Assembly: GCF_026151205.1 (NCBI RefSeq)
Contig: NC_087072.1
Span: 11,322,169-11,386,168 of the forward strand
Length of the DNA: 64,000 nucleotides
Source of the DNA: Bolinopsis microptera
Lineage: Eukaryota > Ctenophora > Tentaculata > Lobata > Bolinopsidae
Direction: 5' to 3'
How positions within the stretch are numbered: position 1 is the first letter of the stretch; the number at the start of each line of letters is the position of its first letter. The notes beneath the pieces were generated by a model that was not told the DNA's origin, ran no database searches, and saw nothing but the letters and a program-made list of their open reading frames with translations. A program made the position numbers and the translations under genes. Of the stretch, positions 1 to 64,000 are shown one piece after another.

Positions 1-261
1 GATGATCAATATTTTAGGTCTGTCGCAAATTTAGAAGATCGTGATCAGACCGTGTATTTCACTTGCAAAATTAACACGGTTAAAAATTTTCACGAAATAA
101 GTCTCTATTTACTGCATTTAACAAAATAAATTAATACAGGGACTACAAAAAATAATTTTTCAACAGTCATGGAAACAATGCTTCTGGCCGTTCGTGAGTC
201 GACTCAAGAACTGTGAATAACTGACTTCGTGGAGGAAGCATTAAACTGGAATCAATTCCAG
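1..261. other. 5' flank of the first gene, possible further exon
   Basis: An open stretch after a TTTTAG acceptor at about 18-81 would encode an acidic/polar peptide (it begins SVANLEDRDQ) and could be an earlier exon of the DUF6589-like gene, but its donor (GTTAAA) is weak. An ATG at 169 followed by a possible donor (CGTGAGTC) does not join the next exon in phase. The true start of the gene is not resolved and may lie left of the window. Confidence 0.3.
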
Positions 262-3200
262 GGTTTTGACGTTAGCGCACCCGAAAATGCGATGGTACGA
301 CTTTCAACACCTCCACTAATGACAACCAAATCTAAGGAGCCTAGACGGTTATCCAAAGTAAGCTTAGATATCTATATATAAGTTACGTTTAAACCCACAT
401 TTTTACCGTTACGATTACATATGACTAATAAGTTCATGCGCAGAGTCATCAAGTTTTCTACTAATCGTAATTACAGGGTTTTGACGTCAGTACACCCGAA
501 GATGTGGTAGAGCTTTTCACACCTCCACCAATCACAAACAAGCATGAGAAGCCAAGACGGTCATTAAAAGTAAGTTAGTGGCTCAAGTTATACTATTATT
601 ATATTATAGTTTAAGTCTAAAATGTTTTACATTGAACTTTTTACAGGCCAGCTTGAAATAGGGTTCAATGGGGTTAAATCATTACGCTCATGTAATTTTT
701 ACACAATAGCTTTTTTTAAATGTTAAAGTAAAAATTATTACGAAGGGGATGGATTGACAACAAGTGATTGCGTTATAACTGCAGTTTTAAGAAACTGCAG
801 TTAGAGGTAGTGGCTGATGCACATGTATTTATATATGTGCATCAGCCACTACCTCTAACTGCAGTTTCTTAAAACTGAGCTCAATTATTGTTCACCCTAG
901 GACGACGTAGACGTCGAATTATTACAAGCTGGAGCCAACAATAAAACGGACTCACCAGAAATCACGGTCCGGGATAACCACCCGGAAGATGATATTGAAA
1001 TAGGCTCACCAGAAATCACGGTCCGGGATAACCACCCGGAAGATGATATTGAAATAAGCTCACCAGAAATCACGGTCCGGGATAACCTCCCGGAAGATGA
1101 TATTGAAATAAGCTCACCAGAAATCACGGTCCGGGTTAACCTCCCGGAAGATGACCAACCTGGGACTGCTGCTTCACAAGGTAAGAATCTATTTTAAATA
1201 CAAAATCGCAGCCGATACTTGAATCGTGTGTTGCACTTAAAAGTATTCAAGCAAATTGAGACGAGTTTTAAAATTTGTTTGGCATACGATAAAATATTAT
1301 TCTGATTGATTCATTGACGAATAACGAGTTAACGAATACCATGACCAGAGGGAACTGCCACGAAGAGTGTTAAGAAGACAATTAGGAAACGTAGTTCCGT
1401 AGATGGGAATCGACATTGTAAATTGTGTGATCAAGATCTGTCTCTTCCACAATCCAGTTACGTCGCTGTGTACAGTGATTCTTCGAAAAACACGTCAGCT
1501 CTTTCTAAAACAACTTTTGAGAGTATAGTCTCCATTCTGAAGGGAAACTTTCCCGGTGAAAAGATAATTCTCTGTAAAAAAGATTACAGGGCCATAAATA
1601 CACTCCGTTCTAAAAATTTCAAGGTGAAATCATGTTGATGATATATTGATATACTATATTTCGTAAAACATAAAGTATGCAATGTTTAATTTGTAAGTAT
1701 ACATTCCTAAACGTCAACTATTCAACTTCAATAGAAGAAGTATCTCGGTATATATTTGGGAACGCTATCTAGAGTTTAGGTTCAATCCTGTTCAAAAATT
1801 TGCGTTCTTGATTCATTAAACCAAATTGTCAGGTCAATGAGCAATTAAAAGAGTTGACAGACAAATTGGGAGGCTTTGACTGCAGTCCTATGAAAAGGTC
1901 AAGAGCAGAATATGTAGGGGATCAAGAAACGAGACTCAAAATATTTACGGTATGGATTAATAAATGATCAATCAGCTTAAAAATCCAGCCACGTGGCCAT
2001 TAATTATGGTTCATCTAACAAGTAGTACGCAAACCTAATGTGAAAACAGTTATTTGTAATTAGTGAGATGTTTATATGAAATTTAAAATAATAGCTGGTG
2101 GAATACTGAATTTTCGCTTATTTCAGAGCACTTTTACCATGACAGATGAACAGGAGAAAGAACATGTAAGTCAAGAAGAGTTGCTTCGTACGACGGTACG
2201 ACTGCTGAAAGGCGAAAGGAAATGCTTGGTTTCAAAGCTTCGTCCGTCGGTTCTAAGAGGAACAAAATCGGGTAAATTTTAATGAGTTTTAATACGTTTA
2301 GCCTTATACTGGTTAACCTTTGTATATAAAGGATTGGAGGGTGGGGGGGGGGGGGGGTCCTATGAGTATTTTGAGAGTCCCGACGAAAATGGCCAAATTC
2401 TCATTCTCAAAATTATTCTCGAGTTTCTTTGGAGAACAGTTTACAAGAGAGGCGAAAAACTTATTCTCAAGAATTGACTTTGAGTATTTTTCGACCACAT
2501 TACACTGATATGAAGAATGATTTGGTATATCGCTATTAAAGTGGACAATTTTTGAGAAAATGAGAAATCCATGGTCATAATCTCAGATTCAAAAATTCCC
2601 AAAATAATTATGGCACGCCGCAACGGCATTTCAGCATGTGTAGTGTGTACCTAAGATATTTCCAGGATCTAAATGCAATCACCGAGATATAATATCGACT
2701 ACACCTCTGGACATAACGAAAGACATGATAATGAAGGATTGTGATATACTATACACATTTATGAAGGTACTCCTAAAAAAAGAAATGGATTCTGACGACG
2801 ACACAGATCGAAGGGTCGGTATTGCTGCATCGGTGTTGCTGAATTTATCGAATCAAGACCTAAACATATACGCTGAAAAAATAGCTGTTATGCTAGTTGC
2901 CTCTGGTAAATAATAATTGATTTAATGAGAAATTGTGATATAAATGGGATTTCATTTAATAAATTGCTTAAAACATAATATGATTAAAATGAATATTCGC
3001 CAAATACGGAAGTAGAACACCAGTTCAATTTATCTCCCCCTCCCTCCCTTATAGATGTTTAAATAGCATCTTGGCCTCAGTTTCAAAGTTTAAAATAGGC
3101 CTAACAAAATCTATATAACAGGTATTTCAAATAGTGTCTTGGATATACTCGGCTCAATGGGGATCACTTGCTGTAGAAAAACTGCAAAAGATATTATCAA

Positions 3201-6200
3201 AGCAGCAGGAAATGACTGTAGCATGCTTATAAAGAAAGTAGTTGAGTTTGGAGAAGCCACACATGACGACGCAGTAGAGGATGCGCTGACTCTTTTAGAT
3301 GAACTTATGGATGAGCAATACTTATACATGGGAAGAAACAATCTTCCACACAGAATGATTTATAACGGTAAATTTGTTCACAGTAATCTCTTACTGTGAA
3401 ATATAAAACAAGTTAAGACTTCTCAAGACTTCAGTCAAGACTTCCCAATTTAATCATAAAAGCAAGTAAAACCATTTCAGAGACTGGAGGAGTTAGTATA
3501 GTATATGAGCAGGAAGCTGAGACGTTGGCCAACACAACGAACCCTCAACAGCCAGCTGTAGACTTGATTGGCGATAACTTCAACCGGGAAATAGGAAATG
3601 CTCGATGGGGAAAAAATGAGTCAATCGATGTATTCCACATAGCAGGAATATGCCGTCAAGTTAGAGCACCCACAAATCTATCACGTACCGATCCAGAAAT
3701 ACAACTTGACCAAATGGAAGGTGGGTACAATTTTGCACCCCAAGTCTATTTATACCGTACAAATAGTTATATTAATAGTTAATAGTTAATAGTAATATGT
3801 TTACAGTATGCACTGAAGGGGTATCCTAGGAAGTTTCTTGAACTTTTAACAAGTACCCCTCCTCATTTAACCCTCAATTAAGTTTCCTATCATTCGGCTG
3901 AGTCGACCGAGGAGATTACATAGATCCAATGGATCCTTAGCTACTCCCTAGACTAGGTGACACTGGGATTCGAACCCTGAACCTTCTGCGCAGAAGGCGG
4001 ATGCTCTAACCACTAGGCCACCTAGTACACCTAATACAAGCTGGCAGTATGAATTGGAATTATGCACGACATTAAGGATTGAAATTGTAGTTTTTATTTT
4101 TGGTCCGGACATTTGATATTATATAATACTAGAAAACCCGTGGTCACAGGGAGGAACCTAATAGTATTCTTTGGAAGTCACTTTTAATCGTGTCAAAAAG
4201 TATTCATCCCCACCGAAGATACAGCCAAATAAAATGTTGCTCGTACTAAACACAGCGTAATATCAACAAAACCGATTAAAATGACATCAAAACAATCGTT
4301 GCACGTGCACGTGCGTGTAACAATCCTCGTTACTATGGTTATTATGCAACTACCTATTTCTTATCTATTTGCACGTGGGCGGTCGTACAGTGTACATACA
4401 ACAAAAAGAATTTTTTGAATTATAGTAGAGATTACCGTTCAATGCTTAAAGTTAAACACAAACCAAAGTTCAGTAAAACCCCAATTTACCGCGGAGCTAC
4501 TTGAGAAAGAAACTTCCGCGGTAAATCTCGGTTTGCCATAAATCTAGATCGGGATCGGGGTTCTACAGTATTTAATAGTTTAAAACGGTAGAGAATTTTT
4601 TTCTAGATTACAATATTTGTTTATCATTTCAGTGAAACATCTCTGTCCATCTTCTAGCGACCTAAACAAGTTTTCAGAGCAAGCAGTGGATCTAGTCATG
4701 ATAGTCTTATCACGTAGAGATGATGATCTTTCGTTTTGCCGAGGGTGGATAGATCCCCATATAAAGCATCCACTAAGGAAGACTATGGACCAAGCGACTG
4801 TGACTGTCCCGTTGGGAATCATTCCTGAAAATCAGACAAGTACCGCTGCTAACGTCCGAATATTGAACGAATGTGAGCAATACATGAACAAGAAGAACGT
4901 GAGTAAATTGTCAATTCTCCTTGCCTCTATGAGTAGCGTGTCTTATGTATCAAATATTTGGCATGTACTGTCCATGGATAATCAAATAAACCACATAACA
5001 GTATAAGTGCAGGATGAAATACAAATTGAATGTCATAATATCTAAATAATGGGTTTCAGCTGACTTTTTTTTACGGTGACTACCTAACACGTGAAAGACT
5101 TCAAGGCGCAAAAATAAGTCTTTCGAGTGTGCCGGACTTACTCTTACACAGTACGGTAGAGGCTGACGGCAATTTTCATACCCTGATTGTGTTGTTGACG
5201 GTAAGAACGAAGATAAATACCTTATCTCCTAATACATATATATATGAATAAACTATGTCACATAATTTCGTAACTGTTTAGCACTTGTATTTATCAGGGA
5301 AGAGCTGTTTCCCTATGTATCCCCCCCCCCCCCCCCCCCCCCCATTTATCCATTAGCAATTAGCATACACGTAACAATTACAAATTTCAGAGTATTATGA
5401 AGCTTATTCATTCGGAAGAAAGTAAGCTTGAAAAGGCAACATTCACCGGGACATGTTACTCTTTAGGCAACTCAAAGGCTGCAACAACTAATGTAAAGGC
5501 GAGCTACATAAAAACCAGAAATGCTTTTATGATATACTTTGAAGCGGTGCTTCATTCAGCGTGGTTGAAGATGCTCGAAGACTACCCTATCATAAAAGAA
5601 GAGTTGGAGTCGGCAAGAAAAACTGGCAGGATCGCCTTTCTCGAAAGATTTAGGTACGAGAAATAGATACAAAAGTTATACACAACACAATCCGGTAGAA
5701 TTTGTAATATTATGCGTAAACTGGACTCCCGAAATTCTAAGCACATGGATGTTTCACTAAATGTTATACAATCGCTATCTCAGATCAGATGTGACCAAAT
5801 TGTTAAAACGCTTGTTACAATTTGATGAGAAACATTGGATTGATAATCGGAAACCGCTTCCTTGCAGATTTTGTCAGGTAACCAACCCCATATTGCACAT
5901 TTTTCATACCTAATTGTTAACTGCAAAAAGGTTTATCGTGTTCCAATTTTTGGGTTTACAATGCTTGAACAACAATAGGATAAGTTTACAAATAGAGGGC
6001 TGATAAGGAGACACTTAATGGAGAAACACTGCGATACTGAAAAAGCAGCAGAGACAATCATTAAAGGAGATTTTGGACATCTATTTGAGGATGATGAAAT
6101 GTGAGTTTATACTTGATATAGTCTTGAATCATATTGATATAGTCTTGAATCATATTGATAGGTATATACCTCGAATAAAGTTGTTTGCTAGCCGCTTACT

Positions 6201-9200
6201 TGAAACTAACTAACTATGATAGATTAAGTATTTGAACATTTTATCTCGACATACACTGAATATCGTCACACATGTTGTATCGCTCTGAATAACGGTGTGA
6301 TTACCATATACGGCTGAATACTTAACTTATCACTGTGCATTGTGTGCGATACAATCGCTACCGGTATCATAGATGAAGCATATTATAATGAACAGAAGTC
6401 TGTTTAGAGGCAACGATTAGATATAAAATGTATGCGAGGCTGTGTCTGCATTAAGCCGAATGAAACATCAAATAGGCGATAACAAGCTATATCATTAGAA
6501 AATGTACGTGTAAGTTTGTCATCCAGACAATGCTGAAAAAGTAGATTTTACTTATTATAAAATCAATGCCCGCACCATAACCAACGATATTGTGACTGGC
6601 ATACACAAATTATTATCGTAGTAATGTGCAGTTTCCATAACAACCGAATTTATATCGGAAGATCAATTAGCAAAGGTATAATATCAGAGCATCAAAATAT
6701 GGCAATTTCACAGCAACACATAAACACATTCCAGCGATCGCATTATGTGCGTGTGTAAGAATGTAGGTCGCTGTAGTATAGGACAGGAGTCGCTGCGTGT
6801 GGGCAGTTACTTTTGGGCCACCCTGTATTGTAAAACATTAGGTTTACATTCATATAATAATAGCTATAAAGGGTGGCCTATAATAATTAACTGCACCTTA
6901 GCAGCTCGCTTCATTTGTCTCAGAGTTACACAAACATTTGAGAGATTATAGAACTGCAGCTGTGTCAAGCTAAGATTTTCTAACGTTTCGTACAAACATT
7001 TATCTATCACAAAGGGTATGGCACGCCATGGCATGATAGTAATGAATATCAATATTCACCGTTTTAGGTTCAACTATGGACGATTAGTGATCTACTTGGG
7101 ACTACTTTTCACCAATTTAGAGAAATCGATTTCATATGGGGATGGTGAACGAGAAACACTTTGTCTCAAGCTGACGATACCCATCTTTAGACGAATGGGT
7201 AGGACTAAATATGCCCACTCTATGGTCAGGCGTGTTGTGATGCTAAAAAGTTTGCTCTCTGAAGCAGAAGCATACGAGTACCGTCACAATACAACAGTTG
7301 GTGTGTGATAATTTTCTTTATCTTTTTAGCTCACACTGTTGATTATAAGTGTACAATGTACAATGTACGTACATCTCACACTGTTGATTATAAGTGTACA
7401 ATGTACATCCATCTCACACTGTTGATTATAAGTGTACAATGTACAATGTACGTACATCTCACACTGTTGATTATAAGTGTACAATGTACAATGTACATCC
7501 ATCTCACACTGTTGATTATAAGTGTACAATGTACGTACAGCTCACACTGTTGATTATAAGTGTACAATGTACAATGTACATACAGCTCACACTGTTGATT
7601 ATAAGTGTACAATGTACAATGTACATACATCTCACACTGTTGATTATAAGTGTACAATGTACAATGTGCATACATCTCACACTGTTGATTATAAGTGTAC
7701 AATGTACAATGTACATACATCTCACACTGTTGAATATAAGTGTACAATGTACAATGTACGTACAGCCCACACTGTTGATTATAAGTGTAAAATGTACATA
7801 CATCTCACACTGTTGATCATAAGTGTACAATGTACAATGTACATACAGCTCACACTGTTGATTATAAGTGTACAATGTACAATGTACATATAGCTCACAC
7901 TGTTGATTATAAGTGTACAATGTACGTACAGCTCACACTGTTGATTATAAGTGTACAATGTACGTACAGCTCACACTATTGATTATAAGTGTACAATGTA
8001 CAATGTACATACAGCTCACACTGTTGATCATAAGTGTACAATGTACAATGTACATACAGCTCACACTGTTGATTATAAGTGTACAATGTACAATGTACAT
8101 ACAGCTCACACTGTTGATTATAAGTGTACAATGTACATACAGCTCACGCTGTTGATTATAAGTGTACAATGTACAATGTACACCAGAACAAAATTATTTT
8201 TCACTTCTTCATTAGTTCAGTCCTTATAACTTAAAATTCGATGTCAATTATTATCGTCGCTCATATAAAGTATTTTAGGGCTAGGAGTAGGACCGGGCAA
8301 GCGAAAATCAGCAGATTATTACATGGAGCTTCTTAATAACATTCTTTCTACGATGATGGGCAAGAATTTTACCCTAGAAACGATGTCAACCACGGCTAAT
8401 GCTTTGGCATATCTGTATACCATCAAAAAGACTGTAGAAGACGAAATAAGAGGTAAAGTTTAATCCACTGCTCAATATAAATTGTTGTTAAATTTATATC
8501 AATATGCATGATTGATTAGAATATAATGTCGCTAGTGTTAAACGTATTTCAGGAATCAAAAGAAAAAAAAACAAAAAGGCTGAGATCACTGGAACCTATG
8601 AAAAGGTTCTTGGTCAAGTGAAATGGGGAGCATTTTTCAAATTCACACCAGATAGAAAATCTCCGGCGGGCTTATCTATCAAGAAAAACATACATTATGA
8701 TAATAAGAGCAAAAAGACCTTGACAAACTGGCTGGGCGACAGTGAGTTTTCAACTATTTACCTTTAATTTAATAAAAGTTGTATTGCTGGACGTTTTCAG
8801 TACCATAAACAACAAACATGAAACATGGGTTTGCTTTTTTAGAAAGAAAAATTGGTTATGGGATGTATTAGTAATTCGGTATCGGAGGACGTGCAGTATA
8901 AAATATAAATTATAAATGTACAGTATTCATTATGATCGCACTTTTAACAATGCTTTAGACAGATAATGGTCGTTTAGTTGCAATAGGAATATTAGGTACT
9001 TAACATTGAAGCTGGTAACTTTTAATGAACAATGAACATGGCGAGAAATCTGCATCAAAAATGGTAACTGTAAGTAAAATTTGAGAGGAAGGTAGATTTA
9101 AGAACTAGTAACTTTCGGTGAACATGGCGAGTAAGGTACATTGAAACTGAGATCTTGCAGTTTAATGGTATCTTCGTATAGTACCAGAATACACATTTCG

Positions 9201-10022
9201 TATTTAAAATTAACATTTCGAAATTAATATTCTAATCTAATGGTGAAGCATTGAGCTAAGTGGTGAATGATTTTTATGGTGAATAGAGTTAAATTTCACC
9301 ATTTTTCACTATCAGAATCAGGCCTCCCACTCTAAAATTCCTAAAATATATAATAAACCAATAGGAAATCAATACAGAATGTTCACAGCAGTTGATAACA
9401 CACTTAGTTATAATATGTAATATTTTGATTTTAAAACATTGAACAAATTAAGATTAAAGATGGCAAGTTTTTAAAGTTATTTCGGATATCTCCAGTCCAT
9501 TGGGATTGCTCAAAACATAAATGAGGGGACTGAGGGCCACAACTGTGATTTTAAGCAAGAAAACTGCGAAATTTTTTGTGGAAATTCAAGGTTTTCAAGG
9601 TTTTTGATTTAAAATAGCAGAATTCAAGGTTTAGAAGGTTTTCGAGGATGGCTGGGAGGCTTGATTGGAATCAACCCCCACCCCCCCCCCCCCCTTCCCC
9701 GTTCAGTATTTATGCCCGTTGTTCCTAATTAGGTGGCAAGTAATGGGAAAATAAAACACAATGTTCATTTTTCAACGATAATATCAGAACCTTTTCAGGC
9801 CTCACACGATACCAGAAAACCTACAGTAAATTCAAAACCTGTGCTGAAATTAACCTGATCGACCCAATTGACGACCCAGATGAGGATGTTGATGAGGTAG
9901 TTTCATCACCACCGGAGGGTGAAGAAGATAAAAGCGATGATGATGATGACAATTTAGAAGAGAGGGAGGAGTTTTTGGTTCAGTTTGCAGATTTTGTCAG
10001 CAGTGTTAGCGAAACTGGTTAA
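262..10022 (+). CDS. DUF6589-domain protein, 18-exon gene (5' end uncertain)
   Basis: Exons read by eye, all phase-compatible with GT-AG borders: 262-357, 477-569, 901-1180, 1349-1623, 1833-1949, 2127-2271, 2666-2905, 3122-3367, 3481-3720, 4633-4898, 5060-5200, 5391-5653, 5784-5877, 5979-6100, 7068-7300, 8279-8452, 8553-8741, 9799-10022 (stop TAA). They give about 1,145 codons without a stop. The N-terminal part is acidic with an 18-residue coding repeat and a possible Cys pair (CKLCDQ). The body matches the DUF6589 family pattern: a GDYLTRERLQGAK block at 5060-5200, a C2H2 finger (C-x2-C-x12-H-x4-H) split across exons 5784-5877 and 5979-6100, and the late block ending YRHNTTV followed by a Gly/Lys turn and ADYYMELLNN. 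The C-terminus is strongly acidic. DUF6589 proteins are multicopy in cnidarians and fungi; a transposon origin is my inference. Function is unknown. It is followed after 363 bp by the F-like gene on the same strand. Confidence 0.75.
783..876. repeat. Perfect 42-bp inverted repeat (hairpin) in an intron
   Basis: The arms at 783-824 and 835-876 are exact reverse complements separated by a 10-base AT-rich loop. It lies in the intron before the exon starting at 901. A transcript would fold into a 42-bp stem. It could be a tiny foldback element or a small-RNA precursor; the sequence alone does not decide. Confidence 0.85.
951..1155 (+). repeat. 54-bp coding minisatellite, about 3.8 copies
   Basis: Copies start at 951, 1005, 1059 and 1113. 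Each encodes 18 residues of the form SPEITVRDNHPEDDIEI plus one, in frame with the surrounding exon (901-1180). The period is a multiple of three, so copy-number change keeps the frame. Copies differ by only a few bases, which implies recent expansion. Confidence 0.85.
3800..4035 (-). mobile_element. tRNA-derived SINE (tRNA-like head on - strand)
   Basis: Read on the - strand, about 4026-3958 resembles a tRNA: an A-box-like TGGCCTAGTGG and a perfect B-box GGTTCGAATCC at the right spacing, with matching GGTG/CACC ends. The anticodon arm is a CCTTCTGCGCAGAAGG palindrome with a poor 7-base loop and the T-stem has a mismatch, so it is probably not a working tRNA. The body continues toward about 3800. 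It lies in the intron 3721-4632 of the DUF6589-like gene. The 3' boundary is a guess. Confidence 0.55.
5321..5343. repeat. Poly-C run
   Basis: A homopolymer C tract of about 22 bases sits in the intron 5201-5390 of the DUF6589-like gene. Similar G or C runs occur near 2342, 9680, 12233, 19791, 20127, 36770 and 61767. Some mark transposon ends (19791 and 20152); this one has no visible partner. Confidence 0.8.
7329..8190. repeat. 38/45-bp tandem satellite, about 20 copies
   Basis: Tandem units of the form CTCACACTGTTGATTATAAG followed by TGTACAATGTACA and TACAG/TACAT. Units with one TGTACAATG block are about 38 bp and those with two are about 45 bp, so a 7-9 bp subrepeat varies inside the unit. 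The array fills most of the intron 7301-8278 of the DUF6589-like gene. Long open frames here on both strands are by-products of the repeat. Confidence 0.9.
8742..9798. other. Large intron of the DUF6589-like gene, no gene seen
   Basis: AT-rich sequence between the GTGAGT donor at 8742 and the CTTTTCAG acceptor ending at 9798. It contains a C-run near 9680 and short AAGGTTTTC repeats around 9590-9640. I see no coding signal. Confidence 0.6.
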
Positions 10023-10384
10023 ATCAAAACATTTCGTAGAATTATATATATAATGTATTGCTGAAAAAAAATTGCCGTCAAAAACTTGGTTCCACGAACA
10101 CCTAAGTAGCTTTTTCAATGGGTACGGCGTTTTATTAATAGCGGGCAATTTGCCTTTAAACATTTTAAATCTCTTATAGTTGTAGAGCTTTTTTAATTAA
10201 AGAGAGGCTGGACTTATAGGACCCGAAAATAAAAAGAGAATCGCTTGACAAGTACATTTAATTATGACAAAAATCAACTCTGTTAAGGCTCAAAAATTAA
10301 CTATTGTTCTTCAATTAACTATGTATCTAAACTATAATAATTGCTTTTGAGACAGGACATAAATTATTCATATTCTTAGCTAAG

Positions 10385-13300
10385 ATGAACGGGTTCTATA
10401 CATTTCAATGGCTCTGCATCGTTCTGATCGGATCAGTGCCTCTGATTGACGACCAACATGGCTTAGTTCTTTTGGTTGATAAACCAGTTTCAAGTAAGAT
10501 CAATTGTTCAAGAGGTTCATTCTTTCACAAGTCTTGAAGCTTTTGAAGAGCTACCTTTTAATTATCTTCTGGAAACTTCACGTTGCAGCCTAGCTGGAGA
10601 TGTTTCAAGTTTAATTTTGACATTTTCATAGCCTCATGTGAGAAATATCTGTTATAAGATCCGAATGGAGTCCAACATTTACAACCTCTTAATGCAGATA
10701 ACGGGCTCTGCTTGTTTTCCACATGAAAAAAGGTGTTACGATGAAATGCGTTGTAACGGCAACAAAAATGTATGTTTCATAGTGATATTGTATAGAGGGT
10801 ACACTTTGAAACGTACGGACATTTATAAGTTTTTATAGTTAACTATTTCAGTGTTTACTGAAGTGGATATGGTTGTTATCGAGGTAACCAAGACACGGCC
10901 TGTAGTAAAGATTCCCGAACTGATTCAACAGTTGAAGACAGCAGCTGACGAAAATGGTGATCCAAAAGAATTTGAAGACATCTACATGTAAGATTAAACT
11001 AATTATTGATTTAATATCACTTAAAACTGCAGTGTGCCATTATGGATTACGGAACAAACCAAAGTGTTGTCGTCATTGAAACATTTCGTGTAAAACACAC
11101 TTCTATCAGATGCTACGATAGCTGGAACGAAACCGTAGTAGAGTTGGAGACCAGGCTCAATTATTTAGAAACTTCGGTCAGCGACGATTATGAAAGCGAC
11201 TTAACTCTCCGTATGTTACAAAAATAATGAATTACTGTTAAATGATTGTGGTTCAAAGCAATGTTCATAAAATTATAGATAGATGCATAATCTCTTTAGA
11301 AATGAAAGCAGAACCATAACTTGGCATTTGCTGCAGTCTAAGTCTGACAAATAATCCAGCCAATTATCCAAAAAATCGGTCCGCTTGAAGTTGCATTTCA
11401 TAAACTACTGGGGCGTCATATTTATTTCCTTCATTACCCTTCATTAAGGAAATTTTGGTAAATAACTACCAAATCATTTATATTGTCTCTGTAATTGTTG
11501 CCATATTCGCAACGAAAATATTACGTACAATTTTGCTCATGGAGTTCTTTTACCTAGTATCCACTATTCATCAGATATTGAAATATATCTTTTGTATAAA
11601 GTTAGTCTCAATCAAAAATATTAAAGTTTGATCGTATTTACTATTTAATTTTGGGTAAAAGCGAATTTGGGCAAAAGTGTATGCCCAAATATGGGCATAT
11701 GGTTTAAGCTCATAACTCAGCCAATTGTTGACCAAACTGGACGTAAATTCATGTACTAGTCCAAAAACAGGCTTATCTTGCAAATCTAAGCAGAGAATAT
11801 AGTTCGAATAATTTTAGGTATATTAAAGTATATAAATTACTTTTAGAATTATAATCTGTTTGGCTGTCGACTGAACTATATTAATAATATGGTTCATATT
11901 AATGTAAGGGTTAATCGATCTTCTTACATTTCAGAGGATGTCATGAATCCTAGCGAACCTAAGAGATCGGTGAAAAAAAGGTCTATACTAACGTCAATAA
12001 AAGACGGTATCGTAAACGAAGTGAACTCGTTGTTATTTACGGATAAAGGTAAATTGATAATTTTTAAAGTCGAAACTTCACATCATATTTGATGATAATG
12101 AGTAATGACAGATGGCGCCACTGCTGTTAACTGTTATGCGATTTTATTATATCTATAAGTAAAACGTTTTTTAAATTTGTTCCTAACATTTAAAGGTTTT
12201 AGCGTAGGGCAGTGGGGTGGGCGACAATTGACCCCCCCCCCCCCCCGACAATTGACCCCCCCGACAATTAACCCCCGTCATTGACCCCCGACAATTGAAC
12301 CCAGTGTAATTACATAGGGGGTCAATTTTCGGGGGGTCAATTGTCGGGGGGTCAATTGTCGGGGGTCAATTGTCGGGAGGTCAATTGTCGGGGGTCAATT
12401 GTCGTACTAAGCCCTAGATTTCGCGACAATTGACCCCAGTGTAATTACATAGGGGGTCAATTGTCGGGGGGTCAATTGTCGGGGGGTCAATTATCGTACT
12501 AAACCCTAGATTTCGCGACAATTGACCCCAGTGTAATTACATAGGGGGTCAATTGTCGGGGGGGGGGGGTCAATTGTCGGGGGGTCAATTGTCGCGGTAC
12601 CGGGCAGTGACCGAATCTGCCCATTTTCCCACGGTTTGTCGACTATTGTCACATATTGTCATATCTCGTCATATATTGTGAAATCTTGAATTTGTGTCGT
12701 ATTGTCACATATTGTCATATCTCGTCATATATTGTGAAATCTTGAATTTGTGTCGTATTGTCAAATCTTGTCGTATATTGTTGAAGTAAATTGTCGTATA
12801 TTGTCACATATTGTCATATATTGTCAAATATTGTCTGAATATTTTGTCATGTATTGTCATAATATATTGTCATATCTAGTCATATATTGTCATATATTGT
12901 CAAATCTTGTCATAATACAATGTCATAATATATTTCATTATATATTGTCATAATATTTTGTCATATATTGGCACATATTGTCGAAAAACTGTCATGGCAC
13001 TCTCGGCTCCTGCCCAGTGTAGATACTAAAATAGACTTTCGATGTTGACGAGAAATATAGAAATATTCCCAATAGTATCATAAATAAAGCCACTAATACT
13101 ATGTGTTGACATGGATAGGACATCAGTGCCTCAAAATATTCTAAAATGGTCGGCGTTTAATTCTTGACACCATCTAAGAAGCCCACTGGTGACCGGCGGT
13201 ATCACGCGCGAGGGTTCTTGTTACTGGTTATAAGTAATTATTTTTATTTCAGAACAAGATCAAAGATCAGATGCAAGAAAATTAATAAATGGACAAGTGC

Positions 13301-15059
13301 CTCAAGTTAGAAAGGGTTTTAAAGGACAGGTAAATAAATATAAAAGTCTATAGCGCAATTATCCATCAAGATTCAAGTTAAATATTGACGAAATACATAT
13401 AATGAATAATTTGATAAGCAAAAATGACGATGTTGATTTTACAAGGTGAAGATTGATGATACGGTCTTACATCAAATAACTACAGTAAAAAACTTTGTGG
13501 ACGAGTTAGCCAGAGTAGAAACATGCGAAATAGACGTTTTAAAGTTTCAAGCTAAAAAGGTAAATATATTCACAGTTCCGCTAATAATACCTTATTACAG
13601 TCCTAACAGGAAGAACTTTTATCATCCTAAACAAGTTATGAGCAAAATTAGTCTAATTTTTGCCGTGGATTAATGAACGTTTCAAATGTATTTTTGGGAT
13701 ATTAAGAGATAGGGTTACAACCTGGAGTAAACCAAAAATAATTCATACATTGCACATTCGTATCTAGGTAAGTAGGTATAAAGAAGTTGGTGTACGTATG
13801 TGCTCAGTGCTGTAGAGTGCAGATGTTAAGGAATGAATATCAAGAAATAAATAAATAAAAAGGAATTGTACCAATTAAAGATAAATGTTAGGTCGGTCAT
13901 AGACTGGAACCCAGTCATGATATGGTTATGACATGGTTTTGGCATGGTTATGACATGGTTATGACACGGTTATACCATTGGGAATCTTATCTATTCTATG
14001 ACAAAATTGTTAAACTCAAATTAATTTTTTACAGTAATATGTTCTCAGGGATTAAACATCGAACAGTACGGGAGAGACTTGGAGAGTTTGGCCAATGTTG
14101 ACGCTGCTGGTATGCTTCATCGTCTACCTCGTAGCCTAACGAACATCAAAACTCTTGAAGCGATAGCCAGTCTTCCTAGGTTTAATGGCACTATCTACGA
14201 GACTGAGCCCAGGTTACTAAAGTCGTATATGCAGCTCCATCTGGAAAAGCTACATCTTGATGATGCGGGGGCGACGTTTTATTATACTCTAACGTACCCA
14301 GTGCTAACAAGATCATCGCTGATCCCAACTTTCCGGGTGGAACAAACTGGGTTTATTGTTAACGGCCGTCATATGATGCTAGACTTGCCAAATCAGTTAG
14401 CACTCATTGATGGTCGTTACCATGAATATGATTGTGGGCAAAAGATATTCGATCTCTGTCGAATTAACACGACGACCATTAAGCCGTCGTGTCTGCAGGG
14501 ATCCTTGACTGATGAATTGTGTTCCACGATTCCCTCAGATTGTGGAGAGATGTGCAGCATCAACACAAGGAGTGGATTGTTGTTGACCACAAGTCATGCT
14601 ATCCATGCCTTTTTAGGTAGAGATAGCAAAGACAAACAGATGGTGACTGTTTCACCTGTCGCCATGTCTGCACATTTCCTACCGTGGGTGAATTACTCTT
14701 CCGTTGTTGTGATGGGAAATGGACGGGTGATTGAACCTCCGGTGGACCAGGACTACGAGTTCAACATACTGATAAACTCAGATTATGTTAACTACACAAC
14801 CCCCATCTTTAACAACGTGATTAGTGTTGATGAATCTGGATTGGAAGTATTGCAAGCGCAAATAGAGCAACATAAGAAAATGATAGCTAACATAACACTA
14901 CTCTATGAAACGGCAAAAACTGAAAGGAGTAATGATGGTGACTCTCTTTGGTCGAACTTATCGTTGTATCTGCATTTCGGACAAACAATATTTTTGCTCT
15001 ATTTACTGGCACAATTTATTAATTGTGTAAGAAATATGAAACTTGGATCCGTTGACTAA
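10385..15059 (+). CDS. F-type envelope/fusion glycoprotein-like gene with introns
   Basis: A spliced gene for a class I-type viral fusion glycoprotein relative (baculovirus F / errantivirus Env group). The ATG at 10385 opens an exon with a hydrophobic signal-peptide-like start (10385-10493). Further candidate exons are 10632-10769, 10852-10988, about 11034-11209, 11935-12047, 13253-13330, 13446-13559 and a long last exon of about 14035-15059. A dibasic furin-like site (RSVKKR) in 11935-12047 is followed by a small hydrophobic/helical stretch where F proteins have the fusion peptide. The 13446-13559 exon looks like a helical segment. The last exon has a dozen scattered cysteines, several N-glycosylation sequons and a C-terminal membrane segment followed by a short tail. 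The first junction (10493 to 10632) does not fit in phase as I read it, so the 5' half is uncertain. Introns are unexpected for a retroviral-type env copy. It lies between the DUF6589-like and helicase genes, all on the same strand. Confidence 0.65.
11600..11800. repeat. Dispersed repeat, inverted copy near 37050
   Basis: The block around 11640-11720 with TATGCCCAAATATGGGCATA and CTCATAACTCAG occurs again in inverted orientation at about 37050-37110. It lies in an intron of the F-like gene. Family and ends are unknown. Confidence 0.55.
12225..12600. repeat. GTCAATTGTCGGGGG repeat cluster with internal inversion
   Basis: C-rich copies (CGACAATTGACCCCC) at 12225-12300 are followed by G-rich reverse-complement copies up to 12600, together with a CCAGTGTAATTACATAGGGG block repeated three times. 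The arrangement is partly palindromic, as in a foldback element. It lies inside an intron of the F-like gene. Confidence 0.75.
12640..12985. repeat. ATTGTCATAT-type short tandem repeat
   Basis: Degenerate units of about 9-12 bases (ATTGTCATAT, ATCTTGTCAT and similar), plus a duplicated block of about 65 bp near 12650-12760. An apparent 67-residue frame here is repeat-derived. Intron of the F-like gene. Confidence 0.75.
13560..14034. repeat. Intron of F-like gene with 11-bp ATGACATGGTT repeat
   Basis: At about 13915-13975 there are several degenerate copies of an 11-bp unit (TTATGACATGG). Its reverse complement (CCATGTCATAA) makes up the cores of the foldback elements at 23.6-25.4 kb. The rest of the intron shows nothing recognisable. 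Confidence 0.65.
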
Positions 15060-15084
15060 TTTCAACAATCAACATGCTGTAAAC

Positions 15085-15782
15085 TACCTTAAGAACGACA
15101 AATTTAGTCTATCATAAATTTAGTCAAACTTTTGACTAAAATTGTTGAAAACCAAATTTCATTTGACTAAATTTTTCGGCGACTAATATTGAACTTGAAG
15201 TAGACCAACATTTTAGTAGAGTATATATGAATTAAATTTTATTGTGCTTACATTCTTTATCATATGTTTATGACAAACAGTTAAATATCGCTAACTGTAC
15301 ACAGGTCCCTACTGCGTGTAATAAGAAATTGTATGCTATGATATGTAACTAATTTATGTAATGTTGGCTCGTCGTTGGAATGTTCCCAGATCGAGAATAT
15401 TCCTCCTTACCAAAATAATGACGTATAGTGTAAGTACCAAAATACGGGCGTATAGTTACAGGATCAAGAGGTTAATAATTTGTCCATGTGACCGTTTGTC
15501 GCGCAGTGTGCAGGTGGGCCCATGGGAAATTTCTAATACATGTGTTCCGTTGTCTGTACTAGTTCACTATAAAGTATGACTTTAAATGGGAAATTGGAAA
15601 AAAAACTAAGTAATAATGTAAAATCAAATAAATGGAATGGAAAATGATCTCGAAAAGTCAAAAAATTCGACTAAAATTGTTGTAGACTAAAAATTTGCGA
15701 AATTTGTGCCCAAAATTATGGTAACTAAAATTATAGTAACCAAATTTATTGTGGCCCACCCAAATTTGTTGGCCCTAAGGTA
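15085..15782. mobile_element. Non-autonomous TA-flanked TIR element (pogo/Tigger-like MITE)
   Basis: Left end TACCTTAAGAACGACAAATTT and right end (reverse complement) TACCTTAGGGCCAACAAATTT form imperfect inverted repeats flanked by TA. The interior is rich in GACTAAAATT motifs in both orientations. The ends resemble those of the element at 49668-50938, which carries a pogo-type transposase fragment. It inserted 26 bp after the stop of the F-like gene. A 72-codon frame inside (15361-15579) is not convincing. Confidence 0.65.
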
Positions 15783-16086
15783 GCTATTGATTTTATATTG
15801 CTTATTCACTGTTTTATGACATAGACCGTTTCCCTTTCACATAATGTCATTGTAATTTTATATTCTTATATTTCAATTAACTAAGCTAATTTAACTGTTT
15901 GAAGAGATAAAAGTATATTAAATCAATATGAAAATTGTTGAATTGGTTAGTTACATGAATTTAGATAGCAAATGATATGATTTGATTACACAATATCGAT
16001 ATACAGAATAACATCGAGATGATCAAAATAATAATGACATTGATTATGATAATAACGCAATATACTAAATAGGGTGATATTACAAT

Positions 16087-19000
16087 ATGCAACCGGACAA
16101 ATGGCCATTCACAGTTGAAGGTAAGACTGTAGAAAAAACAAATTTACATCACTCTTAGTGATTGCTACGTCCTTGTCTCATATTCTTAACACAATCTTGA
16201 ACCGCATTTGAGTAATTAAATTTTTTAACTGTTTCAAAAACCGTCGCCTTTTCAGAATGCAAAGCAGACATAATGGGAGCTACGGGATACAGTATGACGG
16301 AGGACCAGGAAAGGGCCATCAGTGCCATTCTTAATGGGTTAGACGTGGTGGTATGCTTACCAACAGGAGCTGGAAAGTCGCTTATCTTCCAAGCCCTAGC
16401 GCTTAGTTGCAAGATAAGAAAACTTGACTATGTGGTCATCATCGTGACACCACTAAAATCTATCTCGTTTACTCATATACATAGTTTTAAAAAGGTTAGT
16501 ACCATAGGATTTACGTAGCGTTGAGATCCTAAGGCACAATTTTATAGGAGAGCAGAAAGCCATTAACCCTCTTCCTGTAACTACTACAAGTTAAGCACAA
16601 GGGTCATAATATGAAATAATGTTTCCACTTTTCAGTTGAACGTGGGCTGCTTAGATGCCAATACAGACTCTATCGAGTTATTTTCTTCCACTGAATATAA
16701 TGCTGTTGTAGCTAACCCGGAGGTGTTCTTCAGTCAGAAGGGGGAACAAGTTCGTAATATAAAAAAATACTTATTGATTTATTGAGTTACACTCCAATAA
16801 GGTCCTTGTTCTTGTATAATTAAAGGATATTGAAGTGAGCCCCTAAAATACCGTATTTGATTTCAAGTTAAAGATGAAAAATGTATCATCAGGTATTAAG
16901 AGAAATACAGGGAAGGTGCCGTTTATTTGTAATAGACGAGGCGCACTGCCTAAAGACATGGGGAGAAGGGGCAACAAAACGAGATAAACCCTTCAGAAAG
17001 CGATTTAAGGAATTGGCGAACGTCATAGCAAAATTAAAGGTTAACGTTATGCAATATTGATGTAAATAAATAGGGACATGAAACTTGGTATCCTTAAAAT
17101 ATCGTGATGTAGAATATTAACAACTGCTCCTTTATAAATGTCTTAATCATCTTTCAAAAATGTCGCAATGTATAATTGAATCCTTCGGCTTCCTGTAATT
17201 GGCTGGTTACACTTGTGTAACAATGTGGCTGTTGGAATAAGAGATTACGTGGTACACCCTGTGTGGTCTATGTAATTTCAAACTAATCACAAACAACGGC
17301 TAATTTAATCGATATTCCAATTAAAAAGGGTACAATTTCAGAATAGGCCGAGAATATTATGTATGTCCGCTACGATGCGAGAAGTTACGGATAAATGTAC
17401 CAGACAGAGTCTCGGGATTTCTTCTTTTTTGGAGATAAAGAGGAACCCCATAAACCCACGTATAAGCTTTATTAACGCCAAGGGAAAACTCAATGTTAAT
17501 AACCTTGCCCAAATGCTAGAGAAAGGAAAACAATGCCCGAGAATTCTCATATTTGAGAAAAGTTTAGTGGATTGTGGCCTTCTTTATCTCTCGATTAAAA
17601 AGGTATCTCGTGTTTGTAAAATTCCTGTAATGTATCACGAGTGCGCTGTTATCTATGTTTGCAACATAATTTTGGGCAAATGTTATTTTCCACTAGCAGT
17701 CGGTCAGTTGAAAAAAAGTGCGACTTTTTACAATAATTTCGTTCAATAGACCGTGTGCTTTTCAACACAGAACAGAATGCAATATAGTATTAAAAATAAA
17801 TACTATATAACTACAAAAAATAGGCTTTGAAGAGTGATAAGTTGACTATAAACCTTGTAACTTTTATGAAAAGATGTATGATACATGGTATATGCGACAG
17901 GCACTAGAAGAGAAGGGGCGCACAACAGCAGGTCTGGAAGTTTATCACTCACAGATACCAGCAAAAAAACAAGAGATGATTTCAAGAAGCTTAATGCTGG
18001 AGGACGGCGATGTAAGAATAGTCATAGCTACTAGCGCCTTGTCAATGGGTTTCGACGCTGTGGGTAAGCAATGTTAATTTAATGACTTGAACGATTTTTT
18101 TTAAATTTCGTCTGTGTCAACGGAGTTTGGATCTCCACGATCAGTTCCCTGATAAATGTAACTATAACATTCGTATTATATCAATATGTATACATAAGAT
18201 TGCGGACCAATATAAATAACGAATAAATTTTCAGGTATATGCTATGTTGTACACTTACAAATGCCTAGACGATTGGAAGACTTTGTCCAAATGACTGGTA
18301 GATGTGGTCGAAAAGACGGCATAAAAGCTATCTGCCTCCTGTTCATTGACATTAAACCCAAGGATCTAGAAGACTTCTGTAATGATTACAGGCTACAGAA
18401 TGAAGAATGCAGACATTCGAACTTGGTTAAACGTTTTACAGGTAATTTTGTGGCTTTCTTTAATCTTATGAGATTTTTAAAATATTGAATATTGTAGGGT
18501 CAGTGAATACTTGAGTTGGTACAAATACCAATATGCAATAACCAATGTACGAGCTGCCATTGCCCAGCCTCGTGGAATAGATTTTATATGCCAAATGCAA
18601 TACGAAGTGTGTCGATAAAATAATACTTTATATATCATTTATTCAGTTATTCCTATTATTTTATTATATTTAAAATTCACGAACTTCGCGGAGAAAATTA
18701 ACAAAGTTGTTAACTTTAAGACAGTGAAAACCAGAAAAGTGAAATACAAATTCGCATATCATCAGGAGTTGTGGTGGCGAACAACTTGACTGTTAATGAT
18801 ACATGCTGCGACATTTGTGGTCCTACCCAGGACGAAGTTTTGATAAATCTTATTTCCCTTGAGGAGGAGGGAAACGTCGCTCAATCTTTAGCAGGTAAGT
18901 TTAAGGCATATGTTTTCTAAAACGGAAGAAAGACTGATTGTTTTAGTTCCATCCAGTTTAACCCAGTTGTCAATCGACAAAAGATTTACGAATGTCACTA

Positions 19001-19349
19001 GAACCTGGTGTCCCTATGTAGACGGGATTATTTGTGAATTATTTTTATGACTATGATCATTTCCTTAGACAGACATCCGGTAACAACTGTCAAAAGGGAC
19101 AATTTTGAAAAAGCGTTGAAAGACCTCATGGATCAAATCAGCTTTGGATCAATGCCGTTTCTCGATAATGACTTGACAGAGGGTATTATCAAATTGATTG
19201 TACAGGAGTGCCACAAAATCTGCTGTCCACAAGATTTGGATGCCTTGGTGTCGGGGTTGAGTGAGTCAACTAAATTGGACATCATGGAAATCTTTTACGA
19301 TATTTTTAAATTGAAGAAGGTCGACGGGAGTTCTTATAACAGTCGCTAA
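16087..19349 (+). CDS. RecQ-like superfamily 2 DNA helicase, 9 exons
   Basis: Exons 16087-16120, 16256-16494, 16636-16749, 16893-17039, 17342-17602, 17874-18063, 18235-18441, 18766-18894 and 19069-19349 join in phase to about 533 codons with no stop. Motifs in order: Walker A PTGAGKS with an upstream MTEDQERAI Q-motif region, DEAH (FVIDEAHC), motif III MSATM, motif V region IVIATSALSMGFD, motif VI QMTGRCGRKDG, and a RecQ-type zinc cluster (ECRH then TCCDIC). The protein is expected to unwind DNA 3' to 5' using ATP. It ends soon after the zinc region without a recognisable HRDC domain, so it is shorter than cellular BLM/WRN types and similar to transposon- or lineage-expanded RecQ-like proteins. 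The start ATG has a donor 34 bp downstream. It is the third gene of the + strand cassette. Confidence 0.8.
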
Positions 19350-19790
19350 TACAGTTACTTTTAGTCTGGGCTGTAAGGGGAATCTGCTGGCAATGAACAT
19401 TCAAATTTCACACTAGAAGTTATCTTCGAACTACGGAGAAGTGTCTCCATAATTACATAATTATCAGTTAGCAAAATTGGATTCAGCAGTTGGCCACAAT
19501 AAGTTTTTTTCAATCAATTTTTTCGCTAAGAAATCCATTTGAACTTTCCGTGCCAACGAACCTTAAAAATCGACTCTTTCGTACATCACTGATAATCCCA
19601 ACGCATGCAATGACCGTATTCAATTCAAATTTAGAGATAATGTGTGTGGATTATTAGTATAATGATTGATGGCTCGTATGTCGCCTCTGCATTTGACATA
19701 ATATTAAAGATTAATTCATTGTTCTATATGTATTTGCGTTTATCATTATTTGAGAAATCGTGTTTAAATTCAGTTGATTATAATGCTATC
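19350..19790. other. Downstream flank of the helicase gene
   Basis: No coding signal. It should contain the 3' UTR of the helicase gene and, if the cassette is a mobile element, perhaps its right end. I could not recognise an inverted repeat because the left end is not available. Confidence 0.5.
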
Positions 19791-20152
19791 GGGGGGGGGG
19801 GGGGGGGGGACACGCACCCCCTTTTTCCGGCTATTGTGGTACTAACTGTTGAGAAATCACAGTACTAACTGTGTCTTGGTATATAACATAGGATACCCAC
19901 CCATAAACAGCTCATTAAACATTGGAAAATGGGCAAATTATACCCACTATTTAGTAGGGGTTGTGTTTTCAATGTAGTTCGAATTAGATAAAAAGTTAAA
20001 TATACAGGAAAAAAATTCTAAAAAACCCAAAAAAAAACTCTAAACCACGTTCCCAAAATTGAAATTTGTGGTAAAATGGGTTTTTTGGGGTTGGAAAATG
20101 TACCATATACTAACTGGAAGATATGACCCCCCCCCCCCCCCCCCCCCCCCCG
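19791..20152. mobile_element. MITE with G-run/C-run ends and 8-bp target duplication
   Basis: The element begins with about 19 G at 19791 and ends with about 25 C then G at 20152. Identical ATGCTATC copies flank it at 19783-19790 and 20153-20160. The interior has GGTACTAACTGT and short A-rich repeats. The 8-bp duplication suits a hAT-type transposase. A similar GGTACTAACTGTT motif occurs near 54056 next to a C-rich stretch. Confidence 0.7.
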
Positions 20153-20399
20153 ATGCTATCATGATTGCATAGAATAATGTACTGTGAATATGTTAGATTT
20201 CAGCATTACCAAGTATAATTAGTTCACAGTCCACGCCCTACCTACCAACCTGCTACACAACATGAAGGCTTTGATTTGCTTTTAATTTAAGAGCTATAAT
20301 GTGTATGAAAAAAATCAACTATAACAGGTTTAGATGTTTACCTGAATTCTGCATCGTTCGATAGCAACTCCATTTATACATCTAGTCAGCAAGCCATTA

Positions 20400-21450
20400 C
20401 TGTACGTGTATTCCACCAGTACTTGCGATCTTGGTTGCAGCTTTCACATGTTTTATGGGTCCAACTTTCGCAGTTAATGGCTTCTACCTTGCGAGTTCGT
20501 AGAAGGTAGACCATTTCTTGCTGTCACGGGCTAACTAAATGGCATAGGAACATTTAGGAGCGACCAAAGCAGCCTCATTCAGTGCTTTCTTCTTCGTCCT
20601 CTTCGTCAGTCCAAAGTAGTTGAGTAGAGCTGGTAAGTATGGTACCCAATCTCTACCGTAAAGAGCTGAGCTTTCCAAACGCACCTGTCGATGCCAGCTC
20701 TCTGTTGTACCGTACTTATTTACGCACGACTTGGTCACTGAAATTACTCTCGTCACCACAAGTCAGTTCAATCAGAACCACTTCTCTCTACGATGTCAGG
20801 TCTCTCGGATGTGTTGTAGATGTGTTGTAGAACTGGGCAGGTATCGTGTCCTCGTCCCAGATCAGCATCCAGTCTTTCGCCCTCTCGAACGGCATCTCCT
20901 TCCTCAACTTCAGCTTATCATAGCTCCCATCCTCCAACTTGAACCGTAACGATTATTTGTCGAAGGGCGTGGAAAATGCGGAATTGTACGTCTTGAGTTG
21001 GTCTAGCAAGGCTCCAGCTATGACACGCAGAACGTTGTCATGCCCCCAGTTGTATCTCTTGGAGTTTCTTGCTACACTACAGACACTAGACAGCCAGGAT
21101 CTGGTTGATGTTACACGTCTTCCAAAAGTTTCCTGTGCTCGAATAGTTTCACAGCTTCATATATTAGCAGGGGTATTAGCCACATCCTTTTGTCGAGTTT
21201 AGATGGAATTTAAGGAGAGCTGGGATCATCTTGTAGTTGTAGATGAGGTTGTTCCAATAAAGTCTAATTGCGTTGTGTCTCCCATGTCAAGAACCTGCCC
21301 TGTACTACCTTGTTCACCAGGGTGACTAGCATGTTTACATCTGAGTCCTCCTTGGTCTTTAGTTACTACTCCAAACAGCTCCTGGAAGTAGAGATCTCGC
21401 TCCCTAGCAGTCAGCTCCGTCGTATACGACCATTTTGAGCTGTTATTGTA
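20400..21450 (-). pseudogene. Decayed LINE-type C-terminal region
   Basis: Translating the - strand from about 21440 down to 20420 gives frame-broken stretches typical of the region after reverse transcriptase in LINE-like ORF2 proteins. One has WDEDTIPAQFYNTSTT; further on is VLIELTCGDESNFSDQVVRK, the 'ELT-P-E...RK..KY' type block, then a piece with Cys/His residues (SWTHKTCESCNQ). There are several stops and frameshifts. No reverse transcriptase core was found here. Orientation is opposite to the fragment at 22083. Confidence 0.5.
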
Positions 21451-22082
21451 GGCTTGTTATGTAAGGCTTCTATTCATTTAGTGTTATCACTGTTCTTTAA
21501 GGCGTGTCCCTTTGATACCTGAAGAGACTTGTATTAAACTAAATTGATAATTCATTGCGACTTTGATTCAAACTTTGATGAACCTATTAATTATATAGTA
21601 TTATGATTATTATATAGTGCAATGAGAGTTTCTACCTTTTTAACCCTGCACTAAGCTAAAATATATTAATTTAATCTGAAAATCACTTAAATTCTTACCT
21701 AACAATTGCAGTCTAGCCTGATTGCGACATCATTAGAAGAGAAAAATAATTGAAATCCAATTCAGCAACAGACAAGAAACCATACTTCCTGCAAATTTGG
21801 TAGTTGTAAAGTCATGTCAACCTAGGAAATTGTTTCAGAGTATTTCTCTGATTCTGTCGTGTTGATCATCATTTCACAATGCCTCAGCCATACTAAAACA
21901 AAACCTACGATTTAAAAGGGCTCCCATATGTTTGTTTTATGTGGGAAACATTGTAGAATACACACGCTACACACTATGGTTTCAGAGCGGATACTAATCT
22001 CATGCTGCAGTGTTAATAAGCATGAAAGTACAGAATTAGAAGGTAACAAAATCTTATCGACCACACAAATTCAGGTTATTAA

Positions 22083-22999
22083 ATGATAAAACAACTTCTT
22101 ATCTACTCCACCCCTAATGTCATAACTGATCACATATTATCTCACCACCTCCCTATATTTACAATATTTGACTGGGAAATTAGCAAGACCAAAAATATTC
22201 ACAAGCACACTCAATATTATGACTATTATAAATCAAACACTGATCAATTTGCTGAAGTCTTGGGTAACAAACTAGACAAGAGAAAGTGTGTCAAACAGTA
22301 TTATATATGTACATTTAATTAAATCAAGTGATGCAATACAAACTAGACAATGAACCAATTATAGATTTTACTAACTTTCATGATATCTTTAAAAACAGCA
22401 TTGACGAAACCTGCAAACTAGCTGTACCCAAAACCACTAAGCGCACTATCCAGAACAAACCCTGGATTTCTAGGGGGATTATAGCCTCAGTAAACCACTG
22501 CAATGGACTGTATGATAACTGGGCGAAAGTCAGGAAAGTTAAGTGTAAACAAGGCGAAACTGACACAAAAGGGGGCACATGCCTGTGTTCTATCTGCTGT
22601 AATAAAAGATACCATTATCATGATGACTACAAAGAATATAGAAAGGCTCTAAAAAATGTTCGTCAAAAGGCTGTATCTGAATATTATTCTGACAAGTTTC
22701 TTGAAACTCAGGGAAACTCCAAGAAAACCTGGGAACTGATAAATAAAATTCGTGGCAAACAGAAACGTGATATCAGACCTATATTTACCATTGACAATGA
22801 AAAGATAACTGATCGCAGAGTTATAGCTAATGAATTCAATAGTATTTTGTATTCCTAGCATCTAACCTTAATGCAGCCTACACAGAACTAGGAGAGATAC
22901 AAATAAATCAGCTTCCAAGTTTCTGTGACTTCTTACCTAAATCGAATACAGCTAATATATATCTACATGACTGCTCACCTGAGGAGGCTAATATAATGT
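22083..22999 (+). pseudogene. LINE ORF2 fragment (endonuclease end to RT linker)
   Basis: The 22083-22318 frame contains NVITDHILSHHLPIF, matching the end of the LINE endonuclease (usually SDHLPIF). After a short break, 22328-22858 continues with the linker typical of CR1/L2-like elements: KPWISRGI, a Cys-rich insert, YRKALKNVRQKA, YYSDKF and KKTWELINKIRGKQ. A one-base shift near 22856 leads to a further stretch (NLNAAYTELGEIQINQLPSF) ending near 22999. The catalytic reverse transcriptase core is absent. It is truncated at both ends. Confidence 0.75.
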
Positions 23000-23623
23000 A
23001 ACTTGCCCAAGCGATAATCATGTTATTGCATGACTCCTACGCTACATTTAGGCTGTGATTAAGAGGTAAATAGGGGTGTGATAACCTAAGACTAGGAGGG
23101 TACAAGATTACGGCCACGGTCCTTTTAAGTTTCAATTGTTTAATATTTAGCTGAAAATACGACTTAGACTCTTAGTAAGACTGGACTAAGACACTGATAA
23201 TAATTAAATACCGATTAAACGATTGGTATTGGTCAATATTTGGTTGTGATATTGTGATTATTGAAGTTAACACTCTTCCTTGGGGAGGAATAACATTAAG
23301 AAATACGTACTAGTGTACTGATACGAAAATCAGCTGGTTCATAAGATTAATGAAGAAGATTCGCATACAAGATTTAAAATAGAAGTAACAACGTATTGAA
23401 CGTAAGCGAAAGACAAAATGAACAAATGAGGATTTCGTCTTGAAACGAGCTATATATAGGGGTATAACGTAGCGCTCGACTCCAAATCAAATTCAAATAA
23501 AAATGCGCTCCGGCAGTTTCAACTCCCAGCAGCTGGGAGTTGGAAAATTGGGATTCCCGTTACTGTCGCTGTGAGAAGCCTTATTAAGTGCGCGGCGCGG
23601 CACAGTAACGCATCGCGCTACAA
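23000..23623. other. No gene seen
   Basis: AT-rich sequence with no coding signal. A small palindrome (CTCCCAGCAGCTGGGAG) lies near 23524, and the end is GC-richer (GCGCGGCGCGGC) before the foldback block. Confidence 0.5.
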
Positions 23624-25380
23624 GCTAGCAGGTTTATCATGTAAATCAATATGTGGCGCATGTGTGTCATTTAAATTTGAGACTTATTACGTAAGGGCTG
23701 GGAACCCCCAATTCGGTTTTCTATGATAGATAGTGTCATAAGCTAGGCCTAGAGGTCATCGAAAGTCGCACAAAATGACCCAGGTTCATAGAATGAACGG
23801 AAATGAACGGAAATGAATTGTATCATGAAAGTGCTCATAATGGTTCGAAATTGGACTGAAGGAGTTTTGGTTGTAACCATGTCATAACCAATAACCATGT
23901 CATAACCATGTCATAACCATGTCATAACCATGTCATAACCATGTCATAACCATGTCATAACCATGTCATAACCATGTCATAACCATGTCATAACCATGTC
24001 ATAACCATGTCATAACCATGTCATAACCATGTCATAACCATGTCATAGGGTGGTCCTAGGGCCAACCAAACTCTTCAGACCAATTTTGAACCATTATGAG
24101 CAATTTTGGGATACAATTCATTTCCGTTCATTTCCGTTCATTTCTGTTCATTCTATGAACCTGGGTCATTTTGTGCGACTTTCGATGATCTCTAGGCCTA
24201 GCTCATGACACTATCTATCATATAAAACCGAATTGGGGGTTCCCAGCCCTTACGTAATAAGTCTCAAATTTAAATGACACACATGCGCCTCCTTTTGATT
24301 TACATGATAAACCTGGTAGCGCATGTGTGTCAAAAACAAAAGTGACAGACATGCGCTACCAGGTTTATCATGTAAATCAATAGGTGGCGCATGTGTGTCA
24401 TTTAAATTTGAGACTTATTACGTAAGGGCTGGGAACCCCCAATTCGGTTTTCTATGATAGATAGTGTCATAAGCTAGGCCTATAGGTCATCGAAAGTCGC
24501 ACAAAATGACCCAGGTTCATTGAATGAACGGAAATGAACGGAAATGAATTGTATCATGAAAGTGCTCATAATGGTTCAAAATTGGACTGAAGGAGTTTTG
24601 GTTGTAACCATGTCATAACCAATAACCATGTCATCACCATGTCATAACCATGTCATAACCATGTCATAACCATGTCATAACCATGTCATAACCATGTCAT
24701 AACCATGTCATAACCATGTCATAGGGTGGTCCTAGGGCCAACCAAACTCTTCAGACCAATTTTGAACCATTATGAGCAATTTTGGGATACAATTCATTTC
24801 TGTTCATTTCCGTTCATTCTATGAACCTGGGTCATTTTGTGCGACTTTCGATGACCTCTAGGCCTAGCTTATGACAATATCTATCATATAAAACCGAATT
24901 GGGGGTTCCCAGCCCTTACGTAATAAGTCTCAAATTGAAATGACACACATGCGCCACCTATTGATTTACATGATAAACCTGGTAGCGCATGTCTGTCACT
25001 TTTGTTTTTGACACACATGCGCTAGCAGGTTTATCATGTAAATCAATATGTGGCGCATGTGTGTCATTTAAATTTGAGACTTATTACGTAAGGGCTGAGA
25101 ACCCCCAATTCGGATTTCTATGATAGATAGTGTCATAAACTAGGCTTCGAAAGTCGCACAAAATGACCCAGGTTCATAAAATGAACGGAAATGAACGGAA
25201 ATGAATTGTATCCTGAAAGTGCTCATAATGGTTCAAAATTGGTCTGAAGGAGTTTTGGTTGTAACCATGTCATAGCCAATAACCATGTCATAACCATGTC
25301 ATAACCATGTCATAACCATGTCATAACCATGTCATAACCATGTCATAACCATGTAAGAAAAAGGCGTCATAGCCATGTCA
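23624..25380. repeat. Tandem foldback elements with (AACCATGTCAT)n cores
   Basis: Unit 1 is about 23624-24320, unit 2 about 24342-24990, and unit 3 (about 25009-25380) is cut off. Each has a ~250-bp left arm starting GCTA(G/C)CAGGTTTATCATG, a core of 7-16 copies of the 11-bp AACCATGTCAT repeat, and a right arm that is the near-exact reverse complement of the left. Units are separated by short spacers with ACACATGCGC. No coding sequence. Arms differ at only a few bases. Confidence 0.85.
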
Positions 25381-26760
25381 CTAGCTGACCACTATGATTG
25401 CATTAACAATAAAGCGTTATTCTAAAAATAATTATGAATTATAAACGAGAAAACACGTTTCCTTTTTTATTATTCTTATTTTGTAAATGTGCTGTAATTA
25501 TTTTGTAATTTTCACGCAGTACAGGCAATTACGGACAAAAGAAACGATGTTTTATATTATTAGTCTTAGAAGACTGATCAGCGCATCAAATAATGTTTTT
25601 TTTCTTGATCGGCGCGATGCACAATTTATTAACTGGGCCGTACTGCCAGCTAACTGTGACATGTAAAATATTGACGTTGTTTTTTATTCGTTCGTAAATG
25701 ATAAACGGTTGTGGGTTGCGGAATGACATTGAAAAGGCACAGGCTGAGCGCCGCCCAGTAACACAAACATTTCGCTTCGAAAAAAAAGTTTTTCGTGTTA
25801 CTTCGAAAAAATTTAGACAAGCATCATCCGTCGACGTACCGGCGAGTTCAATTTCCAATCCTTTCTTTAACGGGTGATAGTATCACTGATACTTGTAGTC
25901 GTAAAATATTTGCTTCAAATATTAATCAGGACCGTCGACGAGTCCAACTCGGCGCGCGTCCTGGTAGGTTATAAACTTACAAGTCACGCGTCGCGATCCT
26001 CATTTGTAATTCATTTCGCCCCCGCTATACCGTGGCGAAAGCCACGATACGACCGCGCAGCCCACAGGCACAACGAAGGGCTGAGGGTAATTAATTTACC
26101 GGATGGTGTAGGGAAATTGGTAAAAACACGACTTCAATCTTACATTAATTGTATAAAATTCTAATTTCAGGTAAACAAGCAAAGTTTGTTTTCAATTATT
26201 ACATATAACTATTAGTTGACGGATGTTACTCGTTTGGATTTTTCGATGCGAAGTTTACTGGGCCGCGCTCAGCCTCAAGTCTGTCATTCCGCCGAATTTA
26301 TATGATTATGAACATATAATACAAAAATTAAGTGCAAGTAAGTAAGTAAATATTTCATGCTAGGCATGTAGCACCCATCACGGTATGGGTAATCACTAAT
26401 ATAACCATCCATTGAGTCTTTGCTTTTTCGCTTTGCATAGCAGCTCAGCGAGGTCCGCAGGGCACAGGCAACAGGGGTGCTGGGTGCATTTTGCCTATAT
26501 CTAACGACAAACAAGGTGGCCTTACAACGAGAAGCATTATTAGATCGATGCGCGGCAAGCTTGCTAGTTGCTACGAAGTATCCCGAAACGGGTTAGTCCA
26601 TTATCATTTCTAACAATAAACACATTGTTGGCACTTGGCAGTTGGCTTGATACACGAATAATTGCATTTCGATCTTCGCGCACGAAACCAAGACACAGGA
26701 GCTTGCCTGTCATGCGTCGGCGTACACGCTTCAATATGCAATTCTTGGTAGCTGTCATGC
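25381..26760. other. No gene seen
   Basis: Two short open frames (25586-25858 on - and 25874-26164 on +) lack family resemblance. Some motifs (GATCGGCGCGATGCA near 25608) recur in the long-inverted-repeat element that follows, so this stretch is probably repeat-derived too. Confidence 0.45.
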
Positions 26761-28600
26761 TACTAGGGGGTGCACCATAAAAATAAACTTGCTCGGATTT
26801 TCAAAATTTTTTTACCATTGTTTTCTAGAGACTGTGAGAATTTTCACAATACCAAATTTGTTATACCTTTTTGGAAAGATCAGTGAGTTTCGCCTATGTG
26901 CCATATTTGATGGTGCGCGGCTTTTGGAGCAAAATTAGCTGCAAAAGTCGCGTAATGTGACCAAATTTGACCGAATTCGTTGATTTTTGTCGTATTATTT
27001 GGATATATTTTCAGTTCCTTGCATGAGATCATTCTGAAAATTGGCGACGACCTTTCAATAGGGCTTTCACAACTGTCCGAAAAATTTGATGGATATCGGA
27101 GTTGATATAGTGATCAAAATGGGGCAAAATACGCTGCTTTTAGCTGTAACATAATGTCTGATGGTTGGATATGCTTTAAACTTTTCGGACACTTTCCTTG
27201 TAAGTCTATGAGTAAGCTTACCAATTTTTGTTGCAATCGGATGTCGGGAAGGATACTTAATATCTATTTGTTTGAAGAAAATTGTGCTGGCCTAAATAAG
27301 CGCTAAAAAACCATCCTACAGTCGGCACGCGCGGCTCACTGTCGATGGCGCACTACCTAATGCTACGCGCAGCAGGCAGCTTCATTCCTCCATAGCTCCA
27401 TTCTCCAATGAGTATGTTTATAAATATTATAGCTTGTAGCACGATGCGCTACTGTGCCGCGCCGCGCATTCAATTATTGATTATTCTTCTTGCAACGCTA
27501 ATTCGGTGAAATGTGCCTTGCCGAGCTGCGATGAATTGACATCGTCAGTTAACATTATAGCCTGTGCAGCAACAGTACACGCGCTTTGACCTAACCATGT
27601 GCTTTCGCGCCACTGCAGCGTGCAGGCGCGCTCGTTTCACACGGGAGGCGATCGGCGGAGAGGAGTTTAAAGATAAAATAGAGATAAGGATAAAATACAT
27701 ATATAAATAGATCAAGATAGCGATTAGAATATTGAATAGAGATTTTACAGCAATTTTACAAAAATGACACACATGGGCCACATAATGATTTACATGATAA
27801 ACCTGCTAGCGCATGTGTATCAATAAAATTTTTGACATGCACATACGCTACCTAGGAAGCGCATGTGTATCATTATTTTTTTGACACACATGCGCTTCCA
27901 TAGTGCGCCATCGACAATAAGACGCGCGCGCTGACCATTGAATGGTTTTTAGCTCTTATTTCGGCCAGCACATTATTTTGGAAACAATCAAAAAGTTATA
28001 ATACTTCCCATATAACAATTTTGTTGAAATTTGGTCAGCTTACGTAAACACTTATGTTCTACTGAACCTAATTTAGTTTGAGCAATTTTGATGCTCAGAA
28101 TTTGAGTTATCAACGAATTTATACCTATTTTGTCATTTTTAGATCAAGGCCAATCTCTCCCAACTAAATTAGGTTCGGTAGTTAAGTATAATTGGAAGGT
28201 TCTGACAAATTTTCAGCATGATTCATGTTCAGGGACCGAAGATATAACAGAATAATACGACAAAAATCAACGAATTTCGTCAAATTGCGCGACTTTTACA
28301 CTTGTAGCGCGATGCACTACTGGGTTGCGCGCGCATCAAATAATGCTTCTCGCCGTATGCAGATCGGCGAGATGCGAAGGATTGACATCGTGAATCAACT
28401 TTTACACCTAATTTTGCTCCAAAAGCCGCGCACCATCAAATATGGCACCTAGGCGAAACTCACTGATCATTCCAAAATAAGTATATTAAAAAGGTATATT
28501 AAATTTGGTACTGTGAAAATTCTCACAGTCTCTAGAAAATGATGGTACACAAATTTTGAAAATCCGAGCAAGTTTATTTTTATCGTGCACCGCCTAGTAT
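26761..28600. mobile_element. Long-inverted-repeat (foldback-type) element
   Basis: Ends are inverted copies: left TACTAGGGGGTGCACCATAA, right the complement of ATACTAGGCGGTGCACGATA. Similarity of the arms continues inward for several hundred bases, including a TCTAGAGACTGTGAGAATTT block, a GGTGCGCGGCTTTTGGAGCA block and the TCGTTGATTTTTGTCGTATT block. The middle (about 27330-27900) contains pieces related to the foldback block at 23.6-25.4 kb (ACACATGCGC, TTTACATGATAAACCTGCTA). No transposase is visible. Confidence 0.65.
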
Positions 28601-30105
28601 ATATGTTTTTTGAAAAAGTATATATGATATATATTTTTTAAAAGCATATATTTTCTTCGTAAGGCCCCTTTTCGTACACCGTAGGGACCCTTGTGTTCAG
28701 ATTAAAAACTTTTGAAAAAAATCCTTTAAATCTTAAAATATTAGTACTAAAAGTTTTGTCTCAATGAGTTGATTACGATAGCATAATAACTACGTGATAA
28801 TAATTGAAAAATGTGAAAGTTATAGGCCAAAAACTAAAAATTTGCGCGAAAAAAGCACGCGCGCCGAACAAGCGCCGTGTAGCATTTTTAGCGAAAATTG
28901 CTACATAACGCGGTGGATTTTTTATTCACATTTTTAAACAACTTTTGGTACCAAATTTATCGAAATCGGAGAAAAAATTCTGTGCTCGCGCTTATTAGTA
29001 TTACACTGACTATACTAGGGATTGGAGGTAACGTTACTTTTACAAGGCGAACATTTTGCAAAAAACCGGAAGTCTCTAGCTCTTTTACTTTCGAAGTTAG
29101 GCCCCAGCCGCGATAAGGTTTCCTGGGAAGGTATCGTTACCTGAGGACTCCAGGCTTTTGATTCACGATGTCAATCCTTCGCATCTCGCCGATCTGCATA
29201 CGGATTGATGCATTCCAACAAGACACGCGCTAAAGACGCGCAGTTTACTGAGTGATGCCAACGATTTCTTTAGACACATTGATGTCATTATAATTTAGCG
29301 TGACCGGTAATAGTCTGGAAATCAGAAGGAGACAACACATGTATAAATTACTAAAAAAGGAGTATCAGTTTATAGGATTGACTTCGAATAATATTAGGTA
29401 GGAAATTAATAACTCTCGTGTCAACTTTAGAGACGGTAACCACATTAAACTGATTAGGCGACATCTGTCCGACTCAGAAAATAGGTTATTCTGTATTCGG
29501 ACAGTAGTTTATTCGTATCCTACTGTACGATTTTCTTGAAACTTTCCATAAAGTATGGTGGTTTTAGAACGGATAAGCTGTGTAAGTTTAAGCAAGTTTC
29601 TATGTGCCAAATTTGAGACATCACTTCAAACACAAGAAAATAGTACTGTCGGACAGATGTCGTGTTACCTAAATTAAGAGGACGTGTAATATATTCATTA
29701 TCATATTAACTCATGACCTATATCTCCTTCGTATAAGTTTTCCTAATCAAATCCTCGTTTACGCACGAGACTGCGAGACAATTTAACTTATGTAGGTTAG
29801 TATGATATCTACAATTAGTGAACTGACAAATAATCCAATGGATGAACAATACATAAACTTGGACAACACAGACACGTAGCAGACTTTTCTCTTTTACCAC
29901 AAACTTATCGAGCAACAGAATTAAACTTCCCGGTTCATATGCAGTGTTGCTGGTCATTTATTCCCATGTGTAGCAATGTCACGGTCGTGTTTTACCCAGG
30001 TGTATCTATAACTCAGAATTTACTTTTTAATACATCATTTAAATAATTTATCTAAAAAAATATGAATCATACTTATACCGATCTCGGTAACCCAACGGAT
30101 TATTA
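28601..30105. other. No gene seen; one inverted repeat piece
   Basis: The stretch 29165-29205 (TCCTTCGCATCTCGCCGATC) is the reverse complement of 28351-28387 inside the preceding element, so repeat debris continues here. The rest shows no coding signal. Confidence 0.5.
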
Positions 30106-31542
30106 TTATGTTGAGTGAATGAGAAAGATATAGTGTCTTGCTAACACACCCATACCCCTATCATTGGGGTGAATATCCCACTTCTTCGAGTATAGACTAT
30201 ACTTAGGAAATAACTGGTAGTTCCTGTCGCCCCATGAACTAAGGAAACTACTAAAGACATCAAGGTAAAATAATTTAAATTTGGAACAAAGACTAAAGAG
30301 TAATTTGTTCATAGAGACCACATTTTGTTCTCCTTTGGGGTTACCATTAGCAGGTATACGGAGGAGGGACTGGACAAAGATATTTGCTGAGGGAGCTAAG
30401 GTTTTAATTTTGGACATAAAGTTCTGCAGAGGGCTTTTAAGGTGTATAATGCCAGTCTGACAGTATCGTATGTCGAAAGTCCCTACACACACAATCTCTT
30501 TCTTAATCTCTAAATCAGGGTGGTCTCTCACAAATTGCTCGATTTAGTGTAATACAGCATCAATCTTGCGACCACCCTTTATAGCGACTTTGAAAACTGT
30601 CTGTTTACCCGGGTTTTTCTATTTCCAGTCGCTCAAAGTATCTCCAGCGAGGAGTATGATCTTCTTCTTAGGGGGGCCAGTGTTAGGAGGGGGAGGATGA
30701 TGAGGAGAAGGAGGAGAAGAGGTAGGAGTGGTCAGTGGTGTGGGTCAGTTAGGTTCCTAAAGGAAAGACCATGTATCTAACACCACTCTCAGGGCCCGGA
30801 GGAACTATATGCAGTAGTCTGGATTGACAACCAGCCTTCATAATATTGAGAGACTGGTCTGTCGCTGGTACAGAGAATTCTGGGGAGAAGGGGTACCTTT
30901 CCTGCCTGAAGGGTTGTTGTCGTTCCTTATGAAGTCCAGTTTTCTTGCTGCACCGAACGACACCGTACAAATGTTACTGTCCTGATCAATCAATGGTTCG
31001 TTGTCGTCATGGTAGTTCAGGTTAGCTCCTTTACAGGACATACAGCTGACAAGACAGGCTGTCATGTTTCCAGAGGTGGCCTTATTGTTGTTAACAAGGC
31101 GATTGTTAACAATTTTGGGGAACTCGTTGATCGGCTTGGGCTAGTTGACCACACTTATACGAATCATTGAGGGGACTCAGCCACAAGGTCTTTACTTTCT
31201 TTACTGTTGTGCGGTCTTCATCGTTATAAGTTCTTTCAATACCCCATCAACCAGGGGCTCTGGAAGGTCAAGCTGGATGTGATTCACAAGATCCGAAAAA
31301 TGCTTAGGCTCAGGAGAAGTTGACGGTGATATAGGTTTGGGAGTGATAAAGGACTCTGTAGAGGGAGTGATAAGGGGCTCTGTCGGATGATCTTCCAGAA
31401 GGATTTCAATGGCATCTTTGAAGTCTTCTCCATTGTCATTAATGAGGGAGAGAATGTGATTTTCCTGCTCAGCTTGGGAGGCACTGAGAAGAAATTCAGT
31501 GATGAAGGTAGGTAGAAGTGGGGTTGGGTTAGCTTGCATCAA
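30106..31542 (-). pseudogene. Broken ORF with AlkB-like and SGNH-hydrolase-like domains
   Basis: Read on the - strand. First comes 31542-31201, a polar, Pro/Ser-rich N-terminal part. Then 31140-30745 is an AlkB-like 2-oxoglutarate/Fe(II) dioxygenase: PKPINEFPKIVNNRLVN, the metal-binding HxD in LNYHDDNEPLID, TVSFGAARKLDF, then after a frameshift SLNIMKAGCQS, the second His in LLHIVPPG and the Arg in VRYMVF. After a Pro-rich linker, 30680-30106 shows SGNH/GDSL hydrolase blocks: IILLAGDTLSDW (block I, with T for S), CVGTFD (block III position) and DIHPNDRG (block V His). At least two frameshifts and two in-frame stops break it. Such domains are known as accessory parts of ORF1/Gag-like proteins in some retroelements; which element is not determined, since no RT lies nearby. 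Confidence 0.65.
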
Positions 31543-32617
31543 TGGACAAAGTTACACCAAATGATCAGGATGGCAATCAGGGTACTAGGCAGCAGTCATC
31601 AGACACTCCCCGTAAAATGGCCTGAAAATAAAGACGGGCAGAGGGGAGTAAAACTTGTCTGGGGGTAAATTAAGTACCAATAAAGATCAGAGGGAGAGAA
31701 GGGATCAATGATAAAAATATAAAGTTTTAAGGTAAAATGTGAATCTAAAATGGAATATATTCAATTACTAGCCTGATTGAGAAGTTTAGGACCCCAGACA
31801 AGCTGGGGGATGCTAGGAGAGCTGCCGCTGCCTACCCTTTATGTCAACTTCACAACCCCGGGACTTCGGCTGGCTTTTACTCTGACGTCGGCTGAATTCC
31901 GTTGCCATAGTTTTTAAATTATGTTCCTGATCGAAGTTGCAATGATGCTAATAGATTTGATACAGCTCAGCAGTCACTGTATTCAAATAAAGATTGTTCC
32001 AGTTCTGCAGTCTCAAATGTTTTCGCCCAGCTTTTCTATTCATCGTGGTTATAGAAGACAGACCTGAAGAAATACTTGTATTAATATACTACTTGTATTA
32101 ATATACTATGATAATATAGGTAACATGCCCAGAATGATTAAAATTGTATTATCGGAAAATTTACCTATATTATATAAGTCAGTTCAATGAACCTACCTTA
32201 TTTACCTATGGAAATTTTTTTGCTTGTGATGAAGTAGTCCTCTCAATATATGTTTGTAGTTTGTTAAAAGAGTAGGATTGTAGACAGTAGTCATAGTCCA
32301 TGTATAGCGACGGTAGTTTACCAGCAGCTCCCTGTACAAACAGAAATATGGTTATTATATAATATCACTTGTTAAATTATTGAGTACAATGCAGGAATAC
32401 ACTAACGTGTCTTATATTAACACCTAATAGTCGTATAATATGTACTCATAAACAATGATAGTCCCAATTGTTTGTAATTGCTTATAATTTAAACCTTCTT
32501 ATTAACTCATTTTGATGACTGTGTCTGACCTAAAATTGCACGAGAAATAGATAAAATTATGCGTCAGACAGGGCTCGTCCAGGATACCGGCGCAGCCGGA
32601 ATACCCGCTGGTATTTG
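31543..32617. other. No gene seen
   Basis: AT-rich sequence with a small duplicated ACTTGTATTAATATACTA near 32080-32108. The region 31550-31900 may be the rest of the retroelement upstream of the AlkB-like ORF. No coding signal. Confidence 0.45.
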
Positions 32618-34228
32618 ACTGACTAATTGATTGCGGGTCAGAAATTCGGTCAAAACTGTAAAATTTCGGCCCTGGAAATTTCAGCTTCAAAAACCGAAAA
32701 TGGGACAGAGTATGGGACAGTCTGATTTTTCAATTATTTTCGAAATTTTGACTACCAGTACCTCAATTTGGTTTCATATCATCATTAATTAACTGACTAA
32801 TTGGTTTGTGGGCAAAAATTTCATCCAATCTAGATTAATCTGTCAATTGTGGGTTCACAAATTTTCAAATCTGAAAATGGGACAGAGTTTTGAAAATACA
32901 ACTTTTCGTTTTGTTAAGATTTCTGCTGTGAGCTTCCTCCGACCCAAATCAAAATTCCAGCACCCCAATCGTGTCATTTTCTATCCATAGTTGACTGACT
33001 AATTGGTTGCAGGTCAGAAATTCGGTCAAAACTGTGAAATTTCGGCCCTGGAAATTTCAGCTTCAAAAACCGAAAATGGGACAGAGTATGGGAAAGTCTG
33101 ATTTTTCAATTATTTTCGAAATTTTGACTACCAGTACCTCAATTTGGTTTCATATCATCATTAATTAACTGACTAATTGGTTTGTGGGCAAAAATTTCAT
33201 CCAATCTCGATTAATCTGTCAATTGTGGGTTCACAAATTTTCAAATCTGAAAATGGGACAGAGTTTTGAAAATACAACTTTTCGTTTTGTTAAGATTTCT
33301 GCTGTGAGCTTCCTCCGACCCAAATCAAAATTCCAGCACCCCAATCGTGTCATTTTCTATCCATAGTTGACTGACTAATTGGTTGCAGGTCAGAAATTCG
33401 GTCAAAACTGTGAAATTTCGGCCCTGGAAATTTCAGCTTCAAAAACCGAAAATGGGACAGAGTATGGGACAGTCTGATTTTTCAATTATTTTCGAAATTT
33501 TGACTACCAGTACCTCAATTTGGTTTCATATCATCATTAATTAACTGACTAATTGGTTTTTGGGCAAAAGTTTCATCCAATCTGTCAATTGTTGGTTCAC
33601 AAATTTTAAAATCTGAAAATGGGACAGAGTTTTGAAAATACAACTTTTCGTTTTGTTAAGATTTCTGCTGTGAGCTTCCACCCACCTAAATCAAAATTCC
33701 AGCACCCCAATCGTGTCATTTGCTATCTTTAGTTGACTGACTAATTGGTTGCGGGTCAGAAATTCGGTCGAAACTGTAAAATTTCGGCCCTGGAAATTTC
33801 AGCTTCAAAAACCGAAAATGGGACAGAGTATGGGACAGTATGATTTTTCAATTCTTTTCGAAATTATGACTATCAGTACCTCAATTTGGTTTCATATCAT
33901 CATTAATTAACTGACTAATTGGTTTGTGGGCAAAAATTTCATCCAATCTGTCAATTGTGGGTTCACAAATTTTCAAATCTGAAAATGGGACAGAGTTTTG
34001 AAAATACAACTTTTCGTTTTGTTAAGATTTCTGCTGTGAGCTTCCTCCGACCCAAATCAAAATTCTAGCACCCCAATCATGTCATTTTCTATCCATAGTT
34101 GACTGACTAATTGGTTGCGGGTCAGAAATTCGGTCAAAACTGTGAAATTTCGGCCCTGGAAATTTCAGCTTCAAAAACCGAAAATGGGACAGAGTATGGG
34201 ACAGTATGATTTTTCAATTCTTTTCGCA
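32618..34228. repeat. Higher-order satellite, ~365-376-bp unit, about 4.4 copies
   Basis: Unit starts (TTGACTGACTAATTGGTTGC) fall near 32618, 32992, 33368, 33734 and 34100. Each unit consists of two related but diverged halves of about 188 bp, both starting with ACTGACTAATTGGTT and both containing AAAATGGGACAGAGT. The repeated 60-codon frames inside are by-products. The last copy stops about 37 bp before the Merlin element, which may have inserted into the array edge. Confidence 0.85.
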
Positions 34229-34595
34229 TTGAGCTATACTTATCGTGAGTAATAAATGAGATATGGGCAGTATCGAGATAGCCCGACCACGGTCCGCGGA
34301 CCACGGTCCGCGGACCAGTGGTCCGCGGACCACTGTCTACCAGATCATATTACTGTATAATAACAGTATCCCCTGAATCAAGCAACAGGTGTTTGTGAAT
34401 AGTTGATTGGTTACCAGATCATATGAATGGTATGTATGGTATCTTGGATGCAATTAGTTACGACTAGCATAATTAATTGTAGCGTAGTAAATTACTGGAT
34501 CAAACTATTGATTACGATTCAAATGTGGTCTCTCGGATATAATTAGTTACGAATAATATTGATTGCTCAATGAAATAAATGATTACGATTAAAAT

Positions 34596-34612
34596 GTGGT
34601 ATATAAGTCGTT
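34596..34612 (+). promoter_or_regulatory. TATA-like box before the Merlin transposase
   Basis: GTATATAAG lies about 75 bp before the ATG at 34675, a plausible core promoter for the transposase gene. This is by motif only. Confidence 0.35.
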
Positions 34613-34674
34613 CGTTTTTGGTGAAGTATTATCAGTTGCCATCATCAACAACAACAACTATTCCAATTCCTGAC

Positions 34675-35289
34675 ATGGTACTCTTCTGTCTAATGGACGA
34701 AATTAATGGACCCACCGCCTCCCTAGAGAATGCTCGAGACTTCCTATTCCAGAAAAACCTCCTAAAGAGCTCCATGTCCTGTCCTGGGTGTAATGCATCT
34801 ATGTCCCTGGTTCCCTGCTCGTCCTCGAAGTCTCCAGATGGACTGATATGGCGCTGCTCCCCCTGCAAGAAGTACAAGAATATTAGAACAGACAGCATCC
34901 TCTCTGGACAGAAGCTCGCTCTCAAGACCTTCATACAACTGCTGTTCTGTTTGAGTATAAAAGGACTAGCTGGCATTGCGGTATCACAGATGACTGGACT
35001 TTCTGAAAACGCGGTGTCTGACTGGAAGATATTCATCCACACTCGAATCGCTGATTGGCTGCTTGCAAACCCTTGTCCTCTTGGTGGTCCTGGAGTAATT
35101 GTCGAATTAGACGAAGCTAAGTTCGGAAAGAGAAAATACAACAAAGGTGGATACAGAGAGGGTATGTGGGTACTTGGTGGAGTTGACCGAAACACAGGAC
35201 AATGCTTCCTGTTCCCTTGTCCGAACAACAAACGTTGGGAGTTGATGCTCAGGACAAAGCTTTGTTATCTTTTTTGTAGTAGAATGTAG
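34675..35289 (+). CDS. Truncated Merlin (ISXO2/IS1595-like) transposase
   Basis: The likely start is the ATG at 34675 (MVLFCLMDEI) rather than the in-frame ATG at 34579, because a TATA-like box lies between them. Parts seen: a zinc ribbon (CPGCNASM then WRCSPCKKYKNIR), a helical region (FIQLLFCLSIKGLAGIAVSQ), and the start of the DDE nuclease core with the first catalytic Asp in VELDEAKFGKRKYNKG, followed by GMWVLGGVDRNTGQCFLFP. After PNNKR the family similarity stops and a short unrelated tail ends at 35289. The second Asp and the last acidic residue are missing, so the protein should be inactive although the element's ends are intact. Confidence 0.85.
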   Translation: MVLFCLMDEINGPTASLENARDFLFQKNLLKSSMSCPGCNASMSLVPCSSSKSPDGLIWRCSPCKKYKNIRTDSILSGQKLALKTFIQLLFCLSIKGLAGIAVSQMTGLSENAVSDWKIFIHTRIADWLLANPCPLGGPGVIVELDEAKFGKRKYNKGGYREGMWVLGGVDRNTGQCFLFPCPNNKRWELMLRTKLCYLFCSRM

Positions 35290-35598
35290 GATCCCATCGA
35301 GGACTGAAGATTCTCGGTGGACATTCACAACAACGCAGTTGTTACATTTGGAGCGGACACGAGGAGCATGAGCAGAGGAGTTAGCAAGACCTCCGGCATC
35401 AGAAGATGCTACAGGGTCATGAACAGTGCATGATATACCAGCATGCCTCTTGTTGCAGAAAACACAGAAGCTTGGGTTGGCTCTGGAGACGATGAGGGTT
35501 TTACCAGCTTGAGTCCACTTGTCGAGAGGTGAGATAGGTTTGCAGATAGGGTCGCAGGGTAGGGCTGAGTTCATCCGTTTCGTTTTCTCTGAGACCAT
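35276..35598 (-). CDS. Cys-rich reading frame inside the Merlin element, function unknown
   Basis: An ATG-started frame on the - strand (MVSEKTKRMNSALP...) contains FCVFCNKRHAGISC and, later, VRSKCNNCVVVNVHRES. This pattern of CxxC pairs followed by His resembles the C-terminal cysteine-rich domains of piggyBac-type transposases, but the match is weak. The frame runs on into the antisense of the transposase, so its real 3' end is uncertain. It occupies the place where the second half of the transposase would be and may be captured sequence. Confidence 0.4.
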
Positions 35599-35940
35599 AG
35601 TTGTAGTTGTTCAAGAAGGAGTTGATGATAGAAATGATTGATGCAGTCTGATAGTAGTTATTCTTTATATATTGCATGATGTGAACTGATCTCGTAAGGT
35701 TGCTTAATCGTTTAATAAGCCTTGACACCACCGCTGATTGGAATTCGCGTGCGATGATGTGAACCCTGCTTGACTCAGGGGATGATGTGAACCCTGCTTG
35801 ATTCAGGGGATACTGTTATTATACAGTAATATGACAGTGGTCCGCGGACCACGGTCCGCAGACAGTGGTCCGCGGACCACTGGTCCGCGGACCGTGGTCC
35901 GCGGACCGTGGTCGGGCTATCTCGATACTGCCGAGATATG

Positions 35941-36599
35941 CAAGCTAAATTAAGAAATAAAACAACTACCATTCATTGCATGTAATTATAAAACTAAATT
36001 AAAGACTAAAGAGATACAATAAAAGAGATACAATAAAAGAGATACAAAAAAGATACAATAACAATTTTTGTCGTAATATTTTTGAAAAAAAAAATAGTTG
36101 TCTCTTGAATCTTGATTTACAAAAGTATTTAGTCGGAAAGCTTTTGGGGAACATGTCGGAAAATGTAGGCACATATTATACTTGGTAAACATCCCAGTTA
36201 AAGATAAAGGGTGATTCAAAAGTCTGGCAAGGACGTTTCTTTTCTTTATCTAAAATATCATACAGTTTGGGCAATTCCAGTCCGAATCCTGGATACATGA
36301 CATAAAAGATTCGTTTTCACTTGTTTGCATGAAAAGCATTAATACATCAAATAAAATATTATTTCTAGATAATATTGGTCTTTCATTTGGTCGATATGAG
36401 AAGAAATGCCCTAAATTTACCTCGGTTGCTAGGGGACTGATTGCGGTTTCTATGGTGGTCATGGTAACGTAAAAACTTTAGAAGTCACCATTAAACCTTA
36501 GAACTTCCAATAATTTTTTACAGAATGAAGTTTAGACAAATGGTTATCCAAAAAGCACATCCTTGCCAGACTTTTGAAACACCATGTAGTCACTGCATC
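35941..36599. other. No gene seen
   Basis: Contains three AAAGAGATACAAT copies at about 36005-36055 and two 70-77-codon frames without family resemblance. Confidence 0.45.
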
Positions 36600-36770
36600 C
36601 ATATAATAATAATAAATTGAAGTTTAATAACACCACTATTAAGATAAAACACAACAGTGTTTAATCTAACCATCCCAGAAATATACTTGAATAAGAGATA
36701 AGATTAAGGACTCTTAACGTATGCTTGAAAATATATCGTTCAATCTAATGACAGAAAATTAAACTTAAGG
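36600..36770. repeat. Empty-site copy of the segment interrupted at 37885
   Basis: Runs from ATAATAATAAATTGAAGTTT to GACAGAAAATTAAACTTA. The same sequence with small changes occurs at about 37794-37884 and 38642-38716, where a TIR element separates the two halves. This copy therefore shows the site without the insertion. Confidence 0.75.
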
Positions 36771-37790
36771 GGGGGGGGGGGGGGGGGGGGGGGGGGTTTT
36801 TTTTTGTGAAACTTGGTTTCGAGATAGCAGTTGACCAACAAACTAGGACCGGTGACCAAACTTTTGAGGGGGTCCCGGACCCCAGCCGCCGAACGGTACC
36901 CGCGGGGCAGCCACGCCCATATTTTGTCCAAATTAGGCCCAATTTAGCCAAATACCCTCAAATTGCCCGAAACCCAGGTTTTAGGTGCTCTACTTGTAGC
37001 TAGTGGTCTCCTGAACTCGTATATGAAATTTCATCAAGATCAAACAAAAAATGACTGAGTTATGAGCCAAAAACCATATGACCATATTTGGGCATACGCA
37101 CCAAATTTGATCGATTTTCGCCCATAAATTGGTCAAATATCAATATTTTTGAATGAAACCAACTTTATATGGAAGGTAAGCTTATACTACACATTCTCTA
37201 TGATTATCAGCTCAGTATCTACCTAACTGTGGATTCTATCTTCAAATAATCACAAAAAATGAACAAAATTGCCCATATCTCAGTTCGTGATATTTGCAAA
37301 ACTGACTTCGCTCAAAACAATAGAACTCAATAGGGTTTCAATATTTTATTATTATTATTAAATACAAACAACATGGTATCTCTATAAAGAGATAGGCAAA
37401 TTCATAAACTCTACCAATATAATATAGGTCCCTAAACAACCCTTGAATTGAAATAAAATAAAAACAACATGGTATCTCTATAAATAGATAGATAAATCCA
37501 TAAACTCTACCAATATCAAAATCAGTTTCAACTAACAACTTTTCAAAAGTTAACAAATGTAAACTTTGAATTGCAAAAATCTCCCAGCCTGTCGAGTCAA
37601 TTAAAGTTTAAACCTATATTATACATAGGCCATAGCACGTAGCAGAATTCAATAATAGAGGTATCACATTGCTCGCAAAGACCGTTGGTTAAAATATGGA
37701 TTCTGTGAAGGATTTAGAAAAGTGCAACACTTATACAGTCGAGTAACTTCCACGAGGACTCAATCAAAGATTTCATAATTATCAGTAATA
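36770..37790. repeat. Non-coding stretch with long G-run and dispersed repeat
   Basis: About 27 consecutive G at 36770-36796 followed by a T-run, then a sequence related (inverted) to 11640-11720 around 37050-37110. At 37340-37520 a block with ACAACATGGTATCTCTATAA and CATAAACTCTACCAATAT is duplicated in tandem with a period of about 100 bp. No gene seen. Confidence 0.6.
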
Positions 37791-37884
37791 ATATAATAAT
37801 AAATTGAGGTTTGATAACACCACTATTAAGAAAAAAACTTATACTCAGCAGTGTTAATCTAAACATCCCAGAAATGTACTCGGA

Positions 37885-38641
37885 TAAAGGGGATCATGTT
37901 TTTTGTCCATTTTTGTCCATACGATTTTGTCCAACCTCAGAAAATAGGGACCGCATGGACAAAAATGGACATAAATGGACAAAAATTATAACGTTTGATT
38001 TGGATTCTCTCCACAATTTGTAACAAACTACTTACAGAAATGGTTACCGACCAATCACGATCATCGACCATAGCCCTTTTTAGGATCCGTTCTGGTAATT
38101 TTTAAAAATCTTTAAGATTGTTTTTTTACAATTTTTTGAGGTCCACGATTTTCAAAATTGAATAAAAAATTTGTAAAGGCCTATCTCAAAATTTTGTCAA
38201 AGCGATCTCTTTTAAATGGTCCCTAGAACATATCCTGAAAGTTTCAGGGTGATTGCTCAAAAAATGTGGGAGAAGATAGATTTTTAGACTCGATCTTCAG
38301 AATTCGCGATTGAAAATCGCTCGCGCAATACAAATACTCATAAGCGTTGACCTTAGACCGGCGATAATTTCGGACCACAATTTGTAACAAACTAATGTAT
38401 GCATTTATTACAAAAATGCAATAAAGGCCAAATGTTTTAAGCATCACCTCTAGAGAGGCGATAACCGTTGCGAAATCATTTTTAACTCGAAAAGCTAGGC
38501 TCGAGTTCTCCTTTCGTCTCGGACTATTACCATGTATTTTGAATTTTGTGTCCATTTTTGTCCAACTTATTTTTGTCCAACCTATTTTTTGAAAATACAG
38601 GGTACCGCATGGACAAAAATTGACAAAAAACATGATCCCCC
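37885..38641. mobile_element. Non-autonomous TIR element (TTTTTGTCCAT ends)
   Basis: Ends GGGGATCATGTTTTTTGTCC and its reverse complement, continuing inward with several ATTTTTGTCCA copies and a block ending in GACCGCATGGACAAAAAT (left) and TACCGCATGGACAAAAAT (right). The flanks are the two halves of the segment also present uninterrupted at 36600-36770. ATAAAG/ATAAAAG at the borders may be the target duplication. The interior has no convincing coding sequence. Confidence 0.7.
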
Positions 38642-38870
38642 AATAAAAGATAAGGACTGGTAATGAATGCCTGAAAATATATCGTTCAACCTAATGACAG
38701 ATAATTATACTTAAATTTAAAGATCTAACACAAAATATGATACAGTTTTTCAAGTTCATGGAGTGAAAAAAAAATCAATTTTGAAACTATTCACATACAA
38801 TTCAATCCTGTTTCAGGGTTACATTGTACAAAGATCTACAGATTATCCTGATTCAGGGTTTCATTGTTCA

Positions 38871-38922
38871 ATCTATACTTATCTACACTAATCTATACTA
38901 ATCTATACTAATCTACACTAAT
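38871..38922 (-). repeat. 10-bp repeat just after the HDAC6 stop
   Basis: Five copies of a decamer (AATCTATACT and AATCTACACT variants) abut the stop codon, so they belong to the 3' UTR or overlap the last codons. Confidence 0.7.
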
Positions 38923-41900
38923 CTTGCTGGATTCTATTGCTGATCTCAGCAATAGAAGCAAGTTCAATCTTCACGGCCGGTTCTCCGAACTTGGCGATAT
39001 TTCCTTTGTTCTTAGCATCCAATAGCACCTGAGACAATTGAAATTTAATTTGGATTTTCGTCATTACAATTTACATCAGATAATTAAAAGATCAATTAAA
39101 AAGTTTTTAAAGCGAGAATCATAAATAAATCATGAGTTAAACCCCCAACCCCAGAGATTATCATACTATCCCAAAAGTAAGTCATCAACACGTGTTTAAC
39201 ACCGCTTTCCAAATGAGCACAAACTTAAATAATATACGGTTATAATTACCTCGTTGTGGACGTATGAATCACAGCCGTAACACCAGACACTAAGATCTGA
39301 CATACTGAGATTCATAAGATGAGAGTGCCCAATTGCGTGATGCAGCCCGTGCTCGTTGACATATCGGGAACAGAACGGCTACAGGGGCAGTTCAATTATT
39401 ATCAGTTAAAATATTAATATTAAGAGTCTAGTTAGTTAAAAAACTGAAAGAGAAACAAGAAGAGCTAACTGAAAGAGAAACAAGAATAGCTAACTGAAAG
39501 AGAAACAAGAATAGCTTACTGGTGATAAGGATCTCTCACCTGGTAACAATGAAGACAGTACCAACTCTCTGAACTATCCTGACACACAGAGCAAGGCGGG
39601 CTCGCGGCTAACTCTAGCGGGGCCGTCTTCACATGTTCTTCTAAATGTTCACACCACGTTTTAGGGTGGACTGCAAATACTTGGGGGGAGTCCGACACTT
39701 CAACTATCTGCAGAAGAAATATCATGTTATTGTCAAATTAGTTGGATAAATCTATGGGTTTAATATATTAAATCCATATTATTATGTAATATAATAAACA
39801 CGCAACGCAGTAACTTTACGGCAACTTAAGTTGCAGTCATGAACATGAACATCTCTGATGAACTTACAATTTATAGTACATGATATAATTTCAGTTATAT
39901 ATAATGTGCTGTTTTCAGAACAATAAAATACCTCTTTGGCATTAGAACTTTCTGCCATTTCTGCCATCAATCTGTCTTCGGCAGTCAAATCCTAGTGAAG
40001 TTCAAAGTTAATAAACGCAAATTTGAATATAATAAGTCTAATAAATGAGTGATTTATGACAAATCTTCCATCAAAATTGTATACCGCAAGTACATACAAA
40101 GATACAATATGAATAATATTTATCTCAGTGACTTTGTGAATAATAAGCGATGTAAAAGGCATTTACGAAGCTAATTCCTTTAAACTAGTTTAATCAAGAT
40201 CATTTATGCACACACAAAAAAAATGAGGGCAGCATCCATGCACACACAAAAAATGAGTGCAGCATCCAAGAAACCCAACCAGACTAGACATGAGGTTACT
40301 TACTTTGTTGGGCTACATAGAATCTTCTATTGGGCCATCGAAGAAGTCGACATTTTTAAAAATATTTTAAAAAGAGTGTGATGTGATATTTATAAAAATC
40401 TCAGCTTAATTTTCAACCAAGCGTTCAATCGACCGATGGAAACATACATACGTCGATATGGTTAAGATCCCTTCAGTCCACCCTTACCAGACTTATACCC
40501 TCCATCGGTGGTTGGGATCCTTGGATAATGTACTGGACATTATCTTACCGGTAACTTTAACTCTCATCTCTTTAATTTTACATTAAATATGTTTTTCAAT
40601 TCATTTTTATTGTGAATAATTTTTTATTGAAATGATTGTTTTATTGAAATAATTGTCTCATTATACATGACCAAGAAAATAAAAATTATAAAAAACGAAA
40701 TTGGAATTTTATGTCAAGTACAATTAAAAAGATCATTCTTCAAATGGTACACGAATTAACCCAATTCAAGTAATTAAATGTGCTCACTCTTCTAATTTTA
40801 CAAGTACATATAGCTGACGCAAGAAAAAGGTGCACGCATCAAAATTATTATCATTCTGCTCAAAGCATTATTTAATTAAAGGAGTAAGGAGGGCTTTAAT
40901 GGCATGCTACAGTGAACACCCACCACAAATAACATTTCTTTATGTTTATAGAAATAAAATAAAATATTTCTTAAAAGCTTATATATGCAAATGCAATTAT
41001 TTTTAATTAAACAAACAAACCACAATAAACAATTAACAACCCCAAATCTATGACCCCTCCCACAATCACACCACCCCCACAATATCAACATTCAACAGCC
41101 CCAAATTTCTAACCCCTCCCTCGCAATATCAACAAGCCCAAATCTATGACCCCTCCCACAATCACACCACCCCTCAATATCAACATTCAACAGGCCCAAA
41201 TTTCTAACCCCTCCCCCACAATATCAACAAGCCCAAATCTATGCCCCCTCCCCATAATATCAACAACAGTTTATTTAACTCAATAGTCGGCAAATCAGTT
41301 GGGCACAGGGTATTTAACTTTTTGGGCACAGTATATTTAACTCTGTAGTCATTGGATTTTCGAAGGTTTAAAAAGTTTATTGAAAATATCAAAATGTATA
41401 CAATCTTATAAGCAAACAAAAAGCTTACAAGGGAAATATAAACCAGTGTTGTATGTATACTAAGTCAACATTTGTTACTTGTTATTATAAGGTGCAGTAC
41501 GAATAAAAACAAATCTTCCTTATTTGCCTCAAACGACAATTCATTATTTGTGGCCTTTTGAATAAAAAGCAACAATTTCACTTATCACTGTTGAACTATT
41601 CGGGGAAATATCAAACATAAGTTTAATTCGTAGTGGACCAAAACATACCTTATCGGACCTTATTTGGACGGACATTACATGAACGGACATAATTATGAAC
41701 GGACATTAATATGAACGCTCGAAGGCATTCAAAACCATCAAAAATCCGAATTTTTTCAATTTTTTTGACGTTTTTTAAATTTCAGCAAATGATTTTTAAA
41801 TCCATTTTTATACAGTAAGTAAGAAAAGCAGTCATTGAGCAGTAAAAATGTTAAAATATGTGTACATGATCAGTGTCTAATATCACATATCATCTTCATC

Positions 41901-44900
41901 AAATGGGTTTTCGTGCATGAAATAGTCCATGCTTAAAGCATCAGTGATTTCTAGCTTTATGGAAACCTTTTTTTATCAAACTACCCCGGTCCTGCATTTC
42001 AGTGTTAACTTTTACAAGCCATTCGGCGTGAAGCGGTTTTATCTTAGACAACTTAGGTTAACCTTAACATCACGTGGAGCTTTCCTAGCACTGTTTCATG
42101 ACCGCCCCCGAGTAATATGAACTATAACAACGTCGGACAATGTCCTTGGAAACACGATTTACCGTAATATCTAGAGGCTGGAACAAGTTTGTCATGTTGG
42201 CGGGGACTAGTTCATGAACTATGTTGTTGAGTGCCATAATTTCGTTGACTTTTTTCCGCCAAGTGACCCTTGAAAATATCATATACTAGTAGAGTTTTCT
42301 GTGCCTCCGGCAGACCAAGGAGAACCTTTCCATCGTTAACTTACGGCACAATAAAGTTCTCAAAGTTGTCATATAATTCTGGACAAAAAGTTCGAAATGA
42401 AAAAATGTTTGAAAAAATTTCAACGGACTTTAACTTGGACGGACATTAATTGAACGGACTTTATTTGAGCGGACATTAAGATGAACGCTAGGGCCTCCAG
42501 CGTTCAAGTAATGTCCGTCCAAATAAGGTCCGATAAGGTACGTATTTTACAACACTGATGCGAACAAACTTGTAAAAAACATTTAGTTCGACTTATTAAA
42601 TGTTTGGGCCCCATTTAATTTGTCTAACAATATAATGGAAAACACACCTTAGAGGGTCCGCTTGAAAAAAGTGAATATAAGTAGAATTTGAAAGTGAGCT
42701 CAGTTTTCACGTTTTTAACCACAAAGAAAATAGTTTGTGAGATTCTGAAATTGGGTGATTAAAAATTCACTTTTTTCATGTGGACAAGGCAATCTCTACC
42801 CCACCATTAATTTCTATACTTCTTGGTTGGGATTCCCAAAAAGCGATGGACGTACCAACACGTTTCCTCACACAAGGGAAATTCCTCCCCACATTGCTGG
42901 CAATAAAAAGATGTCCTGCTCTTCCTCGGTTTTTTATAGCCGTGCGAGCAGTAGAAGCAGCGCCTCCATGTTGCCAGCTCAACCATTGTGTGCTCAGGAT
43001 CTTGTTCTACTTCCTGATCCGTGTATGTTTACAGGTAAGTATGGGCCCAGCAATCTTTCTAATTCTTATAGTGGTAAGTGTGTTTGGCGGTGTGTGCGTG
43101 TAAATGTATGTGATTGCACGGCTCTATCATGAGAACGGTAACAGTTTTGGGACTGGTTTCTTAGTACCGAAATACGTACTATGAAAAAGTCATAAAAATC
43201 AGCCAGTGGTATTTTGTCTCTATCTCTCTATGTTATAATTTCTAACTAACACCTCAGACTCCACACTCCACAGCATGCTCTAGATCTGCGATAACACTAC
43301 TACTGTAATTAGTATATGATCGCTCGCTTTTCCCATTCATTCACGGCTTACGAATTGTAATAAATCTTATTTAATGGGAAAAGCGAGCGACCGATTTCAT
43401 TCTCGGTATCAATTTGCATTTGCGGACGGTTCCTCAAATTAATATCATTTTCTTTTGTTTGGAAAAGAGAGACACTGGCAGCGGTTCAATCTACCCATGA
43501 TTATGGGTTTTGGTCAAATATTTAGTACAACAAGTACAAAGATGATTTAACATAAACCAAACAAAAAGAAGTGTTTTTTTTAGGTCAAAAAGGAAACTTG
43601 TTCAATGTTATATTAATGTTGAAGTTTCATAACTGAGCATTCATATTTAGTACAACAAGTACAAAGATGATTTAACATAAACCAAACAAAAAGAAGTGTT
43701 TTTTCTAGGTCAAAAAGGAAACTTGTTCAATGTTATATTAATGTTGAACAATTAGAAGATGCAAAATAATGCAGCAGATGAGACTTCAGACTATAATTGA
43801 GATGCTACATCTGAAGACCATAAAACGAAGAAAAAGATGAGCGAAAATGCTGAGGTTACAACTTACATGGAATAAATCAATATTTTTCCAGTTCTTATCA
43901 AAAAGAAAAAATATCAATATCATATAACCAAGGTGAAAAATAGTAGCGCATTTTTTTCAAGTTCAACGGGCTAAGTACAAACCTGACATTGCGATATATA
44001 ACCGTTACCACGAGATCTACCGTGGCCATTAGCCATCAAATCTATCTTGTCAACTGGGTCAAAGAAACTCTGAGATAATTACATACTTAAAATCGCCATA
44101 AAGCAGCTACCTAGAAGCTTTAATAGACAAAATACATGATAATACAGGATGTGTTGAAACTGCTGATGGTGGTATGATATGAAACTTATATGATACATAA
44201 TACCTAGGCCAACAAGTTCTACACACACAAAATGCTCCAAAGTACGTATGGGCTAGCTCGGAGCACAAAAATATATATAAAGCGCTATATCGTGTAATAA
44301 GTACCTCAGGCTCAGTGTCTGGTTCCTCGCCAAGTTCTTCAATCTCCTGACTGAAGTGAAACACAAGTTAATATTTTCTGTCACTTGTTGGTGGGGTGGT
44401 GAACATATCCTCACTTGAATCGTCAGAGGTATGTGAACCACCAAACGACCGAGGACTGGGTTTGGGTGATTTGAGTTTTTTGTTTGCAGCAGTGAGGTTT
44501 AGATACAATCTGGGTGACATTCTAGGTGATCGCCCGGGCGATAGGGCTTGTCTAGGTAACATTCTAGGTGATCTAGGTGACATTCTAGGTGATTTAGCAG
44601 GCAATGAAGCTTGTCGAGGCGATAATTTAGGTGATAGAGCCGGTCTAGGAGATTGGTGAGGAGACCTCCTGGGCGATGTCCTCGGAGAGGGTGAGAAAGT
44701 GTCAGAATTAATAGAACAAGCAATGCTTGACAAATCCAGAGCCTCAATCGTGTTATTATGAGTATACCCTGATAGGACAGGTTGAGAGATGTTCTGAGGT
44801 TTGATGAAAGAGTGTGGAGGAGCACACTCCTCAAAAGCAGGTGGGGTGGAACTTGGTGGTGGTGAACTTGGTGGGGTGGAACTTGGTAGGGTGGAACTTG

Positions 44901-46784
44901 GTGAGGTGGAACTTGGTGGTGGTGAAGTTGGTGGTGGTGAAGTTGGTGGGAGTGTTTTGTTGAACCAACTTTTGAGTGATTTCGGACGCCTGAAGAATTT
45001 TAGTTTCATGTCTGCGCATGAACGATCTAAGACTGTAAATTATTTCTATTAAATAAAATTGTAACTTCATTCAACTAAAAATCGGTCTTAAGTTGAATTT
45101 ACCTCTCTTTGGGAGTAACTGGACTGGAGGAGGCTGAAAATAAGTCGGTAAAATAAAATAGTTAACAGACTGATAAAACCACAAAGTAGGTCCATATCAT
45201 GATTATAAATACAGAGGTCTTGTACGAAGAATATATTCTTAAGATATTATATTACTTTAATACGATAAATTATTCATTTGAAACTATACGAATGAAAGCG
45301 CTACATATAAATTAGCGAATTTTACATTTAATCCAAAAATAAACTAATGCTAAACTTACAGGGTATCAAGTTGCTCCAGAACGGAGCAATGTTCTGCATA
45401 GCAAAGTCTATACTCTTCCGACCTCTGAAAATAAGCCATCATGACGTATGATTTGGTGTTTTAGATACAAGATCGTGTTTCTTGAGGTTCAAATCGATGG
45501 CGGGTATCCGTATAGCATGTATTTATTGTCTCTTGTACACTCTACATTCCTTATTATATCAACTTTAAAGTTAGTTAGATTGCAGTTTGCTCTCATTTTA
45601 ATGGGAGTATCTTTAAAAACGTTACTAGTACAACGAAATTTTTAAAGCCATTTGTGAGAAAGTTAGGGATCGTTAACGTATGACCTAGTGGTAAGGAGGT
45701 TTGGATATCCTGACGATAATTCAATAAGGTATCAACTTATTATTTTATTAATCATTTTTGTGTGTATAATCGATCCTGTTTCATGATAATAATGTAAGTT
45801 TCGATACTAACCATCACCACATAGGATGACGGTAATCCTAGTTATCTAGTGTTGTAATATTGTACACAGCAACAGTCTACTAACCCGGGTGAAGGAGCAG
45901 CGTTGTCAGGGAGATCAGGGTAGTCTCCAAGCAGCACACTGGTGCATGCTCTGATACCATTTGACACTGTTTCAAGATTGTATCCTCCCTGTGGTAAACT
46001 CATGTTATTTACTACAAGTGCAAAGTAAACTGATATTAATTACTACACGTGCAAAGAATTTGCAGTTCATGAGAAAAGCTGCTGTTGATCCTATATTCAC
46101 CATTAAAGCGATAGAGTGAGAAACATATTATTATGGTCTAGCAATAGTTTTTACGTCCACAAAATTTGGGTGACGGAAAATTTAGACGGCACTCAAAATC
46201 GACTTTCGTATAAATACCAGACTTCCAATCAGCATCACATTTGGAGATGTGGAATGTAAATAAATCGCAAATTTTATGTTAAGATATATCTATAAAATCC
46301 ATGATAGCCCCGTTCAAAATGTGATGCCGAAATTTACCGTGCTCAAATACTTATATCGTGTTTAAAGTTTTGGTAACCAAAATTTTCCGACGTAATGAAG
46401 ATCTTTAAAACATGAGAAAGTTTGTTTACCTCCAAGGCAACGATGACCTTCCCCTTGCACACTCCCATCAGGTACCGCGTCATCTGACCGTAACCTGCCG
46501 GCGTCACGCAGCATTTACCCTGACAAAGATGTGTCAAAATAAGTAAAGAACATTGTTCACATTTCCGTTAAGAATGTAGGGAATGTATTATTAACTGTAT
46601 AACTAATTGCGGTGAAACAAAAAATATCAGATAAAAATAAACACTAACCAGGGGGTCGTTCTTCCCTGAGTCAAAACCAGCACTGATAAATACCAGCTGG
46701 GGCTGGTATTCCAGAGCCAAGGGCAGGATCAGCTCGTGGAAGGCGTGGAGGTAGTCCCCGTCTCCCTTTCCGCTCTGAGAGGTA
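38918..46784 (-). CDS. HDAC6: HDAC6-type histone/tubulin deacetylase, 3' half
   Basis: Exons on the - strand: 46784-46649, 46519-46430, 45988-45885, 45424-45360, about 45123-45103, 45032-about 44376, 44350-44305, 44069-43983, 39991-39932, 39707-39540, 39378-39250 and 39029-38918 (stop TAG). The first four encode the end of a class II deacetylase domain: GDGDYLHAFHELILPLALEY, LVFISAGFDSGKNDPL, TPAGYGQMTRYLMG, then LEGGYN across a splice. A Ser/Pro/Arg-rich linker (SPR repeats) and an acidic exon (EIEELGEEPDTEPE) follow. The C-terminus is a ZnF-UBP: WCEHLE, CSVCQDSSESWYCLHCYQ, CSRYVNEHGLHHAIGHSHL, VWCYGC and LLDAKNKGNIAKFGE, keeping the Arg and Trp that bind the ubiquitin C-terminus in human HDAC6. 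HDAC6 deacetylates tubulin and other cytosolic proteins and binds free ubiquitin tails. Upstream catalytic exons (HHxxxx, DVHHGNGTQ blocks) were not found in this window. The joins around 45123-45103 and at the 44376 end are uncertain. Confidence 0.85.
39440..39518. repeat. 29-bp tandem repeat, three copies, in an HDAC6 intron
   Basis: Units ACTGAAAGAGAAACAAGAATA plus GCTA are repeated three times within 25 bp of the donor of exon 39707-39540. Confidence 0.8.
40020..41640. other. HDAC6 intron, tandem CCCAAATCTATGACCCCTCC block
   Basis: At about 41040-41265 there are three to four copies of a ~60-70-bp unit with CCCAAATCTATGACCCCTCC and ATATCAACATTCAACAG. At 40320-40365 the - strand reads VDFFDGPIEDSM, reminiscent of the FFDPVDKID exon at 44069-43983, but it lacks clear splice sites, so I do not call it an exon. 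Nothing else seen. Confidence 0.55.
41646..42540 (-). mobile_element. pogo/Tigger-type element with internal deletion
   Basis: Inverted ends TACCTTATCGGACCTTATTT and its exact complement at 42508-42540, with TA at each border. The subterminal regions repeat ACGGACATTA motifs. On the - strand, 42282 to about 41880 encodes the C-terminal end of a DDE_1-type transposase: VPANMTNLFQPLDITVNRVSK, and further on EITDALSMDY and NPFDEDD with frame breaks between. Related to the fragment at 50110-50607. It lies in the long HDAC6 intron. Confidence 0.8.
42807..43028 (-). pseudogene. piggyBac-type C-terminal cysteine-rich domain fragment
   Basis: The - strand frame from about 43028 to the stop at 42807-42809 reads ELATWRRCFYCSHGYKKP, then SFYCQQCGEEFPLC, EETCWYVH and GIPTKKYRN. 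The CxxC...CxxC...C...C...H order matches the zinc-binding C-terminus of piggyBac transposases. The DDE core was not found next to it. It sits inside the long HDAC6 intron, so it is an isolated remnant or a last exon of a nested gene. Confidence 0.6.
43321..43389. repeat. Inverted repeat, 17-bp perfect arms
   Basis: CGCTCGCTTTTCCCATT at 43321-43337 and its exact reverse complement at 43373-43389, with a 35-base spacer. It may be a small MITE or a hairpin in the HDAC6 intron. Confidence 0.75.
43518..43750. repeat. Tandem duplication, 125-bp period, two copies
   Basis: The block starting ATATTTAGTACAACAAGTAC and ending TTATATTAATGTTGAA occurs at 43518 and again at 43643 with almost no differences. 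HDAC6 intron. Confidence 0.85.
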
Positions 46785-47274
46785 CTGTGGTCAGATAGTG
46801 GAGGATTTTAGACGAATATCCGGGCTCATTCCATTAGGGAGGTTACAGTTCAACTTAATTGATAATTCTCAGTTTTGTATCCATTTTTATCTAAGTTTTA
46901 GAAGATGGGTTGTAGTCTTATGCAGCAGTTGCAGTTGCAGTGTGAGGCATGTGACATGAATAATAGGTGATGATAGGTCACAAGACAACGGCGAATTTAT
47001 TTTAACACTTTCATTGTTTTAACTTTGAACAAACCCCTGGCCCCAACCTCCCTGACCCAAGGTGTCATTCTACTCTATATTGTGTAATCACGACCGTAAG
47101 AGTATTTAAGAGTCAGAATACACTTCTTGCATGGAAAAAATTTAACTCGGAGAAAATATATATATTATACGTTACTTATTTATACAATTCAAATTTTTTA
47201 AACAGAGTTTTACAGAGTATGTATCATGATATCAACAACGAACCAACAATCTGCTTCAGTTTTAAATTCAATCA
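46785..47274. other. Gap between HDAC6 exon and GPCR gene
   Basis: AT-rich, no coding signal. If the GPCR is nested, this is part of an HDAC6 intron; otherwise it is intergenic. Confidence 0.5.
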
Positions 47275-48294
47275 TCAAAACTTAGTGTCGTTGGTACATT
47301 TCAAGTTTCTCTTATTTTCCTGGCTTTGAGTGGGATTAAATTTCAACAAAGTCCAAGTCCTGAGGCGTTCCATCCTCCAAAAGTAAAGGAATGGGTTTAA
47401 CGCAGAATTTAGCGCCATGAAGAATATCTCAGTAATAGGCCAAATGTAGCTGTACATGAACGGGTTTTTATAAATCTGACTAGGGTAAACATACTGAATA
47501 ATATTACAATCAACAATGTACACCAGGTAGTTGATAAACAGAGGGGTGTTACACATCAGTGACAGAGCTGTAAACAGTGACATTGTCACCGTCACCCGCT
47601 TCCTAGCCGTGTCATCGTCTCTCCCTTCTTGCCTCTTCAGGATATGAGACAAACACACGACGAAACTGATGGTGATCACAATAGGTACCACAGCGATGAA
47701 TATAGAGCTGATAATCTCATCAACAATAGCCCAGTGCTCTCCAAGGTAGTAGTAACAGTACACAGTCCCCCGGGTATACAAATACTTGGTCCCAAAGTAC
47801 CCCGGCATCAGGTTGAAACATGTCTCATGTGCGACCCTGAAGATAACGAACCCCACTATACACACTCCTACTGTCCGTTTAGAGATAGGGACAAAGGGGC
47901 GGACTATGTTATAAGTCCTGGTCACACTCAGCAACAGTACCAGGAAAATGGAAATCTGCTGGATAAAAGTGAAGATAATTGCCCAGCCGACACAGAAAGA
48001 GTGGTGATCGAACCAGACCGGCTCTCTGAGGTTGAATAAAGAGAGTAGGACAGGGAGAGGGAGGAAGCAGGTAAACAGGTCCACACAACATATAGACCGG
48101 TAGAGAAAGGTAGCCAGGTCACATCTCTTCTTGCTGAGGAAGTAGGAGAGGGAGATAATGTTACCGGGGAGTCCCAGCACCAGACACAGCATGAGAGCAG
48201 TCCCCAGCAGTTTATCAAGGTGGGGGTCTGGAGCGTACCATACCTCTGGTGTTACTGTAGTGGTATTCATCTCTAGAGGTGGGGAGTCGGGCAC
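47275..48294 (-). CDS. Intronless rhodopsin-like (class A) G protein-coupled receptor
   Basis: 339 residues in one exon, the usual size for a short class A receptor. The N-terminus is extracellular with an NTT glycosylation site. Seven hydrophobic segments can be seen: TM1 with GLPGN (Asn of TM1), TM2 with SICCVDLFTCFLP, TM3 after the conserved Cys (HSFCVGW) ending in TRTYNIVRPF in place of DRY, TM4, the second extracellular loop with GTVYCYYYLGEHW, TM5 with a Pro (VVPIVITISF), TM6 (TMSLFTALSLMCNTPLFI, lacking the CWxP form), and TM7 ending NPFLYFWR (NPxxY-like). The cytoplasmic tail is short with RMERLRTW as helix 8. The ligand cannot be told; such intronless receptors are numerous in cnidarians. 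The ATG at 48294 is the first of the open frame. Confidence 0.85.
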   Translation of the reverse strand: MPDSPPLEMNTTTVTPEVWYAPDPHLDKLLGTALMLCLVLGLPGNIISLSYFLSKKRCDLATFLYRSICCVDLFTCFLPLPVLLSLFNLREPVWFDHHSFCVGWAIIFTFIQQISIFLVLLLSVTRTYNIVRPFVPISKRTVGVCIVGFVIFRVAHETCFNLMPGYFGTKYLYTRGTVYCYYYLGEHWAIVDEIISSIFIAVVPIVITISFVVCLSHILKRQEGRDDDTARKRVTVTMSLFTALSLMCNTPLFINYLVYIVDCNIIQYVYPSQIYKNPFMYSYIWPITEIFFMALNSALNPFLYFWRMERLRTWTLLKFNPTQSQENKRNLKCTNDTKF

Positions 48295-48340
48295 GGTTAG
48301 TGTGTGGTTACAGGTGGATTAGATTTTAATAAGTTCTTAA

Positions 48341-48438
48341 TTGATTACTGGTGACGAGATGAGAGTCACTACTCGCTGTACTCGCTGTAAACAGTAGTGA
48401 GTGCAAGTGGAGACTCTCATTTCGTCCCCAGTAATCAA
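48341..48438. repeat. Hairpin 47 bp upstream of the GPCR start
   Basis: TTGATTACTGGTGACGAGAT plus GAGAGT at 48341-48366 pairs with 48413-48438 with two mismatches in 26. It lies upstream of the GPCR ATG on the - strand, in the likely promoter or 5' UTR. It could be a small MITE. Confidence 0.7.
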
Positions 48439-48630
48439 TCAGGATCGACCCACTTATAAGAGTCAAGAGAGCGAAGAATAAAAGTATTACTAAGTTAAAT
48501 TGCAAACTAAAAGCAGCACAAAAAATGAATAACACAACAATCCTAGTTAAATTATCCGAAAAAGATACTGTCTGTATTCTGACAGAGGTGTTTAATAACT
48601 GTACGAGTGAAGCTATAAACCTGTTAGACA

Positions 48631-49667
48631 CGATAAGAAAATATCAGTAAGTTAAACTCTGTGTGTTTTACACGAAGGAATACTCATAGGTTCCGAGTAT
48701 AAAACTATATCTTCATTCCGAATAATCTGGAAAGAATTAGAAGCCGTTTAAAGTTTAAGAAAAGTTGGGGAATTCCGAAGAATGGGACTAAATTATAGCT
48801 GTGTATCTATCAACAACTTCAGAAAGAGGGGCTGGTAGACGATGTTACTGAAGCTGGAGGATACGGTAGACTTGAGTTAAACCGCACATTAACAGCATTA
48901 GCATGCCAACTTACCAAGAAACATGAGTATTTGAGGAATGTCCATTTAACAAGTGCTTGAGGGTAAGGTCCGAGTTCAGCGTACTGTTGAAACTCTAACA
49001 AGTTTAATATTGGACAGAACTGACCTGTCACGGAGATATTTACAGACAGTCAAATAGTTAATACAGAAGCAGCTAGATAGCGCTTAGTTTCAAGGGGGCC
49101 CCCTCAACTGTCACCACACTTTGCCACGGTCCAAGGGGGACCCTCCCCCAAAACTGTCACCACACTTAACCAACATGATTTAAAACTCCTATCTAAAATA
49201 CTTCAGAAACGCAAGAAAGTAGGTAAGTAGCAGTTCATAGCTGCAGCTAGTTTAATAATTAGATTAGCTGTTGAAAACAAAGTTATGAAGTTGCAAGGTC
49301 AGGTACAGGAATGTTCAGACTTAGTCTTTAACAAGCCCAACAGGGCAATATACCCATAAAATGAACGTGCACACGAGCGTGTTCCGTAAGAATAAAAAAG
49401 ATCACCAAATAATTAGCTCAGGAAGCCCCAGAAAAGGGCATGTAATAAAAATAATAAAACTATTGTTCGTTTGAAATTTGAGCCGATTCAAAATTAAGAC
49501 TATTTAGTCAGAGAAATATCTTCTGTACGGCAAAAATCTGCATGGTATATAATGTCCAGAGCAAACTGTATAAATCTGTCTAGTCTGTGCTGTTTTACGG
49601 GACAAAAGGACTTCAACCACATAAATACTTCAAAGTTATATTTACTTCAACGTTTCATATATCTACA
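48631..49667. other. No gene seen; short direct repeat
   Basis: At 49092-49170 a ~55-bp unit with CAAGGGGG and AACTGTCACCACACTT is present twice. Short frames (for example 49031-48819 on -) have no family resemblance. Confidence 0.45.
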
Positions 49668-50938
49668 TACCTTAGTTCCCAAAAATTTGTGTGCCATTAT
49701 ATTGAGCACAATTTATTTGAGCCCGAAAAGTTTGGGCAGAAAATTTGAACTCATTTGAGCGACCGAAAATTTGGTCACAAATTCTTCGAAAAATGAACGA
49801 TTTTCCACTAAAATTACAGAACAAGTATATATAATTTGCCTTAGTTCATTATTATTCCTTATTATTCCAGTCATTTTGCTTCCAATTTTAAGCATGTAGG
49901 TGGTAGTCTGAGTTGTTTCACATTATGAAATTTACGATCTGCCCAGTAACTACTAAAAAATACAGTGATGATGGCACAGTACAAAATGATAGATATACAA
50001 TAGTGATATTTAGTCTCTCAATCAGATAGTTTAGTCTAATTACACTCAGCATATCTTATCATACCCCTTTCACATACAATTATGACGCCTCGCCAGATGG
50101 TCGAAAGGTTTGACCAGTGTCCAGTTCTTTGAGAAAATCCTTCTTCCCCACATAGAATCAGTTCGAGCCTCCATCAACAACCCTGAGCAGAAAGCGCTAC
50201 TGATATCAGATGTGTTTCGGGCCCAACACACACAGACACTAAAAGATCTGATGACAGCCAACAACTGTATCCTACAGAAAGTTCCAGCTAATATGACCCA
50301 TCATCTACAGCCCCTGGACATATCTATCAATGGACTGGCTAAGAAATTCATGCGCAATAAGTACGAAGATTGGTACGCGAAAAACATAGTGTGTCAGCTC
50401 AATGGAGGAGTTTCATCAGACAATGTGAAAATTTATACCCGCTTGACAGTGATCCGTGAAGTACACGCTCGTTGGATCAACGAACTTTTTGTATATTTAA
50501 AAGGGAGGCCAGATGACATAAGGAAAGGCTTTGAGAAGTCAGGTATAACTGATGCTTGTAGATCAGACTTTACGGTGGATGATAATCCATTTGCAGATCT
50601 TGTTTAAATCTCTAGCTATCCGTACCTCTAGTCATTTGTTTTATTAGTAGCTGTTAGCTATTCCAGTTATTTCTATTCATTTAAAATATAAGCCTTTTTA
50701 CTTGGTCAAGCCATGAATGACAGATTAGAAAACTAAAATTTCAAATATTATTTCACTTGGATATGAAGAAAAAGCCATCTTTCTATAGATTTCAGGGCCA
50801 CAGGCCAAATGCCAAAAGTTTGGTTAGCAAAAAATTTAGCAGACGGAAAAGATTTATGCAATTAATTTGGTCTGCAAAAAATTTGGGCGAGAGGCCCGCT
50901 CAAATTTTTTGTCGCCCAAATTTTTGGGAATTAAGGTA
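49668..50938 (+). mobile_element. pogo/Tigger-type transposon, 5'-deleted
   Basis: Inverted ends TACCTTAGTTCCCAAAAATT (left) and TACCTTAATTCCCAAAAATT (complement of right), with TA borders at 49668 and 50938. The subterminal parts repeat AAATTTGGGC-type motifs. It carries the C-terminal half of a DDE_1 transposase. Confidence 0.8.
50110..50607 (+). CDS. C-terminal half of a pogo/Tigger-type (DDE_1) transposase
   Basis: 165 codons to a TAA at 50605. They include KALLISDVFRAQHT, which corresponds to the second catalytic Asp region (LLxDxxxAH), then NNCILQKVPANMTHHLQPLD, the third acidic position of the DDE/D core, and the ISINGLAKKFMRNKYEDWY tail. The N-terminal helix-turn-helix domains and first catalytic Asp are absent, so it is a broken copy. 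The frame is otherwise clean and its end (DDNPFADLV) matches the more decayed copy at 41880. Confidence 0.8.
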   Translation: MTSVQFFEKILLPHIESVRASINNPEQKALLISDVFRAQHTQTLKDLMTANNCILQKVPANMTHHLQPLDISINGLAKKFMRNKYEDWYAKNIVCQLNGGVSSDNVKIYTRLTVIREVHARWINELFVYLKGRPDDIRKGFEKSGITDACRSDFTVDDNPFADLV

Positions 50939-53900
50939 TATCTGTATTATAAATCAGAATACTGAATCAGTATTACTGATCTGTATGTTTCCTTTCCCTG
51001 ACTAAGAGCTCAAGATTTGTCCTGAGCAGTCTGTTCATTTCTGAGATGCTAGAAAATCCAATCTGAATATTGGTCTTATGACAGACATGACAGTCACGTA
51101 AAACACATACGACGGTAGCCATGCAATAAACATAGTGGTGGAACTCTGACAATGAGAAAAGGAGACTAGTACCCACATACAAGCTATGTCCCTTATTAAT
51201 CATTTGTGCAAATTACTATCTTAATGCAGTTGAAGGAGAAAACTCACGAACCAAACCTTTAACTGGTGATAGTTTACGTAACAAGGGGAATGTTTTATAA
51301 ATCAAAATGCAACATTGATTACAATTAAATGTATCGTCCTCAAACAAGCACAATTTATCCGCTTACTATACCCCAAGCAGGATATCACCTTCATTAAGCA
51401 GTAACGTTATATTCGATGATGACCATGATTTTATCCGTTAATCTTTAGTCGCAGTGTGTGTAGATCCTTCATAAGAGTCGCTCCCAACTGTCAAATAATT
51501 TAGGAACAAAGCAAAAGAGAATGGCAAATGTTGCGACATAATTACGTTGTATAGAGACAATCAACGAATGGGACGTAGGAAACTTTAATAGTTTAATACA
51601 GTATTTGTTGGCAAGCGTCAGAAACAAGGAGTATATTTAAAGAGTAAATAAGGAGTGGAAATAGTAATGATTTGAGACATAAGTTATGCCATAATATGGA
51701 CACTGACACTCTGAGAGCTGATGAAAAGAATATTACGACAGCGACTAATCTAAAAACAGTATAAACCGATTGCTCGGAAGACTGGTGGTTGCTGACAAAA
51801 AGTGGAAACATTTGTTGCAGTCACGTGATCTATGAGTCGTATCGGAAGATAGCTGCTAATTGTTGGGCGAATCCTAAATGAATTGCTTTTTCGCATGGAA
51901 GCTCGAAGCCGGTTGGTTTATACAAAACATTGGAAATGGTCGTGCCATCGAAATCTGACGTGCCAAATTTCACAAGCAGGCGGTTTAATGAAACAAGAAA
52001 TGACCAATTCGTAATCAAGCTCTCACGTCCAATATTTAATCCATTTCAAAGGTCTGGGACCTGGGTTTTAAGAGTAAGAGATGGCCTTGTGATGTCTCAG
52101 TACTCTCAAAATCCAATCAACGGTTAAAATATGCACTATTGCAATATTCCGCGGAAAGTAAGGTCCCCCTACAACGCAGTATCACTTGAAGTAGTTCAAT
52201 ATCTTAAACTCAGTATCGTATAAGTACATATATAACACATCCAACATCAATTTGCTTCTTAGTGGCTCTTTGGCTTACCCCACCTCAGAATGTAGTTCTG
52301 ACGAACTGTCATTTCTACGTCACTTGGCAGGAGACAAGTATTAGAGTAGTGCTCATTTACCGGGCTCAATTACAGGATGACTGGGCATTTAAAGACACGT
52401 ACCAACGGACTTCTTGTCAATCTACAAAACAAAATGGACATGAAAATCCTTTCAAATAAAGCGGTGGGAAAGAAGGTCATGTTCCTACCAGTCTGCGCAC
52501 TGTAATAAACAAATTTTTAAAATAACCCTCGACTTACGAGGTCTCTTACAGAACAGCCAAATTCACAGTAAATATAGCCGAACAGAAAGTCGAGGTTTAC
52601 AGTGCAATTTCAAGTCCTGGGCACACTGTGCACAGCTGAGTATGAATAATAAGCCTGGAGACTGGGAGCCAGCTGAACGCTTTTAGCAGCTGATAACTAT
52701 AAATACACAACTACACAGCTACTGTAGGTCGAGAGGTTCCAACAAAGACCATGTCAACTTCCATGTCTTTTATCAACGTAAGTTTTATACTGGATAATTA
52801 ATAATTATATGACATTATCTTATCAAGTACTCCAGTGTCCACATATTTGGGGGAAGTGAGTCTTCTCGAGAATGTACGTCACAAATAACTGACTTATGCT
52901 AATTTAAAAAACTGCAACAACCAACGACAAGAAGATTAAATTTCGCACAATTTACAAATTACAATATAATTATATGTTTTTGTATGCTTGATATAGCAGG
53001 TCAGGAGCTACAATATAAACAGAACAATCGGCTTGTCGAGTATTGTTTTATTCAAGGCTAAATCATAGGACTACAGATATCATGTACCATGGCCATGGAG
53101 AGTCGAGGTAGGAATTCAGATATACATACCATTGAGATTGGAGAGCGATATTATTATTCCACTGCTTACCTTGCGTCGTGATTATTCGATAAAGGCATAA
53201 TCAATAATGGCCAATGGGGTAATGAAGATTATTGTTACCTCTTAAACTAATAGATACGACTAACCATTGTTCTGGTTGCATTACATAATTATTAAATATG
53301 ATTTACATATAATATCACAATTGTTCACCAATTCTCCGATTTCGAGGGATAATAAAACCCGTAACCAACGGTTATGAAGAATAAAAGTAGTTAATAATGT
53401 CTTTGCAAAGATATTTGTGGAATAGGGAGGGATAGAGGGATTAAATACCCTAATAATTAAATGACTAGTACTCAAGAGCTGCACTATTCACAAAATGCTG
53501 CACTATTCACAATACACTACAGGTACCACTACCTCCGAATAATGCAGCCCTTTTGGGATCGTTCACAAGTGTTTGGGACACTTCACTCCTTCTGTGGCAA
53601 ATGATCTCTATTTAATAAGACTTGTTAACAGTCATTACACATTAATGGACTATTCAGTAGATCACTAGCTTAATAAAATAAAAGGCAAAATAGAGGCCAG
53701 AGTCGTATCATATTTACGTAGGTAACTAACCACAGGAACACGCGATAGCACGTGTCACCCCGATAGAAGGATACCTGATCAATAAATATCTGACTGTATT
53801 AACAAGTGAAAGGCTTAACCTCCTGTATGTCATCATATTGAGGGTTTAATTTGTCAGAATATGGTAATAATATGTTGTTATAATCATGTATTATACTGGT

Positions 53901-53987
53901 TGTAAACAGTATTGCAGGTAGCTGAAACATGTGTTCCAATTATACAGGTCTTAGACAATACTGCCATCAGAAGGATTCAATAAACAT
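50939..53987. other. No gene seen
   Basis: About 3 kb of AT-rich sequence. I searched both strands for the missing HDAC6 catalytic motifs and did not see them. Frames of 60-82 codons have no recognisable family. Confidence 0.45.
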
Positions 53988-54175
53988 CTTAAGATTAGAG
54001 ATATGGTAGGTAATTTTGAAATTTTTCAAAAGACCCACCCACCCCCTTCGCGGTACTAACTGTTTTTTCGGATAATAATTAAGACACCCACCCCTTTTGC
54101 CGAGCCTAATTTGGATGTGTTTCAGTCCTAAAAACGTGAACGTTTTTTCTTAAGATTAGAGATATGGTAGGTAAT
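53988..54175. repeat. 27-bp direct repeats flanking a 134-bp insert
   Basis: CTTAAGATTAGAGATATGGT plus AGGTAAT occurs exactly at 53988-54014 and 54149-54175. The insert between contains GGTACTAACTGTT and CACCC runs also seen in the MITE at 19791-20152. Confidence 0.75.
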
Positions 54176-54377
54176 AAATTATTGTGACTTTAACGCAACA
54201 TCTGACTTGGAAGAATTCACCAGGAGTATTGGATGTGTCGTTGCAACAACTCAAATAATTGATCAAAATCGGCATTGAGCTAAGGTTTTTAAAAAACATA
54301 TTTGATAGATTTACAGATCTTGACAAAAATGTTCAGAAAAAATCATGTTCGCGGGAAGCGAAAATCCGATCAGTTTT

Positions 54378-54505
54378 TCAGACCCACCATTTGGGTTGCC
54401 AGACCCATTCTATTAGAGTGAAGACCCACCATTCTGGTTGCCATACCCACTTTTCTAAGGTGAAGACCCACCATTCTGATTGCCAGACCCACTATTTAAC
54501 AGGGG
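54378..54505. repeat. ~39-54-bp minisatellite (GACCCACCATTCTG...)
   Basis: Three degenerate copies of GTGAAGACCCACCATTCTG followed by GTTGCCAGACCCA. Any coding frame here is repeat-derived. Confidence 0.65.
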
Positions 54506-54845
54506 CTCATAATGCGCAAAATTTGGCCGCTGTCGAGTGGGTCTGCCTAAAATTCACAGATCTAGCTATGGGTCTGAGACATATGTTTTAAAAAAACCTT
54601 ACATTGAGCTACTACCGACAGCTTCATACAGACATTTTGCAAAAATCTAGCGACTATGGTAATTGCTGCTTCGATAAGAATGTCGATTTAAAAGTTGACA
54701 TTACAAGAGTGAGAAAGAATCGGTCATTCGAAACTAATATTTTCAGTTCAGTAATTACACTTTTCAATACGTTTGTACTCGCTTATCAGTTACTTATCAT
54801 TACGTTGATAAGACTTGCTTGTTTAACCGGTGCCGTGGTTGTGTG

Positions 54846-55742
54846 ATGTATAAATCGGATAAATACGTGGCTTATAAGCTTGATGAAGTGAAAGATGATG
54901 CAGCTGAATGGATCCGGAAAACTCTTGGGCTTGCTAAAGTAGATCATGTTAACGCGTGTGCAGCTCAGAGTTTCAGTGGTAAAAGAGAAATCTCCAGGGA
55001 AGTCATGGCTCAGAGTCTTAACGCTGCGTTAAAAGTTATGTATAGACAGTCGTTGTACATTAATCAGCTAGAGAAATATAATCAGAAATTGCACTCCGAT
55101 GTAATTGACAGTCAGGGAACAGTAGTTGTATTGCAGAAAGAGCTGCTAGCTGCCAAAGACAAGCAGCTTGATGACTTGAAATCTGTGGTTGTAGCATCAG
55201 TCGAGGATACTGTGAAATCAGAGTTGAAGACATACAGCGCCGCAGTACAGGCATCAAAAACCTCAGCAGCAGGTCCTTTGTTGGATTCGGATAGAAACAT
55301 TTTGAAGAATGTCATCAAGGATGTTGTGGCAGAAGGAGACCGAAGTCGGAATCTGATGTTATTTGGTATTAAAGAAGAGAAAGGTGAGCTGTTATGCGAC
55401 AAGGTCGCTCAAGTGTTGTTGGAACTTGGCGAAAAGCCAAAAATAGAAGCTAGCAGAATTGGTTTGAATAAACCCAAGGATAAGAAACAAGTGGCTGACA
55501 GACCTGTTAAGGTGACTTTGACGAGCACCACAATCGTGCAGCAGATTTTGACTAGAGCAAGGCATCTCCGTAGCTCAGAACTTTTCAGTAAAGTCTTTAT
55601 CAGTCCAGATAGGTCTCCAGAGGAACGTGCCGAACAGCAAAAGCTTGTTTTAGAACTCAAGAAGAGATCAAACGACGAGCCAGATAAGAGACACTACATA
55701 AAAGGAGGCAAAGTGTGTAGTGTGGACAAAATTGTTGTTTGA
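54846..55742 (+). CDS. LINE ORF1 protein (coiled coil plus RNA-binding domain)
   Basis: 298 residues from the ATG at 54846 (MYKSDKYVAYKLDEVKDD). A helical, coiled-coil-like middle (NQLEKYNQKLHSDVIDSQ then LLAAKDKQLDDLKSVV) is followed by an RRM-like region typical of non-LTR ORF1: SRNLMLFGIKEEKGE, ASRIGLNKP, RPVKVTLTSTTIVQQIL, KVFISPDRSPEERAEQ and a final RHYIKGGKV. It would bind the element's RNA as a chaperone. The frame is intact, suggesting a young copy. A frame extended upstream to 54819 uses a non-ATG start and was not chosen. Confidence 0.8.
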   Translation: MYKSDKYVAYKLDEVKDDAAEWIRKTLGLAKVDHVNACAAQSFSGKREISREVMAQSLNAALKVMYRQSLYINQLEKYNQKLHSDVIDSQGTVVVLQKELLAAKDKQLDDLKSVVVASVEDTVKSELKTYSAAVQASKTSAAGPLLDSDRNILKNVIKDVVAEGDRSRNLMLFGIKEEKGELLCDKVAQVLLELGEKPKIEASRIGLNKPKDKKQVADRPVKVTLTSTTIVQQILTRARHLRSSELFSKVFISPDRSPEERAEQQKLVLELKKRSNDEPDKRHYIKGGKVCSVDKIVV

Positions 55743-56072
55743 AATGTGTTAAGACAGAGTTTTGCTTGGATTTATGGATTCCTGGTTGGCTAAGATTTTA
55801 ATTTTTTTTGATAAGCTTCTAAATCATATTCGTCTTTCAACACAAGACTGTCAGTCTTCTAGAATTTTGTTTTGATTTGTGTATTAAGCTGATGTATTTA
55901 ATCTTACTTCCAGGTCCATAATTTCGTGTGGAGTATATTTTTAGAGTTATTTAGGTTTTATATTAGCAGATTTAGGAATATAATTATTGTATATTATTGT
56001 ATGTATAAATTCTTGAGTAAACATTAACCAGTAAACAAAGCTGGTTCCCAAACAAACAAACAAACAAACAAA
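54846..56072 (+). mobile_element. LINE copy with ORF1 and 3' tail, no ORF2
   Basis: ORF1 (54846-55742) is followed by only about 300 bp of non-coding sequence and an (AAAC)n tail at about 56050-56072, the kind of 3' microsatellite that ends CR1/L2-type elements. ORF2 is completely missing. The 5' end is uncertain; a short open region from 54604 may be 5' UTR. Confidence 0.65.
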
Positions 56073-56941
56073 TATCGCGATCGGCCATTGGAAAGTTTCA
56101 GCGATAAATGGTTAATAACGAAAACATTTCAACCTAATTAATGACATTTTTATGGACTACAGCACATTAAGATAAAGTAAGTATCATGTTATACTACAAT
56201 GCAAAGACAATTATAACTCGATGCCCAAATTAAATTATAATCATCACAAAGAACCGGTGCACAAGAGGACCTTGGAGCATTATGATGGACTTTTCTTCTG
56301 AAGTTTTGGTACCTGAAGACCATTAAACAATTTTAAACCTTACTTCCCATAATCCATTAATTAATTCTAATAACCTAATGCTACTACTACTTCCCATTAT
56401 TATCAGAACATGTGATTGAGACCTTCATCCTCCAATTGAGCAGTTAATTGTCCATGGTTAAGATATGGATGTATCCTTTATCCAATGAACCGAATTTCTT
56501 CAATTGATACTGCCATTTTCAGTGTGATAGTTGAAAATTGTTATACCTCAAATCAAACAAATACAGTGCATGAGGCTAACATTGTGAAATGCGATTAAAA
56601 TCTTCATGAAGTAGCAGTGAGATGCGAACAGCAATAACTACAACGGGTTTACGACGGGTACCACGTGTTTTAGACAAGTATCACGTGTTCTTGTAGTCAA
56701 TAACTATAACGTGTTCTAGACGACTCACGTGAAAATATGACATATAATAGACTCAAATCCATTAAGTTTGACCCTTAGTTTTAAACCTTTTAAGGCGATT
56801 CATCAGCAAAGATAATTACTAAGGAAATCATTGTACCGGTACCGCTTTCTCAGAAATAATAGCTGGACAACAAAATGATGGGTTCAATCTTTGTGACTGC
56901 AATTCTAGACTGTCAAATCAGCGATACTTATAATATTATAT

Positions 56942-57552
56942 CAGGGACGTAGCCAGGATTTTTCTTTGAGGGGGGCTGTCGGCGAGCGAAGCGAGCCGAC
57001 GCGTCCAATCAAGCTGCGCAGCGAGCGAAGCAAGCAAGCTGTGGTAGGGGTCTGGGGGCGCAGCCCCCAGCGGGGTCCAGGGGCGGAGCCCCTTGGCGGG
57101 GGCTAGGGGGGCGCAGCCCCCCGGAAATTTTTTGCGAAACAGGGTGTTTTAGACGACATTTGGCATTAAAGAAATTTGTAGGACAGCAATAAACTGGGAT
57201 TGAAAAGAATCAAGTACTCACGTAAATTTGGTAACTTCACAACAGCAATCTACATTCTCCAATCAGAATTTACGACTTACTCAGGCCTCATCGTCTTAAG
57301 ATTTTTACATTTCCTACGGTCTAGGGGACACTATTGACTATAATTATAGAAGTCTTCTAGAATGTTTGCTTGGATTTAATGACATATATTTACTAATCCA
57401 CAGTTCAAATCTTCGACTGACTGCAGTCATAAACACAGCCCAGTTACCAGGCGACCATGGGGACTAGGGGGCTTATCTTTTTTCTGGGGTTCGATTTTTT
57501 CCGGGGGGGGCTGCCGCCCCCCTAGCCCCCCCCCCCCCTGGCTACGTGCCTG
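56942..57552. mobile_element. hAT-like MITE with 8-bp target duplication
   Basis: Inverted ends CAGGGACGTAGCCAGG and (complement) CAGGCACGTAGCCAGG. TATTATAT is duplicated exactly at 56934-56941 and 57553-57560. The interior is GC-rich near the left end with GGGGCGCAGCCCCC palindromes and GAGCGAAGCGAGC repeats, and has G/C runs at the right. No transposase. The 8-bp duplication fits the hAT superfamily. Confidence 0.85.
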
Positions 57553-57560
57553 TATTATAT

Positions 57561-58214
57561 ATGTTATATATAATAAATAATAATGTTGATCAGCACCATG
57601 CCAGACGCTATGTTGTAGTACTAAAGGATTAAACTTAAACTAAGACAACACATTAATATTGCACTTCTTTATCCAGTCTCCAGACAGCTAGCACACTGAT
57701 TTTAGTCTTTTGATAGTCTTTGAAACTTTGATGTTACAATGCAATGCTATGCTGAACATTCACTATTATGATTTGAAAATAAATATAAAGATATAATATT
57801 GAGGAAAGTCAATAATATGTACTGGATTAAATAGAGCGGCAAGTAAACGCCCAGACAGCAAATAAACATCGCTCATTTCCTCCTGTTATTTACTACTCGG
57901 AATTAGAATCATCATTTACCGTTAAATAGTTGTTGAATATTCTACTCACCAGACAAGCGGGCTTACCAAAATTAAGATATCATTAAGAGATCAAGGATGC
58001 TAAAATCCGAGAGACTGGATACAAAAGGTTGGAGATCGCACAAATTCATCATACCATTAAAAATTCATAGATTGGTACACGAATAATAAGGATATTCATG
58101 CAATGTTATGAAAGGATGTGTGATTACTCTACACTAGTCCGCAGCTCACAAGCCACACTCCACACTCCACAGCTATACTCTTATCAATATCATTAAGTAA
58201 TTAGCAAAGCACCG
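57561..58214. other. No gene seen
   Basis: AT-rich, no coding signal; a small CACACTCCACACTCCACAG repeat lies just before the satellite. Confidence 0.5.
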
Positions 58215-59045
58215 TCACGGATAGATCTCTTAACAAGAACAGATCTAGAGAGGGGGTGGTTAGATCTCTTAACAAGGACAGATCTAGAGAGGGGGTGGTT
58301 AGATCTCTTAACAAGAACAGATCTAGAGAGGGGGTGGTTAGATCTCTTAACAAGAACAGATCTAGAGAGGGGGTGGTTAGATCTCTTAACAAGAACAGAT
58401 CTAGAGAGGGGGTGGTTAGATCTCTTAACAAGAACAGATCTAGAGAGGGGGTGGTTAGATCTCTTAACAAGAACAGATCTAGAGAGGGGGTGGTTAGATC
58501 TCTTAACAAGAACAGATCTAGAGAGGGGGTGGTTAGATCTCTTAACAAGAACAGATCTAGAGAGGGGTGGTTAGATCTCTTAACAAGAACAGATCTAGAG
58601 AGGGGTGGTTAGATCTCTTAACAAGAACAGATCTAGAGAGGGGGTGGTTAGATCTCTTAACAAGAACAGATCTAGAGAGGGGGTGGTTAGATCTCTCAAC
58701 AAGAACAGATCCAGAGAGGGGGTGGTTAGATATCTTAACAAGAACAGATCTAGAGAGGGGGTGGTTAGATCTCTTAACAAGAACAGATCTAGAGAGGGGG
58801 TGGTTAGATCGCTTAACAAGAACAGATCTAGAGAGGGGGTGGTTAGATCTCTTAACAAGAACAGATCTAGAGAGGGGTGGTTAGATCTCTTAACAAGGAC
58901 AGATCTAGAGAGGGGGTGGTTAGATCTCTTAACAAGAACAGATCTAGAGAGGGGGTGGTTAGATCTCTTAACAAGAACAGATCTAGAGAGGGGGTGCAGG
59001 TGGTTAGATCTCTTAACAAGAACAGATCTGGAGAGGGGTGGATAG
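58215..59045. repeat. 39-bp tandem satellite, about 21 copies
   Basis: Unit TAGATCTCTTAACAAGAACA followed by GATCTAGAGAGGGGGTGGT, with very little divergence; some copies lack one G (38 bp). Because 39 is 13 codons, three frames stay open on both strands, but the peptides are simple repeats. The unit contains AGATCT palindromes that make neighbouring copies partly self-complementary. Confidence 0.95.
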
Positions 59046-59307
59046 ATATTTTAACGAGAACATATATGTGTATACTGTCCTAAATCTGTATCAGTACACT
59101 CTGAAATATTTTGCGAGGTGCTTGAAACGAATATTCAAAGAACAAGCTGATACTTAACATTAGGTGGCATTTAGCAATGCGCATGTTCATTTCTTGGATT
59201 GACTTATCTACCTGTGGGTCTGACAGTTCATATTGGAAACTGATAATAAAAAAGCTGTGTTCATGAGAAATAAACGCAGTTCAGAACATATATCAAGCAT
59301 AGGCAAC

Positions 59308-60383
59308 TTGGTCGTTTAGCTCCGGACAGTCTATGCAACGTCTATGCAACGTCCATGCAACAACAAAAGAACCGTCTATGCAACGTCTATGCAACGTCCC
59401 TGCACAATGAACACTCTATGCACACTCCCTGCACGGTCAGTCTATGCAACGTCTATGCAACGTCTATGCAACGTCTATGCAACGTCTATGCAACGTCCCT
59501 GCACAGTACCATATGAACACCGGCTACTAGCCGGCTACTAGCCGGCTAGTAGCCACTTTTGTAATAACAGCTCCTCAACTTCACATTACCAACCGGCTAC
59601 TAACCGGCACTTGAAAAATGGTCACTAGCCGGCTACTAACCGGCTACTAGCCGGCTAGTGACCACAAAGTGGCTACTAACCGGCTACTAAGCGGTCACTA
59701 GCCGGCTATTAGCCGAGCTCTAAAGCAGACCTACTAGTAGCCGGTTCCAAACCGGCTACTAGCCGGCACTTAGAAAGCGGTCACTAGCCGGCTACTAACC
59801 GGCTACTAACCGGCTAGTAACCACCAAGTGGCTACTAACCGGCTACTAAGCGGTCACTAGCCGAGCTCTAAAGCAGACATACTAGTAGCCGGTTACTAGC
59901 CGGTTAGTAGCCGGTTAGTAGCCGGCTAGTGACCGCTTTTCAAGTGCCGGCTAGTAGCCGGTTTAGAACCGGCTACTAATAGGTCTGCTTTAGAGCTCGG
60001 CTAATAGCCGGCTAGTGACCGCTTAGTAGCCGGTTAGTAGCCACTTTGTGGTCACTAGCCGGCTAGTAGCCGGTTAGTAGCCGGCTAGTGACCACTTTTC
60101 AAGTGCCGGTTAGTAGCCGGTTGTTAATGTGAAGTTGAGGAGCTGTTATTACAAAAGTGGCTACTAGCCGGCTAGTAGCCGGCTAGTAGCCGGTGTTCAT
60201 ATGGTACTGTGCAGGGACGTTGCATAGACGTTGCATAGACGTTGCATAGACTGACCGTGCAGGGAGTGTGCATAGAGTGTTCATTGTGCAGGGACGTTGC
60301 ATAGACGTTGCATAGACGGTTCTTTTGTTGTTGCACGGACGTTGCATAGACGTTGCATAGACTGTCCGGAGCTAAACGACCAA
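59308..60383. repeat. ~1.08-kb near-perfect palindrome of 10-11-bp repeats
   Basis: The outer arms start TTGGTCGTTTAGCTCCGGAC and are mirrored at the right end (60383 backward). Inside are arrays of GTCTATGCAAC (11 bp), then arrays built on CCGGCTACTAG / CTAGTAGCCGG, with unique segments such as AACAGCTCCTCAACTTCACA mirrored at 59567 and about 60128. The centre is near 59900. No coding sequence. Confidence 0.9.
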
Positions 60384-62500
60384 CTTCCCCGAGCATATTA
60401 TATTGATATAATATCATTATGATTATTGGCATTATTAATATATACTATTTTGACACGTGACGATGTTGGAGCGCTATTTATTGGGGGGACGGTTCGTGTT
60501 GTAGCGATTCTGTGATTAATGAGAACTCAGTAAAATGCACAACAGTAGCTTATTAAGATAGTAAATAGTTTAAACTAACACCTCTAGCATCTTCAAATTG
60601 AAAGCACGTACGACTCGTACGTGCTACGAGCATATTAAATATTAATGCAAGCTAGAGCTCAAGATACACTAAAAACAAAAGAGGAGATATTATGTTTAAC
60701 TAGGGTCGACAAACTTTAATAAATTTAAATCATGGTTAATAAGTGGAAATTAATATAACGGCTCTATTATTTGTCGTTGGTCAAGACAATTCATTATCAA
60801 GATTCAAGCTGTCCTTCATTATGCGAAAGAAATTTGAAACCAAACGTCTATAAAAAGTGAACGAAATTATGATTTCTAGTCGAACAATTGGAGATCAAGA
60901 GAAAATATGCGTAAAACTACATTGTAAAGAAAATGTGAAAACCTCTTCAAGATTTCTTATGTGTGACATAGTGTTTAAAACAAAAGCAGTACACTATGTG
61001 TTACAGTTATATTCAAATAATATCAAAATATCAACGGGGGGCAATAACACGATTTAACGAAAATTAGGGAAATATTAATAAAACTTAACACTACCGCTTA
61101 CCAGACTGCAGGACTGAAGTCAGAACAATTCGCAACGTGAACATTGAACATTCACTACATTAGTCGAGAAACATTAATTTCACTGATTTCTAGACGGACA
61201 TAACTACCCTTGATGTTCTCACAGTTTGTATGCAGTATAGACATTTTAAAAGTATGACTTTTACTTTTACGTCCACACCTAATAACTTTATAATAAATAT
61301 TCGAATTTTAAAATATGACTGTTTAAATAACGTTTGTGCAATAGTGGTCGCTGCAATGTGGGACATGGCAACAAAGAATACGAAGAATTATAGATAAAAT
61401 CAGGCCGTGAAGTCATTGTTAAGAACATATAAAGTCGACAAAAACATCGCTAGGATAGGGCTGTCAGTCTTGGATGCGGTGTTTTCTTTATAGCTAAGAA
61501 ATCACATATTAATGATAACGCACAGATCGACTGATCGTCAAATAGTTTTCAATAGACATTTACAAGAGGTCTGAAACGGAAGTCTCTAATAGAGTAATAG
61601 ACTTACAAAACTGAAGATCAGTGTTGAAATATGGCTACTATAATCCAGCCTCTCAACTTGCCATGACTACGCAAATTATAAACATCGCAGATCATAAATC
61701 AACACGGTATTAAAATGCGTCATACGGACATTTGAACCGTCTGTCGGTGTCACATCACACGACGCCCCCCCCCCCCCCGGCCCCCCCACACGACACTCAC
61801 CTTATCGGTAGTAATTTGGACGGGTAAATTAGCGAGTTGTCAATGTTAAACGTTTTAAAAATATAATAAAACTATGGATACTAGGACACAATTAGCCCAT
61901 TTAGCACGGCATATGCACGGCATGAACTACTTGATATCACATTGTTACCGTTCAACTATTTAATTAAACATATTAACAATTACTGATTCACAGCATGTTA
62001 TTTCTAACTAATAATATCAACCTACTCTGATTTTCGATTAAAGCAGTCCTTGAAATATTCGAAATATTATACAAATTAAAGCGAGGAAAGATGAGGGATG
62101 TTATCACGTCTTATTGATCAACAGCTAATTCTAAACTCCTATAATCGATATGTCCCTGTCATCGTCCACAGAGTCAATCTAGAGAAAGCTCATGTTGAGA
62201 GAAAACAGACTGTGTAGAAAGGAATGTAATACAATTAGGCTATTCACTCCGATTGCTATTCACAACCGATCATTATCTCCGATAATTCATTAAAAATAGT
62301 TATCTGTTTATCTAGATAAAATATGTTTTTATCAGTATAAAAATTCACAAGAAATTACCGAAAATACTGCCACAATACAGTAAAATTTGAAGGAAATATT
62401 ATTGGTTTTGCCTCTCTCTCTCTGTGTTTAAGAGGTTTATTTACATTTGTATACCTATGGATGAACTGTAGAATTCCAGAGAAGGTTATTGGCATTGTTC
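60384..62500. other. No gene seen
   Basis: AT-rich sequence with a C-run at 61767-61787. A 66-codon frame at 60857-61057 has no family resemblance. Confidence 0.45.
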
Positions 62501-63562
62501 TCTTTAGGAAGATGCTGGCATTTTACCTTACTACCATTCTGGAGACGGGCACGAGCATGTTACTGTTAACAGGAGTCAAAAATACCGGCAGGGCACTCAA
62601 TTGAATTCCGGAAGTGTTCTGGGGGTGAAACATTGTCTTCAGGAGAAGGAATCTGTTGCTCCAAGTTATCCACAGGAGAAGGAAACGATTCACTGAATCG
62701 CTTATGGGCATATTTCAAAACTATAGAATGTTACGGTGTGACAATTTTACCCATTTTTTCCGAAAAATGTCCAAGAAAACAGGTTCATTATTGGTTAAAT
62801 TATGTTTCTAAGGCTTTTCAAACCTACGATTTACATATCTGCCAAAGAAAATAGTGAGAAATCAATCCGTTTTTGAGTAATTAAAAGTCGAAATTTCGTT
62901 ACGGAGTGACTAGATAAATTTTCAGATTTTGGTACACCCATATTCTGACCTAATTTTTATCTCAGATATTCTTGAAAGTTGCATTTTGACGGCTTCCAGG
63001 CACTTTTCAGACATTTTCCTTCAATAATTAATCAAGAAAAAGTGTGTATTGCCTAGGGAATAAAAAATTTGAGGCTTCAAAAATTTTGGGGATTGTTACG
63101 GAGTGACTGTTACGGAGTGACGCATCAAACAGTCTCTCATTCCACTCGAATTTTTCATCATTTTTCATCCTGTTCCTGGCTCTAAATAGTAGAATTCTTT
63201 TCAAATTAGATAGATAACACTTAAACAAGGTAGACACACAAATTTATTGATGTGAAATAAATCAAATCTGGTACAATTCATTAGTCTTGATCACAATTAT
63301 GAATAAAAATACGATCATGTGATAAAAAATCAACCCTGGAGCTTACAACTCTGTAAATTTCCCTTAAAATACAGCACATTTAAATCACTGTTTGAAAAAT
63401 ATAAACAACTGCATAAAAATCAGTCTCATTGGTTTAACTTTCTACAAATATTACTCGGTTAAGAATCTGTTACAGAGTGACATATCATAATGAAATGTTT
63501 AAAAATCTGGGCTTATTTGTTTAAAGTTATAAACTGTACAATGTACACAGATTAACGAAAAT
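62501..63562 (-). repeat. Region with repeated GTTACGGAGTGAC motifs
   Basis: The motif occurs at about 62731 (GTTACGGTGTGAC), 62898, 63095, 63108 and 63470 (GTTACAGAGTGAC), all in the same orientation and all downstream of the gene at 63563-64000. It may be 3' UTR or transposon-derived. Confidence 0.6.
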
Positions 63563-64000
63563 TCAAACCTTTACACCCCACTTATAAGCAAGTTCAGGTA
63601 CTTCAAACTCTATTCTTCTCCCTGTTCCCGGCAAAAGCTTCGGTATACCAATAGCTCCTTTCACGTCACTAAGTTCGTAATCATGGACGTCCTCTTTGTC
63701 AGGCCATTTCCAGATTGATCCAGGTTTTCCAGCTGGTACAAGGCACTTAACGGTAAGGTTACTGCTGTCTGGCTTGCCAATAACTTTTCCTGGGTAAAGT
63801 TCACCCTCCCAGTTAACAATCACGAATTGATCAATGTTGTAAGTTTCACAGCTGTTAGAAGATGATGGTGTTTCCTCCTCTCCAATAACTGTTGTTGAAG
63901 TCGTCTGAGCAGATGATTCATCGGCATACTCTATCTTCTTTATCAAAGATCCATCAACTGACGTGTCCCTAAAGGTAAGGATGCAGCTGTTATCTTTGAA
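63563..64000 (-). CDS. 3' end of an unidentified gene with a small barrel-like domain
   Basis: The - strand frame is open from the window edge to the stop at 63563-63565 (about 145 codons). A Ser/Thr/Glu-rich stretch (IGEEETPSSSNSCET) precedes a domain with NIDQFVIVNWEGELYPGKVI, then NLTVKCLVPAGKPGSIWKWP, EDVHDYELSDV and GRRIEFEVPEL. The 'V.WEG..YPGKV ... WKWP ... D.Y...DV' pattern looks like a Tudor/SH3-like barrel found at the C-terminus of several multicopy metazoan proteins. Function is unknown. A CTTTAG at about 63971 (on -) could be the acceptor of this last exon instead of the frame running off the edge. Partial at the right edge. Confidence 0.6.
   Translation of the reverse strand, partial: FKDNSCILTFRDTSVDGSLIKKIEYADESSAQTTSTTVIGEEETPSSSNSCETYNIDQFVIVNWEGELYPGKVIGKPDSSNLTVKCLVPAGKPGSIWKWPDKEDVHDYELSDVKGAIGIPKLLPGTGRRIEFEVPELAYKWGVKV

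Follow-up and report, generated by a model that had tools for sequence, protein, structure and literature searches.

The window, i.e. the whole stretch of 64,000 nucleotides analysed here, carries a DUF6589 gene (D), a fusogen-related gene (F) and a RecQ-like helicase gene (R), which lie head to tail on the forward (+) strand. The arrangement is probably, if with limited confidence, explained by a multicopy ctenophore D–R unit that was joined long ago by an intron-bearing relative of F-type envelope genes, which would now be a host gene. The three head-to-tail genes proposed in the initial annotation are real, since the D exons and the last five F exons are in phase and the checked splice junctions of R fit; the order was also given correctly, whereas the gaps recount to 362 and 1027 bp instead of 363 and 1,028 bp. 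The host had been taken for a cnidarian, but it is the ctenophore Bolinopsis microptera, of which the NCBI protein LOC134818601 isoform X2 is 95% identical to D and covers 89% of it. No description of a DUF6589–RecQ pair was found in the literature at the level of titles and abstract openings, and no paper on DUF6589 turned up in the collection searched.

Gene structure of the window

The following features were assigned:

1345..1635, + strand, probable N-terminal exon region of D (50% identity to DNA upstream of DUF6589 at C1:16.64 Mb and C13:8.76 Mb)
2666..10022 (stop), + strand, DUF6589 gene body with 12 exons (phases fit; PF20231; NCBI model LOC134818601)
2666-2905, 3122-3367, 3481-3720, 4633-4898, 5060-5200, 5391-5653, + strand, first six D exons
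5784-5877, 5979-6100, 7068-7300, 8279-8452, 8553-8741, 9799-10022 (stop), + strand, last six D exons
10385..10493, + strand, F first exon with ATG at 10385, signal-peptide-like start (by eye) and candidate donors, donor uncertain
10852..10987, + strand, F second exon region (open frame), end uncertain
11033..11210, + strand, F exon in phase with the next exon
11935..12048, + strand, F exon with furin-like RSVKKR (~11964-11981), then a segment at the fusion-peptide place (from sequence)
13253..13329, + strand, F exon, phase fits, end taken from sequence
13446..13559, + strand, F exon with a conserved Cys; its donor lies where L021, another F gene, apparently also has an intron
14049..15059, + strand, F last exon with Cys-rich region, stalk, hydrophobic anchor and short tail (P0001-P0004 matches, hhalign)
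15085..15786 (approx.), no strand assigned, MITE-like repeat, a later insertion in the F–R gap, whose ends recur at two further places inside another D–R locus, L042
16087..19349, + strand, RecQ-like helicase gene (DEAD match, collinear with P0010, splice sites)
16087-16120, + strand, R first exon with ATG at 16087; next exon from 16256; stop 19347-19349

The joined D exons (2666-10022) encode 809 residues without an internal stop, and the earlier assignment to DUF6589 was confirmed by PF20231, which scored 104.4 bits (cut-off 27) at E 7.3e-30 over profile positions 10-408 of 410. Upstream of 2666, toward the putative start at 262, the gene has partial support, in that the region 1345-1635 matches two sequences that are near-identical to each other (99%). 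As to the RNase H-like fold asked about for D, an AlphaFold model with 3 sequences as input reached a pLDDT of just 33.8.

R is probably a helicase, as annotated: the DEAD domain matches a window exon with 46.5 bits against a cut-off of 26, and the Helicase_C pieces score 19.7 and 17.8 against a cut-off of 23.5, this domain being split by an intron. The R junctions checked (first exon–R1 and R2–R3) are consistent with P0010, a relative without interruption. The NCBIfam recQ scores apply to the relatives P0010 and P0006 rather than to the whole window gene, and they are far under the cut-offs for RecQ helicases, with 69.8 versus 640.2 and 56.2 versus 219.8 for P0010, a 253-residue fragment, and 51.5 versus 219.8 for P0006. 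As a RecQ model was nevertheless the top match for both, the gene is labelled only RecQ-like; the best PDB matches to the helicase part of P0006 are BLM and RecQ5 (E 7.9e-7 and 7.2e-4).

In the F gene, the five exons from 11033 onward join in phase up to the stop codon at 15057-15059, whereas the last donor of the second exon is out of phase with the next exon and earlier donors would fit. The frame of the last exon is open over 344 codons and is 86, 85, 81 and 50% identical to P0001-P0004, which were found in a protein search covering proteins of up to 602 residues, so that an annotated F protein of full length may exist. A phase-0 intron before this exon appears to have one common position in the window, L010 and L020, as judged from the acceptor side, and in L021, as judged from the donor side. 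The AlphaFold model of F had a pLDDT of 36.7.

Relation of F to envelope genes and selection

Sequence comparisons that run through its relatives tie F to the class I F-type envelope genes. The initial annotation had called F an F-type fusogen, a view that is borne out by a chain of relatives but not by direct matches, because the last exon matched nothing in Pfam or PDB and profile A4 gave no match either. The window group profile A1 aligned by hhalign to the Env open-frame profile A3 with a probability of 98.8 (E 5.2e-17), the four-sequence profile A3 matched PDB entry 8v5a, Fusion glycoprotein F0, over 274-638 (E 7.3e-4), and the F-family member L022 matched PF00523, Fusion_gly, with E 2.8e-5 and 23.1 bits, which is below the cut-off of 29.8. 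At two of the three Env loci with upstream DNA inspected, an integrase is followed by a second glycoprotein and then by the F-type Env; at both of these integrase-bearing ctenophore loci the glycoprotein located before F belongs to class III. Descent between the intron-bearing F genes and the Env open frames could have run either way.

The Env open frames beside integrase genes among its relatives would also suit a reading of F as a decaying retroelement envelope stranded in the gap, as would the modest hydrophobicity of the 22-residue segment after RSVKKR in F (mean hydropathy 0.30, 5 of 22 residues charged); the corresponding means of three Env open frames are 1.79, 1.26 and 0.41. Several lines of evidence make this explanation very improbable, namely the lack of a pol domain near F (Pfam on 20 of the 72 listed ORFs, window 1-20000), the several introns, one of them apparently common to other F genes, the long open frame of the last exon with its relatives, and a dN/dS of 0.08-0.34 over most of that exon, with 0.53-0.59 in the stalk/anchor part. 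The open frame of F thus looks to have been preserved by selection outside a retroelement, as far as codon comparisons can indicate.

For the exons that were compared, dN/dS was below 1 in D and R as well as in F, with 0.03-0.11 for D exons 6-8 and 0.10-0.35 for R exons 1, 3, 4 and 5, the basis being broken copies in the same genome, i.e. paralogues and not orthologues of named species. D10 and D11 versus L001 and D6 versus L032, where dS was saturated or very high, were left out, and D8 versus L032 yielded no value.

Recurrence of the three genes in the genome

D is multicopy, as had been claimed, with 15 loci in the merged genome census including the window. At four of these 15 loci, the window counted, R is found downstream of D on the same strand within 13 kb, a limit that was chosen after the window had been seen; the chance mean was 0.0056, and a count of four was not attained in any of 20,000 random placements. 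Without the window the linkage holds for three of 14 D loci, and 11 of the 15 had no R nearby in the census. RecQ fragments were found at eight loci with 37-39% identity to the window exon R3 and at C3:14.75 Mb with 46%; in three of these loci viewed more widely, the likeness extends past the inspected DNA and the ends were not reached.

The three genes could be unrelated host neighbours, with the D–R linkage resulting from old tandem or segmental duplication without mobility. This explanation is unlikely but deserves serious consideration. It would agree with the junction of one RecQ fragment falling at a C-run and with the results on element ends given below, but it has to account for D–R pairs that are spread over C1, with two loci, C7 and C11, of which the two without F, at C7:19.50 Mb and C1:7.29 Mb, have D and R exons collinear with the window at 34-80% identity per exon. 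It is also at odds with the Mnemiopsis record P0006, a single protein in which PF20231 is followed by weak matches to DEAD and Helicase_C.

The initial annotation had further suggested a DNA-based mobile element or virus-like unit and asked whether the triple recurs in the same order. The D–R pair does recur, and F was also found near R elsewhere, since it precedes R at C11:0.93 and C11:0.74 Mb, two old and broken loci on another chromosome. Counting the window, three of the four loci that carry close relatives of F have it upstream of R. These F–R adjacencies, a D…R remnant at C11:9.67-9.68 Mb and the dN/dS values below 1 in the D, F and R exons compared are compatible with the whole D–F–R trio being one mobile element with a captured fusogen, able to pass between animals. 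We regard this as distinctly unlikely, because a second full trio was not found, the intact D–R gaps at C7:19.50 and C1:7.29 Mb contain no F match, and at the C11:9.67 Mb remnant nothing in the 10 kb that separate D9 from R4 significantly matched D10-D12, F or R1-R3. Moreover, the census places no D or R within 2.5 Mb of three other F genes, and two distant F relatives come after integrase and second glycoprotein genes instead of D or R.

Element ends and mobility

Two D copies, at C1:16.64 Mb (C1:16636895-16654071) and C13:8.76 Mb, are recent, with 99% identity over 9.4 kb, and have sharp edges; searches of 17.5 and 16.5 kb of DNA at these loci gave no R or F match. An inverted repeat or target duplication was not found on them, and comparison with the other D–R loci inspected revealed no common edges in non-coding DNA. 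Their 3' edge is an abundant repeat: scoring 40 of 1274 candidates gave 47 matches, in which the last 60 bases were often 100% identical. For the 5' edge, 40 of 454 candidates were scored and gave 52 matches; bases 112-200 and 62-113 recur, whereas the whole 200-base edge was found in just the two D copies among those scored. Hence, a repeat-mediated duplication is possible, which would suit unrelated neighbours as well, as would the lack of element ends.

The sharp common ends, inverted repeats and target duplications that aligned copies were expected to reveal did not appear, and scanning IMG/VR with F, D and R yielded no relative, which also speaks against a trio element. Of the proposed three-gene unit, the linkage is retained, but neither joint movement nor a virus-like character is supported by these results.

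Possible functions and comparison with known systems

Returning to the D–R unit joined by F, D and R might act jointly on DNA, with D as putative nuclease- or transposase-like protein and R providing the unwinding, and both may stem from an ancient mobile element that has largely decayed. F would have been recruited out of a retroelement envelope and might now be a host surface glycoprotein, for which a role as Env decoy, receptor blocker or cell-contact protein appears likelier than that of an entry protein of virus-like particles. A mobile D–R unit would give DUF6589 a testable role. As a retained host gene with envelope ancestry or kinship, F would become a candidate for an antiviral or cell-contact role in a phylum reported to have a syncytial nerve net. 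A more far-reaching reading, in which DUF6589–RecQ is an undescribed animal mobile unit that acquired an F-type fusogen in one ctenophore lineage, or in which the retained F protein takes part in the fusion of ctenophore cells, such as those of the syncytial nerve net, is a long shot. Iris in Drosophila is an envelope-derived host gene, and F is likewise Env-related and would be retained as a host gene away from a retroelement; unlike Iris, it belongs to a ctenophore, has several introns and a furin-like site, and lies between DUF6589 and RecQ-like genes.

A syncytial nerve net has been reported for ctenophores (PMC7617566); within the available text of that paper, 'fusogen' appears in the reference list only. 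Regarding retroelements, the TelKA LTR retrotransposons of bdelloid rotifers are described with a paramyxovirus-like F env (PMC5408684), a class I F-type glycoprotein related to pfam00523. Its retroelement setting resembles that of the relatives of the window F. However, the window F has no adjoining pol in the ORFs tested, and at the two ctenophore integrase loci examined F is preceded by a class III glycoprotein as well. Insect endogenous retroviruses (errantivirus) are also reported to carry an F-type Env (PMC12992720), placed after the integrase as in the window-F relatives and with a furin-like site, whereas the window F has introns; this likeness is one of description and not of direct sequence comparison. 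Finally, the uptake of a fusogen by a mobile D–R unit would parallel, in a DNA element, the way in which LTR retroelements capture envelopes.

Gene structures in the window

The window, which lies at C1:11322169-11386168 of the 264.65 Mb assembly, was initially annotated as carrying three head-to-tail genes on one strand, and these are real as judged by exon phases, start and stop codons and relatives:

2666 to 10022 (stop), plus strand, DUF6589 gene (D), 12 exons with fitting phases
10385 (ATG) to 15059 (stop), plus strand, F-type envelope-related gene (F), last five exons in phase, first two junctions uncertain
16087 (ATG) to 19349 (stop), plus strand, RecQ-like helicase gene (R), in agreement with P0010, an uninterrupted relative from a JGI source, at the junctions checked

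The D protein matches PF20231 (Pfam, E 7.3e-30) and is 95% identical over 89% to NCBI LOC134818601 isoform X2 of Bolinopsis microptera; this places the host among the ctenophores, and the cnidarian relatives mentioned at the outset were mistaken. The exon at 9799-10022 was assigned to D as its last exon, and not to F, because the copy at C1:16.64 Mb has the same exon behind D. Intronic DNA of D also contains a tRNA-like match (3955-4022, minus strand; 32.1 bits, gathering score 29), perhaps a tRNA-derived SINE, and a long tandem repeat seen by eye at about 7330-8190.

Pairing of D and R across the genome

Genome searches gave 10 and 13 matches for D exons 6 and 10, and 14 and 16 for R exons 3 and 4, which were merged by hand into 15 D loci, including two weak ones (37% identity), and 17 R loci. 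At four of the 15 D loci (the window, C1:7.29 Mb, C7:19.50 Mb and C11:9.67 Mb), R follows downstream on that strand at a distance of no more than 13 kb. When loci were placed uniformly at random along one line of genome length, the mean was 0.0056 such pairs, and none of 20,000 trials had more than 1; the 13 kb limit was picked in knowledge of the window's own D-R distance (12.7 kb), and at the remaining loci the two genes are 5.5, 7.6 and 12.3 kb apart. Both D and R have exons collinear with those of the window at C7 and C1:7.29 Mb. In the broken copy at C11:9.67 Mb, D exons 6-9 are followed after about 10 kb by R exon 4, and this interval has no significant match to D exons 10-12, F or R exons 1-3. 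In Mnemiopsis leidyi, the single protein P0006 comprises DUF6589 and then weak DEAD and Helicase_C matches, which we read as two neighbouring genes that the gene model probably merged, with no F part included. D and R thus form a pair. Against this, no R is found nearby at 11 of the 15 D loci, and searches of 17.5 and 16.5 kb at two recent D copies, which share 99% identity across 9.4 kb, gave no match to R or F. Of the triple whose recurrence was asked about, D and R recur in the same order; no F exon matched in the D-R gap at C7 or C1:7.29 Mb.

RecQ 3' fragments starting within exon 3 of R occur at C2:21.69, C5:20.5 and C1:21.69 Mb and at five more loci; a comparison of three fragments gave 96.6-99.4% identity across 5 to 7 kb. 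Elsewhere in the window, an open frame at 34579-35289 resembles by eye a Merlin/ISXO2-type transposase, and the reverse frame beside it (35501-35815) recurs upstream of the fragment at C5:20.5 Mb.

Origin of F

The last F exon has no Pfam match at Pfam cut-offs or up to E 1, and none in PDB. Four relatives were found among database proteins (86, 85, 81 and 50% identity, all ENA), and the 26 matches in its own genome are the exon itself, decayed C11 pieces and distant open frames, the longest of 845 codons. An RxKR site is present in three of these long frames, the stretch behind it being clearly hydrophobic in two and weaker in the third, and one long frame matches PF00523 (Fusion_gly) under the cut-off (E 2.8e-5). 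A profile of four long frames matches the fusion glycoprotein F0 in PDB 8v5a (E 7.3e-4), and the window F group matches this profile with a probability of 98.8 and E 5.2e-17 (hhalign); a wider profile has no match in PDB. By these profile comparisons F is an F-type envelope relative, and its description as F-type holds by way of these relatives in the genome. Several broken pieces of the last F exon lie within 3 kb at C11:5120590-5123547. The four-frame profile also matches PAN-type micronemal proteins in PDB, and the F-type Env of one element (L018:1117-3294, minus strand) carries a PAN domain close to the N-terminus (PF00024, E 1.7e-6, above the cut-off).

In 3.5 kb of upstream DNA at three Env loci, an integrase core was detected at two, with rve scores of 40.6 bits (above the cut-off) and 26.0 bits (below it); at both, another glycoprotein, class III-like, lies between integrase and F-type Env:

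C2:5048500-5055964 (L077 with L014), integrase, class III-like glycoprotein, class I F-type Env
C8:10528500-10535759 (L075 with L019), integrase, class III-like glycoprotein, class I F-type Env

The class III-like glycoprotein in L077, whose frame reaches the end of the stretch, matches BDV_G (E 4.2e-13) and Monjiviricetes_fusion (1e-11), that in L075 BDV_G (1.4e-6) and herpes gB (8e-4). Upstream of the third Env locus, two frames tested have no Pfam match. Because integrase domains are present, the two loci, each with two consecutive envelope genes, are termed putative Ty3-like retroelements, and they merit separate study.

F as a gene probably under selection

The F gene of the window has several introns, four with fitting phases. 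In the alignment, the phase-0 intron that precedes the last exon coincides in position with the exon starts of two other F genes, L010 and L020, a comparison of the acceptor side (upstream exon not found); its donor side resembles that of a third, L021, with an equal 12-residue distance from a conserved cysteine (next exon start unmatched). None of the three has D or R within 2.5 Mb in our census. Comparison of the window genes with broken copies (NG86) gave dN/dS values of 0.08-0.34 over most of the last F exon and 0.53-0.59 in its stalk/anchor part, 0.03-0.11 for D exons 6-8 and 0.10-0.35 for R exons 1, 3, 4 and 5. A furin-like site is retained in F, and the 22 residues behind it contain 5 charged ones and have a mean hydropathy of 0.30, below two Env frames (1.79 and 1.26) and near a third (0.41).

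Does the trio move as one?

R lies at most 13 kb downstream at three of the four loci of close F relatives: the window, C11:0.93 Mb and C11:0.74 Mb. The two C11 loci resemble each other at 91-97.5%, and their DNA is about 68-93% identical to the window across the F end, the F-R gap and R, with stops within R; they may represent one old event copied once more. The F-R linkage is thus old, but gives no independent proof of an element. Shared ends, inverted repeats and target duplications of an element were not found when D copies were aligned and D-R loci compared: the two recent D copies have sharp edges, which overlap common repeats, with no inverted repeat or target duplication found there, and window positions 1-24000 have nothing in common with the D-R loci at C7 and C1:7.29 Mb beyond exons and inserted repeats. 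Scans of IMG/VR, in which near records may be left out, gave no relative of F, D or R, and no paper with "DUF6589" was found in a literature search that had most subscription journals outside its scope.

The initial proposal of a DNA-based mobile element or virus-like unit is thus partly supported: the three genes and the D-R linkage stand, and a trio moving as one, with a working fusogen, is the less likely interpretation. We favour a two-gene D-R unit that was joined long ago by the envelope-related gene F, which selection would now maintain. Iris and syncytin are examples of envelope-derived host genes.
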